Shown here in pieces: positions 1 to 64,000 of a stretch of DNA of 64,000 nt. Both the position numbers and the translations under genes were made by a program. Under the pieces are notes generated by a model. It worked only from the letters and a program-made list of their open reading frames with translations. It was not told the origin of the DNA and did not search any database. Source of the stretch: Romanomermis culicivorax (Eukaryota; Nematoda; Enoplea; Mermithida; Mermithidae); assembly GCA_963922205.1 (NCBI GenBank), contig CAWUHX010000069.1:310001-374000 (forward strand), given 5' to 3'. Within the stretch, counting starts at the first letter, position 1; the number at the start of each line of letters is the position of its first letter.

Positions 1-3000
1 AACGGAATTATTGTCGAATCAAAGGATTCTGAAAGGAAGTTCAGAATGGAGAAAGCGGTTGTAGACGGATCACAAGAGGAGTTTGTAGTACTAATCTCCA
101 ATACCACAGGTTCTGGTTGTCAGTTTGAGAGAGATCAAATCATTGGCTATACAGAATCTATGCTTATTGAAGATGATGATACGTACAAGAAGGTGAAAGA
201 AATGAAGAAGACAAAGGAGGAAAAGGAATATCAGACCTGTATGGTAAAGGAAGGAATGCCTGCATTATCAAAAGCTGATTCTGTAGAGTTCTATACTTCA
301 CTGTGCAGGATGATATCGAAGGCGAAAATATCGGAAGAGAAGAAAACGGAAGCTATAGAGTCTTTGTTGAAGTACAGAGATGTCTTTAGCTTGCCTGGTG
401 ATCCGGCTGCTACAACCCCAGCTCTGACGTGTAAGATAGATACAGGAGATGCAAGACCTGTAGCAAAGAGATATTACAGAGCTTCGATTAATAGTCAGCT
501 TGGAGTGAGGCGACACATAAAGGAGATGTTGGATCAAGGAGTGATCGAGCCCTCGAAGTCACCGTGGGCTGCACCCTTGTTCCTAGTTGGAAAGAAAGAT
601 GGAACTAGGAGACCAGTAGTTGATTTTAGAAGTATAAACGAAGTGACCAAGGATGATAAATATCCCATCCGGAGAATGGATGACTATTTAGATTGCCTTG
701 GAAGAGCGAAGTTTTATACGACTCTAGATTTGAAGTTGGGATATTGGCAGGTCCCGATGGAGGAGGAGAGCAAGGAGAAAACGGCTTTTATATGCCAAGA
801 GGGCTTGTTTCAGTTTAAAGTGATGCCGTTTGGGTTGAAGAATGCACCTGCTGAATTCCAAAGGATGATGGAGAGAATCCTTGGGGATTTGGTGTGGAAA
901 ATTTGCCTAGTGTACATAGATGATATTATCATCTTCTCGAATACGTTCGAGGAACACTTACAGAATTTGAAAATGGTGCTAGAAGCATTGAGGAAGGCGA
1001 AGTTGACTCTTAAGCCGGAGAAATGTGAATTTCTTCCCGAGAAGGTGCACTTTTTAGGGCACATCTTGGATGCGAAAGGAATTTCTCTGGATCCTAAGAA
1101 CGTCAAGGCGATAACGGAATTTCCATTCCCGGATTCTGTTAAGAAAATGCAAAGATTCCTAGGTATGCTACAATGGTGTAAGAAATTTATACCGGACCTA
1201 GCAGCACTAGCTGAACCCTTGTACAAATTAACAGGCAAGAAGGGAACATGGAATGTGACGGAGTCACATTACACAACTTTTGAGAAGCTCAAAGTAGCAT
1301 TGACCTCAGTACCTTTCTTAAGACATCCAATTTTAGATGAATCTGCGCGATTCATTCTTCAAACGGATGCCAGTGGAATTGCATTGGGAGCAGTGTTATG
1401 TCAAGAGACTGACTCGGAACGTTGGGTGATAGCCTACAATAGTCCGATATTGTGGGCAGAAGAAAAGAAATGGTGCGCCACCGAAAGGGAATGTTTAGCT
1501 GTGGTTTACGGCCTTAAAATTTATAAACATTATCTTTTGGGCCAAAAGGTCAGGATTCAAACTGACCACAAACCATTATTATCAATGAGGGTCAACACAC
1601 AGACTAATGACAAACTCAAGAGGTGGTATGCATTCATTTGCCAGTTTAATCACAAGTTGGAGTACGTGCCTGGCAGACAGAATGCCATGGCTGATTTCCT
1701 CTCCAGGAAGGAGGAACCGGATGAACAGAAAGAGAAGTTGCCACCAAAATGGGAGCTTATCTTTCAGAAAGAAGAAGTGAAATCTCTTGCTGAAGACGAA
1801 GTCCTTAACCAAAACCACAAAGTTTTAGTGAAACAACTTCGGGAACTCAGAGGAGATGAAGTGGATGAGGCTGCAGGAGTCTTCACTCCGGTGAAGATGG
1901 CCACAGCTTCAGTGGCTTCAATGTATGATGTTAGTGATGAAACTCGACTTAATATTTCTCCAGAATTTGATAACTATCGAACGCCTAAGAAATATGAAAT
2001 TGAGGCGGTAGTCACTAGACAAATGGCAAAAAACTTGCAGCAGGAGGAAAAAGGACATCCTCCTGGGCAAGCAAAACCTGTAAAAGAGGAAGTAAAGAGA
2101 ATTTTTGAACCGAAGGAGAAGGAGTTTGAAGAAGCCCCATAGATTGAAGATGGTAGACCGAAAGGGCTTATCTCAAACGCCTTGATGTCACAGTTGCAAG
2201 GAAAGGATAAAGATTTAAAAGTGATCTTCGAGAAACTAAGTGCTAGTAGTAGCACTAAGTCTCAAAGTAACTTTTATATCAATCAAGGGATACTATATAG
2301 AGAGACTTTTGGCGAGGCAGAGGATCAAATCGTTGTCCCCTCTGTCCTCAAAAAAGTTGTCCTACATCAGTATCATGGAGCAGTGATGATGACGCATCAA
2401 GGGTTTAAGAGAATCCTTGCTATTATTAAAAAGCGGTTCTGGTGGCCGAGCATCGAAAAGGATGTTTGGAGCTGGATCAGCTTTTGTCCGATATGTCAAA
2501 TTGCGACTCCAGGAAAGGCTACAATACCCCCATTAAATCCAATTATTCCTAGAGGACCATTTGACATAGTCTCTGTAGATATTGTGGGAATATCTCCCAT
2601 GAGCGAGAAAAGACCATATGTGATAGTATTTCAAGATTACTTTACAAAATGGGTGGAAGCAGAAATGATTCCGGATCAATCTGCTGTAACCATTGTGGAC
2701 AGTTTTCTTCGAAATATTGTGTTCAGGCATGGAACCCCGGTGAAATTGTTGAGTGATAACGGTTCATGCTTTACAGCTGATTTGATGACTTCAGTGTGTA
2801 AATTGTTGGAGTGTCAGAAGATTTTCACAACTGCCTACCATCCACAAGGAAATGGAATGGTTGAAAGGTTTAACCAAACCTTGATCAAGCAGTTGCGAAA
2901 GGTTGCTATAGAAGATTCGGATAAGTGGGACAGATATTTGCAATCTGTCGTTTTTGCATATAATGCCACACCTCATACCTCAATGAGATGTTCTCCATTT

Positions 3001-3480
3001 GCCTTATTGAGAGGTCATGAGGCTAATTTTGGCATTAGTATTGGTGTTGCTAGAAATATAGTTCTGCCAATGAACTATGAGGCTTATAAGCATATACTAA
3101 CCGAAAGTTTAGTAGAAACTTATGAAGTCATTTCAGAGAATATCAGGAAAGCTGCGGAGAGCAGTAAAAAGTTTTTTGACCGTAAAGCAAAAGCTCATGA
3201 TTATTCCGTCAATGATTGGGTTTTGCTGAAAGTCGATAAACAGAAAAAACTGGGTCTGCCGTGGCAAGGACCGTATGTTGTTACTGATAATAGGAGATTA
3301 TCAGAGAACATGCTTGAAATCGCGCACTGGAGAGAGCCGCTGAAAAAGCAGGTGGTATCCGTGAGCAGGTTAAAGCACTTTCGCTACGAGACCGGCAGAT
3401 GGCTGCAGTCTAACGACGTGTCATCTAAGGACACGCAGTTTACTGTAGATTCAAAAATCAGTAATTATAAACTGCCGTAG
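1..3480 (+). pseudogene. pol: Element A pol: RT, RNase H and integrase (Ty3/gypsy)
   Basis: Polyprotein that copies the element RNA into DNA and integrates it. The frame is already open at base 1, so protease and Gag lie outside the window. RT follows a protease-RT linker, with the catalytic YIDD at 913-924; RNase H and its connection follow (TDASG near 1366). The integrase has a zinc-binding HHCC module (about 2365-2500), a DDE core (D in SVDIVG, D in LSDNGS, E in GMVERFNQ) and a C-terminal region ending at 3480. RT-RNaseH (46-2142) and integrase (2182-3480) are in the same frame and are separated by a single TAG at 2140-2142, so one ORF has been broken once. The domain order RT-RH-INT and the motifs are those of Ty3/gypsy. 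It is the best preserved pol of the A/B/E type here. Confidence 0.95.
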
Positions 3481-3956
3481 CGCGTAGCGCTGTTTTTTCG
3501 CGTGTGTGTGTGCGTATGAATACCCCCCCCCCATATTTTTTCGTCCCCAATTTTGTATTTAGGTACAAATTGTATTTAATTGTATTTATTTATGTATTTA
3601 TCGCGTATTTATAGTATATTTTTAAATTTTCATCACCTAAATCTTAAAATTTTCAAAAATTTTTGGTAAAAAACCACTCTTCGCAAAAAATCCAAATTCT
3701 TAAAAATTTTTCGCGGCCCTAAATTTTAAATTTCCCCGAGTCCGAGTAATTTTTTCGGAGGAAATAGTTAGTTGTTGCCCCCCAATTCTGTGAATATTGG
3801 AAGAATTGGGAAACCGCTGAAGGTTTAGAGTGAAAATAGACAAAAAGTAGCGAAAGCGGAAACTTTGTCGATTTTTCAGCTCCTAAAAATTTTATTAAAA
3901 AATTTTCGAAAATTGATAGCACGGAATTTGAAGAATTCGAAAAAGAAGCGGTCAAA
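3481..3956 (+). other. Non-coding spacer between pol and ORF3 of element A
   Basis: AT-rich stretch of 476 bases with a C run near 3523-3532 and no convincing ORF. It separates the pol stop from the ATG of ORF3 exon 1. A downstream gene of this kind is likely made from a spliced subgenomic RNA, so a splice acceptor for that RNA may lie here; I could not single one out. Confidence 0.5.
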
Positions 3957-4068
3957 ATGTCCCGGCCCCCCAATGGACGCCGGACAAAACAATACCTGGT
4001 CACGGACCCCCACGTGACCTACGGTCAGCCCCAGGTGCGGCAAAACAATCGGTATTTTTTAGTCGATG
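3957..4068 (+). CDS. Element A ORF3, exon 1 (37 codons plus one base)
   Basis: Short first exon of the exonuclease ORF. It starts at ATG 3957 and ends in a codon split after its first base, immediately before GTAAGC (4069). The encoded end, NNRYFLVD, matches the end of the corresponding short ORFs in element B (DDRFFLAD type, 26328-26486) and element E (minus strand, 13343-13177). Each of these also stops at a splice donor. Joining the split codon to exon 2 keeps the reading frame. The exon is basic and proline-containing; its function is unknown. The open frame reads on to 4232 in the unspliced sequence, but no similarity to B or E continues past the donor. Confidence 0.7.
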
Positions 4069-4771
4069 GTAAGCGACCTAAGTTTTTAAACTTAGTTAAT
4101 CTTAAAATTTATTGGGCAAAGCAGGATGTTATAGCTTACGGGTGTCTAGATGAAGGCCTAGACAATTGTCAAAATTTAGTGGGAACAAATTTGTTCTGTC
4201 AACTTGCAAAAGTGTGGCAAAGCTGCCCGTAGCGCAAAATTTGGACTTTTTGCGAAACTACATCATTCCTCTACACACATAGCGAGTTGAATAATTTCGT
4301 CTATGTGATGGGGAAGAAGTGGAGTGTAGCAACTAGTCGACTAGGGGTAGATAATTTCAAAATTTACTTAAATTTCTAAATTCCATCTTAATCTATTTTT
4401 CTACGAATTTCCACATTTTGGGTAAATTAGTAAATATATTTTTAAATTTCTTCTTGGAAATTCTTAATTTATTAGTTGGATAGGCCGTTTTGGGCGTTGG
4501 ATTGAGATGGCATGCAGTCGAATGATGGAAGATGCAGGTGGTCTGTGCGTGTCCCGTATAAGGTAGAAGTCGGGGCCGCACTTGTGTTTAACTATCTGCC
4601 AACACTAACCCAATATATGTTTGGTACCTTATTGTCCCCTGCTTGCAATTTCTTTTTTTCTTTTTCCTATTTGTGCTTACTATCTGTGGTGAAGGTAGAA
4701 TTTAACCGATGTTTGTCCGCTTAGAAAGATTTCCATTAAAAAGTTGTAAACATTCTGTATGAATTTTTTAG
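4069..4771 (+). other. Intron in ORF3 of element A
   Basis: Begins GTAAGC after GATG and ends at ATTTTTTAG (AG at 4770-4771), a clear donor and acceptor. Length 703 bases. The equivalent introns in B (26487-26698, 212 bases) and E (12967-13176, minus, 210 bases) end in nearly the same TATTTTTAG and interrupt the same codon. The A intron is about 490 bases longer and contains a purine-rich tract ending at 4325. Confidence 0.7.
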
Positions 4772-6732
4772 ACTACAATGTCAAGCGCATTGTCAGAGTC
4801 GGCGAATTGGAACGGTGGTTCGCCACGAATTTCGGGAGATTTCCGTTGGAATTGACGGAACCGAAAATGGTCGAAATAGGTAAGGTGGCTGAAATGATCG
4901 AAACCTTGAAGGTGAGTAGGTTTCGAGGACAGCCAATTATTGGTTTTGATACCGAGAAAGTTACTCAAGAGTATGTGAGTAAGGTTTTCGCGACTTCTGG
5001 GGTTGATAACCCAAAAGGGAAGGAGTTTGCGAGAGTCATTAGCTTCTCGACGGTAACTGGAGACACCTTTGTTGTAGATACTACGACAATCATGCCGAAG
5101 GAATGGATGCTCATTTATGAGCTCCTAGATTCGGACATGCTTCTCGTTGGATACAACTTGGTTACAGATCTGGTTGCCATCTGGAATGTTAATGGCGCTG
5201 GTAGAAAGCACCAAGATGTTGATCTAACACCGGAGATCAAGCATAGAGTAACATCTTTGTATGGCCGTTATTATGATGTAGCCAAGGTAGGAGACCAGTT
5301 GAACGGGAGATTTTTGGCAATGTCCAGGAAGTTGGGACTTTGCCCAGAGACTTTTAAGCTGAAAGTGTTGTTCACGGAGCTGTATCTGGTGGACATCGGT
5401 TATTTCCAAATCGATTTCCGTCAGAGAGCGCAATGTGAGCGATTCTGTAGGCACACGTTAACGCAGTTTGAAATTAGGTATTCAGCACTGGACGCCTACT
5501 ACTCATTGTTGGTTTTCCTAGCGTTTTTCCACTATGAGTTAGCTATGGAAGTCGAGGTCGGATTCCAGTATTTTCCGCATGATTTGATGAAAGCGGATCA
5601 AATTCAGATAATGGCTTTCAGGTTGTATAGGTTTTTTAATATGATACATGGTGAGAATTTTCCACAGACTTTTTGTGGAAGTCCAGAAGTGGAGGAGCCG
5701 CAGTCATCGGCTATTTATCATGTGATGAGACAGGAAGTGTATGCCCGTATGGCTGCCCAAATGGATACCTCATTTGGAGGCTATACGGAGTACAGCTTCC
5801 CTCATTACGAGTCAAATCCAAAGAGAGGGAGAGACTTAAGTATCCCTAAAGGTATTCATCCTGATTATACCGTCAAAGAGAAAAGTAAGAATGTGGACGG
5901 TAACGATACGGTAAGTGAGGATGAAGAGTTTGAAGAAGCTTTGTCGGAAAAGCAGATTAGAACTCGAATTATGAAGAAGGTGGTAGATATGGTTAATCAA
6001 GGGAAGAGTTTCAGTAGACTTGATGAACCAGTATCTATGGTTTTGTACGAGAATTTCCTACGGTATAGGAAAGAAACGAAACAGTTGTTGGAGATAACAT
6101 CTCTGGAAGTTGATTACCACGAGTATGAACCAGTCAGAGTTTCCAATGGTAAAGACTCGTATGTAAGACAACACTGGAGTATGGATATCGCTCCTTATTC
6201 TGAAATATTGATTGAGGACAATTTTAAGAATTTGGAGTCAGTGTGTAACAAGGTTCCCCTCATGTTTCATTTATTTTGGCCAGCTTGTAGAGAGGAAGCG
6301 GAGGAGTACCTTACCTCTCTCCTTGACCATAACTATTTGAGATCCTTTAGCCCTGAGGGAAAGGAACAACTCTTGAAGATGTTGTGGAGGGGAGATAGGT
6401 ATGGTCAGTACTTATCATTTTTGAATAGTCTTCCAGTAATGGAGGTACATACGCCAACTAAGGGCGATGCTATTACATGTTGGGGAAATCGTTTCGGATT
6501 TTTGCCGATCCGATTTTGGCCCAAGACAAAATCATGGGAGCAAAGACCGGAAGATAAGAGGAAGCATTTGGCGGAGTGTCCGCAGTACAAAGATAATCCG
6601 TACTGCTATCAAAGGTTTTACTTCCGCCAAATAGCTGTCCGAGTTCCAGGTTTGCGATACCCAATAGATATGAGTGAGGACGCAACGAAGGAGAATCAGA
6701 AGAAGAGCGTGTTAGCGTATCAACCGGAATAG
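4772..6732 (+). pseudogene. Element A ORF3, N-terminal half: DEDDy 3'-5' exonuclease
   Basis: Predicted 3'-5' exonuclease of the DnaQ/RNase D fold, DEDDy class. Exo I: GFDTE with D and E at 4948-4956. Exo II: GYNLVTDL with D at 5167-5169. Exo III: YSALDAYY with Y at 5479-5481 and D at 5491-5493. All four metal-binding acids and the tyrosine are present, so the fold could be active. This class trims 3' ends of RNA or single-stranded DNA (RNase D, WRN, EXD2). About 400 further residues follow without a domain I recognise. The half ends at TAG 6730-6732, but the same frame continues to 7227 and beyond, so this is one long ORF with a nonsense mutation. Substrate is unknown; the reverse transcript or element RNA ends are inferred candidates. 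Confidence 0.85.
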
Positions 6733-9105
6733 GTTCCAGGTTACAAGCCGCCATTTTTCGAGCCCATATTGCCGTCCAATGCTCCAGGTTTCACAATTAC
6801 GCATATTGGCGTTAAGGTTGTAGTGACGCTGACAGGTAAGCAGCCAGCAGAGCCGGTTACAGGCACTGAGGTAAGCACAACGGTGAGTCAGCAATCTGGA
6901 GTTAATATGAGTAGTATGGATCAGGTGCAGGGGATGCAGGCTGAGCCTGTTGCGGCGAAAGCACAGCAACAAGCGATACCTGCAGACCTCAACACCCCCA
7001 TAGACTTGAATCAGGTAGGAGACGATTTAGAAGTGGACAAGGAGGTCACTGTTGAATCGTTGATACAGCCTGATCAAGAAACACAGGTAACCTCTTTAGT
7101 AGATCAGACAGAAAGTTTACTTTCTGGAATGGATGTCAGGGCAGAGCAAATGTTGGATGAAAGCAATCTGATAACGATTGCTGCAAGTCCAACAATAGAG
7201 GAAATTGAAGCAAGGCTCAGGGAGTGAGCTGAAAAGGAAATCGAAAGGCAGAAAGAGATTTTTGCTAAACAGCTTGCGGAGCAAAAAGCGAGATTGGATC
7301 AGCAGCAGAAGCAGCTGGAGCAGGTATTGGCTGGTTTTACGGCGCAGCCGACGCCTCTGGCAGCGCCTACAGTCGTGCAAGCTCCGGCCAAGCCGCCTAC
7401 TGCTTATCATATCCTGAAATTGCCGGCGCAACCCGCTAGTACGCAGGCCATCCAACCTGCGGTCAGCAAGGTTACGCCGACAGTTCAAGTAGCGCCCAGA
7501 GATCCAAGTATAGACGGTGGTATACCAGGTATGTATACTGCCGAAGAGGTTAGAAAATTTAGAGCGGAAGGTCGTAGGGATGATCAGATTAAAAGATTAG
7601 GAAGGAGGAAGTTAGCCCGAAGGGCCAATAGGGCTAAGAGGAGAGATGAAGAGGATGTTATTGAAATTAGTGATGGTGAAGGAGAACAGACAGGGAGTTC
7701 TACGTCTGTGGACTTGAAGTTTGCAGGATCTACTACTTTATTGACATTTATCTACTACTTTATATTCAACCAAGTCCAAGACTGGAACTACGCCGACAAG
7801 CCTGATGCCTGGAACCAAAAGTTCTACGAGTCAGGTGCAGTCGACGGTTGCTTCGGCTAAAGTACCGAGTAAATCGTCTGCATCTCAGGTAAGTGCAACG
7901 ACGAAAAGTACTTTGGCTAAGCCCGTGTCTAAAGTGGATAAGACTTCTCAGCAGAACCAGAGCAGTTCCGCAGGGAAAAAAGTTGTTTCTAAACCCTCTA
8001 CGTCGGAACCGACTAAATCGGTCAAGAGAAGTAGAGATAAGGAAGTAACTTTGGAGTACCTGAGTTCTGTTTTGAGAGACTACTGGGATGTCCATAAGAA
8101 GTTTCCCTTGGTGAAGGGAAGAATAGATTTTTCGACACCGGAGGTGATCGAATTCTTTGCTCAGGATATGCCAGATGATAATAGGAATCAAATCATCTGG
8201 GCATTGGTGAATAATGGAGTAGAGGAGCTTTACGAGAACTATGGGGATCACTTTGATGTTCAGGGTGGTTTCCTGTATGATCATGTAAACGTTCCTGAGC
8301 CCATTTGGGAGTATATTTGGCTCAAGTTCATGCCAAATTGGTTTCATCATTTTGATGCGGAAATAGTAATGGCAGCTGTGAGATACTTATGTACCATGGT
8401 GTTGCTAAAGTTAGAACAGCAGCAGTTGGGCCCAAGACATATTGGTGCAGTTGATGCACGGGCCAAATCATTTGTCACGGAAAGGTATTATTCTATCTAC
8501 TTGCGGGGAGAAGGTAGTACTGCATTCAGGGAAGCGTATGCCAACCGAATGCAGGAACACCAACAAACTGCAGTGGATAGGGCAGCAAAGAGAAGGTTGT
8601 CAGATATGGTTCAGAAATTTTCTGGTAAATTCCAGAAAGCTGAGGATGAGGAGGGGCAACCCTTCAAGATTCCCATTTTAATGGAGAGACAACCTAGAGA
8701 TACATCCAGGTCCAGGAGCCAGCACTCGCGACAATCGTCTCACTCGCAGGGTCCGCACCAGCCTGGAGTATTCAAATTACCGTACGCAAATCAACAGAGT
8801 CAAGGAAGGTCCAGTACCTCAGCTTCTGGAATATCTTCCGTAAGTTCCACTCAGGGCTCGTACCAGAGGGGAACTGGAAGGGGAGATATGGCCGAGGCTG
8901 GGGTCAGGGACAGGGTCAAGGAAGACCCTTCAAAATGGTTAATCCGCAACCGTATAGAGGACAGGCGATGGGCGGACCCCCTCGTGCGGCCCAACCTCGA
9001 GGAATTTTTGGGGGATTCCTCAGGGGTCGTGGAGCTTGGGGTGGTCCCTACCCTCGCCATGGTAGCTTCCAATACGGCGGTTATGGTGGCGGCGGGCAAC
9101 AATAA
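6733..9105 (+). pseudogene. Element A ORF3, C-terminal half: coiled coil, basic region and RGG tail
   Basis: Continues the exonuclease frame after the TAG at 6730. A second stop, TGA 7225-7227, falls within an acidic and glutamine-rich segment followed by a likely coiled coil (about 7180-7330). A frame change occurs between about 7690 and 7805. The next block (7805 to about 8870) has a Ser/Thr-rich linker, a compact domain rich in aromatic residues (8060-8420), a basic helix and an SR-type stretch (RSRSQHSRQSSHS, about 8707-8750). A second frame change near 8870 returns to the original frame. That frame encodes a Gly/Arg-rich tail with GRGWGQGQGQGR and GFLRGRGAWGG and ends at TAA 9103-9105. 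RGG and SR tails normally bind RNA. Parts of the middle block resemble the end of ORF3 in B (29885-30400). Function unknown; RNA binding is inferred. Confidence 0.65.
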
Positions 9106-9759
9106 TTTTATATAGCCGCATACTTTTTGGACCAAAATTCGTTATTTCGTACAAATTTTATTTCAAAAATATAAAAATACAAAAACACAAATAAAATACA
9201 AAATACAAAAAAATATATTATCTCGTTTTATTGTTGCTTTAAAATTTTAAAATTTTTTCTCGTTTCCGGTGCCCAAAAGTTGCCCGGCGAAATTTGTTAT
9301 TTCCGTCCATCTTATTTCGGGTGTGTACATAGCGCTCGTATTTTTCTTGTTTACTTTCAGGGCCTGAAAAAGATGAAGACGTGAAATTTTTATTTGCATT
9401 TATAAAATTATTTCGTAAATTTGAAGTATTTTATAGAAAATCTTTTTTACTGAGTAGATTCGTATTGGACGGAGCGACGTGGCGAGCAGCTGACCGTGGA
9501 GGAAGCGCACCTGGGGTACCTCATCACCGAAGCTGTAAAAACCAGTACATGGGAGAAGAGGAACGGCGACGCCCCGGATCTAGGCACAGATCGACGTCAA
9601 AGTCCAGCCGAACTACGTTCTTGATCATTTCCGGTAGCCTGAAAAGGAGTGCCCTGCCGAATGGATTGGTCAAGGTCGCCGTCACCTGAAGGACCTGGTA
9701 GGGGCTGGATCACATTTTGGAGGGGGTAGCCCCAAAAATTTGTTTTCGGAGGGGAAAAC
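9106..9759 (+). other. Element A 3' region, with a possible extra coding segment
   Basis: AT-rich to about 9360, then TTTACTTTCAG (a good splice acceptor, AG at 9359-9360). After it lies a GC-richer block (about 9466-9720) that is open for about 50 codons and contains LTVEEAHLGYLITEAV and, past two stops, RSPSPEGPGRG. The block may be a last exon of ORF3 or the remnant of another ORF. It ends at the polypurine tract. I see no homologue elsewhere in the window. Confidence 0.4.
9747..9759 (+). promoter_or_regulatory. Polypurine tract of element A
   Basis: CGGAGGGGAAAAC directly before the TGTTA start of the 3' LTR. This is the expected primer site for plus-strand DNA synthesis. Confidence 0.75.
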
Positions 9760-10325
9760 TGTTATGCAGTCGGGGCCTCAGTATGAGACTCAGGCTGCAG
9801 AAAGGTTTTCACCTCCCGTTGGTCGGTTTTGAGGGCTGAGGGATGTTGAGGTGGTCTCAGGTGCACGTGTTCAGCTTCCGGCGTCGGTGCGCAGGCGGTT
9901 GGACGCCGCGAAAAGTGGCCGAAAAGAAAGATATATTTGCATAGATGTATGCTGCCACTGTTTCGCGGTTTTTCTGTTTGTTAGTCAGTGTTAGATTTAT
10001 TTGTTTTTATGGAGCGACGCCGCCATCGCCTACTTTTTATAATATTTTTGTTTATTATTTTTTTGTTGGCGCCGCCACCCGTCACCCAATACAACTTGAA
10101 CCTGTAAGTTGTTTTGTTTTGTGAGCGTAGAGGTTGGAGTTTATAAGAGTAGGATTGGAGACTTGGGTAGGATCTCCTGAGGTACGTGCCAAGGTGTTCT
10201 GCCTGAGGTTTGGTGAAAGTTCTGGCGAGTATCTGGTGAAACGTCTGGGAGAGTTTTGTGTTTATTGTTGTTGTTGGCCTGTGGTCAGAACTGTTGCATC
10301 TTCTTGACCCCACAGTAGCCTAACA
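9760..10325 (+). repeat. 3' LTR of element A
   Basis: 566 bases beginning TGTTATGCAG and ending GTAGCCTAACA, so TGTTA/TAACA terminal inverted repeats. It is placed directly after a polypurine tract and at the end of the ORF3 region. The matching 5' LTR is outside the window, so neither divergence nor target duplication can be read. It is unrelated in sequence to the LTRs of B/E and of C/D. Confidence 0.8.
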
Positions 10326-10570
10326 GTATGATACTAGATTGCTGGGAAATGAATCATCAGACAAACTAAAATTAAAAAACTAGGCAGGCTACCAAGAATT
10401 TGGATTTTTCAACTGGGAAGAATTTTTAGCACCACCTTACACTCAAAATGTTTTAATCACAAAAACTCACAACTTTCATGAAGATTGCAAAAATTTTGGG
10501 AAAATGACTGATAAAAATAATGGTTTTCATCAAAGTCGTCAAAAAGCAATAGAGGATCAAATGTCGTGTT
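10326..10570. repeat. Dispersed host repeat
   Basis: Similar, in inverse orientation, to about 58620-58850. Shared pieces include CTCAAAATGTTTTAATCAC, TTTTGGGAAAAT, GGTTTTCAT and AACTAGGCA. Element A's LTR abuts it, so A may have inserted next to or into this repeat. Confidence 0.6.
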
Positions 10571-13343
10571 TTGAAAAGATTTACAGACAGGTGTAGTGAC
10601 CTCTGTTTGACAGGTGTAGTGACCTTATTTCTCCCATTTTCAGTATGTTATATCTCGTCAGTATCATTCCTGGTGGTACCATTTGCGATTTGTTCTCTTC
10701 TTTCGAAAAATCTTTCAACGATATTGTTTTGGTAAGTGCGTTATTAGCACTGTATTCTTCTCCTTTGGTCCAATTGATATGTTGAGTACTATGCGATCGG
10801 CTTTTTGATAGCAGAATAGCCGAAGTTGTGGTTTTCATCATCGGTGTTTGTGTTGTAGTATCACTTTTGGATACATTTTCGTTATCACGTTCCAGTTGTA
10901 TTACGTCCATTTCCCTTGGAATTCCGGTTTTCATGACAAAAGATTCTTGAGGGACATCTTTTATCAGTGATTCTATGGCCATTGCTGTTTTGTTATCGAA
11001 GTCAAGTTCTGTAGTAGCTTGTTTAGGCGTCTTCGTGGGGCTTTCAGTTTCGCTAATCAGCATCGCTTCCGGAAAAGTGGGAAAGTTCAAACTCATCGTC
11101 AAGATGTTATTCAGCAGGAAACAAATTAGGTATTCACATTTTCGAGAAGCCAAAATTGGTGAATTATATGAAAAGTAATAATAAGGATTTTCCTTATATT
11201 TCCTTTTCCTCACTAATTCCGTTTCATTATAGACAGGAAAACTGTTGTTTCTGAACACTATCAGATAGATAAAATTGTGATTCGAGTAGACCAGTCGTTT
11301 ATTATCACTTCGAATTTTCTCAGTCAATGGCATTTGACTTGCCCATTCAATCGATTCGTTATTGAACGTTCCACTACGTTTTACCCAGTTTTGTTTGCAA
11401 ATTAAATCGATTTCAATGTCTTCGCTTTTTGCAAGCAGCTTAGGAATTTCATTTCGAATGATGGTGCACAATTCGGTTTGGGAATGTGGTGCAGCAACAT
11501 GTACAGCTAATGGCATTGTACCGTGAACTGCGTTCATCCACTGGTTATGATTTTGTATGGAGTATAGTGGTGCTAAGACCAGCATTTCAGATATGTGATG
11601 ATCCGATTTTATATGATATATCGGCCAAGTTTTGGAGGACCGTAGGTTTGGAAGAGTTCATTTATGGAAAGTCTAAACTCAGTTCATTTGAGCTCATCAT
11701 TAGTGACCATGTTTAGGTCAATATCAGACAAATATAGAATCGACATTGGGGGGCTGATTTTATGATGGATGCTGGGTATGTTATTAGAGCCTAGAGCTCT
11801 GTCTATAACCTCAGCACAAAGACTGGTGTTATCATACAGTTCAGTTTTTTTATCATTGGCTATCGAAGATGTATTTTGTTTGCTTTCTTTTATCATTGGT
11901 AACTTAGATGGATGCAGTTTTTGTCCCAACATTTTAGTAGAGTGTTCTACATTTGCATGGTTGTATAGACAAAAACGCATATTCAGTAGGGCATAATTGT
12001 AGAAGATGACTCGATTCAGTGCCAAAATCTCCTCTCTCATGATCGCTCAAAGAAGACTTTTCAACAATGTCCAGTCGATGATGCCGAACACGCCTTTTTT
12101 ATGGCCTTTAAACTCCATGCTCACATTATTGTATAGATTTTGACTGGCTGTATAGATAAAATCGGGCAGTAGAAAATTGTGAGGAAAAAAATTGGATATT
12201 GTCATATACACTGTCAATGACTCCATAGCAACCATACGCTGGGAACATTAGTATCAGGTAATACACCTCAAGTGTCGAGTACATCATGACCTGGTTGTCG
12301 GGTTTAAAGCTAGGGGGATTCGGTCATTTGCTTGCAGAAAGTGCAACATAAAACATTCAAGCTCGATTGCGAACATATCGGACATGATACCTTTCAATTT
12401 TTTGTTTTCAGGGCAGAGACAGATGAGTCACACTCTTTCCCATTTTTTGGCTGATTGTTCCATGTTTTCTACTATAATCTGGACATCGACTAGAATACTA
12501 GGTGCTAGCACAGTAGTGTGCATTTTTCAGGCATCAGAAGAATAAAAGTCGCAACCATGCATATTCTTGAGACATTTTCAGTCATTGGATTGACTGAATC
12601 GGATGACTACCATTTTCAGCATGGACACAAAGTCGTAGAACGCAGTCCAGTTGTTGGACATAATGGTGAGGGCATCAAACATTATGGTATGGCCAGTCAG
12701 GAATCCAAGTTGGACGAACCTTGCAATGTGAGCCACATTTTGGTTCTGGATATCCAACTTTGTCTTTTTGTGAACATATAGTTGAACATTGAAATCAACC
12801 GACAGGTGGCTTTGAAAGTTCAGTTTCCAATAAATTGCCAATGCATTTCTCAGATCGCCACTTTCCACATAGGTGGGCCCATGTAGAAATTTCAACAGCC
12901 GGGCGTAGACTGTTTCAAACCATCGCTCGAATTCAGAAATTCAGATTATTCACTTGATATTATATTCTAAAAATATCATAGAAATTTGGATTAATAACAA
13001 TTAATTTAGTTTCGCATGGAAACCCCAATCTTTCAAATCGAGGCATGCAAATATTCTGGCGAAGTTATCATGACCCAAATATTTATTCTGAGGGATCCAT
13101 ATAATCTTCCCAGAGGAAGAGAAACCCAGAGTTTCTATTTTTTTAGAATTTTTTCTGACAGTAGTGCAGAACTTACCATCAGTGAAAAAAAAATCGATCA
13201 TCCTGGGGATATTGTTTGCATTGATATGTTATGTAACGATCTTGATTGTTGAAAAATTTTTTGTTCATGGGCTGTGGATTGACCAATGTCAAAACCAACA
13301 TTGATGCTTGTGGCGTGGTGGTTGCTTCGCTTTTGCCCGTCAT
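10571..13343 (-). pseudogene. Element E, minus-strand part: ORF3 with decayed exonuclease
   Basis: Degenerate copy of the B-type ORF3. Exon 1 runs 13343 to 13177 (a nine-base T run on the coding strand has gained one base), the intron 13176 to 12967 (GTAAGT...TTTTTAG), and exon 2 from 12966. The exonuclease core is recognisable at 12895-12235. Exo I has lost its glutamate, Exo II keeps the aspartate (FSQSND) that B has lost, and Exo III reads YSTLE instead of YxxxD. The remainder (12040-10581) matches B 27488-28980 through the RKRKYKENPYYYF and MAIESLIKD segments. Many stops and frame changes are present. A short direct repeat (CAGGTGTAGTGACCT, about 10590-10625) marks its end. Non-functional. 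Confidence 0.75.
12967..13176 (-). other. Intron in ORF3 of element E
   Basis: On the minus strand GATG|GTAAGTTC opens the intron and GATATTTTTAG closes it (AG at plus 12967-12968). 210 bases, almost the same length and sequence as the B intron (212), and at the same codon as in A. Confidence 0.65.
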
Positions 13344-13854
13344 TGTTGAATATCTTTATTTCGAATTTGAATTTGATCAGTATCCGAATACTTTCAACAA
13401 TACAACCATTCCGAAAGTTGCAAAATTTGAAGAATGAAAAATCAGTTGTGAAGTTCTTGCTATAAAGAAGGAAGGTGTAAAGTCGAAGGTTGTTAACTAT
13501 AATTTCAAATTTTTATGCACATATCAGAAAGATGTAAAGTTCAGATTGGGTGGGACTGGAGGAAGATAAATCTATGGTGTGCACTTTTCCGATTGGAATA
13601 TCCATTTTTCAATTTGCGCTGCTTCTCAAGGAAGGTCAATTTGTTTGATTGGTCGTGGCTATTCACATCATCAACATGCATTCCATTCACTCATTCCATT
13701 CTCCACTCAGAATCATGCAGTAGCGCGTGTAACACGTTTTTTACCATTTTACGCTCATCAATGATTTTTATGATTAAAATATATACGAATGGTTATCACA
13801 ATTTCATTAATAAACATAAAAATAAATATGTTAGTCGAATCATTACAAATACAT

Positions 13855-14608
13855 TTATGAATCTTTCGAATCATTTTCTAGCTTCCAAGGACCACTGTGG
13901 TCTGATTCTAGAATTGCCAATGCCATACGAGGCATGTATGGCTCGAGGCAAGAAAAAGAAACCTTTTGTGATTGTCCGGGACAATTCAAACAATTGATCA
14001 TTATCACGTTTTTTGAAATTTTGGAGTTCCCAACCACTATGAAGGGTCCGATGAAGTCTTTGTCGATTTTAGTCGATTTTTTGCTATTAACTGGCATTAC
14101 TAGATTGTTTAGATCCTATTTTCACTCTTTGGCTCTTCTATCGAAGTATCGTTCATGCAATTGCAACCTGTTTTTCAAGTTTTCTGAAACTTCACTTTAC
14201 AACATTAGTTGTGCCTGAGTGAAGATGTATTGATATGTATCATAGTTTAATGGTAACATTAGGCTTTCCATGCAGTTGAAATCAATAGGGATTCTGGGTT
14301 TGTACCATCGCAAAGGTCGAAACTGAGAAAAGTGAGTAGCTGTGTGAGGAACAGCATTATAGGCAAAAGTTGCCAAAGGGAGATATCACCCCCAGTTGTC
14401 AGGATCTTCAGTGGTGGATTTCTTTAGTTGAGAAATCAATGTTTAATGAATCTTTCGATCATACTGTTACATTGCAGGCGATACGCAGTAGTATTGATTT
14501 TTCAGACTTTTAGAAGTTTCGTGATATCTTTCATCAAGTTCGAAGTGAACCCTGAGCCTTGATTTGACAGTAGATATTTCGGACTTCTGTAAACCAAAAT
14601 TAAGTTGT
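13855..14608 (-). pseudogene. pol: Element E, minus-strand part: integrase fragment
   Basis: The minus strand carries the second half of a gypsy integrase: the SNQGSGFTS-type core segment near 14540, then the C-terminal end with IGPFIVVGNSKISKN (14050-14000) and MPRMALAI near 13930. It matches B 25060-25800. It contains stops and is truncated upstream at about 14608, where it meets the plus-strand part of E. The stretch 14340-14608 is an inverted copy of 15806-16060. Confidence 0.8.
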
Positions 14609-14624
14609 TTATGCAACCTTGCAG

Positions 14625-15060
14625 CTTTTAACAAGATTAAAACATCTTTAACCTTAACTCCTTTTTTGCGATATCTCATCTATAAAGACGAAAAATCGAG
14701 ATTCATTATACAGACCAATGCTAGCACAACTGCTATCGGCGTGATTCTATATCTAGGAAACAGAAATGATCAATGGATCATCACTTACAACAGTACAGTT
14801 ATCTCTGATGTTGAAACTCCCTATAGTACTACTGGAGGCGAATGTCTCGCAATTGTAGAAGCATTCCGATGGTACAGACATTATGTCTACCACCAAAATG
14901 TGATGGTCAGATTTGGCTATAAACCCTTGCAATGGATTAAGGAAGAAAAATATAGAAACTCGTGACTCCAAAACTTTGTGGTAAAACGTCAAGACTATGA
15001 TTATCGTGTTGCATACATGAAAGGAAAAGAAAAAGCTTGTGCTGACTTTCTTCTATGAAA
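14625..15060 (+). pseudogene. pol: Element E, plus-strand part: RNase H fragment
   Basis: Starts abruptly in the RT-RNase H connection (AFNKIKTSL) and continues with the RNase H motifs QTNASTTAIG, ECLAIVEAFRWYRHY and the GYKPLQW segment. It matches B 23900-24340 and is interrupted by stops near 14964 and 15057. No gag, protease or RT precedes it, so this copy is truncated or rearranged at its left edge. Confidence 0.8.
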
Positions 15061-15082
15061 CAAGCCTCACTCTAAACTGAAA

Positions 15083-16047
15083 TTGATGTCAAACAAAGAA
15101 GCAGCCAAAGAAATTTTTAGACCAAAACCGTCATGGTTGTACAGGATCAATGACTGCAAACTTCCTATACAGGATAAATTGCCTATGATTGAGAAGGACT
15201 TCCAACAGCCTGAAAACCGTTTAGTAATGCTAGAAACGTCAGAAGAAATTCGAGAAGCCCAGAAAAAAGATCCGTACATGGCAAAACTTTTGAAAATTCT
15301 CGAGCAGAAGCAAATCTCTACTATTTCATCTGTGTTCCATACCAAAAACGAAATACTATATCGAACTTCTAAACAAGCTAACACAGCTTCGGGGATAGTA
15401 GTTCCGACTACTTTAATCAAAAGTGTCTTGTTTCAATTCCATGGCCTGAAAATTCTAAGCCATCAGGGTCATACTCGCACTACTGCGTTGATCCTTCAAC
15501 ATTTTTGGTGGCCGAAAATGGAAGAATCAATAGTAAAGTGGATCAAAACTTGCAAAACTTGCCAGCAAACAACTTCACAGTTACCAGAACTGCCTCTGTT
15601 GCTGCCAAAACAGCCGAAATATTTATTTGAAATTGTGGCGACTGACATCCTAAATATACTAAATATATCTCCTCTTGGTGAGAAAAGATCATACGTCAGT
15701 GTTTTCCAAGACTACTTCACTAAATGGGTAAGGGCTCATTTGATCCCAGATCAAAAAGCATCTATCATCGTCAAAAGTTTGGTAAATAACGTAGTTTTGG
15801 TCCACAGAATTCCGAAATATCTACTGTCAAATCAAGGCTCAGGGTTCACTTCAAACTTGATGAAAGATATCACGAAACTTCTAAAAGTCTGAAAAATCAA
15901 TACTACTGCGTATCACCTGCAATGTAACAGTATGGTCAAAAGATTCAATCAAACATTGATTTCTCAACTAAAGAAATCCACTGCTGAAGATCCTGACAAC
16001 GGGGGGAAATATCTCCCTTTGGCGACTCTTGCCTATAATGCTGTATT
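15083..16047 (+). pseudogene. pol: Element E, plus-strand part: integrase fragment
   Basis: Integrase with the HHCC module (SHQGHTRTT then CKTCQQTT) and DDE core pieces (ATDIL, then [14 protein letters not shown]). A TGA falls at 15890, and the open frame is lost where the catalytic glutamate region begins. At about 16047 the sequence jumps to the end of the ORF3 exonuclease region, so the integrase C-terminus and most of the exonuclease are deleted. The deleted part exists in the inverted minus-strand segment. Confidence 0.8.
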
Positions 16048-18146
16048 TTGAAATGACAGCTTCCCTGTCTATAATGAAACCGAATTGGTGACAAAAAAGA
16101 AATATAAGGAGAACCCTTATTTTTTGTATAATTCACCAATTTCGGCATCACAAAAATGTGAGCATTTCATCTGCTTCCCACCGGACAACATTTTAACAAT
16201 GAGTTTGAATCTTCCTGGTTTTCTGGAAGCGATGCTGCTAGGCGAAACCATAAGTCCTAAGAAAATGCTGGATCAGATTTCGGCGGAACTCAAATTTGAT
16301 AAAGAAATGGCGATGGCTGTAGAATCATTGATAAAAGATGTTGCCCAGGAAACCAATTCATTAAAACTCAAAATCCGAGTGAAATGGATGTGATTCAATT
16401 TGAAAGTGACACTAAGGACATATCTTAAAATGATACTATAAAAGAAATGCCAATGATGCAAATGACAACTTCCCCAACTCCCTTATCAAAAAACTTATCA
16501 TATAGCAGCTACCATATCAATTGGACTAGAGGAGATGAATACAGTGCTAAAAATGCAGTCATCAAAGCAATATTGTTGAAAGATATTTCCAAAGAAATAG
16601 AAGAAACGGAATCGTCAATGTTGCCACCATGAATGATACTGATGAGGCATAATGTACCGAAAAGGCAAGAACCAGAAGTCACTACACCTGTCAGCACTGA
16701 CAGTTGGACTCTGAATTAAAGATTAAAGTTGACTTCAAAAACGAAAAACTTTTGGACTCAAAATTAGAGATAATAGACTTTGCGACAAACAGGGTGACCC
16801 GATTCGAGATATTCATGCGTATCAATTTTCACTATTTTGTAAGCAAAATGTGATTCATAAACTTCTGCTAATGGTTCAGGATTATCATGAGGCTAATCCT
16901 GAAGATCCAAACTACATTCCGCCTCTGAAAAAGTGTCACGATTTGCAAGACGATCGAGAAAGCAAAGAAAGGAAAGAAGTCGAACCAAAAGACAAACATA
17001 GAAGTCCTCATTATCGTCATGAACGACCCTTGTGGTCTACTACTCGCCAATATCAAAATGAGGATCAGGATAGTAGTAAGAATCACTATGGCGAATACGC
17101 ATCACATGAAACAATGAGAAAGTATCCCTATGACTGATACTTTTCTGGTTATGAATGCAAACATCCTAGTGAATCTAAAGATGAGCAAAAGAAACTCAAA
17201 TGGGCTAGCACCTTGAAATGCGACTAATTGAAAAATGATGTTGACGAAAAGCAAGAGAATCAACAGCCTGAAACAGCTGACACCAAGAAAACGTTGGATG
17301 AACTGACTACATCACAACAAACTGAAATAATCGACGAAGAAGTGCAAAAAAAGAGATTTGTACACAAAATATAAATTTTGGCATAGACAATTCACACGTC
17401 CACGAACTCCACTGGAAAAATGGTACCCCAGCTTACCTATGACACCTATCATGGCTTAAATTCTACCGCGAATGACTGACAAAATGATAATCATCAACTA
17501 TTTCAATCGGGCACACTCGCAATTTGACCTGACAATCTTGCAGCAAGCCAATACAGCTTGAGACAGATTTCACAAGACTTTCCTGACTATTTTCACCCCC
17601 AGTATTTGCAACGAGGTGTTCACTGCACTGAGGAGTTGATGGCAGTCCTCCTTAGCTGAATGTGTGACTCCTACAACTATTACGGCACCAAAAATGCCAT
17701 CGTTATAACACAGCTTACACTGTTTCTCTTTCACGCTTGTCAAGCATTCGACTATAAAACTATTGAAAACTCATATTCAATGACTGTTTGATACATCTTA
17801 TTGTGCTTAACCGATATGAAAGCATCAACTATCGCGGGACTAAAGAAAAGAAATAAATCATATGTGAAATCCAATGAGAATACCAGGTAGAGATGGACAG
17901 ACAAGCCGAACTAAAAAAGATAAAGAGCTCAACTACGCCTATACCATCTAAATTTCAAATGAAACCGGTGCCGATAATCGCTGCAGCTGGTCTGATGCAA
18001 GGCCAAGCTGCTGGAATAGGAACATCTCTGGGTGCTGACCAGCGAGCACTCCTTCTATGTGCTCCTACTATTCAAATGCCACAGATGCCTAAACAAGCAT
18101 AGCAAAAGGGAGTAAAACGCCTCTGAAAGTCTTGCCAAAGGGTTGA
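16048..18146 (+). pseudogene. Element E, plus-strand part: ORF3 C-terminal half
   Basis: Matches B from about 28400 to 30400: KKKYKENPYF, AMAVESLIKD, INWTRGDEYSAKNA, the HEANPEDPNYIPPLKKCHD-type segment near 16880, and the terminal basic part (17893-18100). The last recognisable codons end at TGA 18144-18146, equivalent to the B end at 30398-30400. There are many stops. Serine/threonine-rich and basic regions alternate; no known domain. The function is unknown and this copy cannot make a full protein. Confidence 0.7.
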
Positions 18147-18526
18147 GGCTTTCTGCCAAGCGAGATTGGTTGAAAACGCATGACAGTGCTACTACAATGC
18201 TAAACACATTTCAACTAGTTCACTTGTTTCCACTGGAATCTTTTGTTATTTTTGATCTCTTAAAAACTTTAAAATTTCTTGATTCAAAAATACTAATTTG
18301 TTTTATTGCTCATTGTTTTTGTGCCTTTAAATTTTGTGATCTTATTTTTAAAACATTCCATTTGTGTAGTAGAGTTTTGCGGCAGGAGAAAAATAAAGTC
18401 GAACCACCAGTGTGAAAGAATGAAATGATGCGGATACAAGCTAAATGTTCTACTTCTTGATTGTACCATCAAAATGGCCAACCTCGCCCGCCCAAGCTTC
18501 CAAATCGCTTGAGGCGACTTATGTCG
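18147..18526 (+). other. Element E 3' untranslated region
   Basis: AT-rich sequence similar to B 30401-30763 (shared TTTTAAAATTTCTT, GCTCATTGTTTT-type and CGCTT(A/G)AGGCGA pieces). No coding capacity seen. Confidence 0.6.
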
Positions 18527-18539
18527 AAATAAGGAGGAG
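18527..18539 (+). promoter_or_regulatory. Polypurine tract of element E
   Basis: AAATAAGGAGGAG directly before TGTAG. Element B has AAATGAGGAGGAG in the same place (30764-30776). Confidence 0.7.
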
Positions 18540-19338
18540 TGTAGTTAGGCGTTTTGGTGATGTTGTGAAATGTGTGTCGATTTTGAGAAAGATCAGCATG
18601 TTCAATCGTGTTAAGAGTTCCGAGAGGCTACACCAGCCGTTGAAATTATTAAAGATTGGTTGTTGTTTTTGTAGTGCTGGTGAGCGGTTGCATATTTTCA
18701 TGTGTGATGTTTTTTGGAGAGTGGAGCGGCGTTGTTTTGTGTAGTTTAGTAAAGCAAAAACTGAACATGTGCTCTAGGCTAAGTCAAACTATTTGGAAAA
18801 TAGTTCGAGTATTTGGGTACAACTCCTAGTTGGGTAAGTTAGTGCATTTCTGAGTTTTGGCACCCAAAAACCTTAAACGACTAAGGGATGTTCCTTGGAT
18901 TATTGACATAGCGCCCTATACAAGCCCATCAATCTCTTCCATTTGATCATCATTGTGTAAGTTCTATTTGACACTCCGTGTGTCCTCACTCTTCTGCATT
19001 CTGCATGCTCATCTTTAACGTTCCATATATTTCTTCGAAATGCATAATATGACACATAGCCTAAAATTTGGTTGCTGAGTGCAAAGAAAACTTGTTTTGG
19101 CTGATTCACTATCGTCATCCTGTAAGATAAGTGATAAAACATTAGTGTTAATTCATAATGTATAAAATATATATCTTATTACTGTATATAATTTCATTTT
19201 CATGATGTATTCTCAAATGTGTCTGGTTTTCCTCGTATTGACACTCCTGTACATTTTTTTAAAGTGTTGCATAAGTATTTTGTTTTGAACGTTCTTGCAC
19301 CTGAAAACTGCAATTGACTCAATTAGGAAATCGTTACA
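18540..19338 (+). repeat. 3' LTR of element E
   Basis: Starts TGTAGTTAGG after the polypurine tract and is similar to the B 3' LTR for about 520 bases (shared AAACTATTTGGAAAATAGTT, ATTGACATAGCGC and ACACTCCGTGTGT). Beyond about 19060 the two diverge strongly. The end at CGTTACA (19338) is inferred from the B LTR end GGGCGTTACA and is less certain. Confidence 0.65.
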
Positions 19339-19515
19339 TAATGAATTCGCACATCGGCACCTGGCCCCATAACCCACTCCAGTCACTTGAAATGCACCTT
19401 TCTAAAAAATACAGTATCCTCCCAAAATTGTAAAAAAACCAGTCATGTAATAAAATGCAGAAACCCCGACCCAGATGCAAGTCTCAAGTGGAACAGTAGC
19501 TGACATTACATTACG
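19339..19515 (+). repeat. Degraded LTR fragment of the C/D family
   Basis: Diverged but alignable to the C LTR: TGCAGAAACCCCGACC then GCAAGTCTCAAGTGGAACAG corresponds to GTAGAAGCCCCGCC and AGTCTCAAGTGTAACGG at 41550-41582. No coding part remains, so this is an old solo-LTR piece. Confidence 0.55.
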
Positions 19516-20530
19516 GAAGTATATGTATACTAGTTTATTAGAAAATGCCCCGATGGGGCAGAAAAAAGAAAAATATACTTGCTTGGATAGTTGCCAAGCT
19601 AGAAAAAGGGTCGAACTAGATTTTTGAGAACTTGGGGTAGAGTTTGAAAAAATTCACTTTAGTTATATTGGATTTTCATTCTTTCTCAAAAAAAAATTTT
19701 CCACATCTGTGAAAAAGTATATTCTCCAGCATCATGCATTTTGTCCTTCCCCTGGCAATAACTACAGCAAAGTTTTTCTATATTAAAATTATATGCACAT
19801 GATTTCAAATGTAAAGAAATGGTAAACCAACAACTCCCGACCGATTCGAAACTCCTGCCTCTCACACTAGCTGAAAAATAGTGAGGCTGAGGCAGGCATA
19901 TTATAGTCATTTTCAGAACTATAAAGAAACCTGAGGTTGGCTGCACTAACCCAACATGAGGATAATCTCAACATCTGGATTTAATGGCTGATCTTGAATT
20001 TGAGCTAATTGCAATGTCCAAAGTATTCTCTTCCAGTGCTCAAACAGTACTCACTTCAGGATTAACTACTACTGAAGTGTAAGTTCGAGTTTGAGAATTG
20101 CAGACATTTTTATATTTATTTGCTTTAAAGATAAGAAAATTATGGGAAAATGCTAGTCGCTTTTTTGTTCGAGATTATGTTGAGCTCGAGCTCAGACCCC
20201 TTTAGTGCAACTGGGTTTTGGTTACAGTCATTGGACACCAATCTGCAAATGAGCAAACAAAGTAAAGCATACAAAAATACTCCTGGTTCAGCCCTGCCTA
20301 TTAGGGGTGTGCGCCAAATACCGTATCCGGTCCTCCCTGACCCTGTCTGCAATCCCACAAAAAGCGCTCTTTTTGATAATTTATGTTTAAATCGAAAAAC
20401 TGTGAATGATGCTATTTTGTTGAATAGTTAAATAGAAGAGAATAAATTTGTTTATAGATAGTAATCAGTAATAGCTAATATAGCTAATAATTGACCGTTC
20501 TAACGCCCAAAATGCGCCAAACTCTCAGAT
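19516..20530. other. Non-coding region before element B
   Basis: AT-rich, with no gene and no recognisable B-type 5' LTR. Around 20300-20330 there is TTAGGGGTGTGCGCC, which resembles a hAT-type terminus, but no inverted partner was found. GTATATGTATACTAG lies near 19518. Element B begins mid-gag after this stretch, so its 5' end was probably lost. Confidence 0.4.
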
Positions 20531-22158
20531 AAATTTTCTGTCTATCCCACCTTCTCAGGTGTACAGATCTTTCACCGACAATGAAAGGAGAATTAAGACT
20601 ATCTGTAAAAAAATAGCGCCACAAAAAATAGATAACTCGACCCAAAATCAACAAGAGTTGAAGTTCTTCATCACGCTTGAAAACGAGTTTGGCCTTGATG
20701 CTTCTGAGTATGTGGAACTTCACACGTTGCGTCCCTTGACTTGTGATGGTGCTCTGAACACCATACGAGATGTCCGATCATATGAGGAAGTGAAACAGAT
20801 TCTGATGTGTATGAATGCACCAAATTGCGATCAAGATACGCTCCAATGCGAGCTCCAGTCCATCGCTCCTTTTGAAACAGAAGATCTGTCAGCTTTCTTG
20901 AACCGAATCAGAACCTATGTACATTTACTGTACTATGACAGAAGCACTCAGTATCGCCATAGAAAAGTTATCACAACTTTTCTTTGGAAAATGCCAGAAA
21001 TTTACAGAGTCTCAATTGACGTGAGTAGTCTAGAAATGATCAACCAATTTAGCAATAGCCATTGCGAAAGTTCAGAGAATTCAGCCAGCAAATAAACAGA
21101 TGACTGTTTGAGTAGAACAACCTATACTGGTTAACAAACTCGAAAATCTGTCCCAACAGCCACTATCTCAATTACATTTTAGAGACGATTCGAAACCTCA
21201 TTTCAGGGATAACTCTCAATCCCAAAATAGAGATGATTCCAGACAAGGAAATAGCATGAGATTTCAAGAAAATTTGACTCTAATGAAGACCAAAGAATTT
21301 GAGGAAAGTGTAAAAGGAGTCCTGGAAAAGTTTGGAATCCGAGAAAATTGGCAAAATAGTAATAATTTCGAAAATTGAAGGTCTCGATTGGATCAAGGAA
21401 TGAGTCTGAATTTCCTGAATAGAGAAAACATTCCTACATGGGATTTTTCTCAAAATCGAAATTTCCAAAGAAATCAGTCATGTGAACGATCTGTGATATA
21501 TTGCACCTATCATGGTCAGTGTAAACATGACAGCTCCGAATGCTATCAGTTGAAACCACAGGCCCCCCAGCCTCCGCAACAGCAACTGAATCCACTGTGG
21601 CAAAATAATCATTATTGGCATTCTCGTTTTCAGCAAAATACGCCTAACTACACGCTCAGTCAGAATCAAAATTTCGACCGAAATAACAGATTTTTCAATC
21701 ACGATAACCGAAACTATCAGAGAGATGTGGCAAATTTTTCTCTCTGCGATTCTGAATCCCGACAAGAAAAGATAATCGAAAAGCATTATTACTACCCCAT
21801 GAACAACTCACAGTCTGTACAGACTCAACTAGCATCTCCGAAATTGTTGCAACAAGTTTTGCCATCAGAAACCAAAACAATGTCTAACTCACCTAAACCT
21901 TTTGTTCCTATGAAGCCAACAACTAGTACAGCTAACATGCTTGAATCCATTGAAACGTCCAAAGCTACAAATTTTTTCGTTGCTCCCGAATCACAGATTT
22001 CACAATTGAAAAACCTACTGAACCCTGGATCGCAATATCAAGCGTATGTCGAATGGAAGAATGTTCGCAAAGAGACATCAAACTTTGGAGCTTATAGGCT
22101 CCTATGCAAGCTTTTCACATCGATGCTGAGATCGGAAAAATCAAAACGAAAGCCTTAA
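20531..22158 (+). pseudogene. gag: Element B gag (5'-truncated, broken)
   Basis: Two pieces, 20559-21095 and 21388-22158. The first resembles a retrotransposon Gag core (helical, acidic, LSAFLNRIRTYVHLLY). The second is Gln/Asn/Pro-rich with a Cys-His knuckle of the form C-x2-H-x4-H-x4-C (CTYHGQCKHDSSEC, about 21500-21541), the variant seen in some gypsy Gags instead of CCHC. Its end overlaps the protease start at 22104 in another frame. Frames are broken between 21096 and 21387. The true start codon is missing. It would form the particle and bind RNA. Confidence 0.7.
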
Positions 22159-22994
22159 TTGATACCGGTGCCCAATGTTCAATCATTTCCTCATGTCTAG
22201 CTCAACGCTCTTTGGGGATTGAGTATGATACGTTAGAAACATCTGCACAGATAAAAGTAGCCGACGGTGCTATCGTCGATGCCAGAGGTCCGACAATCTT
22301 CAAAATCAATTCATCTTTTGGAATGCATCTAGTATGATGCTGGATTCTACCTACTGCAGGAGAGCAATGCCTCCTAGGAACAGATTTCCTAGTGCATCTG
22401 AGCGTATGAGCAATAATAAACTTTCACAAAAATTTCATCAGAATCGGAGACCTTCAACAAGAACTAAACCAAGTTTTGAAACCAATTGAAAAAGCGCCCT
22501 ATGATGAAGTATTTTCAAATACTTCTACGGGACAATGTCAAACGCAAATCGTGAAAATCGACAGATTGCTACCGATTTTGAATATCTCATCATGCTACAT
22601 AGAACCAAATTGTCAAACGTGGGTTAATGGGAAAATCTTCCCTTTCAGAAACGAAAGCTTCAAAAGCATCATAGTTCAACCCGTGAACTTCGGAAAAGAA
22701 AACTGTGAATATCCAATCAAATTGGCAATAATCAACATAATCGAAGGCAAATGTCCACTATTATTCATCAATAATAGTGCAAACGGTATCCATCTGGAAC
22801 CTAACCAGCTTATCGCTGAGGTAAAATTCAAACTCAAAGAATCGAAAATGACTGTTGCGTCACTAAGCGATCATGAAGATGATTATGAGTCCAAGATCAG
22901 TGGACTATGTCGGAAGAAGAAAAACTTTAACTTGCTCTTGAAAAAATTACCAAAAAGTCAAATATCAATAATGAAGGTAGAAAGATTGCCATAG
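22104..22994 (+). pseudogene. pro: Element B protease and protease-RT linker
   Basis: Aspartic protease with ALIDTGAQCSIIS (DTG at about 22161-22169) and the second-half motif CLLGTDFLV near 22370. One frame carries 22104-22337 and 22476-22994, interrupted by TGA 22335-22337 and another stop near 22408. It matures Gag-Pol. The linker has no recognisable domain. Confidence 0.75.
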
Positions 22995-23062
22995 AAGTCT
23001 TCAAGCAATATCGGCATGTTTTTAGTCTCCCTGGAGATCAGCCTACTCTCACACATGAGTTA

Positions 23063-25809
23063 ATGGTCTCTATAGACACCGGTGATGCAAAACCAGTCGC
23101 AAAACACTACTACCATGCGCCGATTGAACAAAGACCAATGGTTCGCCACAAAATTCAAGAAATGCTAGAAAAAGGCCTCATAGAACCTTCACGATCACTG
23201 TGGGCTGCGCTTATGTTTCTGGTAACTAAAAAAGATGGAAGGTGGCGACCCATTGTCAACTACAGAGGTATAAATAAAGTTACTCCTAGCGATAAGTTTC
23301 CGATTCCACAAATCGATGACTATCTAGATGCTTTAGGTAATGCGCAATTTTTTTCAACTTTAGACTTGAAAGCAGGGTATTGGCAGATCCCTCTAGACAT
23401 TGTTTTGCCCGATAAAACTACTTTCATTAGTCAAGAAAGCTTGTTTCAATTCAAAGTTCTACCATTTGGCTTGAAAAACACTCCTGCTGAATTCCAAAGA
23501 CTAATGGAATGTATCCTGCATCCATACATCTAGAAAATCTGTCTGGTCTATATGGACAATATCATAGTTTTTTCGCAAACGTATAACGATCATCTAACAC
23601 ATATCCAACTGATCTTTGAAGCTCTTTGTGATGCGAATCTAAGGTTGAGACCTGATAAATGTGATTTCATACTGAAACAAGTAAAATTTCTTGGTCACGT
23701 GCTGAGTGAAAATGGAAAAAGGTCTCTGCGATTGTAAACTATGAAAAACCAAAAACCATAAAAGATCTTCAAAGTTTTTTGGGCCTTGTCCAATGGTGTA
23801 GACGATTCATACCAAATCTTGCCACTCTTTCACAACCACTCTATCAACTACTACCAAAAAATGTGAAATATGAAATAAGCGAAGAACATTGTACAGCATT
23901 TAACGAGATTAAAACATCTCTAACCTGGACTCCTTTTTTGCCATATCCTGTCTATAATGACGGAAAATCGAAATTCATCATTCAAACTGATGCTAGCACA
24001 ACTGCTATCAGTAGTGCAATTTTGTATCAAGAAAATGAAAACAATCAATGGGTCATCGCTTACAACAGTAGAGTTCTTTCTGACGTAGAAACCCGCTACA
24101 GTATAACTGAGCCCGAATGTCTTGCAATTGTAAAAGCTTTCTGATGGTACGGACACTATGTGTATGGTCAAAAAGTAACGGTCAGAACTGATCATAAACC
24201 CTTGCAATGAATTAAGGAAGAAAAACATTGAAATTCGTGACTTCAAAACTTCGCAATAAAGTTTCAAGACTACAACTATCATGTTGAATAGATAAAAGGA
24301 AAAGAAAATGCTTGTGCTGATTTTTTATCACAAAACAAACCTCCTGCTAAAGTCAATGATCAATGAAGAAGTAGGGGACGAAATATTCAGACAGACATTT
24401 TGCGAACAGAAAAAGACTGTCCCTGCAGCTATAACAAGATTAATGACACAGAAAGAAGAAAAAAGTAAACTCTTGTCTCAGAATAAAGTACCAACATTTG
24501 AAGAAGACTTCCAACAGCCTGAGAAACAGTTAGTGACTATAGAATGGTCAGAAGAAATTCGAGAAGCTCAAAGAAAAGATCCATACATCGCGAAGTTGGT
24601 AAAAATCCTCGAACAAAGGCAAATTTCTACAATTTCATCTGCCTTTCATACCAAAAATGAAATAGTATACCCAACATCAAAACAAGCTAAAACAGCTTTG
24701 GCAATAGTAGTTCCAACTACTTTGATTGAAAGTGTTTTGTATCAATTTCATTTAAGTCATCAGGGTCACACTCGCACTACTGCGATGATTCGTCAACATT
24801 TCTGGTGGCCAAAAATGGGAGAATCGATAATAAAATGGATCAAAACGTGCAAAATGTGTCAACAAACAACTTCGCAGTTGCCAAAACCACCTCCATTCCT
24901 GGCGATACAGCCGAAATATCAGTTTGAAATCATCGCGACTGAAATAGTAAACATTTCCCCTCTTGGTGAGAAAGGATCACATGTCATTGTATTTCAAGAC
25001 TATTTCACTAAATGGGTAAGCGCTCATTTGCCACTATTGTCGAAAGTTTTGTAAACAATGTAGCTTTAGTTCACAGAAGCCCGAAACATCTATTATCAGA
25101 TCAGGGTTCAGGGTTTACTTCAACCTTGATGAAAGACATTGCAAAACTTCCAAAAGATTGGAAAATCAATACTACTGCGTATCACTGGCAATGCAATGGA
25201 ATGGTTGAAAGATTCAATCAAACGCTGATTTTGCAGCTCCAAAAATTCACCGCCGATGATCCCGACAATTGGGAAAGATATTTTCCTTTCGCGACATTCA
25301 CCTATAACGCTGTTCCTCACACAACTACTCACTTTTCTCCATTTCGACTTTTGGGAGGGTATGAACCCAGAATGGCCATTGACTTTGACTGCGCTAAAAG
25401 TCTAACATTACTGCTAAACAACGACCCGTATCAGTACATCTTTATTCGAGGGCAACTTGCGTTGTATAATGAAGTTTCACAAAATTTGAAAAATGCATCT
25501 GAGTCAAATAAATGATACTTTGACAGGAAAGCGAAGGAACAGAAATATGATCTAAACAATCTAATACTGTTAATTAACAACAAAAAATCGAGCAAAATTG
25601 ATAGAGACTATATCGGACCCTTTGTAGTGGTCGAAAACTCTGAAATTTCGAAAAACATCATAATGATTGATAGTTTAGATTGTCCCGGACAATCACAGGA
25701 AGTCTCACTTTCTCGCGTAAAACCATACATGCCTCGTATGGCATCGGCAATCGTAGAATCGGAAGATAGTGATCCTCCAAGACTTGGAAATGAGGTGAAA
25801 AATTTGTAA
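23063..25809 (+). pseudogene. pol: Element B RT, RNase H and integrase (inactivated)
   Basis: RT (23063-23750) has the usual blocks ([48 protein letters not shown]). A TAG at 23533-23535 interrupts it and the catalytic box reads YMDN (23549-23560), so the second metal-binding aspartate is gone. RNase H (23779-24290) has QTDAST and TDHKPLQ with stops around. Integrase (24308-25809) carries SHQGHTRTT...CKMCQQTT, the ATEIV...SDQGSGF...ERFNQTL core and IGPFVVVENSE. Frame breaks occur near 25030 and 25513. Pseudogene by at least two stops and an active-site loss. Confidence 0.9.
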
Positions 25810-26327
25810 AATCTGGTCATATTTCGACTAACACTTATTTCTAATTTTGCTAATAAATTGACGTAGTTATTTAATCATATTTTAATCATAAAACGAAAGC
25901 GATGAGCATAAAATTTTGGTGTCCAAAACGTGCTAAACGGGCTATTCAGATTATGTGTGAAATGAGTGACTGGAATGTGTGTGATATTGTCTCGGAGTTT
26001 TGTGTATATTCACGACCATTTTGAGGAAATCGACCTTCCCTAAGAAGTAAGGCAAAAAAGGAAATAAACGAAAAGTGCAAAAAAAAGAAAAAGAAAATAA
26101 ACAAAAAGTATATCTTCCTCTGGTCCCACCCAATCTGAACTTTACACTTTTTGTTATGTGCATGAAAAATTTGAAGTCATGGTTAACAACTTTCCACTTT
26201 ACACCTTCATTCTCATAGCAAGATTTCGGATATTAATTTTCATTTGATAAATTTCAAAGTTTACCGAACGGTCATATTGAATCAAATTTCCCATACTGAA
26301 CAAATCGAAATTGAGAAAAAAGGAAGA
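25810..26327 (+). other. Element B spacer between pol and ORF3
   Basis: AT-rich, no ORF of note. It contains A-rich purine runs near 26060-26100. It is homologous to the segment between integrase and ORF3 in the minus-strand part of E (about 13350-13850). Confidence 0.5.
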
Positions 26328-26486
26328 ATGACTTCTGAGACAGAGGCGACAACGTCACTTCCAGCATTGTATCATACCTGATAAAGCCACCACCAATTTT
26401 TCGAAAATTTTTCAACATGCAAGATCGATATGTTTCGTATCAACATAAGCAATATTGTCAAGATGACAGATTCTTTTTGGCTGACG
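26328..26486 (+). pseudogene. Element B ORF3, exon 1 (broken)
   Basis: ATG at 26328 opens MTSETEATTS, which resembles MTGKSEATTT in E. A stop follows at 26379-26381. The exon end DRFFLAD and the donor position match A and E. Decayed first exon. Confidence 0.55.
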
Positions 26487-26698
26487 GCAAGTTCTGCACT
26501 GCCAATTAGACTAAAGTCTGAAAAAATTGAAACTCCGGGTTTCTCTTCCCCTGGGAAGAATATATATCGATCCGTCGATATATTATATTTGGGTCGCAGT
26601 AACTTTGCCAGAAGACTGACACGCGGCGACTCAAAAGAAGGACATTTCCAAGGGAAAGTAAATCTATTTATTTAATCCAAATTTTATGATATTTTTAG
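26487..26698 (+). other. Intron in ORF3 of element B (GC-AG form)
   Basis: 212 bases. The donor reads GACG|GCAAGTTC, where E has GATG|GTAAGTTC, so either a rare GC-AG intron or a mutated GT donor. The acceptor is TATTTTTAG. Confidence 0.6.
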
Positions 26699-28483
26699 AA
26701 TACAATATAAAGGGAATGATAAGAATCACAGAATTCGAAAGGTGGTTTGAGACCGTGTATGCATGGCCTTTAAACGTCCTTGGCGAACCGACCTACGTTG
26801 AAAGCGGCGATCTAAAAAAGGCATTGGCAATGTATACAAAGCCGAATTTTAGAAGGTCGGGTTTGACGTCGAAAAAATTTCGAAGAATCAATTATATATC
26901 CACAAGAAAACCAAGCTGGATATCCAGAATCAAAATGCGGCTCACGTCACAAGATTCGTCCAGCTTGGGTTCCTGACTAAACATATGATCATGTTCCATG
27001 CCCTCGTGGCCTCTTCAGATGATTACGAATTCGTATCCACGCCAAAAACCATTGTCATTGGTTTCAATCAAGCCAATGCTTGGAAATGCCTCAAAGATAT
27101 GCACGGACGAGATTTTTATTCACCTGATGTGGTGAAAACGCACTCTACTGTGCTAGCACCCAGTGTTTTGGTTGATGTCCAAATCATACTGGAAAATATG
27201 GAAAGATCACCGGAAAAATGGGAGAGAGCATGTCTTATAGGCATCTGCCCAGAGAACAAAAAATTGAAAGGAATTGTCGCGGATATGTTCACATTAGACA
27301 TAGAGCAATTTACGCTATATTTTCCACAAGCCAATGATCGAATCGCCTTAGCAGGCAAACTGGATGAACAAGTTATAAATTACTCGATCTTAGATGCCTA
27401 TTACCTGATAATAATGTTTTTGGCGTATGAGCCTACAGTTACGTAGGCAGCGTCTAGGATAACATACAAATTTTTCCACTCGATTTTTTGCGGCCCGAGT
27501 ATATACACACTGCGACGCAAAATTTGTATGATAACACAAGTATCCAACAGGAGGGCGATGAGAAAGGCCTCGTAGATCCCACATTATCGAAAAGCCTTAT
27601 CCACGCGATAATGGGAGACGAAATTCTGGCATTGAACTGGGTCAATTTTTATGACTATAAGGTTTCCAATATGTGCTTCTGTCTATACAACCACCCTAAC
27701 CTAGAGCACTCTACTAAAGCGTTGGGACAGAAGATGCACCTGGCTAAATTACCATCATCAAAGGGTAATAAACAGAATACTTCGTCCTTGACCAATGACA
27801 AAAAAACAGAACCATATGATAACATCGCTTTATGTGCGGAAGTAATCAACAGAGCTTTATGCTCTAACGATATTACGAGTACCCACCATGCCGTTGGTGC
27901 GCCCATGTTGCTCTTATTCCTATTGGAAATAGATCAAGATATGGTCATGAGCGATGAATTGAAACAAACAAAATTCAATCTCATCGTATCCAACCCATTC
28001 ACGACATATGGTCCACCCAAAAATTGGCCAATATACGAAATAAAATCAGACTACCAGATTTCGGAAATGCCCGCCCTAGCGCCGCTATACACAGTTCCAA
28101 ATCACAATGAATGGATGAACGCCATCAGAGGAACAATGTCACTAGCTGTTCACGTATGCTCACTGCATTCTGAAATGGAACAGCAAGCTATAATTCAAAA
28201 TGAAATTCTGAAACTACTGTCCAAAAGCGATAATATCGAAATCGATCTTATCTGCAAACAAAACTGGATCAAACGCAATGGCACATTTGAACCAGAATTG
28301 ACAGAATGGGTCAGCCGAATACCCCCAGTAGAAAAAATTTGCAACGACAACAAACAACCAGTGTATGCGAACCGTTTATTTGTGAGACCGATAGTATTTC
28401 GAAAGGACAGTTTTCCTGTCTCCAACAAAACAGAACTAGTAACGAAAAAGAAGTATAAGGAGAAACCTTATTACTATTTTTGA
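26699..28483 (+). pseudogene. Element B ORF3, exonuclease half (catalytically damaged)
   Basis: Homologous to the A exonuclease from its first residues (EYNIKGMIRITEFERWFE versus DYNVKRIVRVGELERWFA). Exo I reads GFDVEKIS (about 26872-26896, a frame offset from its neighbours). Exo II reads [12 protein letters not shown], with alanine where A and E have aspartate. Exo III reads [10 protein letters not shown] (about 27380-27409) with the tyrosine and aspartate kept. Three frames are needed to follow it (26699-26976, 26985-27446, 27488-28483). It ends at TGA 28481-28483, but the same frame continues. The segment 27488-28483 after the exonuclease domain is conserved in E. Confidence 0.75.
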
Positions 28484-30400
28484 TATAATTCCCCGATTTT
28501 GACATCACGAAAATGCTAGCACCTAATTTGCTTTCCGCCTAATAATATTCTAACCATGAGTTCAAATTTGCCAGTATTCCCAGAATCGATGTTGATGGGC
28601 GAAAGTCCGACAAAAACGCCTACTCAGGCTCCTACTGATACCGAACTCAATAAAGAAACCGCGATGGCCATTGAGTCATTAATAAAGGACATCGCTGAAG
28701 AGTCCTTCATGATAAAAACTGAGATTCCAAGCGAAACTGATATAATTCAAATTGAAAGCGATGAAGAAGATGTATCCCAAACTGATACTACTGCACCAAC
28801 TACGACAGCTAAAACAACATCTTCGTTAACTCCATTGTCCAAAAGTCTATCGATCAGTCAATATGAATTAGACTGGGGTAAAAGAGAAGAGTGTCAAGCA
28901 AAAACTGCTTTGATGAAAACAATTTCGATGAAACATCTTTCAGGAATAGATGATGATTATTCGAAAATGGTCCCACTGTGAATAATCCCAACGAGACATA
29001 AGATAGCGACGCCAGATGAGATGGAGATTTCTACACTAGTCAGCACAGACAATAGAACTCCAGTCCTAGAGATAAAAGATGACCGATTATGTGACGAACA
29101 CAGTCAGCCAATCCGTGACATCTGAGCTTATCAGTTCTTGCTATTCCGGAGACAAAACACGATCAATAAGCAATTGCGAATAATTCAGGACTATCAGGAA
29201 GCACATCCAGAAGACCCGAATTATGTTCCACTACCAAAAAAACGTCACGATTCCCGAGAAGAAAGGAAAAGTAGAGGACAAAAAAAAACTGAACTTAAAA
29301 CTCGAGAAACAGGCTACGAACAAGCTTCACAGTCTACCACACGAAGAGAAGATGATCATTACGATAGCTGAAAAAATCGACATGGGAGTATGCATCGAAC
29401 AAATGCCCGAGGAAGTATCACCATGGTTGATACTATTCCAAATATCAACGTGAACACCTGAGCGATTCGAAAGATAGGCAAAAGAAATTAGAATAGGCAA
29501 GCGCCCTTAAACGAGATGAATTGCAAAAAGAAGAAAAAGAGAGTCAACAGCCTGCGACAGCTGACTCTGAAAGAATGATCGATGAACCAAGTACATCACA
29601 GCAAGCCGAAATGGCCAGCGAGCAACAACAACAGAGATGAATCGTTCGCCAATATAAAATACTGCATCGAAGATTCAGTAGACAACGAACACCACCCAAA
29701 AAATGGTACCCCAACGTACCTGCTGCGCCTATTACCGCCCAAATATTACCGCAATCAACCGAGGAAATGATTATAATTAATTATTTCAATCGCCCTTTTG
29801 ATCCGACGATTCTACAGCAAGCCACGGCAGCTTCGCAACAGATAGCACAGGATTTTCCTGACTATTTTCATCCATGATATTTGTGTGTGTGGCGACCGGC
29901 ACTGCACGGAAGAACTTACTGCAGTTCTTCTGAGTTGGATGTGTGATTACTACAAATATTATGGCGCCAAAAATGTGATCGTTATAACACAGCTTACGCT
30001 GTTTCTATTTCAGGCTCCGCAAGCATTCGACCATAAGACCACAGATAACTCATATTCCATGGCCTTATGTTACATTTCAAAATGCTTGATGGACACAAGA
30101 GCCCCAAGCTACCCGGCTACGGAAGAAAGAAAGGTGATAATTCGAGATATTCATCGCAAATATCAGATAGAGATGGAGAAGAAAGCCGAAATAAAGAAAA
30201 GGAAAGATTGGATAATGCGGACAAAACCGGCTATACCACCCAAATATCAAATCACTGGTTGCCGGTATACAAATGACGTTAGGCACAATGCAGCAAGCTC
30301 TTGCGCTATGAGTGCCGACCATGAGTCAGGGACTGCAGATGCCTCCGCCCGGCATCTGAAAACAAGCAAAACACTGACTAAAGTTTTGCCAAAAGGTTGA
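28484..30400 (+). pseudogene. Element B ORF3, C-terminal half
   Basis: Same reading frame as 27488-28483, interrupted by several stops. It has an acidic Ser/Thr-rich part ([17 protein letters not shown] near 28745), a charged part with HPEDPNYVPLPKKRH near 29205, and a C-terminal helical domain (29885-30250: MCDYYKYYGAKN, then a basic helix EMEKKAEIKKRKDW). The order acidic linker, charged region, compact domain, basic helix parallels A, but there is no RGG tail. The function is unknown. One long ORF with late nonsense mutations explains it best. Confidence 0.6.
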
Positions 30401-30763
30401 GGTTTCATGCCGAAATGAATCGAATCGAAGGATAGAGTATCACAATGCTATATGCATTCTTTCTTTCACTAGTTTATTCTTTTCCACTAGAATCTTTTTT
30501 GTTTCAATCTCTAAAATTTTAAAATTTCTCAGCACAAAAGTACTAGTTTCTATTTGCTCATCGTTTTGTGCCTTAAAATTTGTGATATTGTGATTAACAT
30601 TTTCTTTGTTCATTTATCTGTGTAGTTGGCCGCAGCATGAAAGAATTGAGACACAAACCGTCACTAGAAAGATAAAGATTGCCGATATGAGCTAAACGCT
30701 CTCCTATGACCAAAACGTCAAATTCCTACGACACCTTCAAATCGCTTAAGGCGATTTACATCG
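30401..30763 (+). other. Element B 3' untranslated region
   Basis: AT-rich non-coding sequence aligned with 18147-18526 of element E. It ends at the polypurine tract. Confidence 0.6.
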
Positions 30764-30776
30764 AAATGAGGAGGAG
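30764..30776 (+). promoter_or_regulatory. Polypurine tract of element B
   Basis: AAATGAGGAGGAG directly before TGTTGTAG, the LTR start; conserved in E. Confidence 0.75.
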
Positions 30777-31540
30777 TGTTGTAGAGGGATTCGGCATGTT
30801 TGTAAAGCTCGTGTCACTTTTTTGAAAGATCGGCAAGTTGAATAGAGAAAGATTGTGACGAGACCAGAGAAGAGGTGTGGCTACATCGTTAAGAAATTAT
30901 AAAAATGTTTTTTATTGTGATTATTTGTACTGTAGCCAAACGGTTGTGTCCAAGCGTGTGTAGAATTGTGAGAGCTTGAGGCGGCAAATTCTCATATTAG
31001 TAAACTGTGTTTTAAGTGTGTGTCCTAGGATAAATCAAACTATTTGGAAAATAGTTTGAGTAAACGGGTGAAACTCCTAATTGGGTGAGGTAGTGCAGTC
31101 CAAGTTTCGGCATCCGAAAACCTTGAACAATATGAGCAAAGATCCCTGGATAAATTGACATAGCGCTCTCTATGAGCCCTCAATCTCCTGCGTTTGATTA
31201 TCGTTGCATTAAACTCGTCGAACACTCCGTGTGTTTTGTCTATAGCATTCCGCGCTCTCTTCTACATTCTGTACGTCTCTAATTATAATGCGTGATAAAT
31301 CATCTAATATATTTTCTCCCATACGACATGTGTAATTCGGAAAACGTTCGTATCCCCAAGCTAATCATGCAGCCATTGGCTATAGTCGTTTTGTATTATT
31401 GTTGTATTATTGTCGTATTTTCGTTGTTTCAGTTGTTGTGTACACCACCTAATCGGACCATAGCAAGATTGTCCTTCCACCAAGTAAAAGTATTCTTAGA
31501 TTTTGACTGAACTGACCCATTCCTACATTTGGGCGTTACA
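30777..31540 (+). repeat. 3' LTR of element B
   Basis: 764 bases from TGTTGTAGAG to TTGGGCGTTACA. The first 520 bases align with the E LTR. The 5' LTR is missing, so no target duplication can be checked. Confidence 0.7.
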
Positions 31541-32171
31541 ACCCATCACAGTGCTGTCATGAAGAGCGTGGAAACTTATCAAGCAGTACAACCTTGATGT
31601 TCGACAGAAATCGTCTGGAAAAAGGAAAGTTGATTGATTCCTCAATATTTTTGTAATTTTCCCCTAAAGCAACCGTGGTACGGGGCTGGACAGTCCAAAT
31701 CGAACAAATATTAAGTTTCTTTACTAAAGCTAGGGGTGGAGATCCATCTATACTTTTTTCTCGAAAATCTGTCGCAAGTGATTGCAACAATCAAAATCAA
31801 ATGAATCCCTTATTTTCGGTGTGCTCAACAAAGCTCTTGACCAGTTCTATCCAGTGAAGTATATTTTGCAAATACAATTTACAAAGTGTTGCAAATGGCT
31901 TGTCCCCAATACAGTGAAACCCACAACAGCGAAACTCAAAATAGCGAGACTCAAAACAGCGAAGTCTCAATACAGCGAAATCTCAATACGGTGATTCTCA
32001 AATGAGCAAATCTCAACACAGCGAATACTAGAAATTTCTATGCATTAGAGTGAACGCGCACATCCTTTTTATGATCAATGTGCAAAATAGGTAAGTTAGA
32101 ATCGTTTTTTGCTAGTTGTGATTAGTCTATTTTTGATTGCATTTGGCCATCTAAATTTCACATGCTTTTGT
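31541..32171. other. Host spacer between elements B and D
   Basis: No gene. It holds the CAGCGA minisatellite (listed separately) and otherwise AT-rich single-copy-looking sequence. Confidence 0.5.
31905..32032 (+). repeat. Minisatellite with CTCAA(A/T)ACAGCGAA units
   Basis: Eight or so imperfect units of 13-16 bases (ACTCAAAACAGCGAAG, TCTCAATACAGCGAAA and variants). The same repeat lies in inverse orientation at about 51000-51140, on the far side of elements C and D. Confidence 0.75.
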
Positions 32172-32175
32172 GTTT
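32172..32175. repeat. Target-site duplication of element D, left copy (GTTT)
   Basis: GTTT directly before the D LTR end at 32176; repeated at 50422-50425 directly after the other LTR end. Confidence 0.7.
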
Positions 32176-33076
32176 TGTAACGACCAGATTTTGTGTGAAG
32201 CACAAAACTTTAACCAAATGGGATGATATGGCGAACAAAACGGGGGCCCGGGCAGAACGGCTACGATAATACAACGAATGGTTGACGGTCGCTTGAACGT
32301 CCACAACACAAAATTGGACGGCGCATTGGCTTGCAAATAAAAATACGATTCGGTTTAACTGCTTTCGAAAACGGTTGCTTGCAAATAAAAACGAACAGCC
32401 GCGGATTTAAAAACGAAGAATTACAATAATCCAATAACTAACCAATAATGAATAAAATCACGCTTTGCTTCTCTTTTTATACGACGTTTTTGGCCACTCC
32501 CTGAGCATCACGGGAGGTCGTGCTTCTGTCCATCTTCTTCTGCCAATCGTCGCTTCCTGCTTTGCTTTTTATGCTTACTTAGTCACGCCTTTCTAATGCT
32601 TTCCTGGTACTGTATGCTTTTCCTGCTTCGCTTGGTTTCTACAGTGGGCTTAGCCACACCTCTGTGCTTCCGTGCATGCTTCCTGTATCTCTTTCTCTGA
32701 ATACACATGTTTTGTGGGGCTGTCGCTACCATTGCACTTGAGACTACTGTCTGGTGGGGCTTTTTACTTATTTTACTGTGTGCAGGTGTTGTTTACGATT
32801 TTTACGGGGGATTACAGTAGCCGTGGAATGTGTAGTTTAGTGTAGGTTCTAGGGGACCAGCTGCCATTTGTGCAAATTAATTGGGGCATCTTAATTGGGC
32901 TACCGGGGTGTGAACGGATCAAAATAAAGTACTTCACGTAATTTTATAGGAATGTTTGGGTGTGAATCCCAGACACCCTTGAGACGGTAAAATATGAAAA
33001 TGAATAATATTTAATAAATGTCTATCACATACAGTATGCTACATATTTACAGAATTGCTTTAGCGGGTACGTTACA
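32176..33076 (-). repeat. 3' LTR of element D
   Basis: 901 bases; TGTAAC...GTTACA ends on both strands. Nearly the same sequence as the C LTRs. It contains two copies of the motif TTTTATTTGCAAGCAA (minus strand) in the R/U5 part. Confidence 0.9.
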
Positions 33077-33089
33077 TTTCCCTCCTTCC
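33077..33089 (-). promoter_or_regulatory. Polypurine tract of element D
   Basis: GGAAGGAGGGAAA on the minus strand, immediately upstream of the 3' LTR; identical to C (49186-49198). Confidence 0.85.
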
Positions 33090-33107
33090 AGAGTTGAACA
33101 TCCTCGT

Positions 33108-36100
33108 TCAAGGCTTTCGAGGGTAGAAAGGGGTTGTCTCATTTACATGTACCGTAAATGTGATATTCTTATGGGGGTGTTTGAGTGTGATGTTGGGGTA
33201 CATGAAATTTGTAACTGTATAGGGCCCATTTTGGGGACGGAGGAATTTGGGAGTCAGCCCTTGTTTACACGAATGATTTTTGTAAAGAATAAGATCACCT
33301 GCCTTGTAATGTATGTTCTGAGCATGCTTGTTATACTGAAGGGTATAGTGATCTTGGGCTTTTTGTAAGCTTTTCTGCACAGTTGAGAGTGCTTCTGTGA
33401 AATGCAATTTTACACGAAGGGTGTAATTGTCTAAATCAACCATGTAGGACGTGGGGAAAAAATTTAAAGCTGCATCTGATGGAAGATTAGCCTGTCTACC
33501 ATGGAGCAATTCAAATGGGGGATACGAGGTGCTATCATTCTTATGAATGTTAATCAAAAAAACGGCATAGGGTAGATAAGTATCCCAATCAGTGTGATTT
33601 GAATTGATGTACATGCCGATACGGGTGGCTAGAGTCTGGTTGCAACGCTCAACTTTCCCATTAGCGATGGGATGATATGGGGTGGTGTGAATTTTTTGAG
33701 TATTGCAAAAACTAGTGATCCTTGAAAAGAGATCAGATTAAAAATCGGAGCCACGATCACAATGGACGATTTTTGGGGACCCATGACGGCAAATAATTTT
33801 GGTTACGAATAACTTGGCAAAAGTGGCTGCAGTGATGTCGGGGGTCGGGAATGCCTCCACATATTTGGTGAAATAATCGATAAAAACAACAATGAATCGG
33901 TTGCCATCTTCAGTTAGGGGTAACGGCCCCATGCAATCAACACCGACTCTATCAAATGGACCAGTCGGCTGAATGGGTACCAGATTGACATGTATTCTAT
34001 GTCGGAGGGCTTTTTGTGTCTGGCATGGGTGGCAAGTTTTGCAGTAACGTTTGATATCATGGCTCATTTGGGGCCAAAAATATTTTTGCCTGAGCAAGTG
34101 TAAAGTTTTCTTGGCAGCAAAATGACCTGTGAATTTGCTGTCATGATGTGAGGCGATGAGATGCTGGATTTGTGACTTGGGGATGTATAGTTTCGCCTGT
34201 TTGTTGACTATATGAAAGAGGATGTTTTGATGCACTGCGAATTTGATCATAGTGAGGGGGTGTTTTTTGACGATTTTTGCTAAAATACTTTTGACAGTTG
34301 GGTCAGTGCGTTGGAGTTCAGCAAAATTTTTCTGTTGCTCTTCTTGTTCAGTTGCTTCGGCCTCAAGAACAGAATTTATGGTTGATAGTTCAGGGCGGGT
34401 TTCTAGTTGCTCAATATCAAAGGATTGCTTCGCTGTCTGGGAGGGGAATCGAGAAACAGCATCTGCGTTGTGGTTAGCAGTGCCTTTCTTAGGTCGAATG
34501 TCGAGTTGAATACCGGAGAGGGCTAATCCCCTTCTGTGAGACTGCCTGAACTGCTGTATGGTTAGTGTGTACAACAACATGTTGCTGGAAAAGATAAGGG
34601 TGGAAATACTTGACAAACTCAACTACTGCAAGGGTTTCCAACTCAGTTATTAGGTAGTTGCATTCTGCGGGTTTTAATGTGGGGCTCCCAAAAGCAATGG
34701 GGCAATCCTGACCTTTACTGTCTAGCTGACTGAGAATGGCGCTGATTCCGAGTTTTGAGGCGTCAGTTTGCAGAATAAACAGTTTTGTGAAATCGGGATG
34801 CTGCAGTATTGGGGCATGAATGAGCAATTCTTTTAGCTTATGGAATGGGTTTTGCTGTTCAGGGCCCCAGGAAAATTCTGTATTCTTTTTGAGTAGGGCT
34901 GTGAGTGGGCTAGAAATTTGGGAGCAATTTGGGATGAATCGACAATAATAAGAGGGTAGGCCAAGGAATGACTTCACTTCTTTTGAGCTTTTGGGCGTGG
35001 GTATGTCATAAATGGACTGTACCTTATTGGGGTCTGGTGAAATGCCTTGCTGAGAAATGAGGTGGCCTAAGTATTGGACTTGGGGCTGGCAGAATTTGCA
35101 TTTTTGTATATTTAGTTTAAGGCCAGCTTGGGAGAATCGGGCAAGAATAGTGTCTAAACGTTCCAGCATTTGGGCATGGGAGTCTGCAAAAACTAAAACA
35201 TCATCGAGATATACAAGGCATTTGTTAAATTGCAATCCGGAAAGGATAACATCCATTAACCTTTGGAATGTGGCTGGAGCATTGGTGAGTCCGAAGGGTA
35301 GGTAGTTGAGCTGATATTGTCCGGCTGAGCAATTGAATGCCGTTTTTTCTCTGTCTGCTTGTGCAATGGGAATGGAATAATATGCATTGGATTGATCGAG
35401 GGACGTAAAATATTTCATTCCACACTGGGTGTCTAGAATTTCGTCTATGCGGCGCAAAGGGTAGGTATCTTTTTTGGTTACTTTATTGAGGCCTCTAAAA
35501 TCAATGCATGAACGATGGCCTCCATCTTTTTTGGGAACTAAAACTGTATTGGTGCACCATGGAGAGTTGCTCTGGCTTATGACACCTGCTGCTGCGAGTT
35601 GCTCAACTTCTGCTTGTATGATTTGCTTTTTCTTTGGGGAGGTACGAAAAAGGTGCCTGCGTACGGGTTGGGAGCCTTTGGTGTCAATTGTATGTGAAAC
35701 AAGGGTGGTTCTGCCTACGTCCATTTTGGATTTAGCATATAGTGTAGGATACTTCGATAGGGTGCATAGAAGTTGAGTTTTTTCGGTTTCTGTGAGGTCA
35801 CTGGAGGTTAAATTAACATTTTCTTTTAACCATGTGAATGTATCAAAACAGTTGGGCTGGTTTTGCATGGAGGGGGTTACGTTAGCGGGAGCATTTTGTT
35901 TTGGGATGTAACAGGAGACTGTACCGACGCATGTTCCAGGGTAAAGAGTTTGGGCTGTTTCTTGTGTGTTTAGGACCGATATGCCTATGCGACTGTTCTG
36001 GTTTTCAGAGACACAAGCTGCGAAATGAACTTCGGGATTCTGTTTGGGTTTCGGAGTAAATTCAAGCTGTTTGGCTTGAAAGTACGATTTGGGCAAGGGG

Positions 36101-36753
36101 ACAGTAAATTCGGTGACTGTACGGGGTGGTAATTCTAGTTTCTCATCTAAGTAGGTTCCACCATGAGTCGAAAGGGGGCTATATTCTAGGCCATCACAGG
36201 GTAGTATAACCTTGCCAAATTTGACCTGAGATTTTTGATTGTTGATAGTGTATTCCGAAAATTGACTGAGAAAGTTTTTGCCTAGAAGGATGTCTGCTGT
36301 GCAATCTTTTTGGACATGTACCATTATTGTTTCCTGGATGGTTTGGGCTGTTACTGTAACAAAAGTGGTCACTACAAAGTGAATTGGAAGGTTATTTGCT
36401 GCTTTGGCTTGGACTAATGGGGGTTTCATGTCTAGCTGTAGAATTTGAGCGATTTGGGAGTCAATGAGTGAGTATACAGCGCCAGTGTTGATCGTGCCTT
36501 TTGTAATTAGCTTGCTATTAAGTGTGATTCGAATGTGAGGAGTATGTTTCTCAGGTACATTCTGGGGTGGTTTGTTTGATCCCGATTGATGAATTTGATT
36601 AATGAGTTCGATTGCAGGGGTTCTGGGGGTATCAATATCAACAAGGACGTATTTCTCCTGTGTTTGGGCCCCACGACGATTAGCTAATTCTAAGAGAGCA
36701 TGGCCGAATGATGGGGGAATGGTCTCATGTAAATGTCTGTTGTGTGATGGTAT
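33108..36753 (-). pseudogene. pol: Element D pol: protease, RT, RNase H and integrase
   Basis: Gypsy-type Pol in order protease, RT, RNase H, integrase, ending about 20 bases from the polypurine tract, so nothing follows pol. The frame continues directly from the glycoprotein. The protease active site reads NTGA where C has DTGA, so it is inactive. RT has the YLDD box (about 35225 region) and the blocks EVEQLAAAGVISQS and LPFGLTNAPATFQRLM. RNase H has QTDAS. Integrase has HHCC (HHDSKFTGH, CHPCQ) and the core VDCMGPLP...HCDRGSDF. Breaks: a frameshift near 34500-34620, TAA at 33736-33738 and a further break before 33614. The C-terminal domain carries NGPYTVTNF (GPY/F module). Confidence 0.92.
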
Positions 36754-38510
36754 TTAGTACGCATGTTCATTTGTGGCATGATGCTTTGGAGAGGGGAAAT
36801 ATTTTCGAAGAATGAGAAAAGAATAAAAGACGCCTGCAATGACTACAGTGATAATGGCTAGATTGATGATGATTTGCAGGTGTCCTTTGAGTAAATTATT
36901 TAATCCATCTATGAGGCTTTGGGTAGTGCCGGTGATTACATGTTCTATGCCTTGGCGGGCGCAAGAGAGGGTATTTCCGATTGCTTGGCCACTGCCTGAG
37001 ATCATGTTGTAAACTGTATCTGAGTTAAGAGACATTTGGGCGGTGTAATTGACGAGTTTTTTAATGACATTTTCGAGTGTGTGGGTTTTGTAAATGTATT
37101 GTTTCAAAAAGAGTAAGTTAATTGAAATAGTTGCAAGTTGATCATGAAAAATTGCAGGTGTGTTAAAATGAAAAAGGGAGAAATTTTGGTTCCAGACGAT
37201 TTCTAAGGATAGATTTGTGACATGCGGGGATCCTGTTTCACTGACCCATGTATTATTCTGTTTGTAAAGAGCTACATGCATGTGATGGCAGTCAACGGTT
37301 TGTGAGAAAGGGGTCAAATTATTGCCTCCTGGGTTTGAAAACATGAGTTCGCTGCCTATGAGAATGGGTGAAAGTTTGTAGCATGTTCCATTGATTTTAT
37401 GGTTGTAAATGACTTTAGATGCATTTACTTGTTTACAGGGCCAGACTGTGAGGGCTTCTCCTGTGAATTCTGCTATTATGTCCATTCGCTGTAGGAATGC
37501 ACATGCCCCAAGGGTTGCATCCAGGCGCAAAATTTGCCATACTAGATAAAGGTGACGCTGTGCCTGTCTGCATAATTCACTCAATACGTTTTTGAAATTT
37601 TGAATTTCGAATTCCTGGATTTTGTCTGCTAGATAATTTAGTTTTGTGTTAATCGGTTCAAAATCGTCAAAATTGTAGAGTGTAGTATGAGTTTCATTGG
37701 TTTTTGGGGTTAAAATTGCGTTATGATGTGGGGTGCTTTTGTCTAATTGTACAACAATGCCTTGTTCGGTTATAATGCTGTCTTGGATTTCTGGGCAGTT
37801 GGGGTTCGAAAAGAGTGTATTTTTAACCGAGAATGCAACTTGTAGCTCTTCTATTCGCATGTGGGTTTGCGTGAGTTTGATGGGATGTGTATTTTTGTAT
37901 TCAAAAGGGCATAGATTTTGGAATGCGGTTTCATTCCAGATAATGGACCTGTCGGTTGTTACACAATGTCCTGATGTTGGTTCGCATGACCCTAGGTCAC
38001 CTAATGTACCTGTCATAGATTTTCCACTCAAGATGCTATTTGTCCTATTTCTATGATGACGTTAGTGACTGAAGTACAGTGGTCTGTACAACACCATGTG
38101 TATTCTACACTTAGGGAGTTGTTTGTTGACCAAAATCCTGGTTCAGTTTCGTATAATTTTTGACTGTTGTGTTCTTTGTCTATAATGATTGCCTTACAAA
38201 CATGTGGGGTTAGATTTTGCATTTTGGTTTGGTTGAAGACAATACCTTTTGTGCCAAAAAATCCTGTATTAGTACAAATTTTTTGTTTGCAAACGCTGCA
38301 TTTGTATGCATCTGTAATGTGAGGTTTAGTGGAGGGGATATAGATTTTTCGGAATGTCTGTACCGGTTTGTCTACTGTGGAGGGGGCATGCATGATACAA
38401 GTATTGGTATGCTGATTGAATGACTGCTCAATGAAGTTCCACACATCTGAAATTGGGCACTACACGATGTTGTGATTATTATGCATAAAAATATACAATA
38501 CAATGGCCAA
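36754..38510 (-). pseudogene. env: Element D envelope-like glycoprotein, between gag and pol
   Basis: Envelope-like membrane protein of an endogenous retroelement. Many cysteines (TWCCTDHC, GDLGSC, GHC) and N-glycosylation sites, a glycine-rich membrane-proximal part (GSGQAIGNT, about 36990) and one transmembrane helix near 36810-36880 with a short basic tail. A hydrophobic leader is encoded near 38450-38500 but in another frame. A frameshift lies at about 38030 and a TAA at 36754-36756, where copy C has a glutamate codon. The pattern of a glycine-rich pre-membrane region plus one TM reminds me of class III (gB-like) fusogens such as those of chuviruses; that is by eye only. It would mediate entry; broken here. 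Confidence 0.8.
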
Positions 38511-40254
38511 TAGAACGTGTTATTGGAGGCGGCGGGGTACTGTATATTTTCGTTCTAGGCCGGTTTGGCGTGGCCGCTTTTGGTGTGTTTCGGTTTTGGG
38601 CTGAGGGGCTGGCTGGTTTGCAATCTGAACAGTCTGCAAACTTTAGAAGTTGAGTCATGGGATGGGGTTTGGATTTGCTTACTTGTGGGGATTGGTAGCA
38701 GTGTTTGGCAGGGGCAGAATTGGTAGGGTTTGGGGATCAGGCCCTGGAGGAGGGACAACAAGTTGCGACCTGTTTTCGATGGTTTCGGGGGCAGTGGGCG
38801 CCTTGGTGTCTTGTTTTCGGGGGATCTTGTAGCCTGCCGGTATAGTGGTCGGTGATTTTTCGATTTTGGTGGCTTCGGGCGTGGGGGGTGGTGAAATGGC
38901 GCACCAATTGGGTATGTTCAGGTCGAGGACGTATTCCTCACGACGGTGGTGGGTGTTGGGCATAATTGTTCTTAAAGTAGTTTGAGGGCCCTTAGTTATG
39001 GCGGGTAATGATTAGTAAAATGCAGGGTCATCAATGTCCATGAGGGGTTGGGGTTGCCTGTACTCAATGCAATTTTGAATATTACGACTTTGATGATTTG
39101 GACAGTATCTGCTTGTACGACCTCTCTGCTTGCATAGAAAACATTGAAAATTTGAGTAGGGTTTTGAAATGCAGTTATCAGATCTATGTCCTGTCTGGGA
39201 GCAGTTGATGCATCGGCTTTTACAATCACGGGTACTGTGATTATTACGAAAACAAATTTCACATGATTTTTGTCAGGCTACTGATTTACAATTACGAGCT
39301 ACATGTCCAAGTTGTCCGCACTGAAAGCATGTGGCTTGCCTAGGGGTAGTATTGTTCCTGTAAGCATTATTCCTACTGTAAGTGTTGTTACTGAAATTGT
39401 TGTAGCTACTCTGTTGTGGGGGTTTAGGTTTTTGTTTGATCTGCAACTGTAAATCTTTTACTTGTTGTTCCAACTGATGCAAAAGGTCCTGTTGGTCTGT
39501 ATTTTTGGTTAGGGAAAAGATGGGTTCGGGTTTTGGGGGTATAGATGGAAGGGCGTTGGATTTTAACTCATTTCTAAGGATTTGTTGTTCAATGTAAGCT
39601 GCTTCATCTGACATTTCTTTTAGAGTTGGGAACCGTCTATACTTAATTGCTTCCCTGATTTCATTTTGCATATCTTCTACAAAGAGGGGTTTTATGATCA
39701 TTTCTCGTGCGTCTGTGTTAAAGTTAGGGTAGGCGAGGGTTGTGAGGTGTTCTAGATAAACAAGAATTCAGTTACTGTTTCTTATCGCTTTTGTTTTCTC
39801 TCGCGTAAAAATTGTTGGTGTAGCTCATTATCTCGATTGTTTGGGAAAAAGGCCTGTAATGCTACTTTATACTGCTCGTATGTGTGGGGAGGGTTTTCGG
39901 AATTGGCTAAACTTTTGAATTTTGCTAACGTGGCTCCTCCTAAATGAATCTCTAAACATGCCAACTTTAACTGTACGTCTGTATCTTTCATGCCTTGGAG
40001 TGCCATGAATTGTTCTAATCTTTTATTCCATTCACCAAAATGTTGGGTCACGCCCCTGTGAATACTGTAGGTTTCGCGTAAAAATTATTTGCCATGTTAT
40101 TACGAATGTTTGCTGTTCTTAGATCGTCTATTAGGGTAGGGTTTACTGTATTCTGATTCAATTGTGTGCGTAGGGTACGAAAATGTTCTGAAAATAAATC
40201 GTTTATCTGTTCTCTAACGATTTCTCCTAAATGATCTTGCGTTTGGTGGGTCAT
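38479..40254 (-). pseudogene. gag: Element D gag with four CCHC zinc knuckles
   Basis: Gag starts at MTHQTQDHLGE (40254), but alignable coding sequence extends upstream to about 40490. Core at 40051-39273 (retrotransposon Gag fold: KLACLEIHLGGATLAKF, LRERKQKR). Then four knuckles: CFQCGQLGHVARNC (about 39335-39294), CEICFRNNHSTRDC, a CINCSQTGHRSDNC type, and CFLCKQRGRTSRYC, in which the histidine is replaced. A TGA (39273-39275) separates knuckles 1 and 2. A proline-rich tail (38963-38679) follows that is deleted in C, and the gene ends at TAA 38479-38481. Other breaks lie near 40050 and 39780-39702. It forms the particle and packages RNA. Confidence 0.85.
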
Positions 40255-40482
40255 TCTTGGTTTACGCTGGGATTTCTGCTTAAATGCTTCAATTTTTGCT
40301 TCATGCTGTATTCATTTAAATGTATCGCTTAATGTTTCGTTGGGGGGAATTTCCAGTTTGCTTTCTACCAATACTGTCTTACTGTAGGAAATAGTTACTA
40401 CTGTATTATCTAATGCTTCAAAATGCCCGGATAAGAGTACACCTAATTGGGGGCAGGGAGTTCCAGTGGTTAACGGTATGGT

Positions 40483-40498
40483 ACGGTCACCAAAATAT
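40483..40498 (-). promoter_or_regulatory. Primer binding site region of element D
   Basis: On the minus strand TATTT then TGGTGACCGTACC follows the 5' LTR, equivalent to 42115 onward in C. The primer tRNA is not identified. Confidence 0.55.
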
Positions 40499-41231
40499 GT
40501 GATGACCAGATTTTGTGTGAAGCACTTTACTTTAACCCAATGGACGTTACGGCAGGAACGGCTATAACGGAACGGGGGCGCGGGCGGTACGGCTACGATA
40601 ATACATGAATGGTCGACGGTCGCTTGAACGTCAACAACACAAAATTAGATGGCGCATTTGCTTGCAAATAAAATATGACTCCGTTTAACTGCTTTCGAAA
40701 ACGGTTGCTTGCAAATAAAATGAACGGCGGCGGATCGAAAACGAACAATTACAATAATCTAATAACTAACAAAATCACGCTTTGCTTCTCCTTTTATACG
40801 ACCTCTTTGGCCACTCCCTGGGCGTCGCGGGAGGTCGCGCTTCTGTCCATCTTCTTTGGCCAATCCTCGCTTCCTGCTTCGCTTTCTATGCTTACTTAGT
40901 CACTCCTCTAATGCTTTCCTGGTACTGTATGCTTTTCGTGCTTCGCTTTGCTTTCTATGGTGGGCTTAGCCACACCTCTGTGCTTCTGTGCATGCTTCCT
41001 GTATCTGTTTCGCTGAATACACATGTTTTGTGGGGCCGTCACTACCGTTACACTTGAGACTACTGTCTGGCAGGGCTTTTACGTATTTTACTGTGTGCAA
41101 GTGTTGTTTATGATTTTTACAGGGGATTACGGTAGCTGTGGAATGTGTAGTTTAGTGTAGGTTCTAGGGAACCAGCTGCCGTTTGTGCAAATTAATTGGG
41201 GCATCTTAATTGGGCTACCGGGGTGTGAACG
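40499..41231 (-). repeat. 5' LTR of element D, inner part (split by insertion of C)
   Basis: LTR in minus orientation from TGTGAT (mutated TGTAAC end) to GTGTGAACG, where element C interrupts it. The remainder continues at 50079. The minus-strand TATA-like GTATAAAAG lies near 40790. Confidence 0.85.
41228..41231. repeat. Target-site duplication of element C, left copy (AACG)
   Basis: AACG at 41228-41231 and again at 50075-50078. Removing C and one copy restores GTGAACGGATCAAA, as in the uninterrupted D 3' LTR near 32917. Confidence 0.92.
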
Positions 41232-42109
41232 TGTAATGTACCTGCTAAAGCAGTACTGTAAATATGTAGCATACTGTATGTGATAGACATTTATTAGATA
41301 TTATTTCATTTTCATATTTTATCGTCTCAAGGGTGTCTGGGATTCACACCCAAACATTCCTACAAAATTACCTGAAGTACTTTATTTTGATCCGTTCACA
41401 CCCTGGTAGCCCAATTAAGATGCCCCAATTAATTTGCACAAACGGCAGCTGTTCCCCTAGAACCTACACTAAACTACACATTCCACAGCTACCGTAATCC
41501 CCCCCTAAAAATTGTAAACAACACCTGCACACAGTAAAATACGTAGAAGCCCCGCCAGACAGTAGTCTCAAGTGTAACGGTAGCGGCGGCCCCACAAAAC
41601 ATGTGTATACAGAGAAACCGATACAGGAAGCATGCACAGAAGCACAGAGGTGTGGCCAAGCCCACCGTAGAAAGCAAGTGAAGCACGAAAAGCATACAGT
41701 ACCAGGAAAGCATTAGAAAGGCGTAACTAAGAAAGCATAAAAAGCGTAGCAGGAAGCGAAGATTGGCGGAAGAAGATGGATAGAAGCTCGACCTCCCGCG
41801 ACGCCCAGGGAGTGGCCAAAACGTCCTATAAAAGAAGAAGCAAAGCGTGATTTAGTTAGTTATTATTTTGTGAATTTTGATCCGCCGCCCTTCGTTTTTA
41901 TTTGCAAGCAACCGTCTTCGAAAGCAATTAAACGGCGTCGTATATTTTATTTGCAAGCAACCCCGCCGTCCCTTTTTGTTATTCGACGTTCAAGCAACGG
42001 TCGATCTTTCGTGTATTATCGCCCGTATTGTACTGCCCGCACATCTTTGTTCCCATCGTATCGACCGTTGGTTAGAAGTAAAGTACCTCACACAAATCTG
42101 GTCGTTACA
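41232..42109 (+). repeat. 5' LTR of element C
   Basis: 878 bases, TGTAATG...GTCGTTACA. TATAAAAG at 41827-41834 is a likely core promoter. I count about six differences from the 3' LTR in the first 190 bases. Confidence 0.93.
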
Positions 42110-42114
42110 TATTT

Positions 42115-42130
42115 TGGTGACCGTACTGTA
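42115..42130 (+). promoter_or_regulatory. Primer binding site of element C
   Basis: TGGTGACCGTACTG begins five bases after the LTR; TGG matches the CCA end of a tRNA. Primer tRNA not identified. Confidence 0.6.
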
Positions 42131-43730
42131 CCGTTAACCACTGGAACTCCCTGCCCCCAATTAGGTGTACTCTTATCCGGGCATTTAGAAGCATTAGATA
42201 ATACAGTAGTAATCATTTCCTACAGTAAGACAGTATTCGTAGAAAGCAAACTGGAAATCTCCTCCAACGAAACATTAAGCAATACATTTAAACGAATCCA
42301 GCGTGAAGCAAAAATTGAAGCATTTTAGCATAAATCCCAGCCTAAACCAAGAATGACCCACAAAACACAAGATCATTTAGGAGAAATCGTTAGAGAACAG
42401 ATAAACGATTTATTTTCAGAACATTTTCGTACCCTATGCACACAATTGAATCAGAATACAGTAAACCCTACCCTAATAGACGATTTAAGAACAGCAAACA
42501 TTCGTAATAACATAGCAAATAATTTTTACGCAAAACCTACAGTATTCACGGGTGGCGTGACCCAACATTTCGGTGAATAGAACAAAAGATTAGAACAATT
42601 CATGGCACTCCAAGGCATGAAAGATACAGACGTACAGTTAAAGTTGGCATGTTTAGAAATTCATTTAGGAGGAGCCGCGTTAGCCAAATTCAAAAGTTTA
42701 GCCAATTCTCAAAACCCTCCCCACACATACGAGCAGTATAAAGTTGCATTACAGGCATTTTTCCCAAACAATACAGATAATGAGCTACATCAACAATTTT
42801 TACACGAGAGAAAACAAAAGAGATCAGAAACAGTAACTGAATTCTTATTTGATCTAGAACATCTCGCAACCCTCGCCTACCCTAACTTTAACACAGACGC
42901 ACGAGAAATGATCATAAAACCCCTCTTTGTAGAAGGCATGCAAATTGAAATCAGGGAAGCAATTAAGTATAGAAGGTTCGCAACTCTAAAAGAAATGTCA
43001 GAGGAAGCAGCTTACATTGAACAGCAAATCCTTAGAAATGAGTTAAAATCCAACCTCCTTCCATTTATACCCCCAAAACCCAAACCCATCTTTTCTCTAA
43101 CCAAAAACACAGACCAACAAGACCTTTTGCATCAGTTAGAACAACAAGTAAAAGATTTACAGTTGCAGATCAAACAAAAACCTCAACCCCCACAACAGAG
43201 TAGCTACAACAATTTCACTAACAATACTTTCAGCAGGAATAATGCTTACAGGAACAATACCACCCCTAGCCAACCCACATGCTTCCAGTGTGGACAAATT
43301 GGACACGTAGCTCGTAATTGTAAATCAGTAGGCACCCGAAAATCATGTAATCTGTTTTCGTAATAATCACAGTACGCGTGATTGTAAAAGCCGATGCATC
43401 CACTGCTCCCAAACAGGACATAGATCTGATAACTGCCTTTCCAAACCCTACTCAAATTTTCAATGTTTTATATGCAAGCAGAGAGGTCATACAAGCAGGT
43501 ACTGTCCAAATCAGCAGAGTCGTAATATTCAAAATTGCATTGAGTACAGGCTACCCCAACCCCTCATGGACATTGATGACCCCGCATTTTACTCAAAATT
43601 ACCCGCCATAACTAACGGTCCCCAGACTACTTTAGGAACCATTATGCCCACTACCCAGAAAAAACACAGTGCCCTGCCGCCTCCACTAAAACATTCTATT
43701 GGCCGATGTTTTGTATTTTTCTTTGTATAA
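42131..43730 (+). pseudogene. gag: Element C gag with four CCHC zinc knuckles (broken)
   Basis: First ATG at 42353 (MTHKTQDHLGE). D shows the coding frame extending about 70 codons upstream (from about 42115), so a non-ATG or more upstream start is possible. In C a TAG at 42327 separates this leader. The core runs 42353-43363 with a TAG at 42578-42580. Knuckle 1 (CFQCGQIGHVARNC) is at about 43281-43322. A two-base loss near 43345 breaks the frame. Knuckles 2-4 (...CFRNNHSTRDC, CIHCSQTGHRSDNC, CFICKQRGHTSRYC) follow to about 43525. A deletion relative to D removes about 360 bases of proline-rich tail. Stop TAA 43728-43730 overlaps the glycoprotein start. Confidence 0.87.
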
Positions 43731-45588
43731 TAATCCCGACATCGTGTAGTGCCCAATTTCAGATGTGTGGAATTTCATTGAGTGGTCACTCAGTCAGCAT
43801 ACCAAAACTTGTATCATGCATGCCCCCTTCCACAGTAGACAAACCCATACAGACATTCCGAAATATCTATTACCCCTCCACTAAACCTCACATAACAGAG
43901 GCATACAAATGCAGTGTTCGCAAACGCAAAATTTGTACTAATACAGGATTTTTTGGATCAAAAGTATTGTCTTCGACCAAACCGAAATGCAAAATCTAAC
44001 CCCCCATGTTTGTAAGGCAATTGTTATAGACAAAGAACACAACGGTCAAAAATTAGACGAAACCCAACCAGGATTTTGGTCAACAAACAACTCCCTAAGC
44101 GTAGAATACACATGGTGTTGTACAGACCATTGTACCTCGGTCACTAACCTCATCATTGAAATAGGACAAATAGCATCTTGGAATGGAAAATCTATGACAG
44201 GTCCAGTAGGTGACCTGGGGTCATGCAAACCGACATCAGGTCATTGTGTCACAGCTGACGGATCCATTATCTGGAATGAAACAGCATTTGAAAACTTATG
44301 TCCCTTCGAATACAAAAACACACATCCCATCAAACTCACACAAACCTACATGATAATAGAAGGACTACAAGGTGCATTTTCAGTTAAAAACACACTCTTT
44401 TCGAACCCCAATTGCCCAAAAATCCAAGACAGCATTCTAACCGAACAAGGCATTATTGTACAATTAGACGAAAGCACCCCACATCGTAACGCATTTTTAA
44501 CCCCAAAAACCAACGAAACTCATACTACACTCTATGATTTTGATGATTTTGAACCCATTAACGCGAAACTAAATTATCTAGCAGACGAAATCCAGGAATT
44601 CGAAATTAAAAATTTCAAAAACATATGGAGTGAATTATGCAGACAGGCACAGCGTCACCTTGATCTCGTATGGCAAATTTTGCACCTTGATGCAACCCTT
44701 GGGGCGCCTGCATTCCTACAGCGAACTGACATCATAGCAGAATTCACAGGAGAAGCCCTCACAGTCTGGCCCTGCAAGGAAGTAAATGCATCTAAAATCT
44801 TTTATAACCACAAAATCAACCAAACATGCTACAAACTTTTGCCCATTCTCGTAGGAACCAAACTCATGTTTTCGAATCCAGGAGGCAATGATTTGACCCT
44901 TTTTTCACAAACCATTGACTGCCATCACATGCATGTAGCCCTTTACAAACAGAATAATACATGGGTCAGTGAAACAGGATCCCCACATGTCACAAATTTA
45001 CCTTTAGAAATTGTCTGGAACCAAAATTTCTCCCTTTTCCATTTTGATACACCCACCATTTTTCATGATCAACTTGCAACTATTTCAACCAACTTACTCT
45101 TTTTGAAACAATACATTTACAAAACTCACACAATCGAAAATGTTGTCAAAAAACTCGTCAATTACACCGCCCAAATGTCTCTCAATTCTGATACAGTTTA
45201 CAACATGATCTCAGGCACTGGCCAAGCACTTGGAAATACCCTCTCTGGCGCCGGTCAAGGCATAGAACATGTAATAACCGGTACCACCCAAAGTCTCACG
45301 GATGGATTAATTAATTTGCTCAAAGGACCCCTACAAATCATTATCAATCTAGCCATCATTACTGTAGTTATTGCAGGCGTCTTTTATTCTTTTCTCATTC
45401 TTCAAAAATATTTCCCCTCACTCAAGCATCATGCCACACATGAACATGCGTATGAAATACCATCAAACAACAGACATCTACATGAGACCATCCCCCCATC
45501 ATTCGGCCATGCTCTCTTAGAATTAGCTAATCGTCATGGGGCACAAATGCAGCAGAAATACATCCTTGTCAATGTTGATACCCCCTGA
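43706..45588 (+). pseudogene. env: Element C envelope-like glycoprotein, between gag and pol
   Basis: ATG 43706 opens a hydrophobic leader (MFCIFLCIIIPTSCSA, signal-peptide-like) that overlaps the gag end. The main frame is 43987-45588. About a dozen NxS/T sites, paired cysteines, a glycine-rich stretch before the membrane (GTGQALGNT, near 45220) and a transmembrane helix (about 45345-45410) followed by a roughly 60-residue tail. Breaks: a one-base gain near 43832 and a frame change near 43970-43990. It ends at TGA 45586-45588, where D has an arginine codon, and protease follows in the same frame. This is a virus-like entry protein of an endogenous element, type unassigned; a class III fusogen is a guess. 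Confidence 0.82.
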
Positions 45589-48500
45589 ACTCCTGCAATC
45601 GAACTCATTAATCAAATTCACCAATCTGCATCAAACAAGCCACCCCAAAATGTACCTGAGAAGCATACCCCTCATATTCCAATCACACTTAACGGCAAAT
45701 TAATCACAAAAGGCATGATTGACACTGGCGCAGTCTACTCACTCATTGATTCACAGATCTCTCAACTTTTACAGTTAGACATGGAACCCCTGCTAGTCCA
45801 AGCAAAATCAGCAAATAATCTCCCGATTCACTTTGTAGGGACCACTTTCGTCACAGTGACAGCCCAAACGATCCAGGAAACAATCATAGTCCATGTCCAA
45901 AAAGATTGCACAGCAGACATCTTTCTAGGCAAAAACTTTCTCAGTTGATTTTCGGAATATACTATCAACAATCAGAAATCTCAGGTCAAATTTGGCAATG
46001 TAATACTACCTTGTGACGGCCTAGAATACAGCCCACTTTCGACCCGTGGTGGAACTTATTTAGACGAGAAATTAGAATTACCACCCCATACAGTAACCGA
46101 ATTTACTGTCCCCTTACCCAAATCGTACTTACAGGTCAAACAGCTTGAATTCACCCTGAAACCCAAGCAGAATCCTAAAGTCCATTTCGCAGCTTGTATA
46201 TCTGAAAAACAGTCGCATACGCACATCAGTCCTAAACACACAAGAAACAGCCCAAACTCTTTACCCTGGAAAATGCATCGGTACAGTCTCCTGTTACATT
46301 CCAAAATGAAATGCTCCCGCTAATGTAACCCCCTCAACGCAAAACCAGCCCAATTGTTTTGATACATTCACATGGTTAAAAGAAAATGTTAATTTAGCCT
46401 CCAGTGACCTGACAGAAGCAGAAAAAATGCAACTCCTACGAGCCCTATCGAAGTACCCTACATTATATGCTAAATCCAAAATTGACGTGGGTAGAACCAC
46501 CCTTGTTTCACATACAATTGACACCAATGGCTCCCAACCTGTAGGTAGACAACTTTATCTGACTTCCCCAAAAGAAAAGCAAATCATACAAGCAGAAGTT
46601 GAGCAACTCGCAGCAGCAGGTGTCATAAGCCAAAGCAATTCTCCATGGTGTACCAACACAGTTTTAGTTCCCAAAAAAGATGGAGGCCATCATTTATGCA
46701 TTGATTTTAGAGGCCTCAATAAAGTAACCAAAAAAGATACATATCCCCTGCCCCACATAAATGAAATTCTCGACACCCTCCGTGGAATGAAATATTTTAC
46801 GTCCCTTGACCAATCCAATGCATATTATTCCATTCCCATAGCACAAGCAGACAGAGGAAAAATGGCCTTTAATTGCTCAGCCGGCCAGTATCAATTCAAC
46901 TATCTCCCCTTTGGACTCACCAATGCTCCAGCCACATTCCAAAGGCTAATGGATGCTATTCTTTCGGGACTCCAATGGAACACATGCTTTGTCTATCTCG
47001 ACGATGTTTTAGTCTTCGCAGATTCCCATGCCCAAATGCTGGAATGTTTAAACACTAATCTTGCCAGATTCTCACAAGCAGGCCTTAAGCTAAACATTCA
47101 AAAATGCAAATTCTGCCAACCCCAAGTCCAATACTTAGGCCAAGTCATTTCTCAACAAGGCATTTCACCAGATCCCCATAAGGTACAGGCCATCTGTGAC
47201 ATACCCACACCCAAATGTTCAAAAGAAGTTAAGTCATTCCTTGGCCTACCCTCGTATTATTGCAGATTCATCCCAAATTGCTCCCAAGTTTCCAGCCCAC
47301 TCACAGCTCTACTCAAAAAGCATTCGGAATTTTCCTGGCGCCCCGAACAGCAAAACGCATTCACCAAGCTAAAAGAATTACTCATTCATGCCCCAATACT
47401 GCAGCATCCCGATTTCACAAAACTGTTTATTCTGCAAACTGATGCCTCAAAACTCAGAATCGGCGCCATTCTCAGTCAGCTAGATAGTAAAGGTCAAGAT
47501 CGCCCCATTGCTTTTGGGAGCCGCACATTGAAACCCGCAGAACGCAACTACCCGATAACTGAGTTGGAAACCCTTGCAGTAGTTGAGTTTGTCAAGTATT
47601 TCCGCCCCTATCTTCTCCAGCAACATGTTATTGTACATACCGACCATACAGCAGTTCAGGCAGTTTTACAAAAGGAAAACCCGTCCCACCGCATTGCCCC
47701 TTGGGGATTAGCCCTCTCTGGTATTCAGCTAGACATTCGACCTAAGAAAGGCACTGCTAACTGCAATGCAGATGCAGTCTCTCAATTCCCCTCACATACA
47801 GCGAAGCAATCCTTTGACATTGAGCAACTCGAAACCTGCCCCAAAATATCAACAATCAATTCTGTTCTTGAGGCCAAAGCAACTGAACAAGAAGAGCAAC
47901 AGAAACATTTCGCGGAACTCCAACGCACTGATCCAACTGTCAAAAGCATTTTAGCAAAAGTCCCCCAAAAACACCCCCTTACCCTGATCAAATTCGCAGT
48001 GCATCAAAACATCCTCTTTCGTATAGTCGACAAACAGGCAAAACTATACATTCCCAAGTCACAAGTCCAGCATCTCATAACCTCACATCATGACACCAAA
48101 TTCACAGGTCATTTTGCAGCCAGGAAAACTTTACACTTGCTCAGACAAAAATATTTTTGGCCCCAAATGAGCCCTGATATCAAACGTTACTGCAAAACTT
48201 GCCACCCATGTCAGACACAGAAAGCTCTCCGGCACAAAGTGCATGCAAATTTGGTACCAATTCAGCTGACTAGCCCATTTGATAGAGTCGGTGATGATTG
48301 CATGGGACCGTTACCCCTCACTGAAGACGGCAACCGATTCATTGTCGTTTTCATCGATTATTTCACAAAGTATGTAGAGGCATTCCCAACTCCTGACATC
48401 ACTGCAGCCACTATCGCCAAGTTATTCGTAACCAAAATTGTTTGCCGTCATGGGTCCCCAAAAATCATCCATTGTGATCGTGGCTCCGATTTTGTATCCG

Positions 48501-49167
48501 ATCTCTTCTCACGAGTCACTAGTTTATGCAATACTCAGAAAATTCATACCACCCCATACCATCCCATTCCCAACGGGGAAGTTGAACATTGTAACCAAAC
48601 TCTAGCCACCCGTCTCCGCATGTATATCAATTCAAATCACACTGATTGGGATACTTATCTGCCCTATGCCGTTTTTTCCATCAATATTCATAAAAATGAT
48701 AGCACTTCATATCCCCCATTTGAATTACTCCACGGTAGGCAAGCTAATCTGCCGTCAGATGCAGCCTTAAATTTTTCCCCACGTCCCACATGGTTGATTT
48801 AGACGATTACGCCCTTCGTGTGAAATCACATTTTACGGAGGCACTCTCAACCGTGCAGAAAAGTTTACAAAAAGCCCAGGACCACTTTACCCGTCAGTAT
48901 AACAAGCATGCTCAGAGCATACATTACAAGGCAGGTGATCTTATTCTTTACAAAAATCATTCTTGTAAACAAGGGCTGACTCCCAAATTCCTCCCTCGCC
49001 AAAACGGGCCCCATACAGTTACAAATTTCATGTACCCCAATGTTACACTTAAACACCCCCATAAGAATATCACATTTACGGTACATGTAAACGAGACAAC
49101 CCCTTTCTACCCTCGGCAAGCACCTATTGAATCTGCCCCCACCTCTCCTCACCCTCGAAAGCCTTGA
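45589..49167 (+). pseudogene. pol: Element C pol: protease, RT, RNase H and integrase
   Basis: Protease MIDTGAVYSLIDSQI with DTG at 45721-45729 (active-site form), and FLGKNFL near 45925; TGA at 45946-45948 where D has glutamine. A five-base loss near 46215 changes frame. RT-RNase H-integrase is then open in one long frame, 46427-48802: YLDD near 46995, RNase H QTDAS near 47437, integrase HHCC (HHDTKFTGH, CHPCQ) and the core DDCMGPLP...HCDRGSDF...GEVEHCNQTL. One frame change near 48785 leads to the C-terminal module (48790-49167). The gene stops about 20 bases before the polypurine tract. It is the better preserved of the two twins. Confidence 0.94.
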
Positions 49168-49185
49168 ACGAGGACCTTCAACTCC

Positions 49186-49198
49186 GGAAGGAGGGAAA
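49186..49198 (+). promoter_or_regulatory. Polypurine tract of element C
   Basis: GGAAGGAGGGAAA immediately before the TGTAAC of the 3' LTR. Confidence 0.88.
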
Positions 49199-50074
49199 TG
49201 TAACGTACCTGCTAAAGCAGTACTGTAAATATGTAGCATACTGTATGTGATAGACATTTATTAGATATTATTTCATTTTCGTATTTTATCGTCTCAAGGG
49301 TGTCTGGGATTCACACCCAAACATTCCCACAAAATTACGTGAAGTACTTTATTTTGATCCGTTCACACCCCAGTAGCCCAATTAAGATGCCCCAATTAAT
49401 TTGCACGAACGGCAGCTGTTCCCCTAGAACCTACACTAAACTACACATTCCACAGCTACCGTAATCCCCCCTAAAAATCGTAAACAACACCTGCACACAG
49501 TAAAATAGGTAGAAGCCCCGCCAGACAGTAGTCTCAAGTGTAACGGTAGCGGCGGCCCCACAAAACATGTGTATACTGAGAAACTGATACAGGAAGCATG
49601 CACAGAAGCACAGAGGTGTGGCCAAGCCCACCCTAGAAAGCAAGCGAAGCACGAAAAGCATACAGTACCAGGAAAGCATTAGAAAGGCATAACTAAGAAA
49701 GCATAAAAAGCATAGCAGGAAGCGATGATTGGCGGAAGAAGATGGACAGAAGCTCGACCTCTCGCGACGCCCAGGGAGTGGCCAAAACGTCATATAAAAG
49801 AAGAAGCAAAGCTTGATTTAGTTAGTTATTATTTTGTGAATTTTATACGCAGCCGTTCGTTTTTATTTGCAAGCAACCATCTTCGAAAGCAATTAAACCG
49901 CGTCGTTCATTTTATTTGCAAGCAACCGCGCTGTCCCTTTTTGTTATTCGATGTTCAAGCGACTGTGGATCATTCGTGTATTATCGCCTGTATTGTACCA
50001 CCCGCGCCCCTTTGTTCCCGCGGTATCGACCGTTGGTTAGAAGTAAAGTACCTCACACAAATCTGGTTGTTACA
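49199..50074 (+). repeat. 3' LTR of element C
   Basis: 876 bases, TGTAACGTAC...GGTTGTTACA, six-base terminal inverted repeats, TATAAAAG near 49793. It is followed by the AACG target duplication. Confidence 0.93.
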
Positions 50075-50078
50075 AACG
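50075..50078. repeat. Target-site duplication of element C, right copy (AACG)
   Basis: Matches 41228-41231; see the left copy. Confidence 0.92.
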
Positions 50079-50239
50079 GATCAAAATAAAGTACTTCACG
50101 TAATTTTATAGGAATGTTTGGGTGTGAATCCCTGACACCCTTGAGACGATAAAATGCGAAAATAAAACAATATCTAATAAATGTCTATCACATACAGTAT
50201 GCTACATATTTACAGTACTGCTTTGGCAGGTACGTTACA
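50079..50239 (-). repeat. 5' LTR of element D, outer part
   Basis: GATCAAAATAAAGTAC to GTACGTTACA, the continuation of 40499-41231 beyond the inserted C. Confidence 0.85.
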
Positions 50240-50421
50240 TTGGGCTACTGGGGTGTGAATGGATCAAAATAAAGTACTTCACGTAATTTTATAGGAATGT
50301 TTGGGTGTGAATCCCAGACACCCTTGAGAGGGTAAAATACGAAAATGAATAATATTTAAAAAATGTCTATCACATACAGTATGCTACATATTTACAGTAC
50401 TGCTTTAGCGGGTACGTTACA
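50240..50421 (-). repeat. Tandem extra copy of the LTR end of element D
   Basis: A second 182-base copy of the LTR terminus (TTGGGCTACTGGGG to GGGTACGTTACA), directly adjoining 50239. It is followed by GTTT, which matches the left flank of D. It resembles the D 3' LTR more closely than the inner copy does. Confidence 0.8.
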
Positions 50422-50425
50422 GTTT
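50422..50425. repeat. Target-site duplication of element D, right copy (GTTT)
   Basis: Matches 32172-32175. Confidence 0.7.
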
Positions 50426-51794
50426 GCAGTTGTGGTAGCTATGCACGAACGGACCATTCCAAAATCACAAAAAAATTTCTGTGAGAAGAACACTTTTTCG
50501 AATCGTGTGAAAAAAAACAAAAGCAAAAAATTATCAAAACGATTCTCCATTAAGGTTGTTTTGTATGCAGCTTAATTGCATTGCAAAAAAATTAAATTGA
50601 TGAAATAAACAAATAAGATGAAATGAATAAAATAATTAAGCAGTGAAGGCAGAACAAAAAACGAATGATGAAGGCATGAGAACTAGAACAATTTAGTAAA
50701 AAGTGGGTAAAAAATGGAACAAAAGTACACAATCTGAAAAAATTATACAAAAAGTAGCACAAAATAAGAATATTTAAAGAAATAAATCGATAAAGGAAAG
50801 AAGAAACTTGCATGTGGATATTTCAATAATAAATAAACTAGAATAGACAGCTGTAATGTCGTAATAAGATATGCTAAAGAAATCTGGCGATTGGTGTTAA
50901 AATGTGTGACAACCAACATCCATCAGATCGAAAAGGGGGACCAAATGGGCCATGTGCCAAAACGTCTACTCCGCCCAATCTCAATCTTTTCATTCTGAAA
51001 GATAACTGTTTTGAAAATTCGTCATTTTGAGAATCTGTTCTGATACTTCGCTGAAATGAGAATCACTGTTTCGAGACTTCGCTGTATTGGGTCTCGCTGC
51101 TTTGAGAATCGCTGTTGTGTATCGCTGAATAGGGGTGAAACCTTGCAAATATCAGCTTTTTGTAAGCGTCTTGCGTCAAAGCTAGATTTAAAACGCAGTG
51201 TAAACTCGTTGTAGATATCGCTTTTACATGTTTTCCAGCGAAAAAAGCATATATACCCTTAAACGTTCTGAAAACAATAGTACGTAGCGAAATATTTTTT
51301 ACAGTGGCTTGTAGTAAAAAAACTTGGACGATAAGTTATATTATTTTTCATCTCGAGAAAAACAGGCTGTAGTGATTTGGTCATCTACCATTTTACCCTG
51401 AATTCAATGAAAAAATCGTTGACAAAACCGGGAAATTATACAGGAAAATTCGCAACACCGATAGAATCCATAATGAAAAAAACATGAATAACACGATAAG
51501 AGCAGATATATATAGAATAAATTACAGAACAAGATATTGTAGTCGATCAGCGGACGGATTCACTATCAATGCGTAAATATAATCGACAAATCAACGGGAA
51601 AATGTCAGTAATTCGAAATCGAATTCTCGAGATTCAACGAATAAAAACCTGTAAAAAGTGTTTACTTCAAAACGAGATAATTGAAAAATCTAGATCAGTT
51701 AATGAGGGTAACTACGGTGATCGATTAAAAAAATCACTATTGCTATAATAGTCAATTTATTTTGAAATGGTGGATGCTGTTGCCAGGATGTAGT
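50426..51794. other. Host non-coding region right of element D
   Basis: Very AT-rich, no gene seen. It contains the inverse CAGCGA minisatellite at about 51000-51140. Short ORFs here (for example 50592-50813, minus) are low-complexity. Confidence 0.5.
51000..51140 (-). repeat. Minisatellite, inverse copy of 31905-32032
   Basis: TCGCTGTATTGGGTCTCG, TTCGCTGAAATGAGAATC and similar units: the same 13-16 base repeat on the other strand. Confidence 0.7.
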
Positions 51795-52441
51795 GAGTGA
51801 TCGTACGGGGACCCCGACCCCGAACCCCGACCGGGGGCTAAATTTTAGGAGTCGGGGTTGGGCGTTTTTTCGGGGGTAGAATTTTTCAAGTTATTCAAAA
51901 AATTATTGAACAAAAAATTTACGTGGTTGCTTTGTTTTTTAATTATATTATATATCACTCATGTTTATGGCCGTACATATATTAACATGTATCACTCACT
52001 ATCAGTTACTAACACGTCCACGTGTATTCTACCTACTCTGCACTGCAGACCCACGCTTCCATTATCGTGCATTATATCTCGCTCGCATCGTTCATGCATG
52101 ACACATCACATTTATTTGAGAGAGGCGTCGTACATTACACGATATTATTATACTTTGTTAGGTACATGTTAGTACTACACACAGCACATACTATCAGCTG
52201 CACATTCAAACGATAGCGGTTGAATTTATTCCATTCATTAAAATTCAACACGCGACACGTGTCATTGCGTCAATTTTTGAAGAAACTCTCAAGTTATTTT
52301 TGAAACGATTGAATCGTTATTCATGATTATTTTCATCTCTAAATACCTAATTTCAGGTTTTTTCAACCCCGACCCCGAAAACCGGGGTTTGTCAACCCCG
52401 ACCCCGACCGGGGGCGAAATTCTGCCCCCGTACGATCACTA
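51795..52441. mobile_element. hAT-like non-autonomous element with C-rich arms
   Basis: Ends read AGTGATCGTACGGGG on the left and its inverse on the right (CCCCCGTACGATCACT, to 52440). Each end is followed inwards by CCCCGACCCCGACC / GGGGGC blocks, so the ends can fold back. No transposase. No convincing eight-base target duplication was found. Confidence 0.6.
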
Positions 52442-55179
52442 AGTGAAAGCTCAATTTCATAGCGCAATATTGATCGACAGAAGTCGAGAAATTGGTTGCT
52501 TATCATGATTTAGAATTCCTGATAATAATTTTGCGATTTGTAATAATTCTGTAATAAATTAATGGCTTTATGAGGCTTATTGATTCTGAAATGACGAACT
52601 TGAATTCTATTAACAAAAAAAAGACACTATCAACAGTATTCAATAATTAATTATTCGTGAATAAGATGATAATGATTTGATCAAATTGTTCCGAGATAAC
52701 AGTGAGTGATTTTTTTATTCTTAGTGAGTCTGCCACAGTGAAATCCACTTTTGTTGTGTCTGCCATTCCAAAATGAGTGAACCACAAGCAGAACTTTCTA
52801 TGATTATATTACGCATATAGAATAATTCACTTTCCACAACCCAGCCGTATGTCTTAAACATATTTTTTCTAGCCTTAGCTACTACTTGAGCACTTGAGGT
52901 CTTAAATTGTCATGTGCTGTAATATAGTTATGTACCTTACATTGCTGAACAATTTTCAACCTCTTACGGCCATTGGGAGTGATGTGAAGATATTATGGAA
53001 AAGCGAGCATTGAAACAGGGTATTGCTATGCATTTTCGAGAGGCTCATGTATTGGAAAACAACGATTGTAAACGCCACGATTCCTTATTAATCCCATCTA
53101 CCTAACACCGCCAGAGAAGATGAGTATGAAATTTGGTGTCCTAACATAGAGTGGCTAATCTTTCAGATCTAGCAGCGCCCGATTATCTGCTGTACGGGGT
53201 GTTTCCATCCGATTAAATACACTGCAGACCAGGCTTTTTTTTGTACATGACCCATTTGCACATGTACAATCGGCAGCCAATATTTCATTTGTACGATGTG
53301 TACATAGCAAAAATAGGTATAAATAAGTGACCTGTGTTCCTCTACGACATGGCCAAAGACTAATAACCAAATCAGTGTAATTTTCGAGTTTCAAGTATAA
53401 TTTACAAGCATTGTGGAACAAATTTGCTAGAAAACTATCCAATAGCGTAATGAATTTGCATTAGATGATAAATCGATGGTTAAGTCCCGTATGATAACAA
53501 GTGAAAGCTCCAAAAAGATGCGCCGAAATTTTTTTTCTGTATTGACATTCGGCGACGCTGGAAAATGAATTTTCCAAAAATTTATTTGAAGAATTAGATT
53601 CGAATTTTGTGTTCAAAATTATTAATTTTCAGACTTTTATTATTTGAAAAATTTTTAAACCAGTAATTTATTCGTTAACTCTTATGAAGCTTCCAAATTG
53701 GTTTTACGTTAAGAAAGGAATAATTGCCCCAAAGAGTCTAGAGACTTGACGTATTGATCTTTCTCAAAAAATGTTTCAAGGAAAAACTGTGAATCTTCAT
53801 TGAATATGAAGATAAAATATTGAAGATTACCACTTAAAACATGACATAATACGTTTGAGATGATGAAAACTAATGATAAGTGAAGGTAGACATTCTGAAA
53901 GCCGCGTCGGAGCTTAGGTAATACATATTAATGATTATTAAAGTTATAGCCGGCACGAAGCGCCGGAAAATTTTGAGATTATGAACTGCTAAAATGCACA
54001 AAAATGAATATTTTCTGTATCTTATCCCCTAAATTTTCTTCTCTGAATAGGGAAAGAGCCGTTTGTACATGTACAAATGACTACCTCAATTTCGTTTGCC
54101 CTCAAAAATTTTCATTTGCCTCCGGCAAAAAAAACACTGATGTAGACGTATGTTTCTAATATTGTGGGAGAAACTAATCCTAATACACTGAAACGTGCGC
54201 TCCCCCAACACAGCCAAAGAGAATATTACAGACTACGGTGTAAAATACTTTCTGAAGAGTATCTGTGCAAGGACGCAAGTTAGAAAAATAAAAACTAATC
54301 GATAGCTACAATTGAGTATGATCTGAAAAAAGTGAAGGATACATATTTTTTAGAGTACCGTAGCACATTAAAAAGCGGATGTTACATCATGTAATGTGAT
54401 TCTATTACGCGAAGAATTTTCGGGTGAGCAGTCATGTGATGTTTTATCTCGTGTCGCCTCACCTGTGACTGTATCTGGTAATAGAGGGTTGGTAAATTTT
54501 CATATTTTTCGTTCGCGCAAATGTTGTACTTTTCAGGAGGAATCGATATCCTTGAAATAAAAAATCAGAAGAAACGAGGAGCAACACGCAATTAATCAAC
54601 CAGTTTTTTAATACTGAAGTCTATCCACCCTGAATTGGACGGGCTATTTTCAGAAAACCTACATTTTTCGTTTGCTATTACACCATAAAGGATAACGCCA
54701 AAAAGGTATTTATAGCGCGTAAAAATATTATCCAGAAAAGAGTCAGTCCGACTCAAAATGAAGGTTTAGGACCATCCTTAATTGAACGTCGAGTATTTTT
54801 AGACATGAGCAAATAAAACGCAGAAAAAGTGATACAGAGTGGAGCAAAGATTTCTTTTATCAAAGGCTGGGCCGGTTTAATTTTTCGATCAGACCGCGCA
54901 CTTGCGTGGACCTGGTCGGACTCGTCCGACCTCACTCCCTTAGACGCTCTTTGCTCATTATGAGTAAAGTTTATAACTTCGCCAATGTCTGAGTCGGGAA
55001 GTTTTATGTTTCGAATGCGAGAACCTTTAATCTCAAACGAAAAGAATCAAAATAGAAAATTTTTAACAAAATGTCTGCTATCCCTCGATGCCCTTTTTGA
55101 AGAGTAATTCAGAAATAAAGAAACTAAATAAACAATCCTAAAAAATTACCTTCCCGCAAAAATGAATTTTACAATCAAA
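52442..55179. other. Host region downstream of the PI3K gene
   Basis: No gene recognised. It includes a dispersed repeat (53880-54145, listed separately) and a related hairpin motif near 53520-53600. Bases just below 55180 would be the 3' UTR of the PI3K regulatory subunit gene. Confidence 0.5.
53880..54145 (+). repeat. Dispersed repeat with GCCGG hairpin, copy 1
   Basis: Inverse copy of about 60990-61240: shared GTGAAGGTAGACAT, TTATTAAAGTTATA, CGGCACGAA..CCGGAAAATTTTGAGAT-type blocks and an end AAAAAAAACACTG. The hairpin GCCGGCACGAAGCGCCGG lies at about 53949-53966. Confidence 0.6.
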
Positions 55180-55182
55180 TTA

Positions 55183-55692
55183 TTGCTTTGAACGATTCAA
55201 CAATGCCGGGTGCATCAACGTGACGTCTAAATCTGGATTATGACTTTTGAGCGAATTGCGCGAATAATATTTCACCAAATCGCTCAAACAGGCGAAATAA
55301 TTTTCCGTGCCTTCGAACCCGAACGAATATCGCTGTTGAGCGGACGACGCGGGACTTTGATCTTCCGCGTTGAACTTTGGCTTAGAAATTTTCTTCTCTA
55401 TCATACAATTTTGAATTTTTTGCTTACAGACGACGCTCAAAGCGTAGAAACCGTGTTTTGTTTCGGATGGACGGATCAAAAACGTACCGTCTTTGGCTAT
55501 TTTGATTTTCTTTCCGTCGCCGAACTTTTCGTTGTTCTCCATTAAAAGATTAAAAGCTTCTTGTTTGCTGGACGAAGGTTTCATTAACCAATGATCGACC
55601 ACTTCCAAGACACTCTGAGGCGGTATATAATCGGAACCTAATTTAGGCGGTGACTTTTTGACGACAGCCATAATACCACTTTTTCTACTAGT
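55183..55692 (-). CDS. PIK3R1-like: PI3K regulatory subunit, terminal exon with C-terminal SH2 domain
   Basis: Adaptor subunit that binds phosphotyrosine proteins and holds the p110 lipid kinase. The exon opens after TTTTCCAG (acceptor AG at plus 55693-55694) and ends in a TAA at 55180-55182. The SH2 fold has GTFLIRPS with the phosphotyrosine-binding arginine, HGFYALSVVCKQKIQNCMI and LVKYYSRNSLKSHNPDLDV. The last block, leading to TLMHPAL and a short tail, is the typical end of p85 proteins. A 20-residue insertion sits between two strands. It lies downstream of the inter-SH2 exon on the same strand, which makes this the C-terminal SH2. The phase fits that exon (phase 0). A stand-alone SH2 adaptor is less likely. 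Confidence 0.85.
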
Positions 55693-56858
55693 CTGGAAAA
55701 TAGAACATCAGCGGTTTATGAAGAAACTATCAGACGCAGAATCTGAGAAGTATCTGATAAGACAGGATTTAAAGTAGAACACTTTTTTGTAACTGAAAAT
55801 GATTTATCGAGAAATAATGATGTATCCAATCATATGAGACTGATAACAATTGAAAATAAAGATGCTTGAGCATAGAAATCAACCTCATCACCATACATGC
55901 AGGTGGGGAGGGGTTGGGGGTTTTGACCCCCAGCAGACTTTGATTGACCCTCAGCAGATTCTTGCTGACACCCAGCAATGATGGAGAAGACGACGAAGGA
56001 AAATGAGCAAGAGAGAACAGAAAGTCGTCATAAAAATGTGAATGATGCTGTAGTTTAAGAATTTTTCTAAACAAAGCACGTTTGATTCCAAAAAAGTAAC
56101 ATTAAAACTTTATAAAAGTGCAGTAAGCAAATAATTTCACATATCTGACTAATATAAGTTGAAGAATATGCTACTTTGAATGGTAGAGGACCTATCTAAG
56201 ACTTTTTTTATTATTAAGAACGAAAAAAAATTTTGTATTCCACCCCCTGTCTTGGCTGACCCCCAGCAGAATTTTTATGCTGTGCATGTATACTCATCAC
56301 TAGTGATGTGCGTCGGATATCCGGACGGATATTTTGAAAAATAGATATCCGGATGTGAAAAAATATCCGGATATCTGGATATTTTCACTGTTCAAAAAGG
56401 AAGTAAAGGTTACTGAGAAGTTAGGTGCTACATTATGGGGTATTCTCATTTGCACAATTCCCAAGTGATTGATTTCCAAGTGGCCGATTCTCAAGTGAGC
56501 TATTCTCAAGTGAGCGAATTCCCAATTGAGCGATTTCTCAAATGGGCGAAATTCCGGATCCAAAAAAAATTTTGTTCAGCGGATCCGGATCCGGATCTTG
56601 AGGAACAGATCCGAGCGGATCCGGATCTTTCAATAAGTATATGTATTATGTCTAATTTGTCTAAAACTGAGTTAAATGAATTTATATTCATTGGTGTCAA
56701 TAGATTAATAGATTATTAAAGATTGAGGTGTTCGTTTATTGAAATAGTTCACATGTACTAATTGATAATTTTCATTCATTAAATTGTATTCAGGTTTAGA
56801 TTAATATTGGTTTCATCAGAAAAGAAATGAACAGAAATGGAAACTTTTTTCAGAAATT

Positions 56859-57047
56859 ATGGATTTAAGTTTTTCTTTCACTAGCAGAGTGTGGGACTAC
56901 TTCACAGTGTCCCCAGATGATGAAGAAAAGGCAAAGTGCAATAAATGCAGAATCCAGTTATCCAGAAAAGGTTGTGCTACTGGATGTCAGAGAAAACATT
57001 TGGAGAGGAAACATATGGCAATATATAAGCAGTTTGCGGCTAAATAA
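56859..57047 (+). pseudogene. hAT transposase remnant: BED zinc finger
   Basis: VWDYFTVSPDDEEKAKCNKC, then a CxxC...HxxxxH arrangement ending in HLERKHMAIY. This is the DNA-binding BED finger found at the N-terminus of hAT transposases. It ends at TAA 57045. Confidence 0.8.
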
Positions 57048-57215
57048 AAAGAAGATAACGAGAATAGAAGTAATTGTGGAACAAATTGCTACTACTAAAG
57101 TAAAGTTATCTTAAAGAATTAATTTTTGTGTTTTCTTTAAAGATAGCCAAAATGAACCTAGCAACTCAAAAACCAAATTAGAGCATGACCTTAAATCTCA
57201 AGCGTCTCTGGACAA

Positions 57216-57365
57216 TTGCTTCATACAGAAAGTAAACTTAAATTAGCACCAGCGAAAAGTGTCACCTATGAACAGCTATTCAGTAGTGCTGGTCAAATTT
57301 ATGATCCTACCAAAAATCGTTTGAAGGATGGTACTGTTGAAAAATTACTGTTTCTCAAGTATAAT
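57216..57365 (+). pseudogene. hAT transposase remnant: C-terminal dimerisation region
   Basis: EQLFSSAGQIYDPTKNRLK followed by VEKLLFLKYN, the hallmark of the hATC domain. The frame starts in the middle of the domain. A CAGTGTTTTTT repeat insertion follows at 57379. Confidence 0.8.
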
Positions 57366-58214
57366 TTTGCTACCATTGCAGTGTTTTTTGTACAAGCCTC
57401 TTTGTACCTGTACAAAGATCGGCCAAAAAGTCTTTGTACGAAGAAATTTTTTTTTGTACACTGAAAAAATCATGACCTTTTATGTATTTTCACACAAAGT
57501 TTCTTCCTAATAGCACTCGAGTTCCCGTCCTTCATAATCATCTTATCAGTTAAGAAAATATACTCATAACTTTCATAAATCTGAAAAACTTCAAGTTAAA
57601 CCTGAAATTTCTGAAAATTAGTTCCATGATGCTTCTCAATTCAAACTCGGCTTCATGTTTAAAATTTGTTGTAAAAAAGTTGCAGTAGATTTTGACGTTC
57701 TGAAATAGACCAAATTCGCCTTTTCCATACAGGAGGACCACCAACATTTTTTCCTTTACTGGAAATTTTTTCTCCAGGAAGTACTATTTATTTGTTGAAA
57801 AATAGTATTGCAAAGAATTATTTAATCCAGCGCGAAGCGCCGGAAAATTTTTGGTGTTTTCTAATACTGCAAAATTTTATGTGAATAATAATGAATAAAG
57901 ATCCGATTATGACCGGATCTTAATCATTGACAACAGTGGATCCGGATCCGGATCTTGAAAAATTTGGTTCAGCGGATCCGAATCCAAAAAAATCTGGTTT
58001 AGTGGATCCGGATCCTAAAATTTAGGCGGATATCCGCGGATCCGGATCCGGATACCCGGCCCATCCCTAATGGGTATTAATGGCCCGAAAATTCACACCA
58101 CCATTTTTTCAAGCCATGACAAAGATAACATCGTCAGATAGAGATAATACCCTGTCACACATATCATTATGGGATTGTTAATACGAAGTCGAGGGCTTTT
58201 TACATACCTGTATG

Positions 58215-59249
58215 CAGGGCCGTGCAAAAGGGGCGGGCGGGGGGGGGGGCCGCCCCCAACCCATTGAAGCAACATGTACACAGTATATCCGCATAAAATC
58301 AACATTTTCTGGGGCTATTCAGTAAAAAAATCTAGTCCGCCCCAGGGTTTTTTTTGCACACAGCAACCAAAGTTCGGGCTGTGCAACCAAATTTTTTCTG
58401 CCAAGTTGCACAGTGCAACTTGAGGCCTGACTGCTCTTTTGATAAGGTTATTGAGTTTTCTGTCCGGAGATGCATTTTTATGCGTTCTAAAATGGAAAAA
58501 AGTGAAAATTTTCCGGCGCATCGCGCCGGGTTTCAATTCATTTTAAATTTCTATATTATTCTAGTGCGCGGTTAGAAAAGGTCATTCTAGTTAGTGCTTA
58601 AAGGTTCTAATTATCATCATATTATGGTTAAATGTTTGATCCTGTATTGTTTTTTGACGAATTTAATGAAAACCAACATTTTTCTCGATAATTTTCCCAA
58701 AATTTTTTGCGATCTTCACAAAAAATTTGAATTTTGACTTTAATGTGATTAAAACATTTTGAGTGTAAGACAATGCTAGAAATTTTTGGCGGTTGAAAGC
58801 TGCTTGCCTAGTTCTTGGATTTCAGTTTGTCCCACTGAAAATTCATTAAATTCACCGAGAAATCAAACCTTCTTTCTGGGAAATAAAAGGTGAAAAGATT
58901 CATTTTCCAGCGTTCCAGAATATTGAAATCCCGAAAAAATTTTCGGCGCTACGCGGCGAACTAATTACTCTAGTCTAGTCATATTAACTTTTTCATTTGG
59001 TCTCCAAAACTCAAAAAATTGGGTTTTAAATGCCTAAAACCGACGCGGATCGAATGAAATGTCAAGAAAACAGTTTGCAATGGTTTTTCCGATAAATTCG
59101 AGCAAATTTATTGATTTTAGAGTGAGCAACTAAAAATTTATCTGTGCAACCAAAATTTTTCCCCAAGTTGCACATTGCAACCTGGCCTGTGCAAAAAAAA
59201 CCCTGGTCCGCCCCCCCCCCCACATGAAAAAATCCTGCGCACGGCCCTG
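58215..59249. mobile_element. hAT-like non-autonomous element with 8-base target duplication
   Basis: Left end CAGGGCCGTGC, right end GCACGGCCCTG, each next to a long G or C run. Flanks are CCTGTATG (58207-58214) and CCTCTATG (59250-59257), seven of eight identical, as expected for hAT. Inside, TGTGCAACCAAA...AAGTTGCACA is present twice as direct repeats (about 58379 and 59140). No transposase. Confidence 0.7.
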
Positions 59250-59764
59250 CCTCTATGCAATTGGGGGGAGGTGCAGTAGGAAACCCCTCCGAAATCGTCG
59301 GCCATATAAACGAAATCAAAATCAAATCGTATAGCCATTGGACGACTCCCTCCAGGATTTTCTAATTCTATGACTAGCTGTATGGGACTCCTATACTTTA
59401 GATTTCTGAAAATACTAAAACATGTCAATTTTTTGACGAAAAATGTCAATTTTTGAACAAAAAATGGTCAAAAACGACAATGCTTCGCGCCACGAACACA
59501 TTTTTCGGCAAAAAAATCGATTCTTCCCTTTAAAGACCCCCTAAAACTTCAGGGAATCAGCGACTCACGGCCGAAAAAAAGGTGCCTGGCGCCCCCTCTA
59601 GACCTCGGGGCCCCATTACATGTATGCCTGTATCCACCAACTTTCGGTTATCCCCGATGCCCGACTCGAAAAATTAGAAAAAACAATGCTTTTTTAGAAA
59701 ATTTGTATTTTCGCTAAAAATTGGGTATTTTAGACCGTAAGGGGTTATTTTCCTGTCGTGCATT

Positions 59765-59934
59765 GAGTAGGAAGTACTCAATCCTTTATATCTTCGCACT
59801 AATTGACTGTACATGCGCTGGAAGTTGTAAAGCTGAAGAATTTCGCTACGAGTAGGAAACTCTCAATTCTTTATATCTTCGCACTAATTGGCTGTACATG
59901 TGCTGGAAGTTGTAAAGCCGAACAATTTCGCTCA
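59765..59934 (+). repeat. Tandem duplication of 85 bases
   Basis: Two units (59765-59849 and 59850-59934) sharing TTTATATCTTCGCACTAATT and CTGGAAGTTGTAAAGC with few differences. Confidence 0.85.
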
Positions 59935-60070
59935 GATCATGTATGAACTATGGGAGAAAATTGATAGCTTGGATATAAAATTCAAAATGGTCATGTGGAA
60001 GTTGTACCGTGTCAGTGATAGTAGTGTATGTAATAACTATGAACTGAATATGCTCGAAAAGCCGTCATTA

Positions 60071-60462
60071 AGGCCCAAATTACAGAAAGTGGGTTAAACG
60101 TGGGTAAGAGTAAAAGTAAAATGGCGGGTAAAATCGTAGGTGAATAAAAGTCGAGTAAAATCTAGGGTAAAATCGTAGGTAAATAAAACTCGAGTAAAAT
60201 CTCGGGTTAAAGCCGAGTAAAGTTCGGGTAAAATCGTAGGTTATTTTCATGTCTTTTTCACCAAATTTTTACCCGACTTTTACTTTACACCCACTTTCAG
60301 TAATCTCGATTTGGATAAAATCAATGGTAAAAAAAATTAGTCACGATTTTACCTGCCTTCAACCCGCCATTTTACCCACGATTTTACTCGGCTTTAACCC
60401 GAGACCCGCCATTTTACTTTTACTCTTATCCACGTTTAACCCACTTTCTGTAATTTGGGCCT
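60071..60462. mobile_element. Palindromic MITE with GGGTAAAATCG tandem units
   Basis: About 60-base terminal inverted repeats, AGGCCCAAATTACAGAAAG at the left and its inverse at the right, flanked by TA-rich bases (possible TA target duplication). The interior has units of about 38 bases beginning GGGTAAAATCGTAGG, in both orientations. No coding capacity. Confidence 0.75.
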
Positions 60463-60838
60463 AAGTCACATGCGCTGAGAATTTTGTGTTTTTATCGTCT
60501 GAAAATTTAGATAACCTATGTATGCCTAAAATCAAGAAGAACAATTGAAACTGTCCAGAACCAGTTATTTTGCTAATATCTGGCTAAAATTTGATTGGTT
60601 TGACAAAAAATTTTGTAAACGTTTTGGACAATTTGCTAAAAAAAGTTCAATATTTTTCCGTAGTTTGAGTACAAATTTTTTCCATAGACTAAAATCTTTC
60701 CGCCTACTTTAGCCATTTGGCAAAGATCTCGTGCCAAAAAACCATTTTTGAAACTGGTATTTTTCGTTAAACGTATCAGTTTCGGTTCTGAAATATTGAG
60801 TCATTTTGGTCCCGGTTCTTAAATTTTAGCCTTCTAAT

Positions 60839-61613
60839 TAGTGATTGACCGGACCTCCGGCTCCGGCCTCCGGCAAATCCGGTTTATTTTCTGACCTCGC
60901 CGGGCCGGAATTACTTTCTAAAGTGGCCGGAGGCCGAAGGTTTTTATCAGGTTCATTCTGATACAGATTAATTATATATTTGTTTTACTGCAGTGTTTTT
61001 TTTCTGCTCAGTGCAGAGTTTTTGGGCTTTGTGCAGACTTTTTTGTGACCTTTGTACTGGTACAGAATTTTTGGGATACATAAAAGATGCATTTCGGTGC
61101 ATTTTAGAAGGTCATTATCTCAAAATTTTCCGGTGATTCGTGCCGATTATAACTTTGATAATCATAATTATGTATAACCTAGCTCAGGCTTTTAGCATGT
61201 CTACCTTCACTTCTCACTTAATCTATAATAGTTTTCATTTTCTTAAACGTTATCTCGTGTTTTAATTGGTAATTTTCAATATTTTATTTCGATATTTAAC
61301 AATGATTCAATTTTTCCCTTGACACATTTTTTCGAAAAAATCAATACGTCAATTCCTTCACCTGGTCATGTTCTTCAACCAACTCGCCTCCTATTGACTA
61401 AAGAAATGAAGCCGACAGCAGTAGCAGTCAAAGTGAAAGCAGTGATGATGAACTCAGTTCGTCTGGAAATGAATGATGTAGTTGAGAAAATAAAATGTTG
61501 ATGAAGTTCAAGTTCGGGTACCACATTTGTAGCACTACATTTTATTATACCTCCAACCTCATCCGCCTTCTAGCTCCGGCCGGAGGTAAAATTGGACCTC
61601 CGGTCGATCACTA
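60839..61613. mobile_element. hAT-like non-autonomous element with 8-base target duplication
   Basis: Ends TAGTGATTGACCGGA and inverse TAGTGATCGACCGGA. Flanks CTTCTAAT (60831-60838) and CTTCAAAT (61614-61621), seven of eight identical. CTCCGG-rich subterminal arms. It encloses an inverse copy of the 53880 repeat (60990-61240). No transposase. Confidence 0.75.
60990..61240 (-). repeat. Dispersed repeat with GCCGG hairpin, copy 2 (inside the hAT-like element)
   Basis: Inverse of 53880-54145. It begins CAGTGTTTTTTTTCTG and contains CAAAATTTTCCGGTGATTCG. A third CAGTGTTTTTT terminus lies at 57379 inside another element. Confidence 0.6.
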
Positions 61614-62198
61614 CTTCAAATATTGGTTCCGACAAACTGTTGCACCTCTATTGATAATCCTCCTCCAGTGAAAGGTCGCCACATACCATGGCATTAGTGT
61701 CTCCCCTAGCATAGATCGACAGGATAGGATACATGCCTGAACTCAGAGAAATCAATGCAGCTCTTCTAACCCTTATTTAACAGACCGAAACCTATTGAAT
61801 ATTTGAATTTTTAGGCAAAAAAGACTGATTTAGGACAAAAAAGTGAAGAAAATGGCAATTTTTTGGCCTCCGCACCCCAAAGTTATTTTAAATAGGCTTT
61901 TAAGGTTTAAATGTATATTAATCAGACATTTCTATCAAAGTTTGGTACAAAAATTCACTTTTTTTGACAACTTCTGAACCTATCCCCGAAAAAGCCGCTG
62001 ACTACGCTAACGTAGAGCAATGACCGGAATACATTATTTGTATTTTATCAACTATATTTTTGACTCAGATATGGGGTTTGAATATTCAAAAATAACATAC
62101 AATTACCCGTCCCCGGAGGACCTGGCTATCTTCAGATTTTGGAGCCGTTACATATCTGCATAACATATGCCTGAGACAGCTAATCAAATAACACGAAC

Positions 62199-62469
62199 CT
62201 GAGCATCCAAAATTTTAGCTACAACTTCGTCGTTCAACCCTATGGCTTCTAATAAACGTTGCAACGCTTCTCGACGCTTATGCAAGGGTACTAAGTCTGG
62301 TTTGACGGCGGCCAATCGCCTTCCGGCAGTTTCTTGGTCTAATTTCAAAGTTTTAATTCGTGATTCGATTTTTTCTTTGAATTCAAAATAGAGCGCGCGA
62401 CGTTCCAACAATAGGCGAAGGTTTTCTTCTAAATGTTTCTTTTCATGTGACGGTGAGTTTTGTTGTGTT
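62199..62469 (-). CDS. PIK3R1-like: PI3K regulatory subunit, inter-SH2 coiled-coil exon
   Basis: 271-base exon bounded by CCTTTTCAG (acceptor) and CTCAG|GTTCGT (donor). It encodes a long charged helix (LEENLRLLLERRALYFEFKE, then KIESRIKTLKLDQETAGRRL) followed by VKPDLVPLHKRREALQRLL. That last piece corresponds to the end of the p85 inter-SH2 domain, the coiled coil that clamps the p110 catalytic subunit. The exon begins with the last base of a codon and ends at a codon boundary, fitting the SH2 exon at 55692. The ORF extends upstream of the acceptor, but that part is intron. Upstream exons (SH2, SH3 or BH) must lie beyond the window or were not recognised. Identification rests on the combination with the SH2 exon. 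Confidence 0.75.
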
Positions 62470-63501
62470 CTGAAAAGGTTGAGAGTACATTCCGTGAGGC
62501 TCAAATGGAGTAATACAGCAACTTGGAAAATGAAGCTAAGACATCCAGCAATAAGTCTAGTAATTATGCAAATGATAATTATCTTCAAATTCTAGAATGC
62601 AATATGTTTGTTGTGCAGGCCTTTCCTTATGGATAAAGAAAGAGCCATAGTCAGGCCGACTAGTTAGAACTACTCCTTGGCTAGACCTGGAAGTGCAACA
62701 GTTCTCGTCCAGACCTGGCGACAACAATAATAAACCCTAACAAGCAGGCCCTCACAGAGTGGACCTCGTAGACTTCCAGAGGGAAGTATCTATACACTGG
62801 GAGGAATGGGGTTGGAGAGACCCTGACCTGAACAGTATGTCTCCGACATGACGTCTACAAGAAAATGATGCCTGGGCTTAGAGCCCTTTGTTTACCTACT
62901 AAATACTACCGAAATTATGCAAATAATATAAATAATGTAAAAAGAAAGTGGATAGACCACTAAAATTATGCAAATTTGAGATGCTAAGACATGTAAAAAA
63001 TTTATTCACTTGGGGCATCCGTGTTCACCAAAATTGTATAAAAACAAAAATGATATCACTATCATTTTCTTCTTTTTGTGGCGCTTTATTGCTATGCAAA
63101 TTTGTCTGCACCAGCTGGGCCCTCTTTGTTGCTTTGCATGTCCACTCACCAATCGTCAAATGGGCAGCAACTGGATGCCCAGCATTTCTCATGCGTTGAA
63201 ACTGACCTACTGGAGGTAGAAATTTCACTTCAGGATACCCCCGTCATCCTCAACACTCTCTACCAACTTCATCAGCCTCCCAGCAATTGCTAGTTTGCCA
63301 GTTTCATTAGTCCCGTATTCAGCTGGTCATTGAATACAAATAAATACCAAGAGTTGTGCTGCAAGGGTTGGCAAGTGACGCCCATTTTGACCTTGGCCTG
63401 TGCCAGCTGGATGCCCCTCATTTATTTGCATGTTGACTTCCCGATAATGAAATGGGCAGCAAAAGGACACCCAGCATATTCTGATTGGAGTGAAAATAAA
63501 T
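62470..63501. other. Intron or flanking region with a diverged direct repeat
   Basis: No exon recognised. Two diverged direct copies share ATGGGCAGCAA and CCCAGCAT (about 63070-63200 and 63345-63480). Confidence 0.4.
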
Positions 63502-63512
63502 TTGAAAAATAG

Positions 63513-63583
63513 GGTGTGGTCAGGAGTAGAACCTGGGTTACCAGCATTCCGGGCTGATGTTCTCACCACTAGACCACCACACC
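63513..63583 (-). repeat. tRNA-like SINE head, left arm
   Basis: GGTGTGG...CCACACC acceptor stem, A box TGGTCTAGTGG, B box GGTTCTACTCC, anticodon stem TCAGC/GCTGG with loop CCGGAAT (GGA in the anticodon position). Position 33 is C instead of T, so it is not a functional tRNA. Confidence 0.65.
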
Positions 63584-63833
63584 ACGAGGTGAACCCAGAT
63601 TAAGGTGCTCTCCTTGGCTACAATTTTTAGCATACAGCTCCAATGCTTGGTGGTCGTGAACCTACGACCTTTGGTAAGTAGCAGCGTACCAGTAGCAACT
63701 TTATTGGTCGGCAGTTCAAAGCAGCAGGTACGCTGCTACTTGCCAAAGGTCGTAGGTTCACGACCACCAAGCATTGGAGTTGTATGCTAAAAATCGTAGC
63801 TAAGGGGAGCACCTTAATCTGGGTTCACCTTGT

Positions 63834-63906
63834 GGTGTGGTGGTCTAGTGTGGTGAGGACATCGGCCCGGAATGCTCGTAACACAGGTTCAACTCCTGGC
63901 TACACC
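63834..63906 (+). repeat. tRNA-like SINE head, right arm
   Basis: Same structure as the left arm with B box GGTTCAACTCC and a two-base insertion in the D arm (CTAGTGTGGTGAGG). CTATTTTTC follows as a possible pol III terminator. Confidence 0.6.
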
Positions 63907-64000
63907 CTATTTTTCGAACCGTTTTTTCCACAATGAGAACCATGCCCGAAATTATTTTCCTCATTTCCAAATTTTTTCAACAAAAGACCCCATTTATGGA

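What the first reader, a model, noticed from the sequence alone, without database searches (positions are those of the whole stretch)
43706..46000. Envelope-like gene between gag and pol in a Ty3/gypsy family
In both C (plus) and D (minus) the order is LTR, gag, membrane glycoprotein, protease-RT-RNase H-integrase, polypurine tract, LTR. Retroviruses and errantiviruses place env after pol. The same order in two copies with different damage and separate target duplications (AACG, GTTT) rules out a local rearrangement. Seen: order, TM helix, cysteines, glycosylation sites. Inference: a lineage with a novel genome plan.
Basis: partly seen in the sequence, partly recalled or inferred. Interest (0 to 1): 0.92.

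Follow-up and report, generated by a model that had tools for sequence, protein, structure and literature searches.

The report
Retroelement with envelope inside its polyprotein
A young family of virus-like jumping genes carries a virus-derived membrane-fusion protein between its capsid and enzyme parts, all in one reading frame, an arrangement unlike the retrovirus plan in which the envelope gene comes last.

Summary
Window copies C (+) and D (-) are Ty3/gypsy elements with gag, a glycoprotein gene, then PR-RT-RH-IN; C is nested inside D's 5' LTR. The glycoprotein matches Pfam Monjiviricetes_fusion (E 1.3e-17), the chuvirus-type fusion protein. In the source genome 62 of 63 gag-RT pairs found have env-type spacing (4178-4243 nt); the other is window copy C, which also has env. 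In 14 of 20 copies examined by pieces, gag, env and pol are ONE frame of 2407-2409 codons, with a signal-peptide-like segment at the start of env and one TM helix at its end. Sixteen LTR pairs are 97.8-100% identical; env is strongly constrained (pN/pS 0.037). Pieces of four more families in the genome have env in frame with RT; two other long-frame families show no env at that place. A public 2293-aa protein has the order zinc knuckle-env-PR-RT-IN.

Best reading: a Gag-Env-Pol polyprotein that threads the ER membrane. Order and single frame are shown; one-chain translation, topology and entry function are inferred. No paper with this plan was found in the ten searches made.

The parts
41228..41231 (.). 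target duplication AACG of copy C, left; the right one is 50075-50078
   Evidence: read
41232..42109 (+). C 5' LTR (878 nt), TGTAA...TTACA; inserted in the 5' LTR of D
   Evidence: 94.8% identical to 49199-50074
42353..43657 (+). C gag: gag core, then four zinc knuckles spread over two frames; several frame breaks; 398 nt of its 3' part absent relative to D
   Evidence: (zf-CCHC, Retrotrans_gag)
43706..43753 (+). signal-peptide-like segment at the start of env
   Evidence: hydropathy of the same segment in L010, L012, L029
43754..45480 (+). C env: chuvirus-type glycoprotein, ectodomain, TM (about 45337-45402) and short tail; the N-terminal part lies in another frame than 43987-45588 because of damage
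   Evidence: (PF24664 at 44512-45027)
45670..45990 (+). protease, active site DTGA at 45721-45732; in the env frame
   Evidence: PR in open copies
46427..48802 (+). RT, RNase H, integrase
   Evidence: closest solved relative Ty3-G polyprotein
48790..49167 (+). ORF overlapping the end of the integrase ORF, presumably the integrase C-terminal part in another frame (inference)
49187..49198 (+). polypurine tract
   Evidence: read (last nine bases 49190-49198)
49199..50074 (+). C 3' LTR
32176..33076 (-). D 3' LTR; outer duplication GTTT at 32172-32175 and 50422-50425
34489..36429 (-). D ORF with protease part, RT and RNase H
36754..38551 (-). D env in broken frames (ORFs 36754-38031 and 38028-38444)
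   Evidence: (PF24664 6.4e-17)
38552..38949 (-). D gag 3' part that C lacks
38950..40497 (-). D gag and leader, frame breaks
40498..41231 (-). D 5' LTR, inner part
50079..50421 (-). D 5' LTR, outer part, separated from the inner part by C

Best explanation
A recently mobile Ty3/gypsy family took up a chuvirus-type fusion glycoprotein between gag and protease and kept everything in one reading frame. Shown: gene order, single frame, 4-bp duplications, young LTRs, constraint on env, recurrence in other families. Inferred: the genomic RNA is translated as one Gag-Env-PR-RT-RH-IN chain. The signal peptide inside the chain opens ER translocation and signal peptidase frees Gag on the cytosolic side; the ectodomain folds in the lumen; the single TM stops transfer, so Pol is made as a cytosolic tail of Env and is cut off by the element's own protease. 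Gag particles then bud with Env, which serves cell-to-cell or germline entry. The threading resembles how flaviviruses make capsid, envelope and enzymes from one chain (analogy recalled).
For: Single frame over gag knuckles-env-PR-RT in 22 of 30 loci and from gag ATG to the end of pol in 14 of 20 (these 20 were picked from the best env matches, so open copies are over-represented). Frames of 2400 aa or more at 53 of 88 env, 69 of 141 RT and 57 of 150 gag matches. 49 of 63 gag-RT distances keep the frame, 13 of them at a length other than the mode. Env pN/pS 0.037, PR-RT 0.064 over 231 pairs. PF24664 match. Two hydrophobic segments only, at the two ends of env, in three open copies over 1488 residues. 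No Met within 130 residues before the signal core in 10 of 22 open copies. LTR identity 97.8-100% in 16 pairs and 4-bp duplications in 16 of 20 copies. Same order in P0122 and P0123; env in frame with RT in pieces of C382, C147, C150 and C72.
Against: No transcript, protein or particle data. 12 of 22 open copies do have a Met two residues before the signal core, so a separate env start is possible there. Splice sites were not tested. Equal amounts of Gag, Env and Pol would be unusual for a budding particle (recalled). Fold not predicted (tool off); gB matches are individually weak (E 0.021 at best). In 8 of 30 loci and 6 of 20 copies the frame is broken or cut.
Confidence: 0.62

Rival explanations
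1. Env, and perhaps Pol, come from spliced messages as in retroviruses and errantiviruses; the continuous frame is a by-product and little or no Gag-Env-Pol chain is made.
For: 12 of 22 open copies have a Met two residues before the signal core. Splicing is how Env is usually made in retroviruses (recalled).
Against: 10 of 22 open copies have no Met within 130 residues of it. The frame is kept through both borders even where lengths differ, which separate messages would not require.
Confidence: 0.22
2. The chain is made, but the glycoprotein serves another role than entry, such as anchoring Gag-Pol assembly at a membrane or blocking superinfection.
For: Env is constrained, but nothing here shows entry; Pol directly follows the TM in frame.
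Against: Full ectodomain with 14 of 19 Cys conserved across elements of Ty3/gypsy and BEL-like type fits a working fusion protein.
Confidence: 0.12
3. Rearrangement, assembly artefact or passenger gene without function.
For: Both window copies are damaged.
Against: 88 scored env matches in many places, 63 gag-RT pairs all with env-type spacing, a different 4-bp duplication read per copy in 16 of 20, pN/pS 0.037, same plan elsewhere.
Confidence: 0.02

Closest known systems
Anakin: BEL/Pao elements with a chuvirus glycoprotein, mosquitoes (PMC7642597, passages read)
   Same: LTR element that captured a chuvirus-type glycoprotein
   Different: BEL/Pao, not Ty3/gypsy; the passages speak of envelope-like genes of BEL elements (Roo, Tas, Cer-7) downstream of the polyprotein; Anakin's own layout was not in the passages seen
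Dingle: Ty3/gypsy with gB-like env, annelid (PMC7854359, passages read)
   Same: Ty3/gypsy element with a class III (gB-like) env
   Different: env protein described as found downstream from the integrase
Gypsy- and BEL-associated Jingchuvirales glycoproteins in arthropods (PMC10084718, abstract passages and Results section read)
   Same: Chuvirus-type glycoproteins next to LTR element sequence, Gypsy included
   Different: Most reported with fragmentary elements; two in complete elements (Bemisia, unclassified; Anopheles, Anakin); no gag-env-pol order in the parts read
Insect errantiviruses and retroviruses (recalled; PMC13172572 passages)
   Same: Env-bearing LTR elements; the passages mention type III fusion glycoproteins in gypsy and BEL elements
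   Different: env after pol (recalled), here between gag and PR
Single-ORF Gag-Pol elements such as Tf1 (recalled)
   Same: one frame for Gag and Pol
   Different: no env in the chain
Flavivirus polyprotein (recalled)
   Same: capsid, envelope and enzymes in one membrane-threading chain
   Different: no kinship claimed; analogy of mechanism only

Membership tests
Ty3/gypsy (Metaviridae) | Pol most similar to Ty3-type Pol | tested here: met
   PDB sequence search: Ty3-G polyprotein 1.5e-113, far ahead of caulimovirus (2.8e-55) and retroviral RT
Ty3/gypsy (Metaviridae) | PR-RT-RH-IN order, zinc-knuckle gag, LTRs with TG...CA ends and 4-bp duplications | tested here: met
Ty3/gypsy (Metaviridae) | placement in a named Ty3/gypsy clade | not tested
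   no named clade references were at hand; trees used unnamed relatives
Errantivirus / retrovirus plan | env downstream of pol | tested here: not met
   frame ends about 30 nt before the 3' LTR in 14 of 20 copies; env lies between gag and PR
BEL/Pao Anakin | BEL/Pao Pol | tested here: not met
   Pol is Ty3-type
BEL/Pao Anakin | chuvirus-type glycoprotein | tested here: met
   PF24664
Jingchuvirales/Monjiviricetes glycoprotein | match to the family profile above the curated cut-off | tested here: met
   63.5 and 61.2 bits, cut-off 27
Jingchuvirales/Monjiviricetes glycoprotein | nesting among exogenous chuvirus sequences in a tree | not tested
   no exogenous sequences were fetched
Class III fusion protein | gB/VSV-G-like fold | tested here: inconclusive
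   structure prediction switched off; 10 of 15 PDB sequence matches are gB but the best E is 0.021
Troyka | CG...CG termini and 3-bp duplications (PMC12440569, abstract and first part read) | tested here: not met
   TG...CA ends and 4-bp duplications
Gag-Env-Pol polyprotein element (proposed here) | one open frame through gag, env and pol | tested here: met
   14 of 20 copies, 22 of 30 loci over the middle part; not met in the damaged window copies themselves
Gag-Env-Pol polyprotein element (proposed here) | Gag, Env and Pol translated as one chain | not testable with these tools
   needs RNA and protein data

The most novel reading that the evidence does not exclude
A reverse-transcribing, enveloped mobile element whose whole proteome is one membrane-threading Gag-Env-Pol polyprotein: host signal peptidase cuts the Gag/Env border, Pol is born as the cytosolic tail of a class III fusogen, and the plan has lasted long enough to diversify into several families (RT 47-66% identical to the window family where measured) and to occur in sequences from other sources.
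Probability: 0.55. Interest if true: 0.9.

Novelty: new variant of a known kind. Interest (0 to 1): 0.8.

Why it matters
Retroviruses and env-bearing retrotransposons as generally described put env last and express it apart (recalled). An env inside the Gag-Pol frame breaks that rule and forces a different answer to three old questions: how much Env is made relative to Gag, how Pol reaches the particle, and when the protease turns on. It offers a natural case for testing whether membrane anchoring can stand in for Gag-Pol fusion. It widens the known use of chuvirus-type glycoproteins by mobile elements, and gives a gene-order trait by which other genomes can be screened.

Tried and rejected
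Local rearrangement: rejected, because C is nested in D's LTR and many copies share the order. Env after pol: rejected for the 14 copies with an intact 3' part. Env-less copies: none among 63 gag-RT pairs, but both lists were capped (141 of 7748 RT and 150 of 3357 gag candidates scored), so rare ones could be missed. Troyka: rejected on termini.

A single RT clade for the plan: not established. In one search window C and D, C382, P0122, P0002, P0003 and P0004 form a group with 99% support, but P0123 lies elsewhere. A test did not reject holding nine rows together, P0123 included (p 0.854), but that set was named after the tree was seen. In one search C147 joins the 99% group and C150 falls just outside it (94%), while P0123 sits in another supported set (96%). 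In one search the C72 family, only 176 residues of RT, was nearest to rows outside the group. Env status of most public RT relatives cannot be read: only 4 of up to 122 have 450 or more residues before RT, and 2 of those 4 (not named in the output) showed neither a hydrophobic segment nor a zinc knuckle there. IMG/VR scan with env: nothing confirmed. Host identity: not found; the mitochondrial gene search did not complete. Not tested: splice sites, tRNA primer, direct comparison with exogenous chuviruses.

Mended on checking: one search used a hand-trimmed RT list and searches did not correct for matches that start one residue late; one search repeats these counts with the full lists and the correction (13, not 20, in-frame distances differ from the mode). 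Copies were chosen from the best env matches, so the shares of open frames are not genome-wide rates.
Full report
What was checked. The window is G000:C69:310001-374000 of an unnamed 359-Mb genome in 595 contigs. A nearby ORF with an SH2 domain, whose best solved relatives are PI3-kinase p85 alpha subunits, points to an animal host (inference). Copies C and D were delimited by self-comparison and by reading the borders. C has LTRs at 41232-42109 and 49199-50074, 94.8% identical, and the duplication AACG. D is on the minus strand, has the duplication GTTT, and its 5' LTR is split by C. They are two integrations, the younger inside the older. Their internal parts are 89.2% identical over 5465 columns and 91.0% over 2293.

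What the middle gene is. The 533-aa ORF at 43987-45588 and the D ORF match Pfam PF24664, Monjiviricetes_fusion, at 1.3e-17 and 6.4e-17; matches to herpes gB (0.011 and 0.00097) are below the curated cut-off. A search of 5.8 billion proteins, limited to lengths near the query's, returned one protein, P0001, 33% identical over 88% of the query; its start has a weak DUF5641 match, below the cut-off, as in BEL/Pao Pol (recalled). The single sequence matched nothing in the PDB. A profile of four envs gave 15 PDB matches up to E 10, of which 10 are herpesvirus gB, best E 0.021, all over one stretch of the profile. So the gene is a chuvirus-type glycoprotein by profile; a class III fold is probable but not shown.

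The order in the genome. Env found 88 scored matches of 3871 candidates, 93-100% identical; the damaged D env is not among them. Of the 88, 57 have an RT match 2440-2445 nt downstream among the 141 scored RT matches, and one more has an RT at 6479 nt; 43 have a gag match upstream, 42 of them 1787-1795 nt away and the window copy 1385. The gag and RT lists gave 63 same-strand pairs: 62 are 4178-4243 nt apart and one, window copy C with its gag deletion, is 3825. None has the roughly 2.4 kb that a lack of env would give. Counts are lower bounds, because only the best candidates are scored.

One reading frame. In 22 of 30 env loci of up to 4464 nt the env frame has no stop from the gag zinc knuckles to RT; the 30 include the window's own locus, which is not open. 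For 20 of the 30 loci the 5' and 3' stretches were fetched apart. In 14 of 20 the frame is open from the gag ATG to a stop about 30 nt before the 3' LTR, 2407-2409 codons. The other six (L013, L014, L015, L020, L024, L027) are broken by stops or frameshifts, or cut or nested. Sixteen LTR pairs aligned over 880 nt or more are 97.8-100% identical, two of them identical throughout; the other four aligned only in part (98.7-100%). A 4-bp duplication can be read in 16 of 20 copies. The family was active recently. Frames of at least 2400 aa stand at 53 of 88 env, 69 of 141 RT and 57 of 150 gag matches. Of the 63 gag-RT distances 49 keep the frame, 36 at the commonest value and 13 at others; 14 do not.

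Constraint. Over 231 pairs of the 22 open copies, env has pS 0.116 and pN 0.0043 (ratio 0.037), PR-RT 0.064, and the env N-terminal part 0.32. These copies were picked for open frames and share ancestry, so this is no formal test, but env is at least as constrained as RT. Window env C against four open copies gives 0.12-0.15, as expected after decay in place. Env is thus most likely needed for the family's spread.

How it may work. Hydropathy over 1488 residues of three open copies shows two segments only: one at the start of env (1.82-1.95) and one at its end (2.56-2.84), with basic residues after the second. The simplest topology is Gag outside, ectodomain in the lumen, Pol outside. In 10 of 22 open copies no Met lies within 130 residues before the signal core; in 12 of 22 one lies two residues before it. 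The first group argues against a separate env start, the second allows it. Signal peptidase at the first border and the element's protease at the second are inferences.

Other families. A PF24664 search of the genome gave 68 scored matches of 2320 candidates, all over the cut-off, with differing profile ranges and frames up to 2578 aa. Four families were sampled in small pieces. C382: a signal-peptide-like segment in the env frame after a proline-rich tail (no zinc knuckle in the 801 nt seen), and PR-RT in the env frame, RT 66% identical to the window's. C147: RT 55% identical in the env frame, gag with three zinc knuckles and one stop within gag. C150: RT 47% identical and a zinc knuckle, both in the env frame without stops in the pieces seen. 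Negative controls: two other long-frame families, C5 and C8, show no env match in the 1.2 kb fetched at that place; C5 has a weak gag match there, C8 no family match; env elsewhere in them was not excluded. In public proteins P0123 (2293 aa) has zinc knuckle 321-337, env 741-898, PR 1083-1183, RT 1407-1566 and integrase core 1939-2037; P0122 (1424 aa) has env 272-437, PR 635-726 and RT 968-1128. P0002 has a hydrophobic segment before PR in one protein, of unknown kind. RT trees group most but not all of these, so one capture or several remains open.

Literature. Ten searches were made. The last, for six phrases naming env between gag and pol or Env-Pol fusions, found 0 papers. The library lacks most subscription papers. 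Nearest in print: Anakin (PMC7642597, passages) and Dingle (PMC7854359, passages), the latter with env downstream of the integrase. PMC10084718 (passages and Results section) reports Gypsy-associated glycoprotein EVEs. PMC13172572 (passages) mentions type III glycoproteins in gypsy and BEL. PMC5408684 (passages) describes rotifer env-like ORFs downstream of pol. PMC13269885 (passages) and PMC12992720 (term search without a match) gave nothing on gene order. PMC12440569 (abstract and first of five parts) gave the Troyka traits.

Verdict. The finding is real, the inference of a novel genome plan is supported, and the stronger fact is the single frame. My odds: order and frame about 0.97, env functional about 0.85, one-chain membrane-threading mechanism about 0.6.

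Noticed in passing
window 46-9115: Another Ty3/gypsy-type pol (RT-RNase H 46-2142, integrase 2182-3480) followed by long ORFs 4759-6732 and 7805-9115 without a Pfam match; by eye the first has exonuclease-like motifs (unproved).
   Followed up: partly
L085 (G000:C5), L086 (G000:C8): Families with 2011- and 2233-aa frames around RT but no env before PR in the piece seen; what fills the extra length is unknown.
   Followed up: partly
G000:C180, C2, C149, C293: Matches of one family spaced about 8.4 kb (C180, C2, C149) or 7.5 kb (C293) in a row, which looks like tandem elements sharing LTRs.
   Followed up: no
G000:C122:531836: RT match in an open frame of 3612 aa, longer than the others of this family; content not looked at.
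   Followed up: no
L080 (G000:C382): Where the window family has DTG at the protease active site, this family reads DCG; sequencing variant, one copy or real is unknown.
   Followed up: no
P0001: A chuvirus-type env in frame after a DUF5641-like start, so env may be fused to the end of a BEL/Pao Pol.
   Followed up: partly
window 63512-63907: Two tRNA-Ser(GGA) genes in opposite orientation, about 250 nt apart.
   Followed up: no
window 55180-55671: ORF with an SH2 domain, closest to PI3-kinase p85 alpha; host gene exon or pseudogene.
   Followed up: partly
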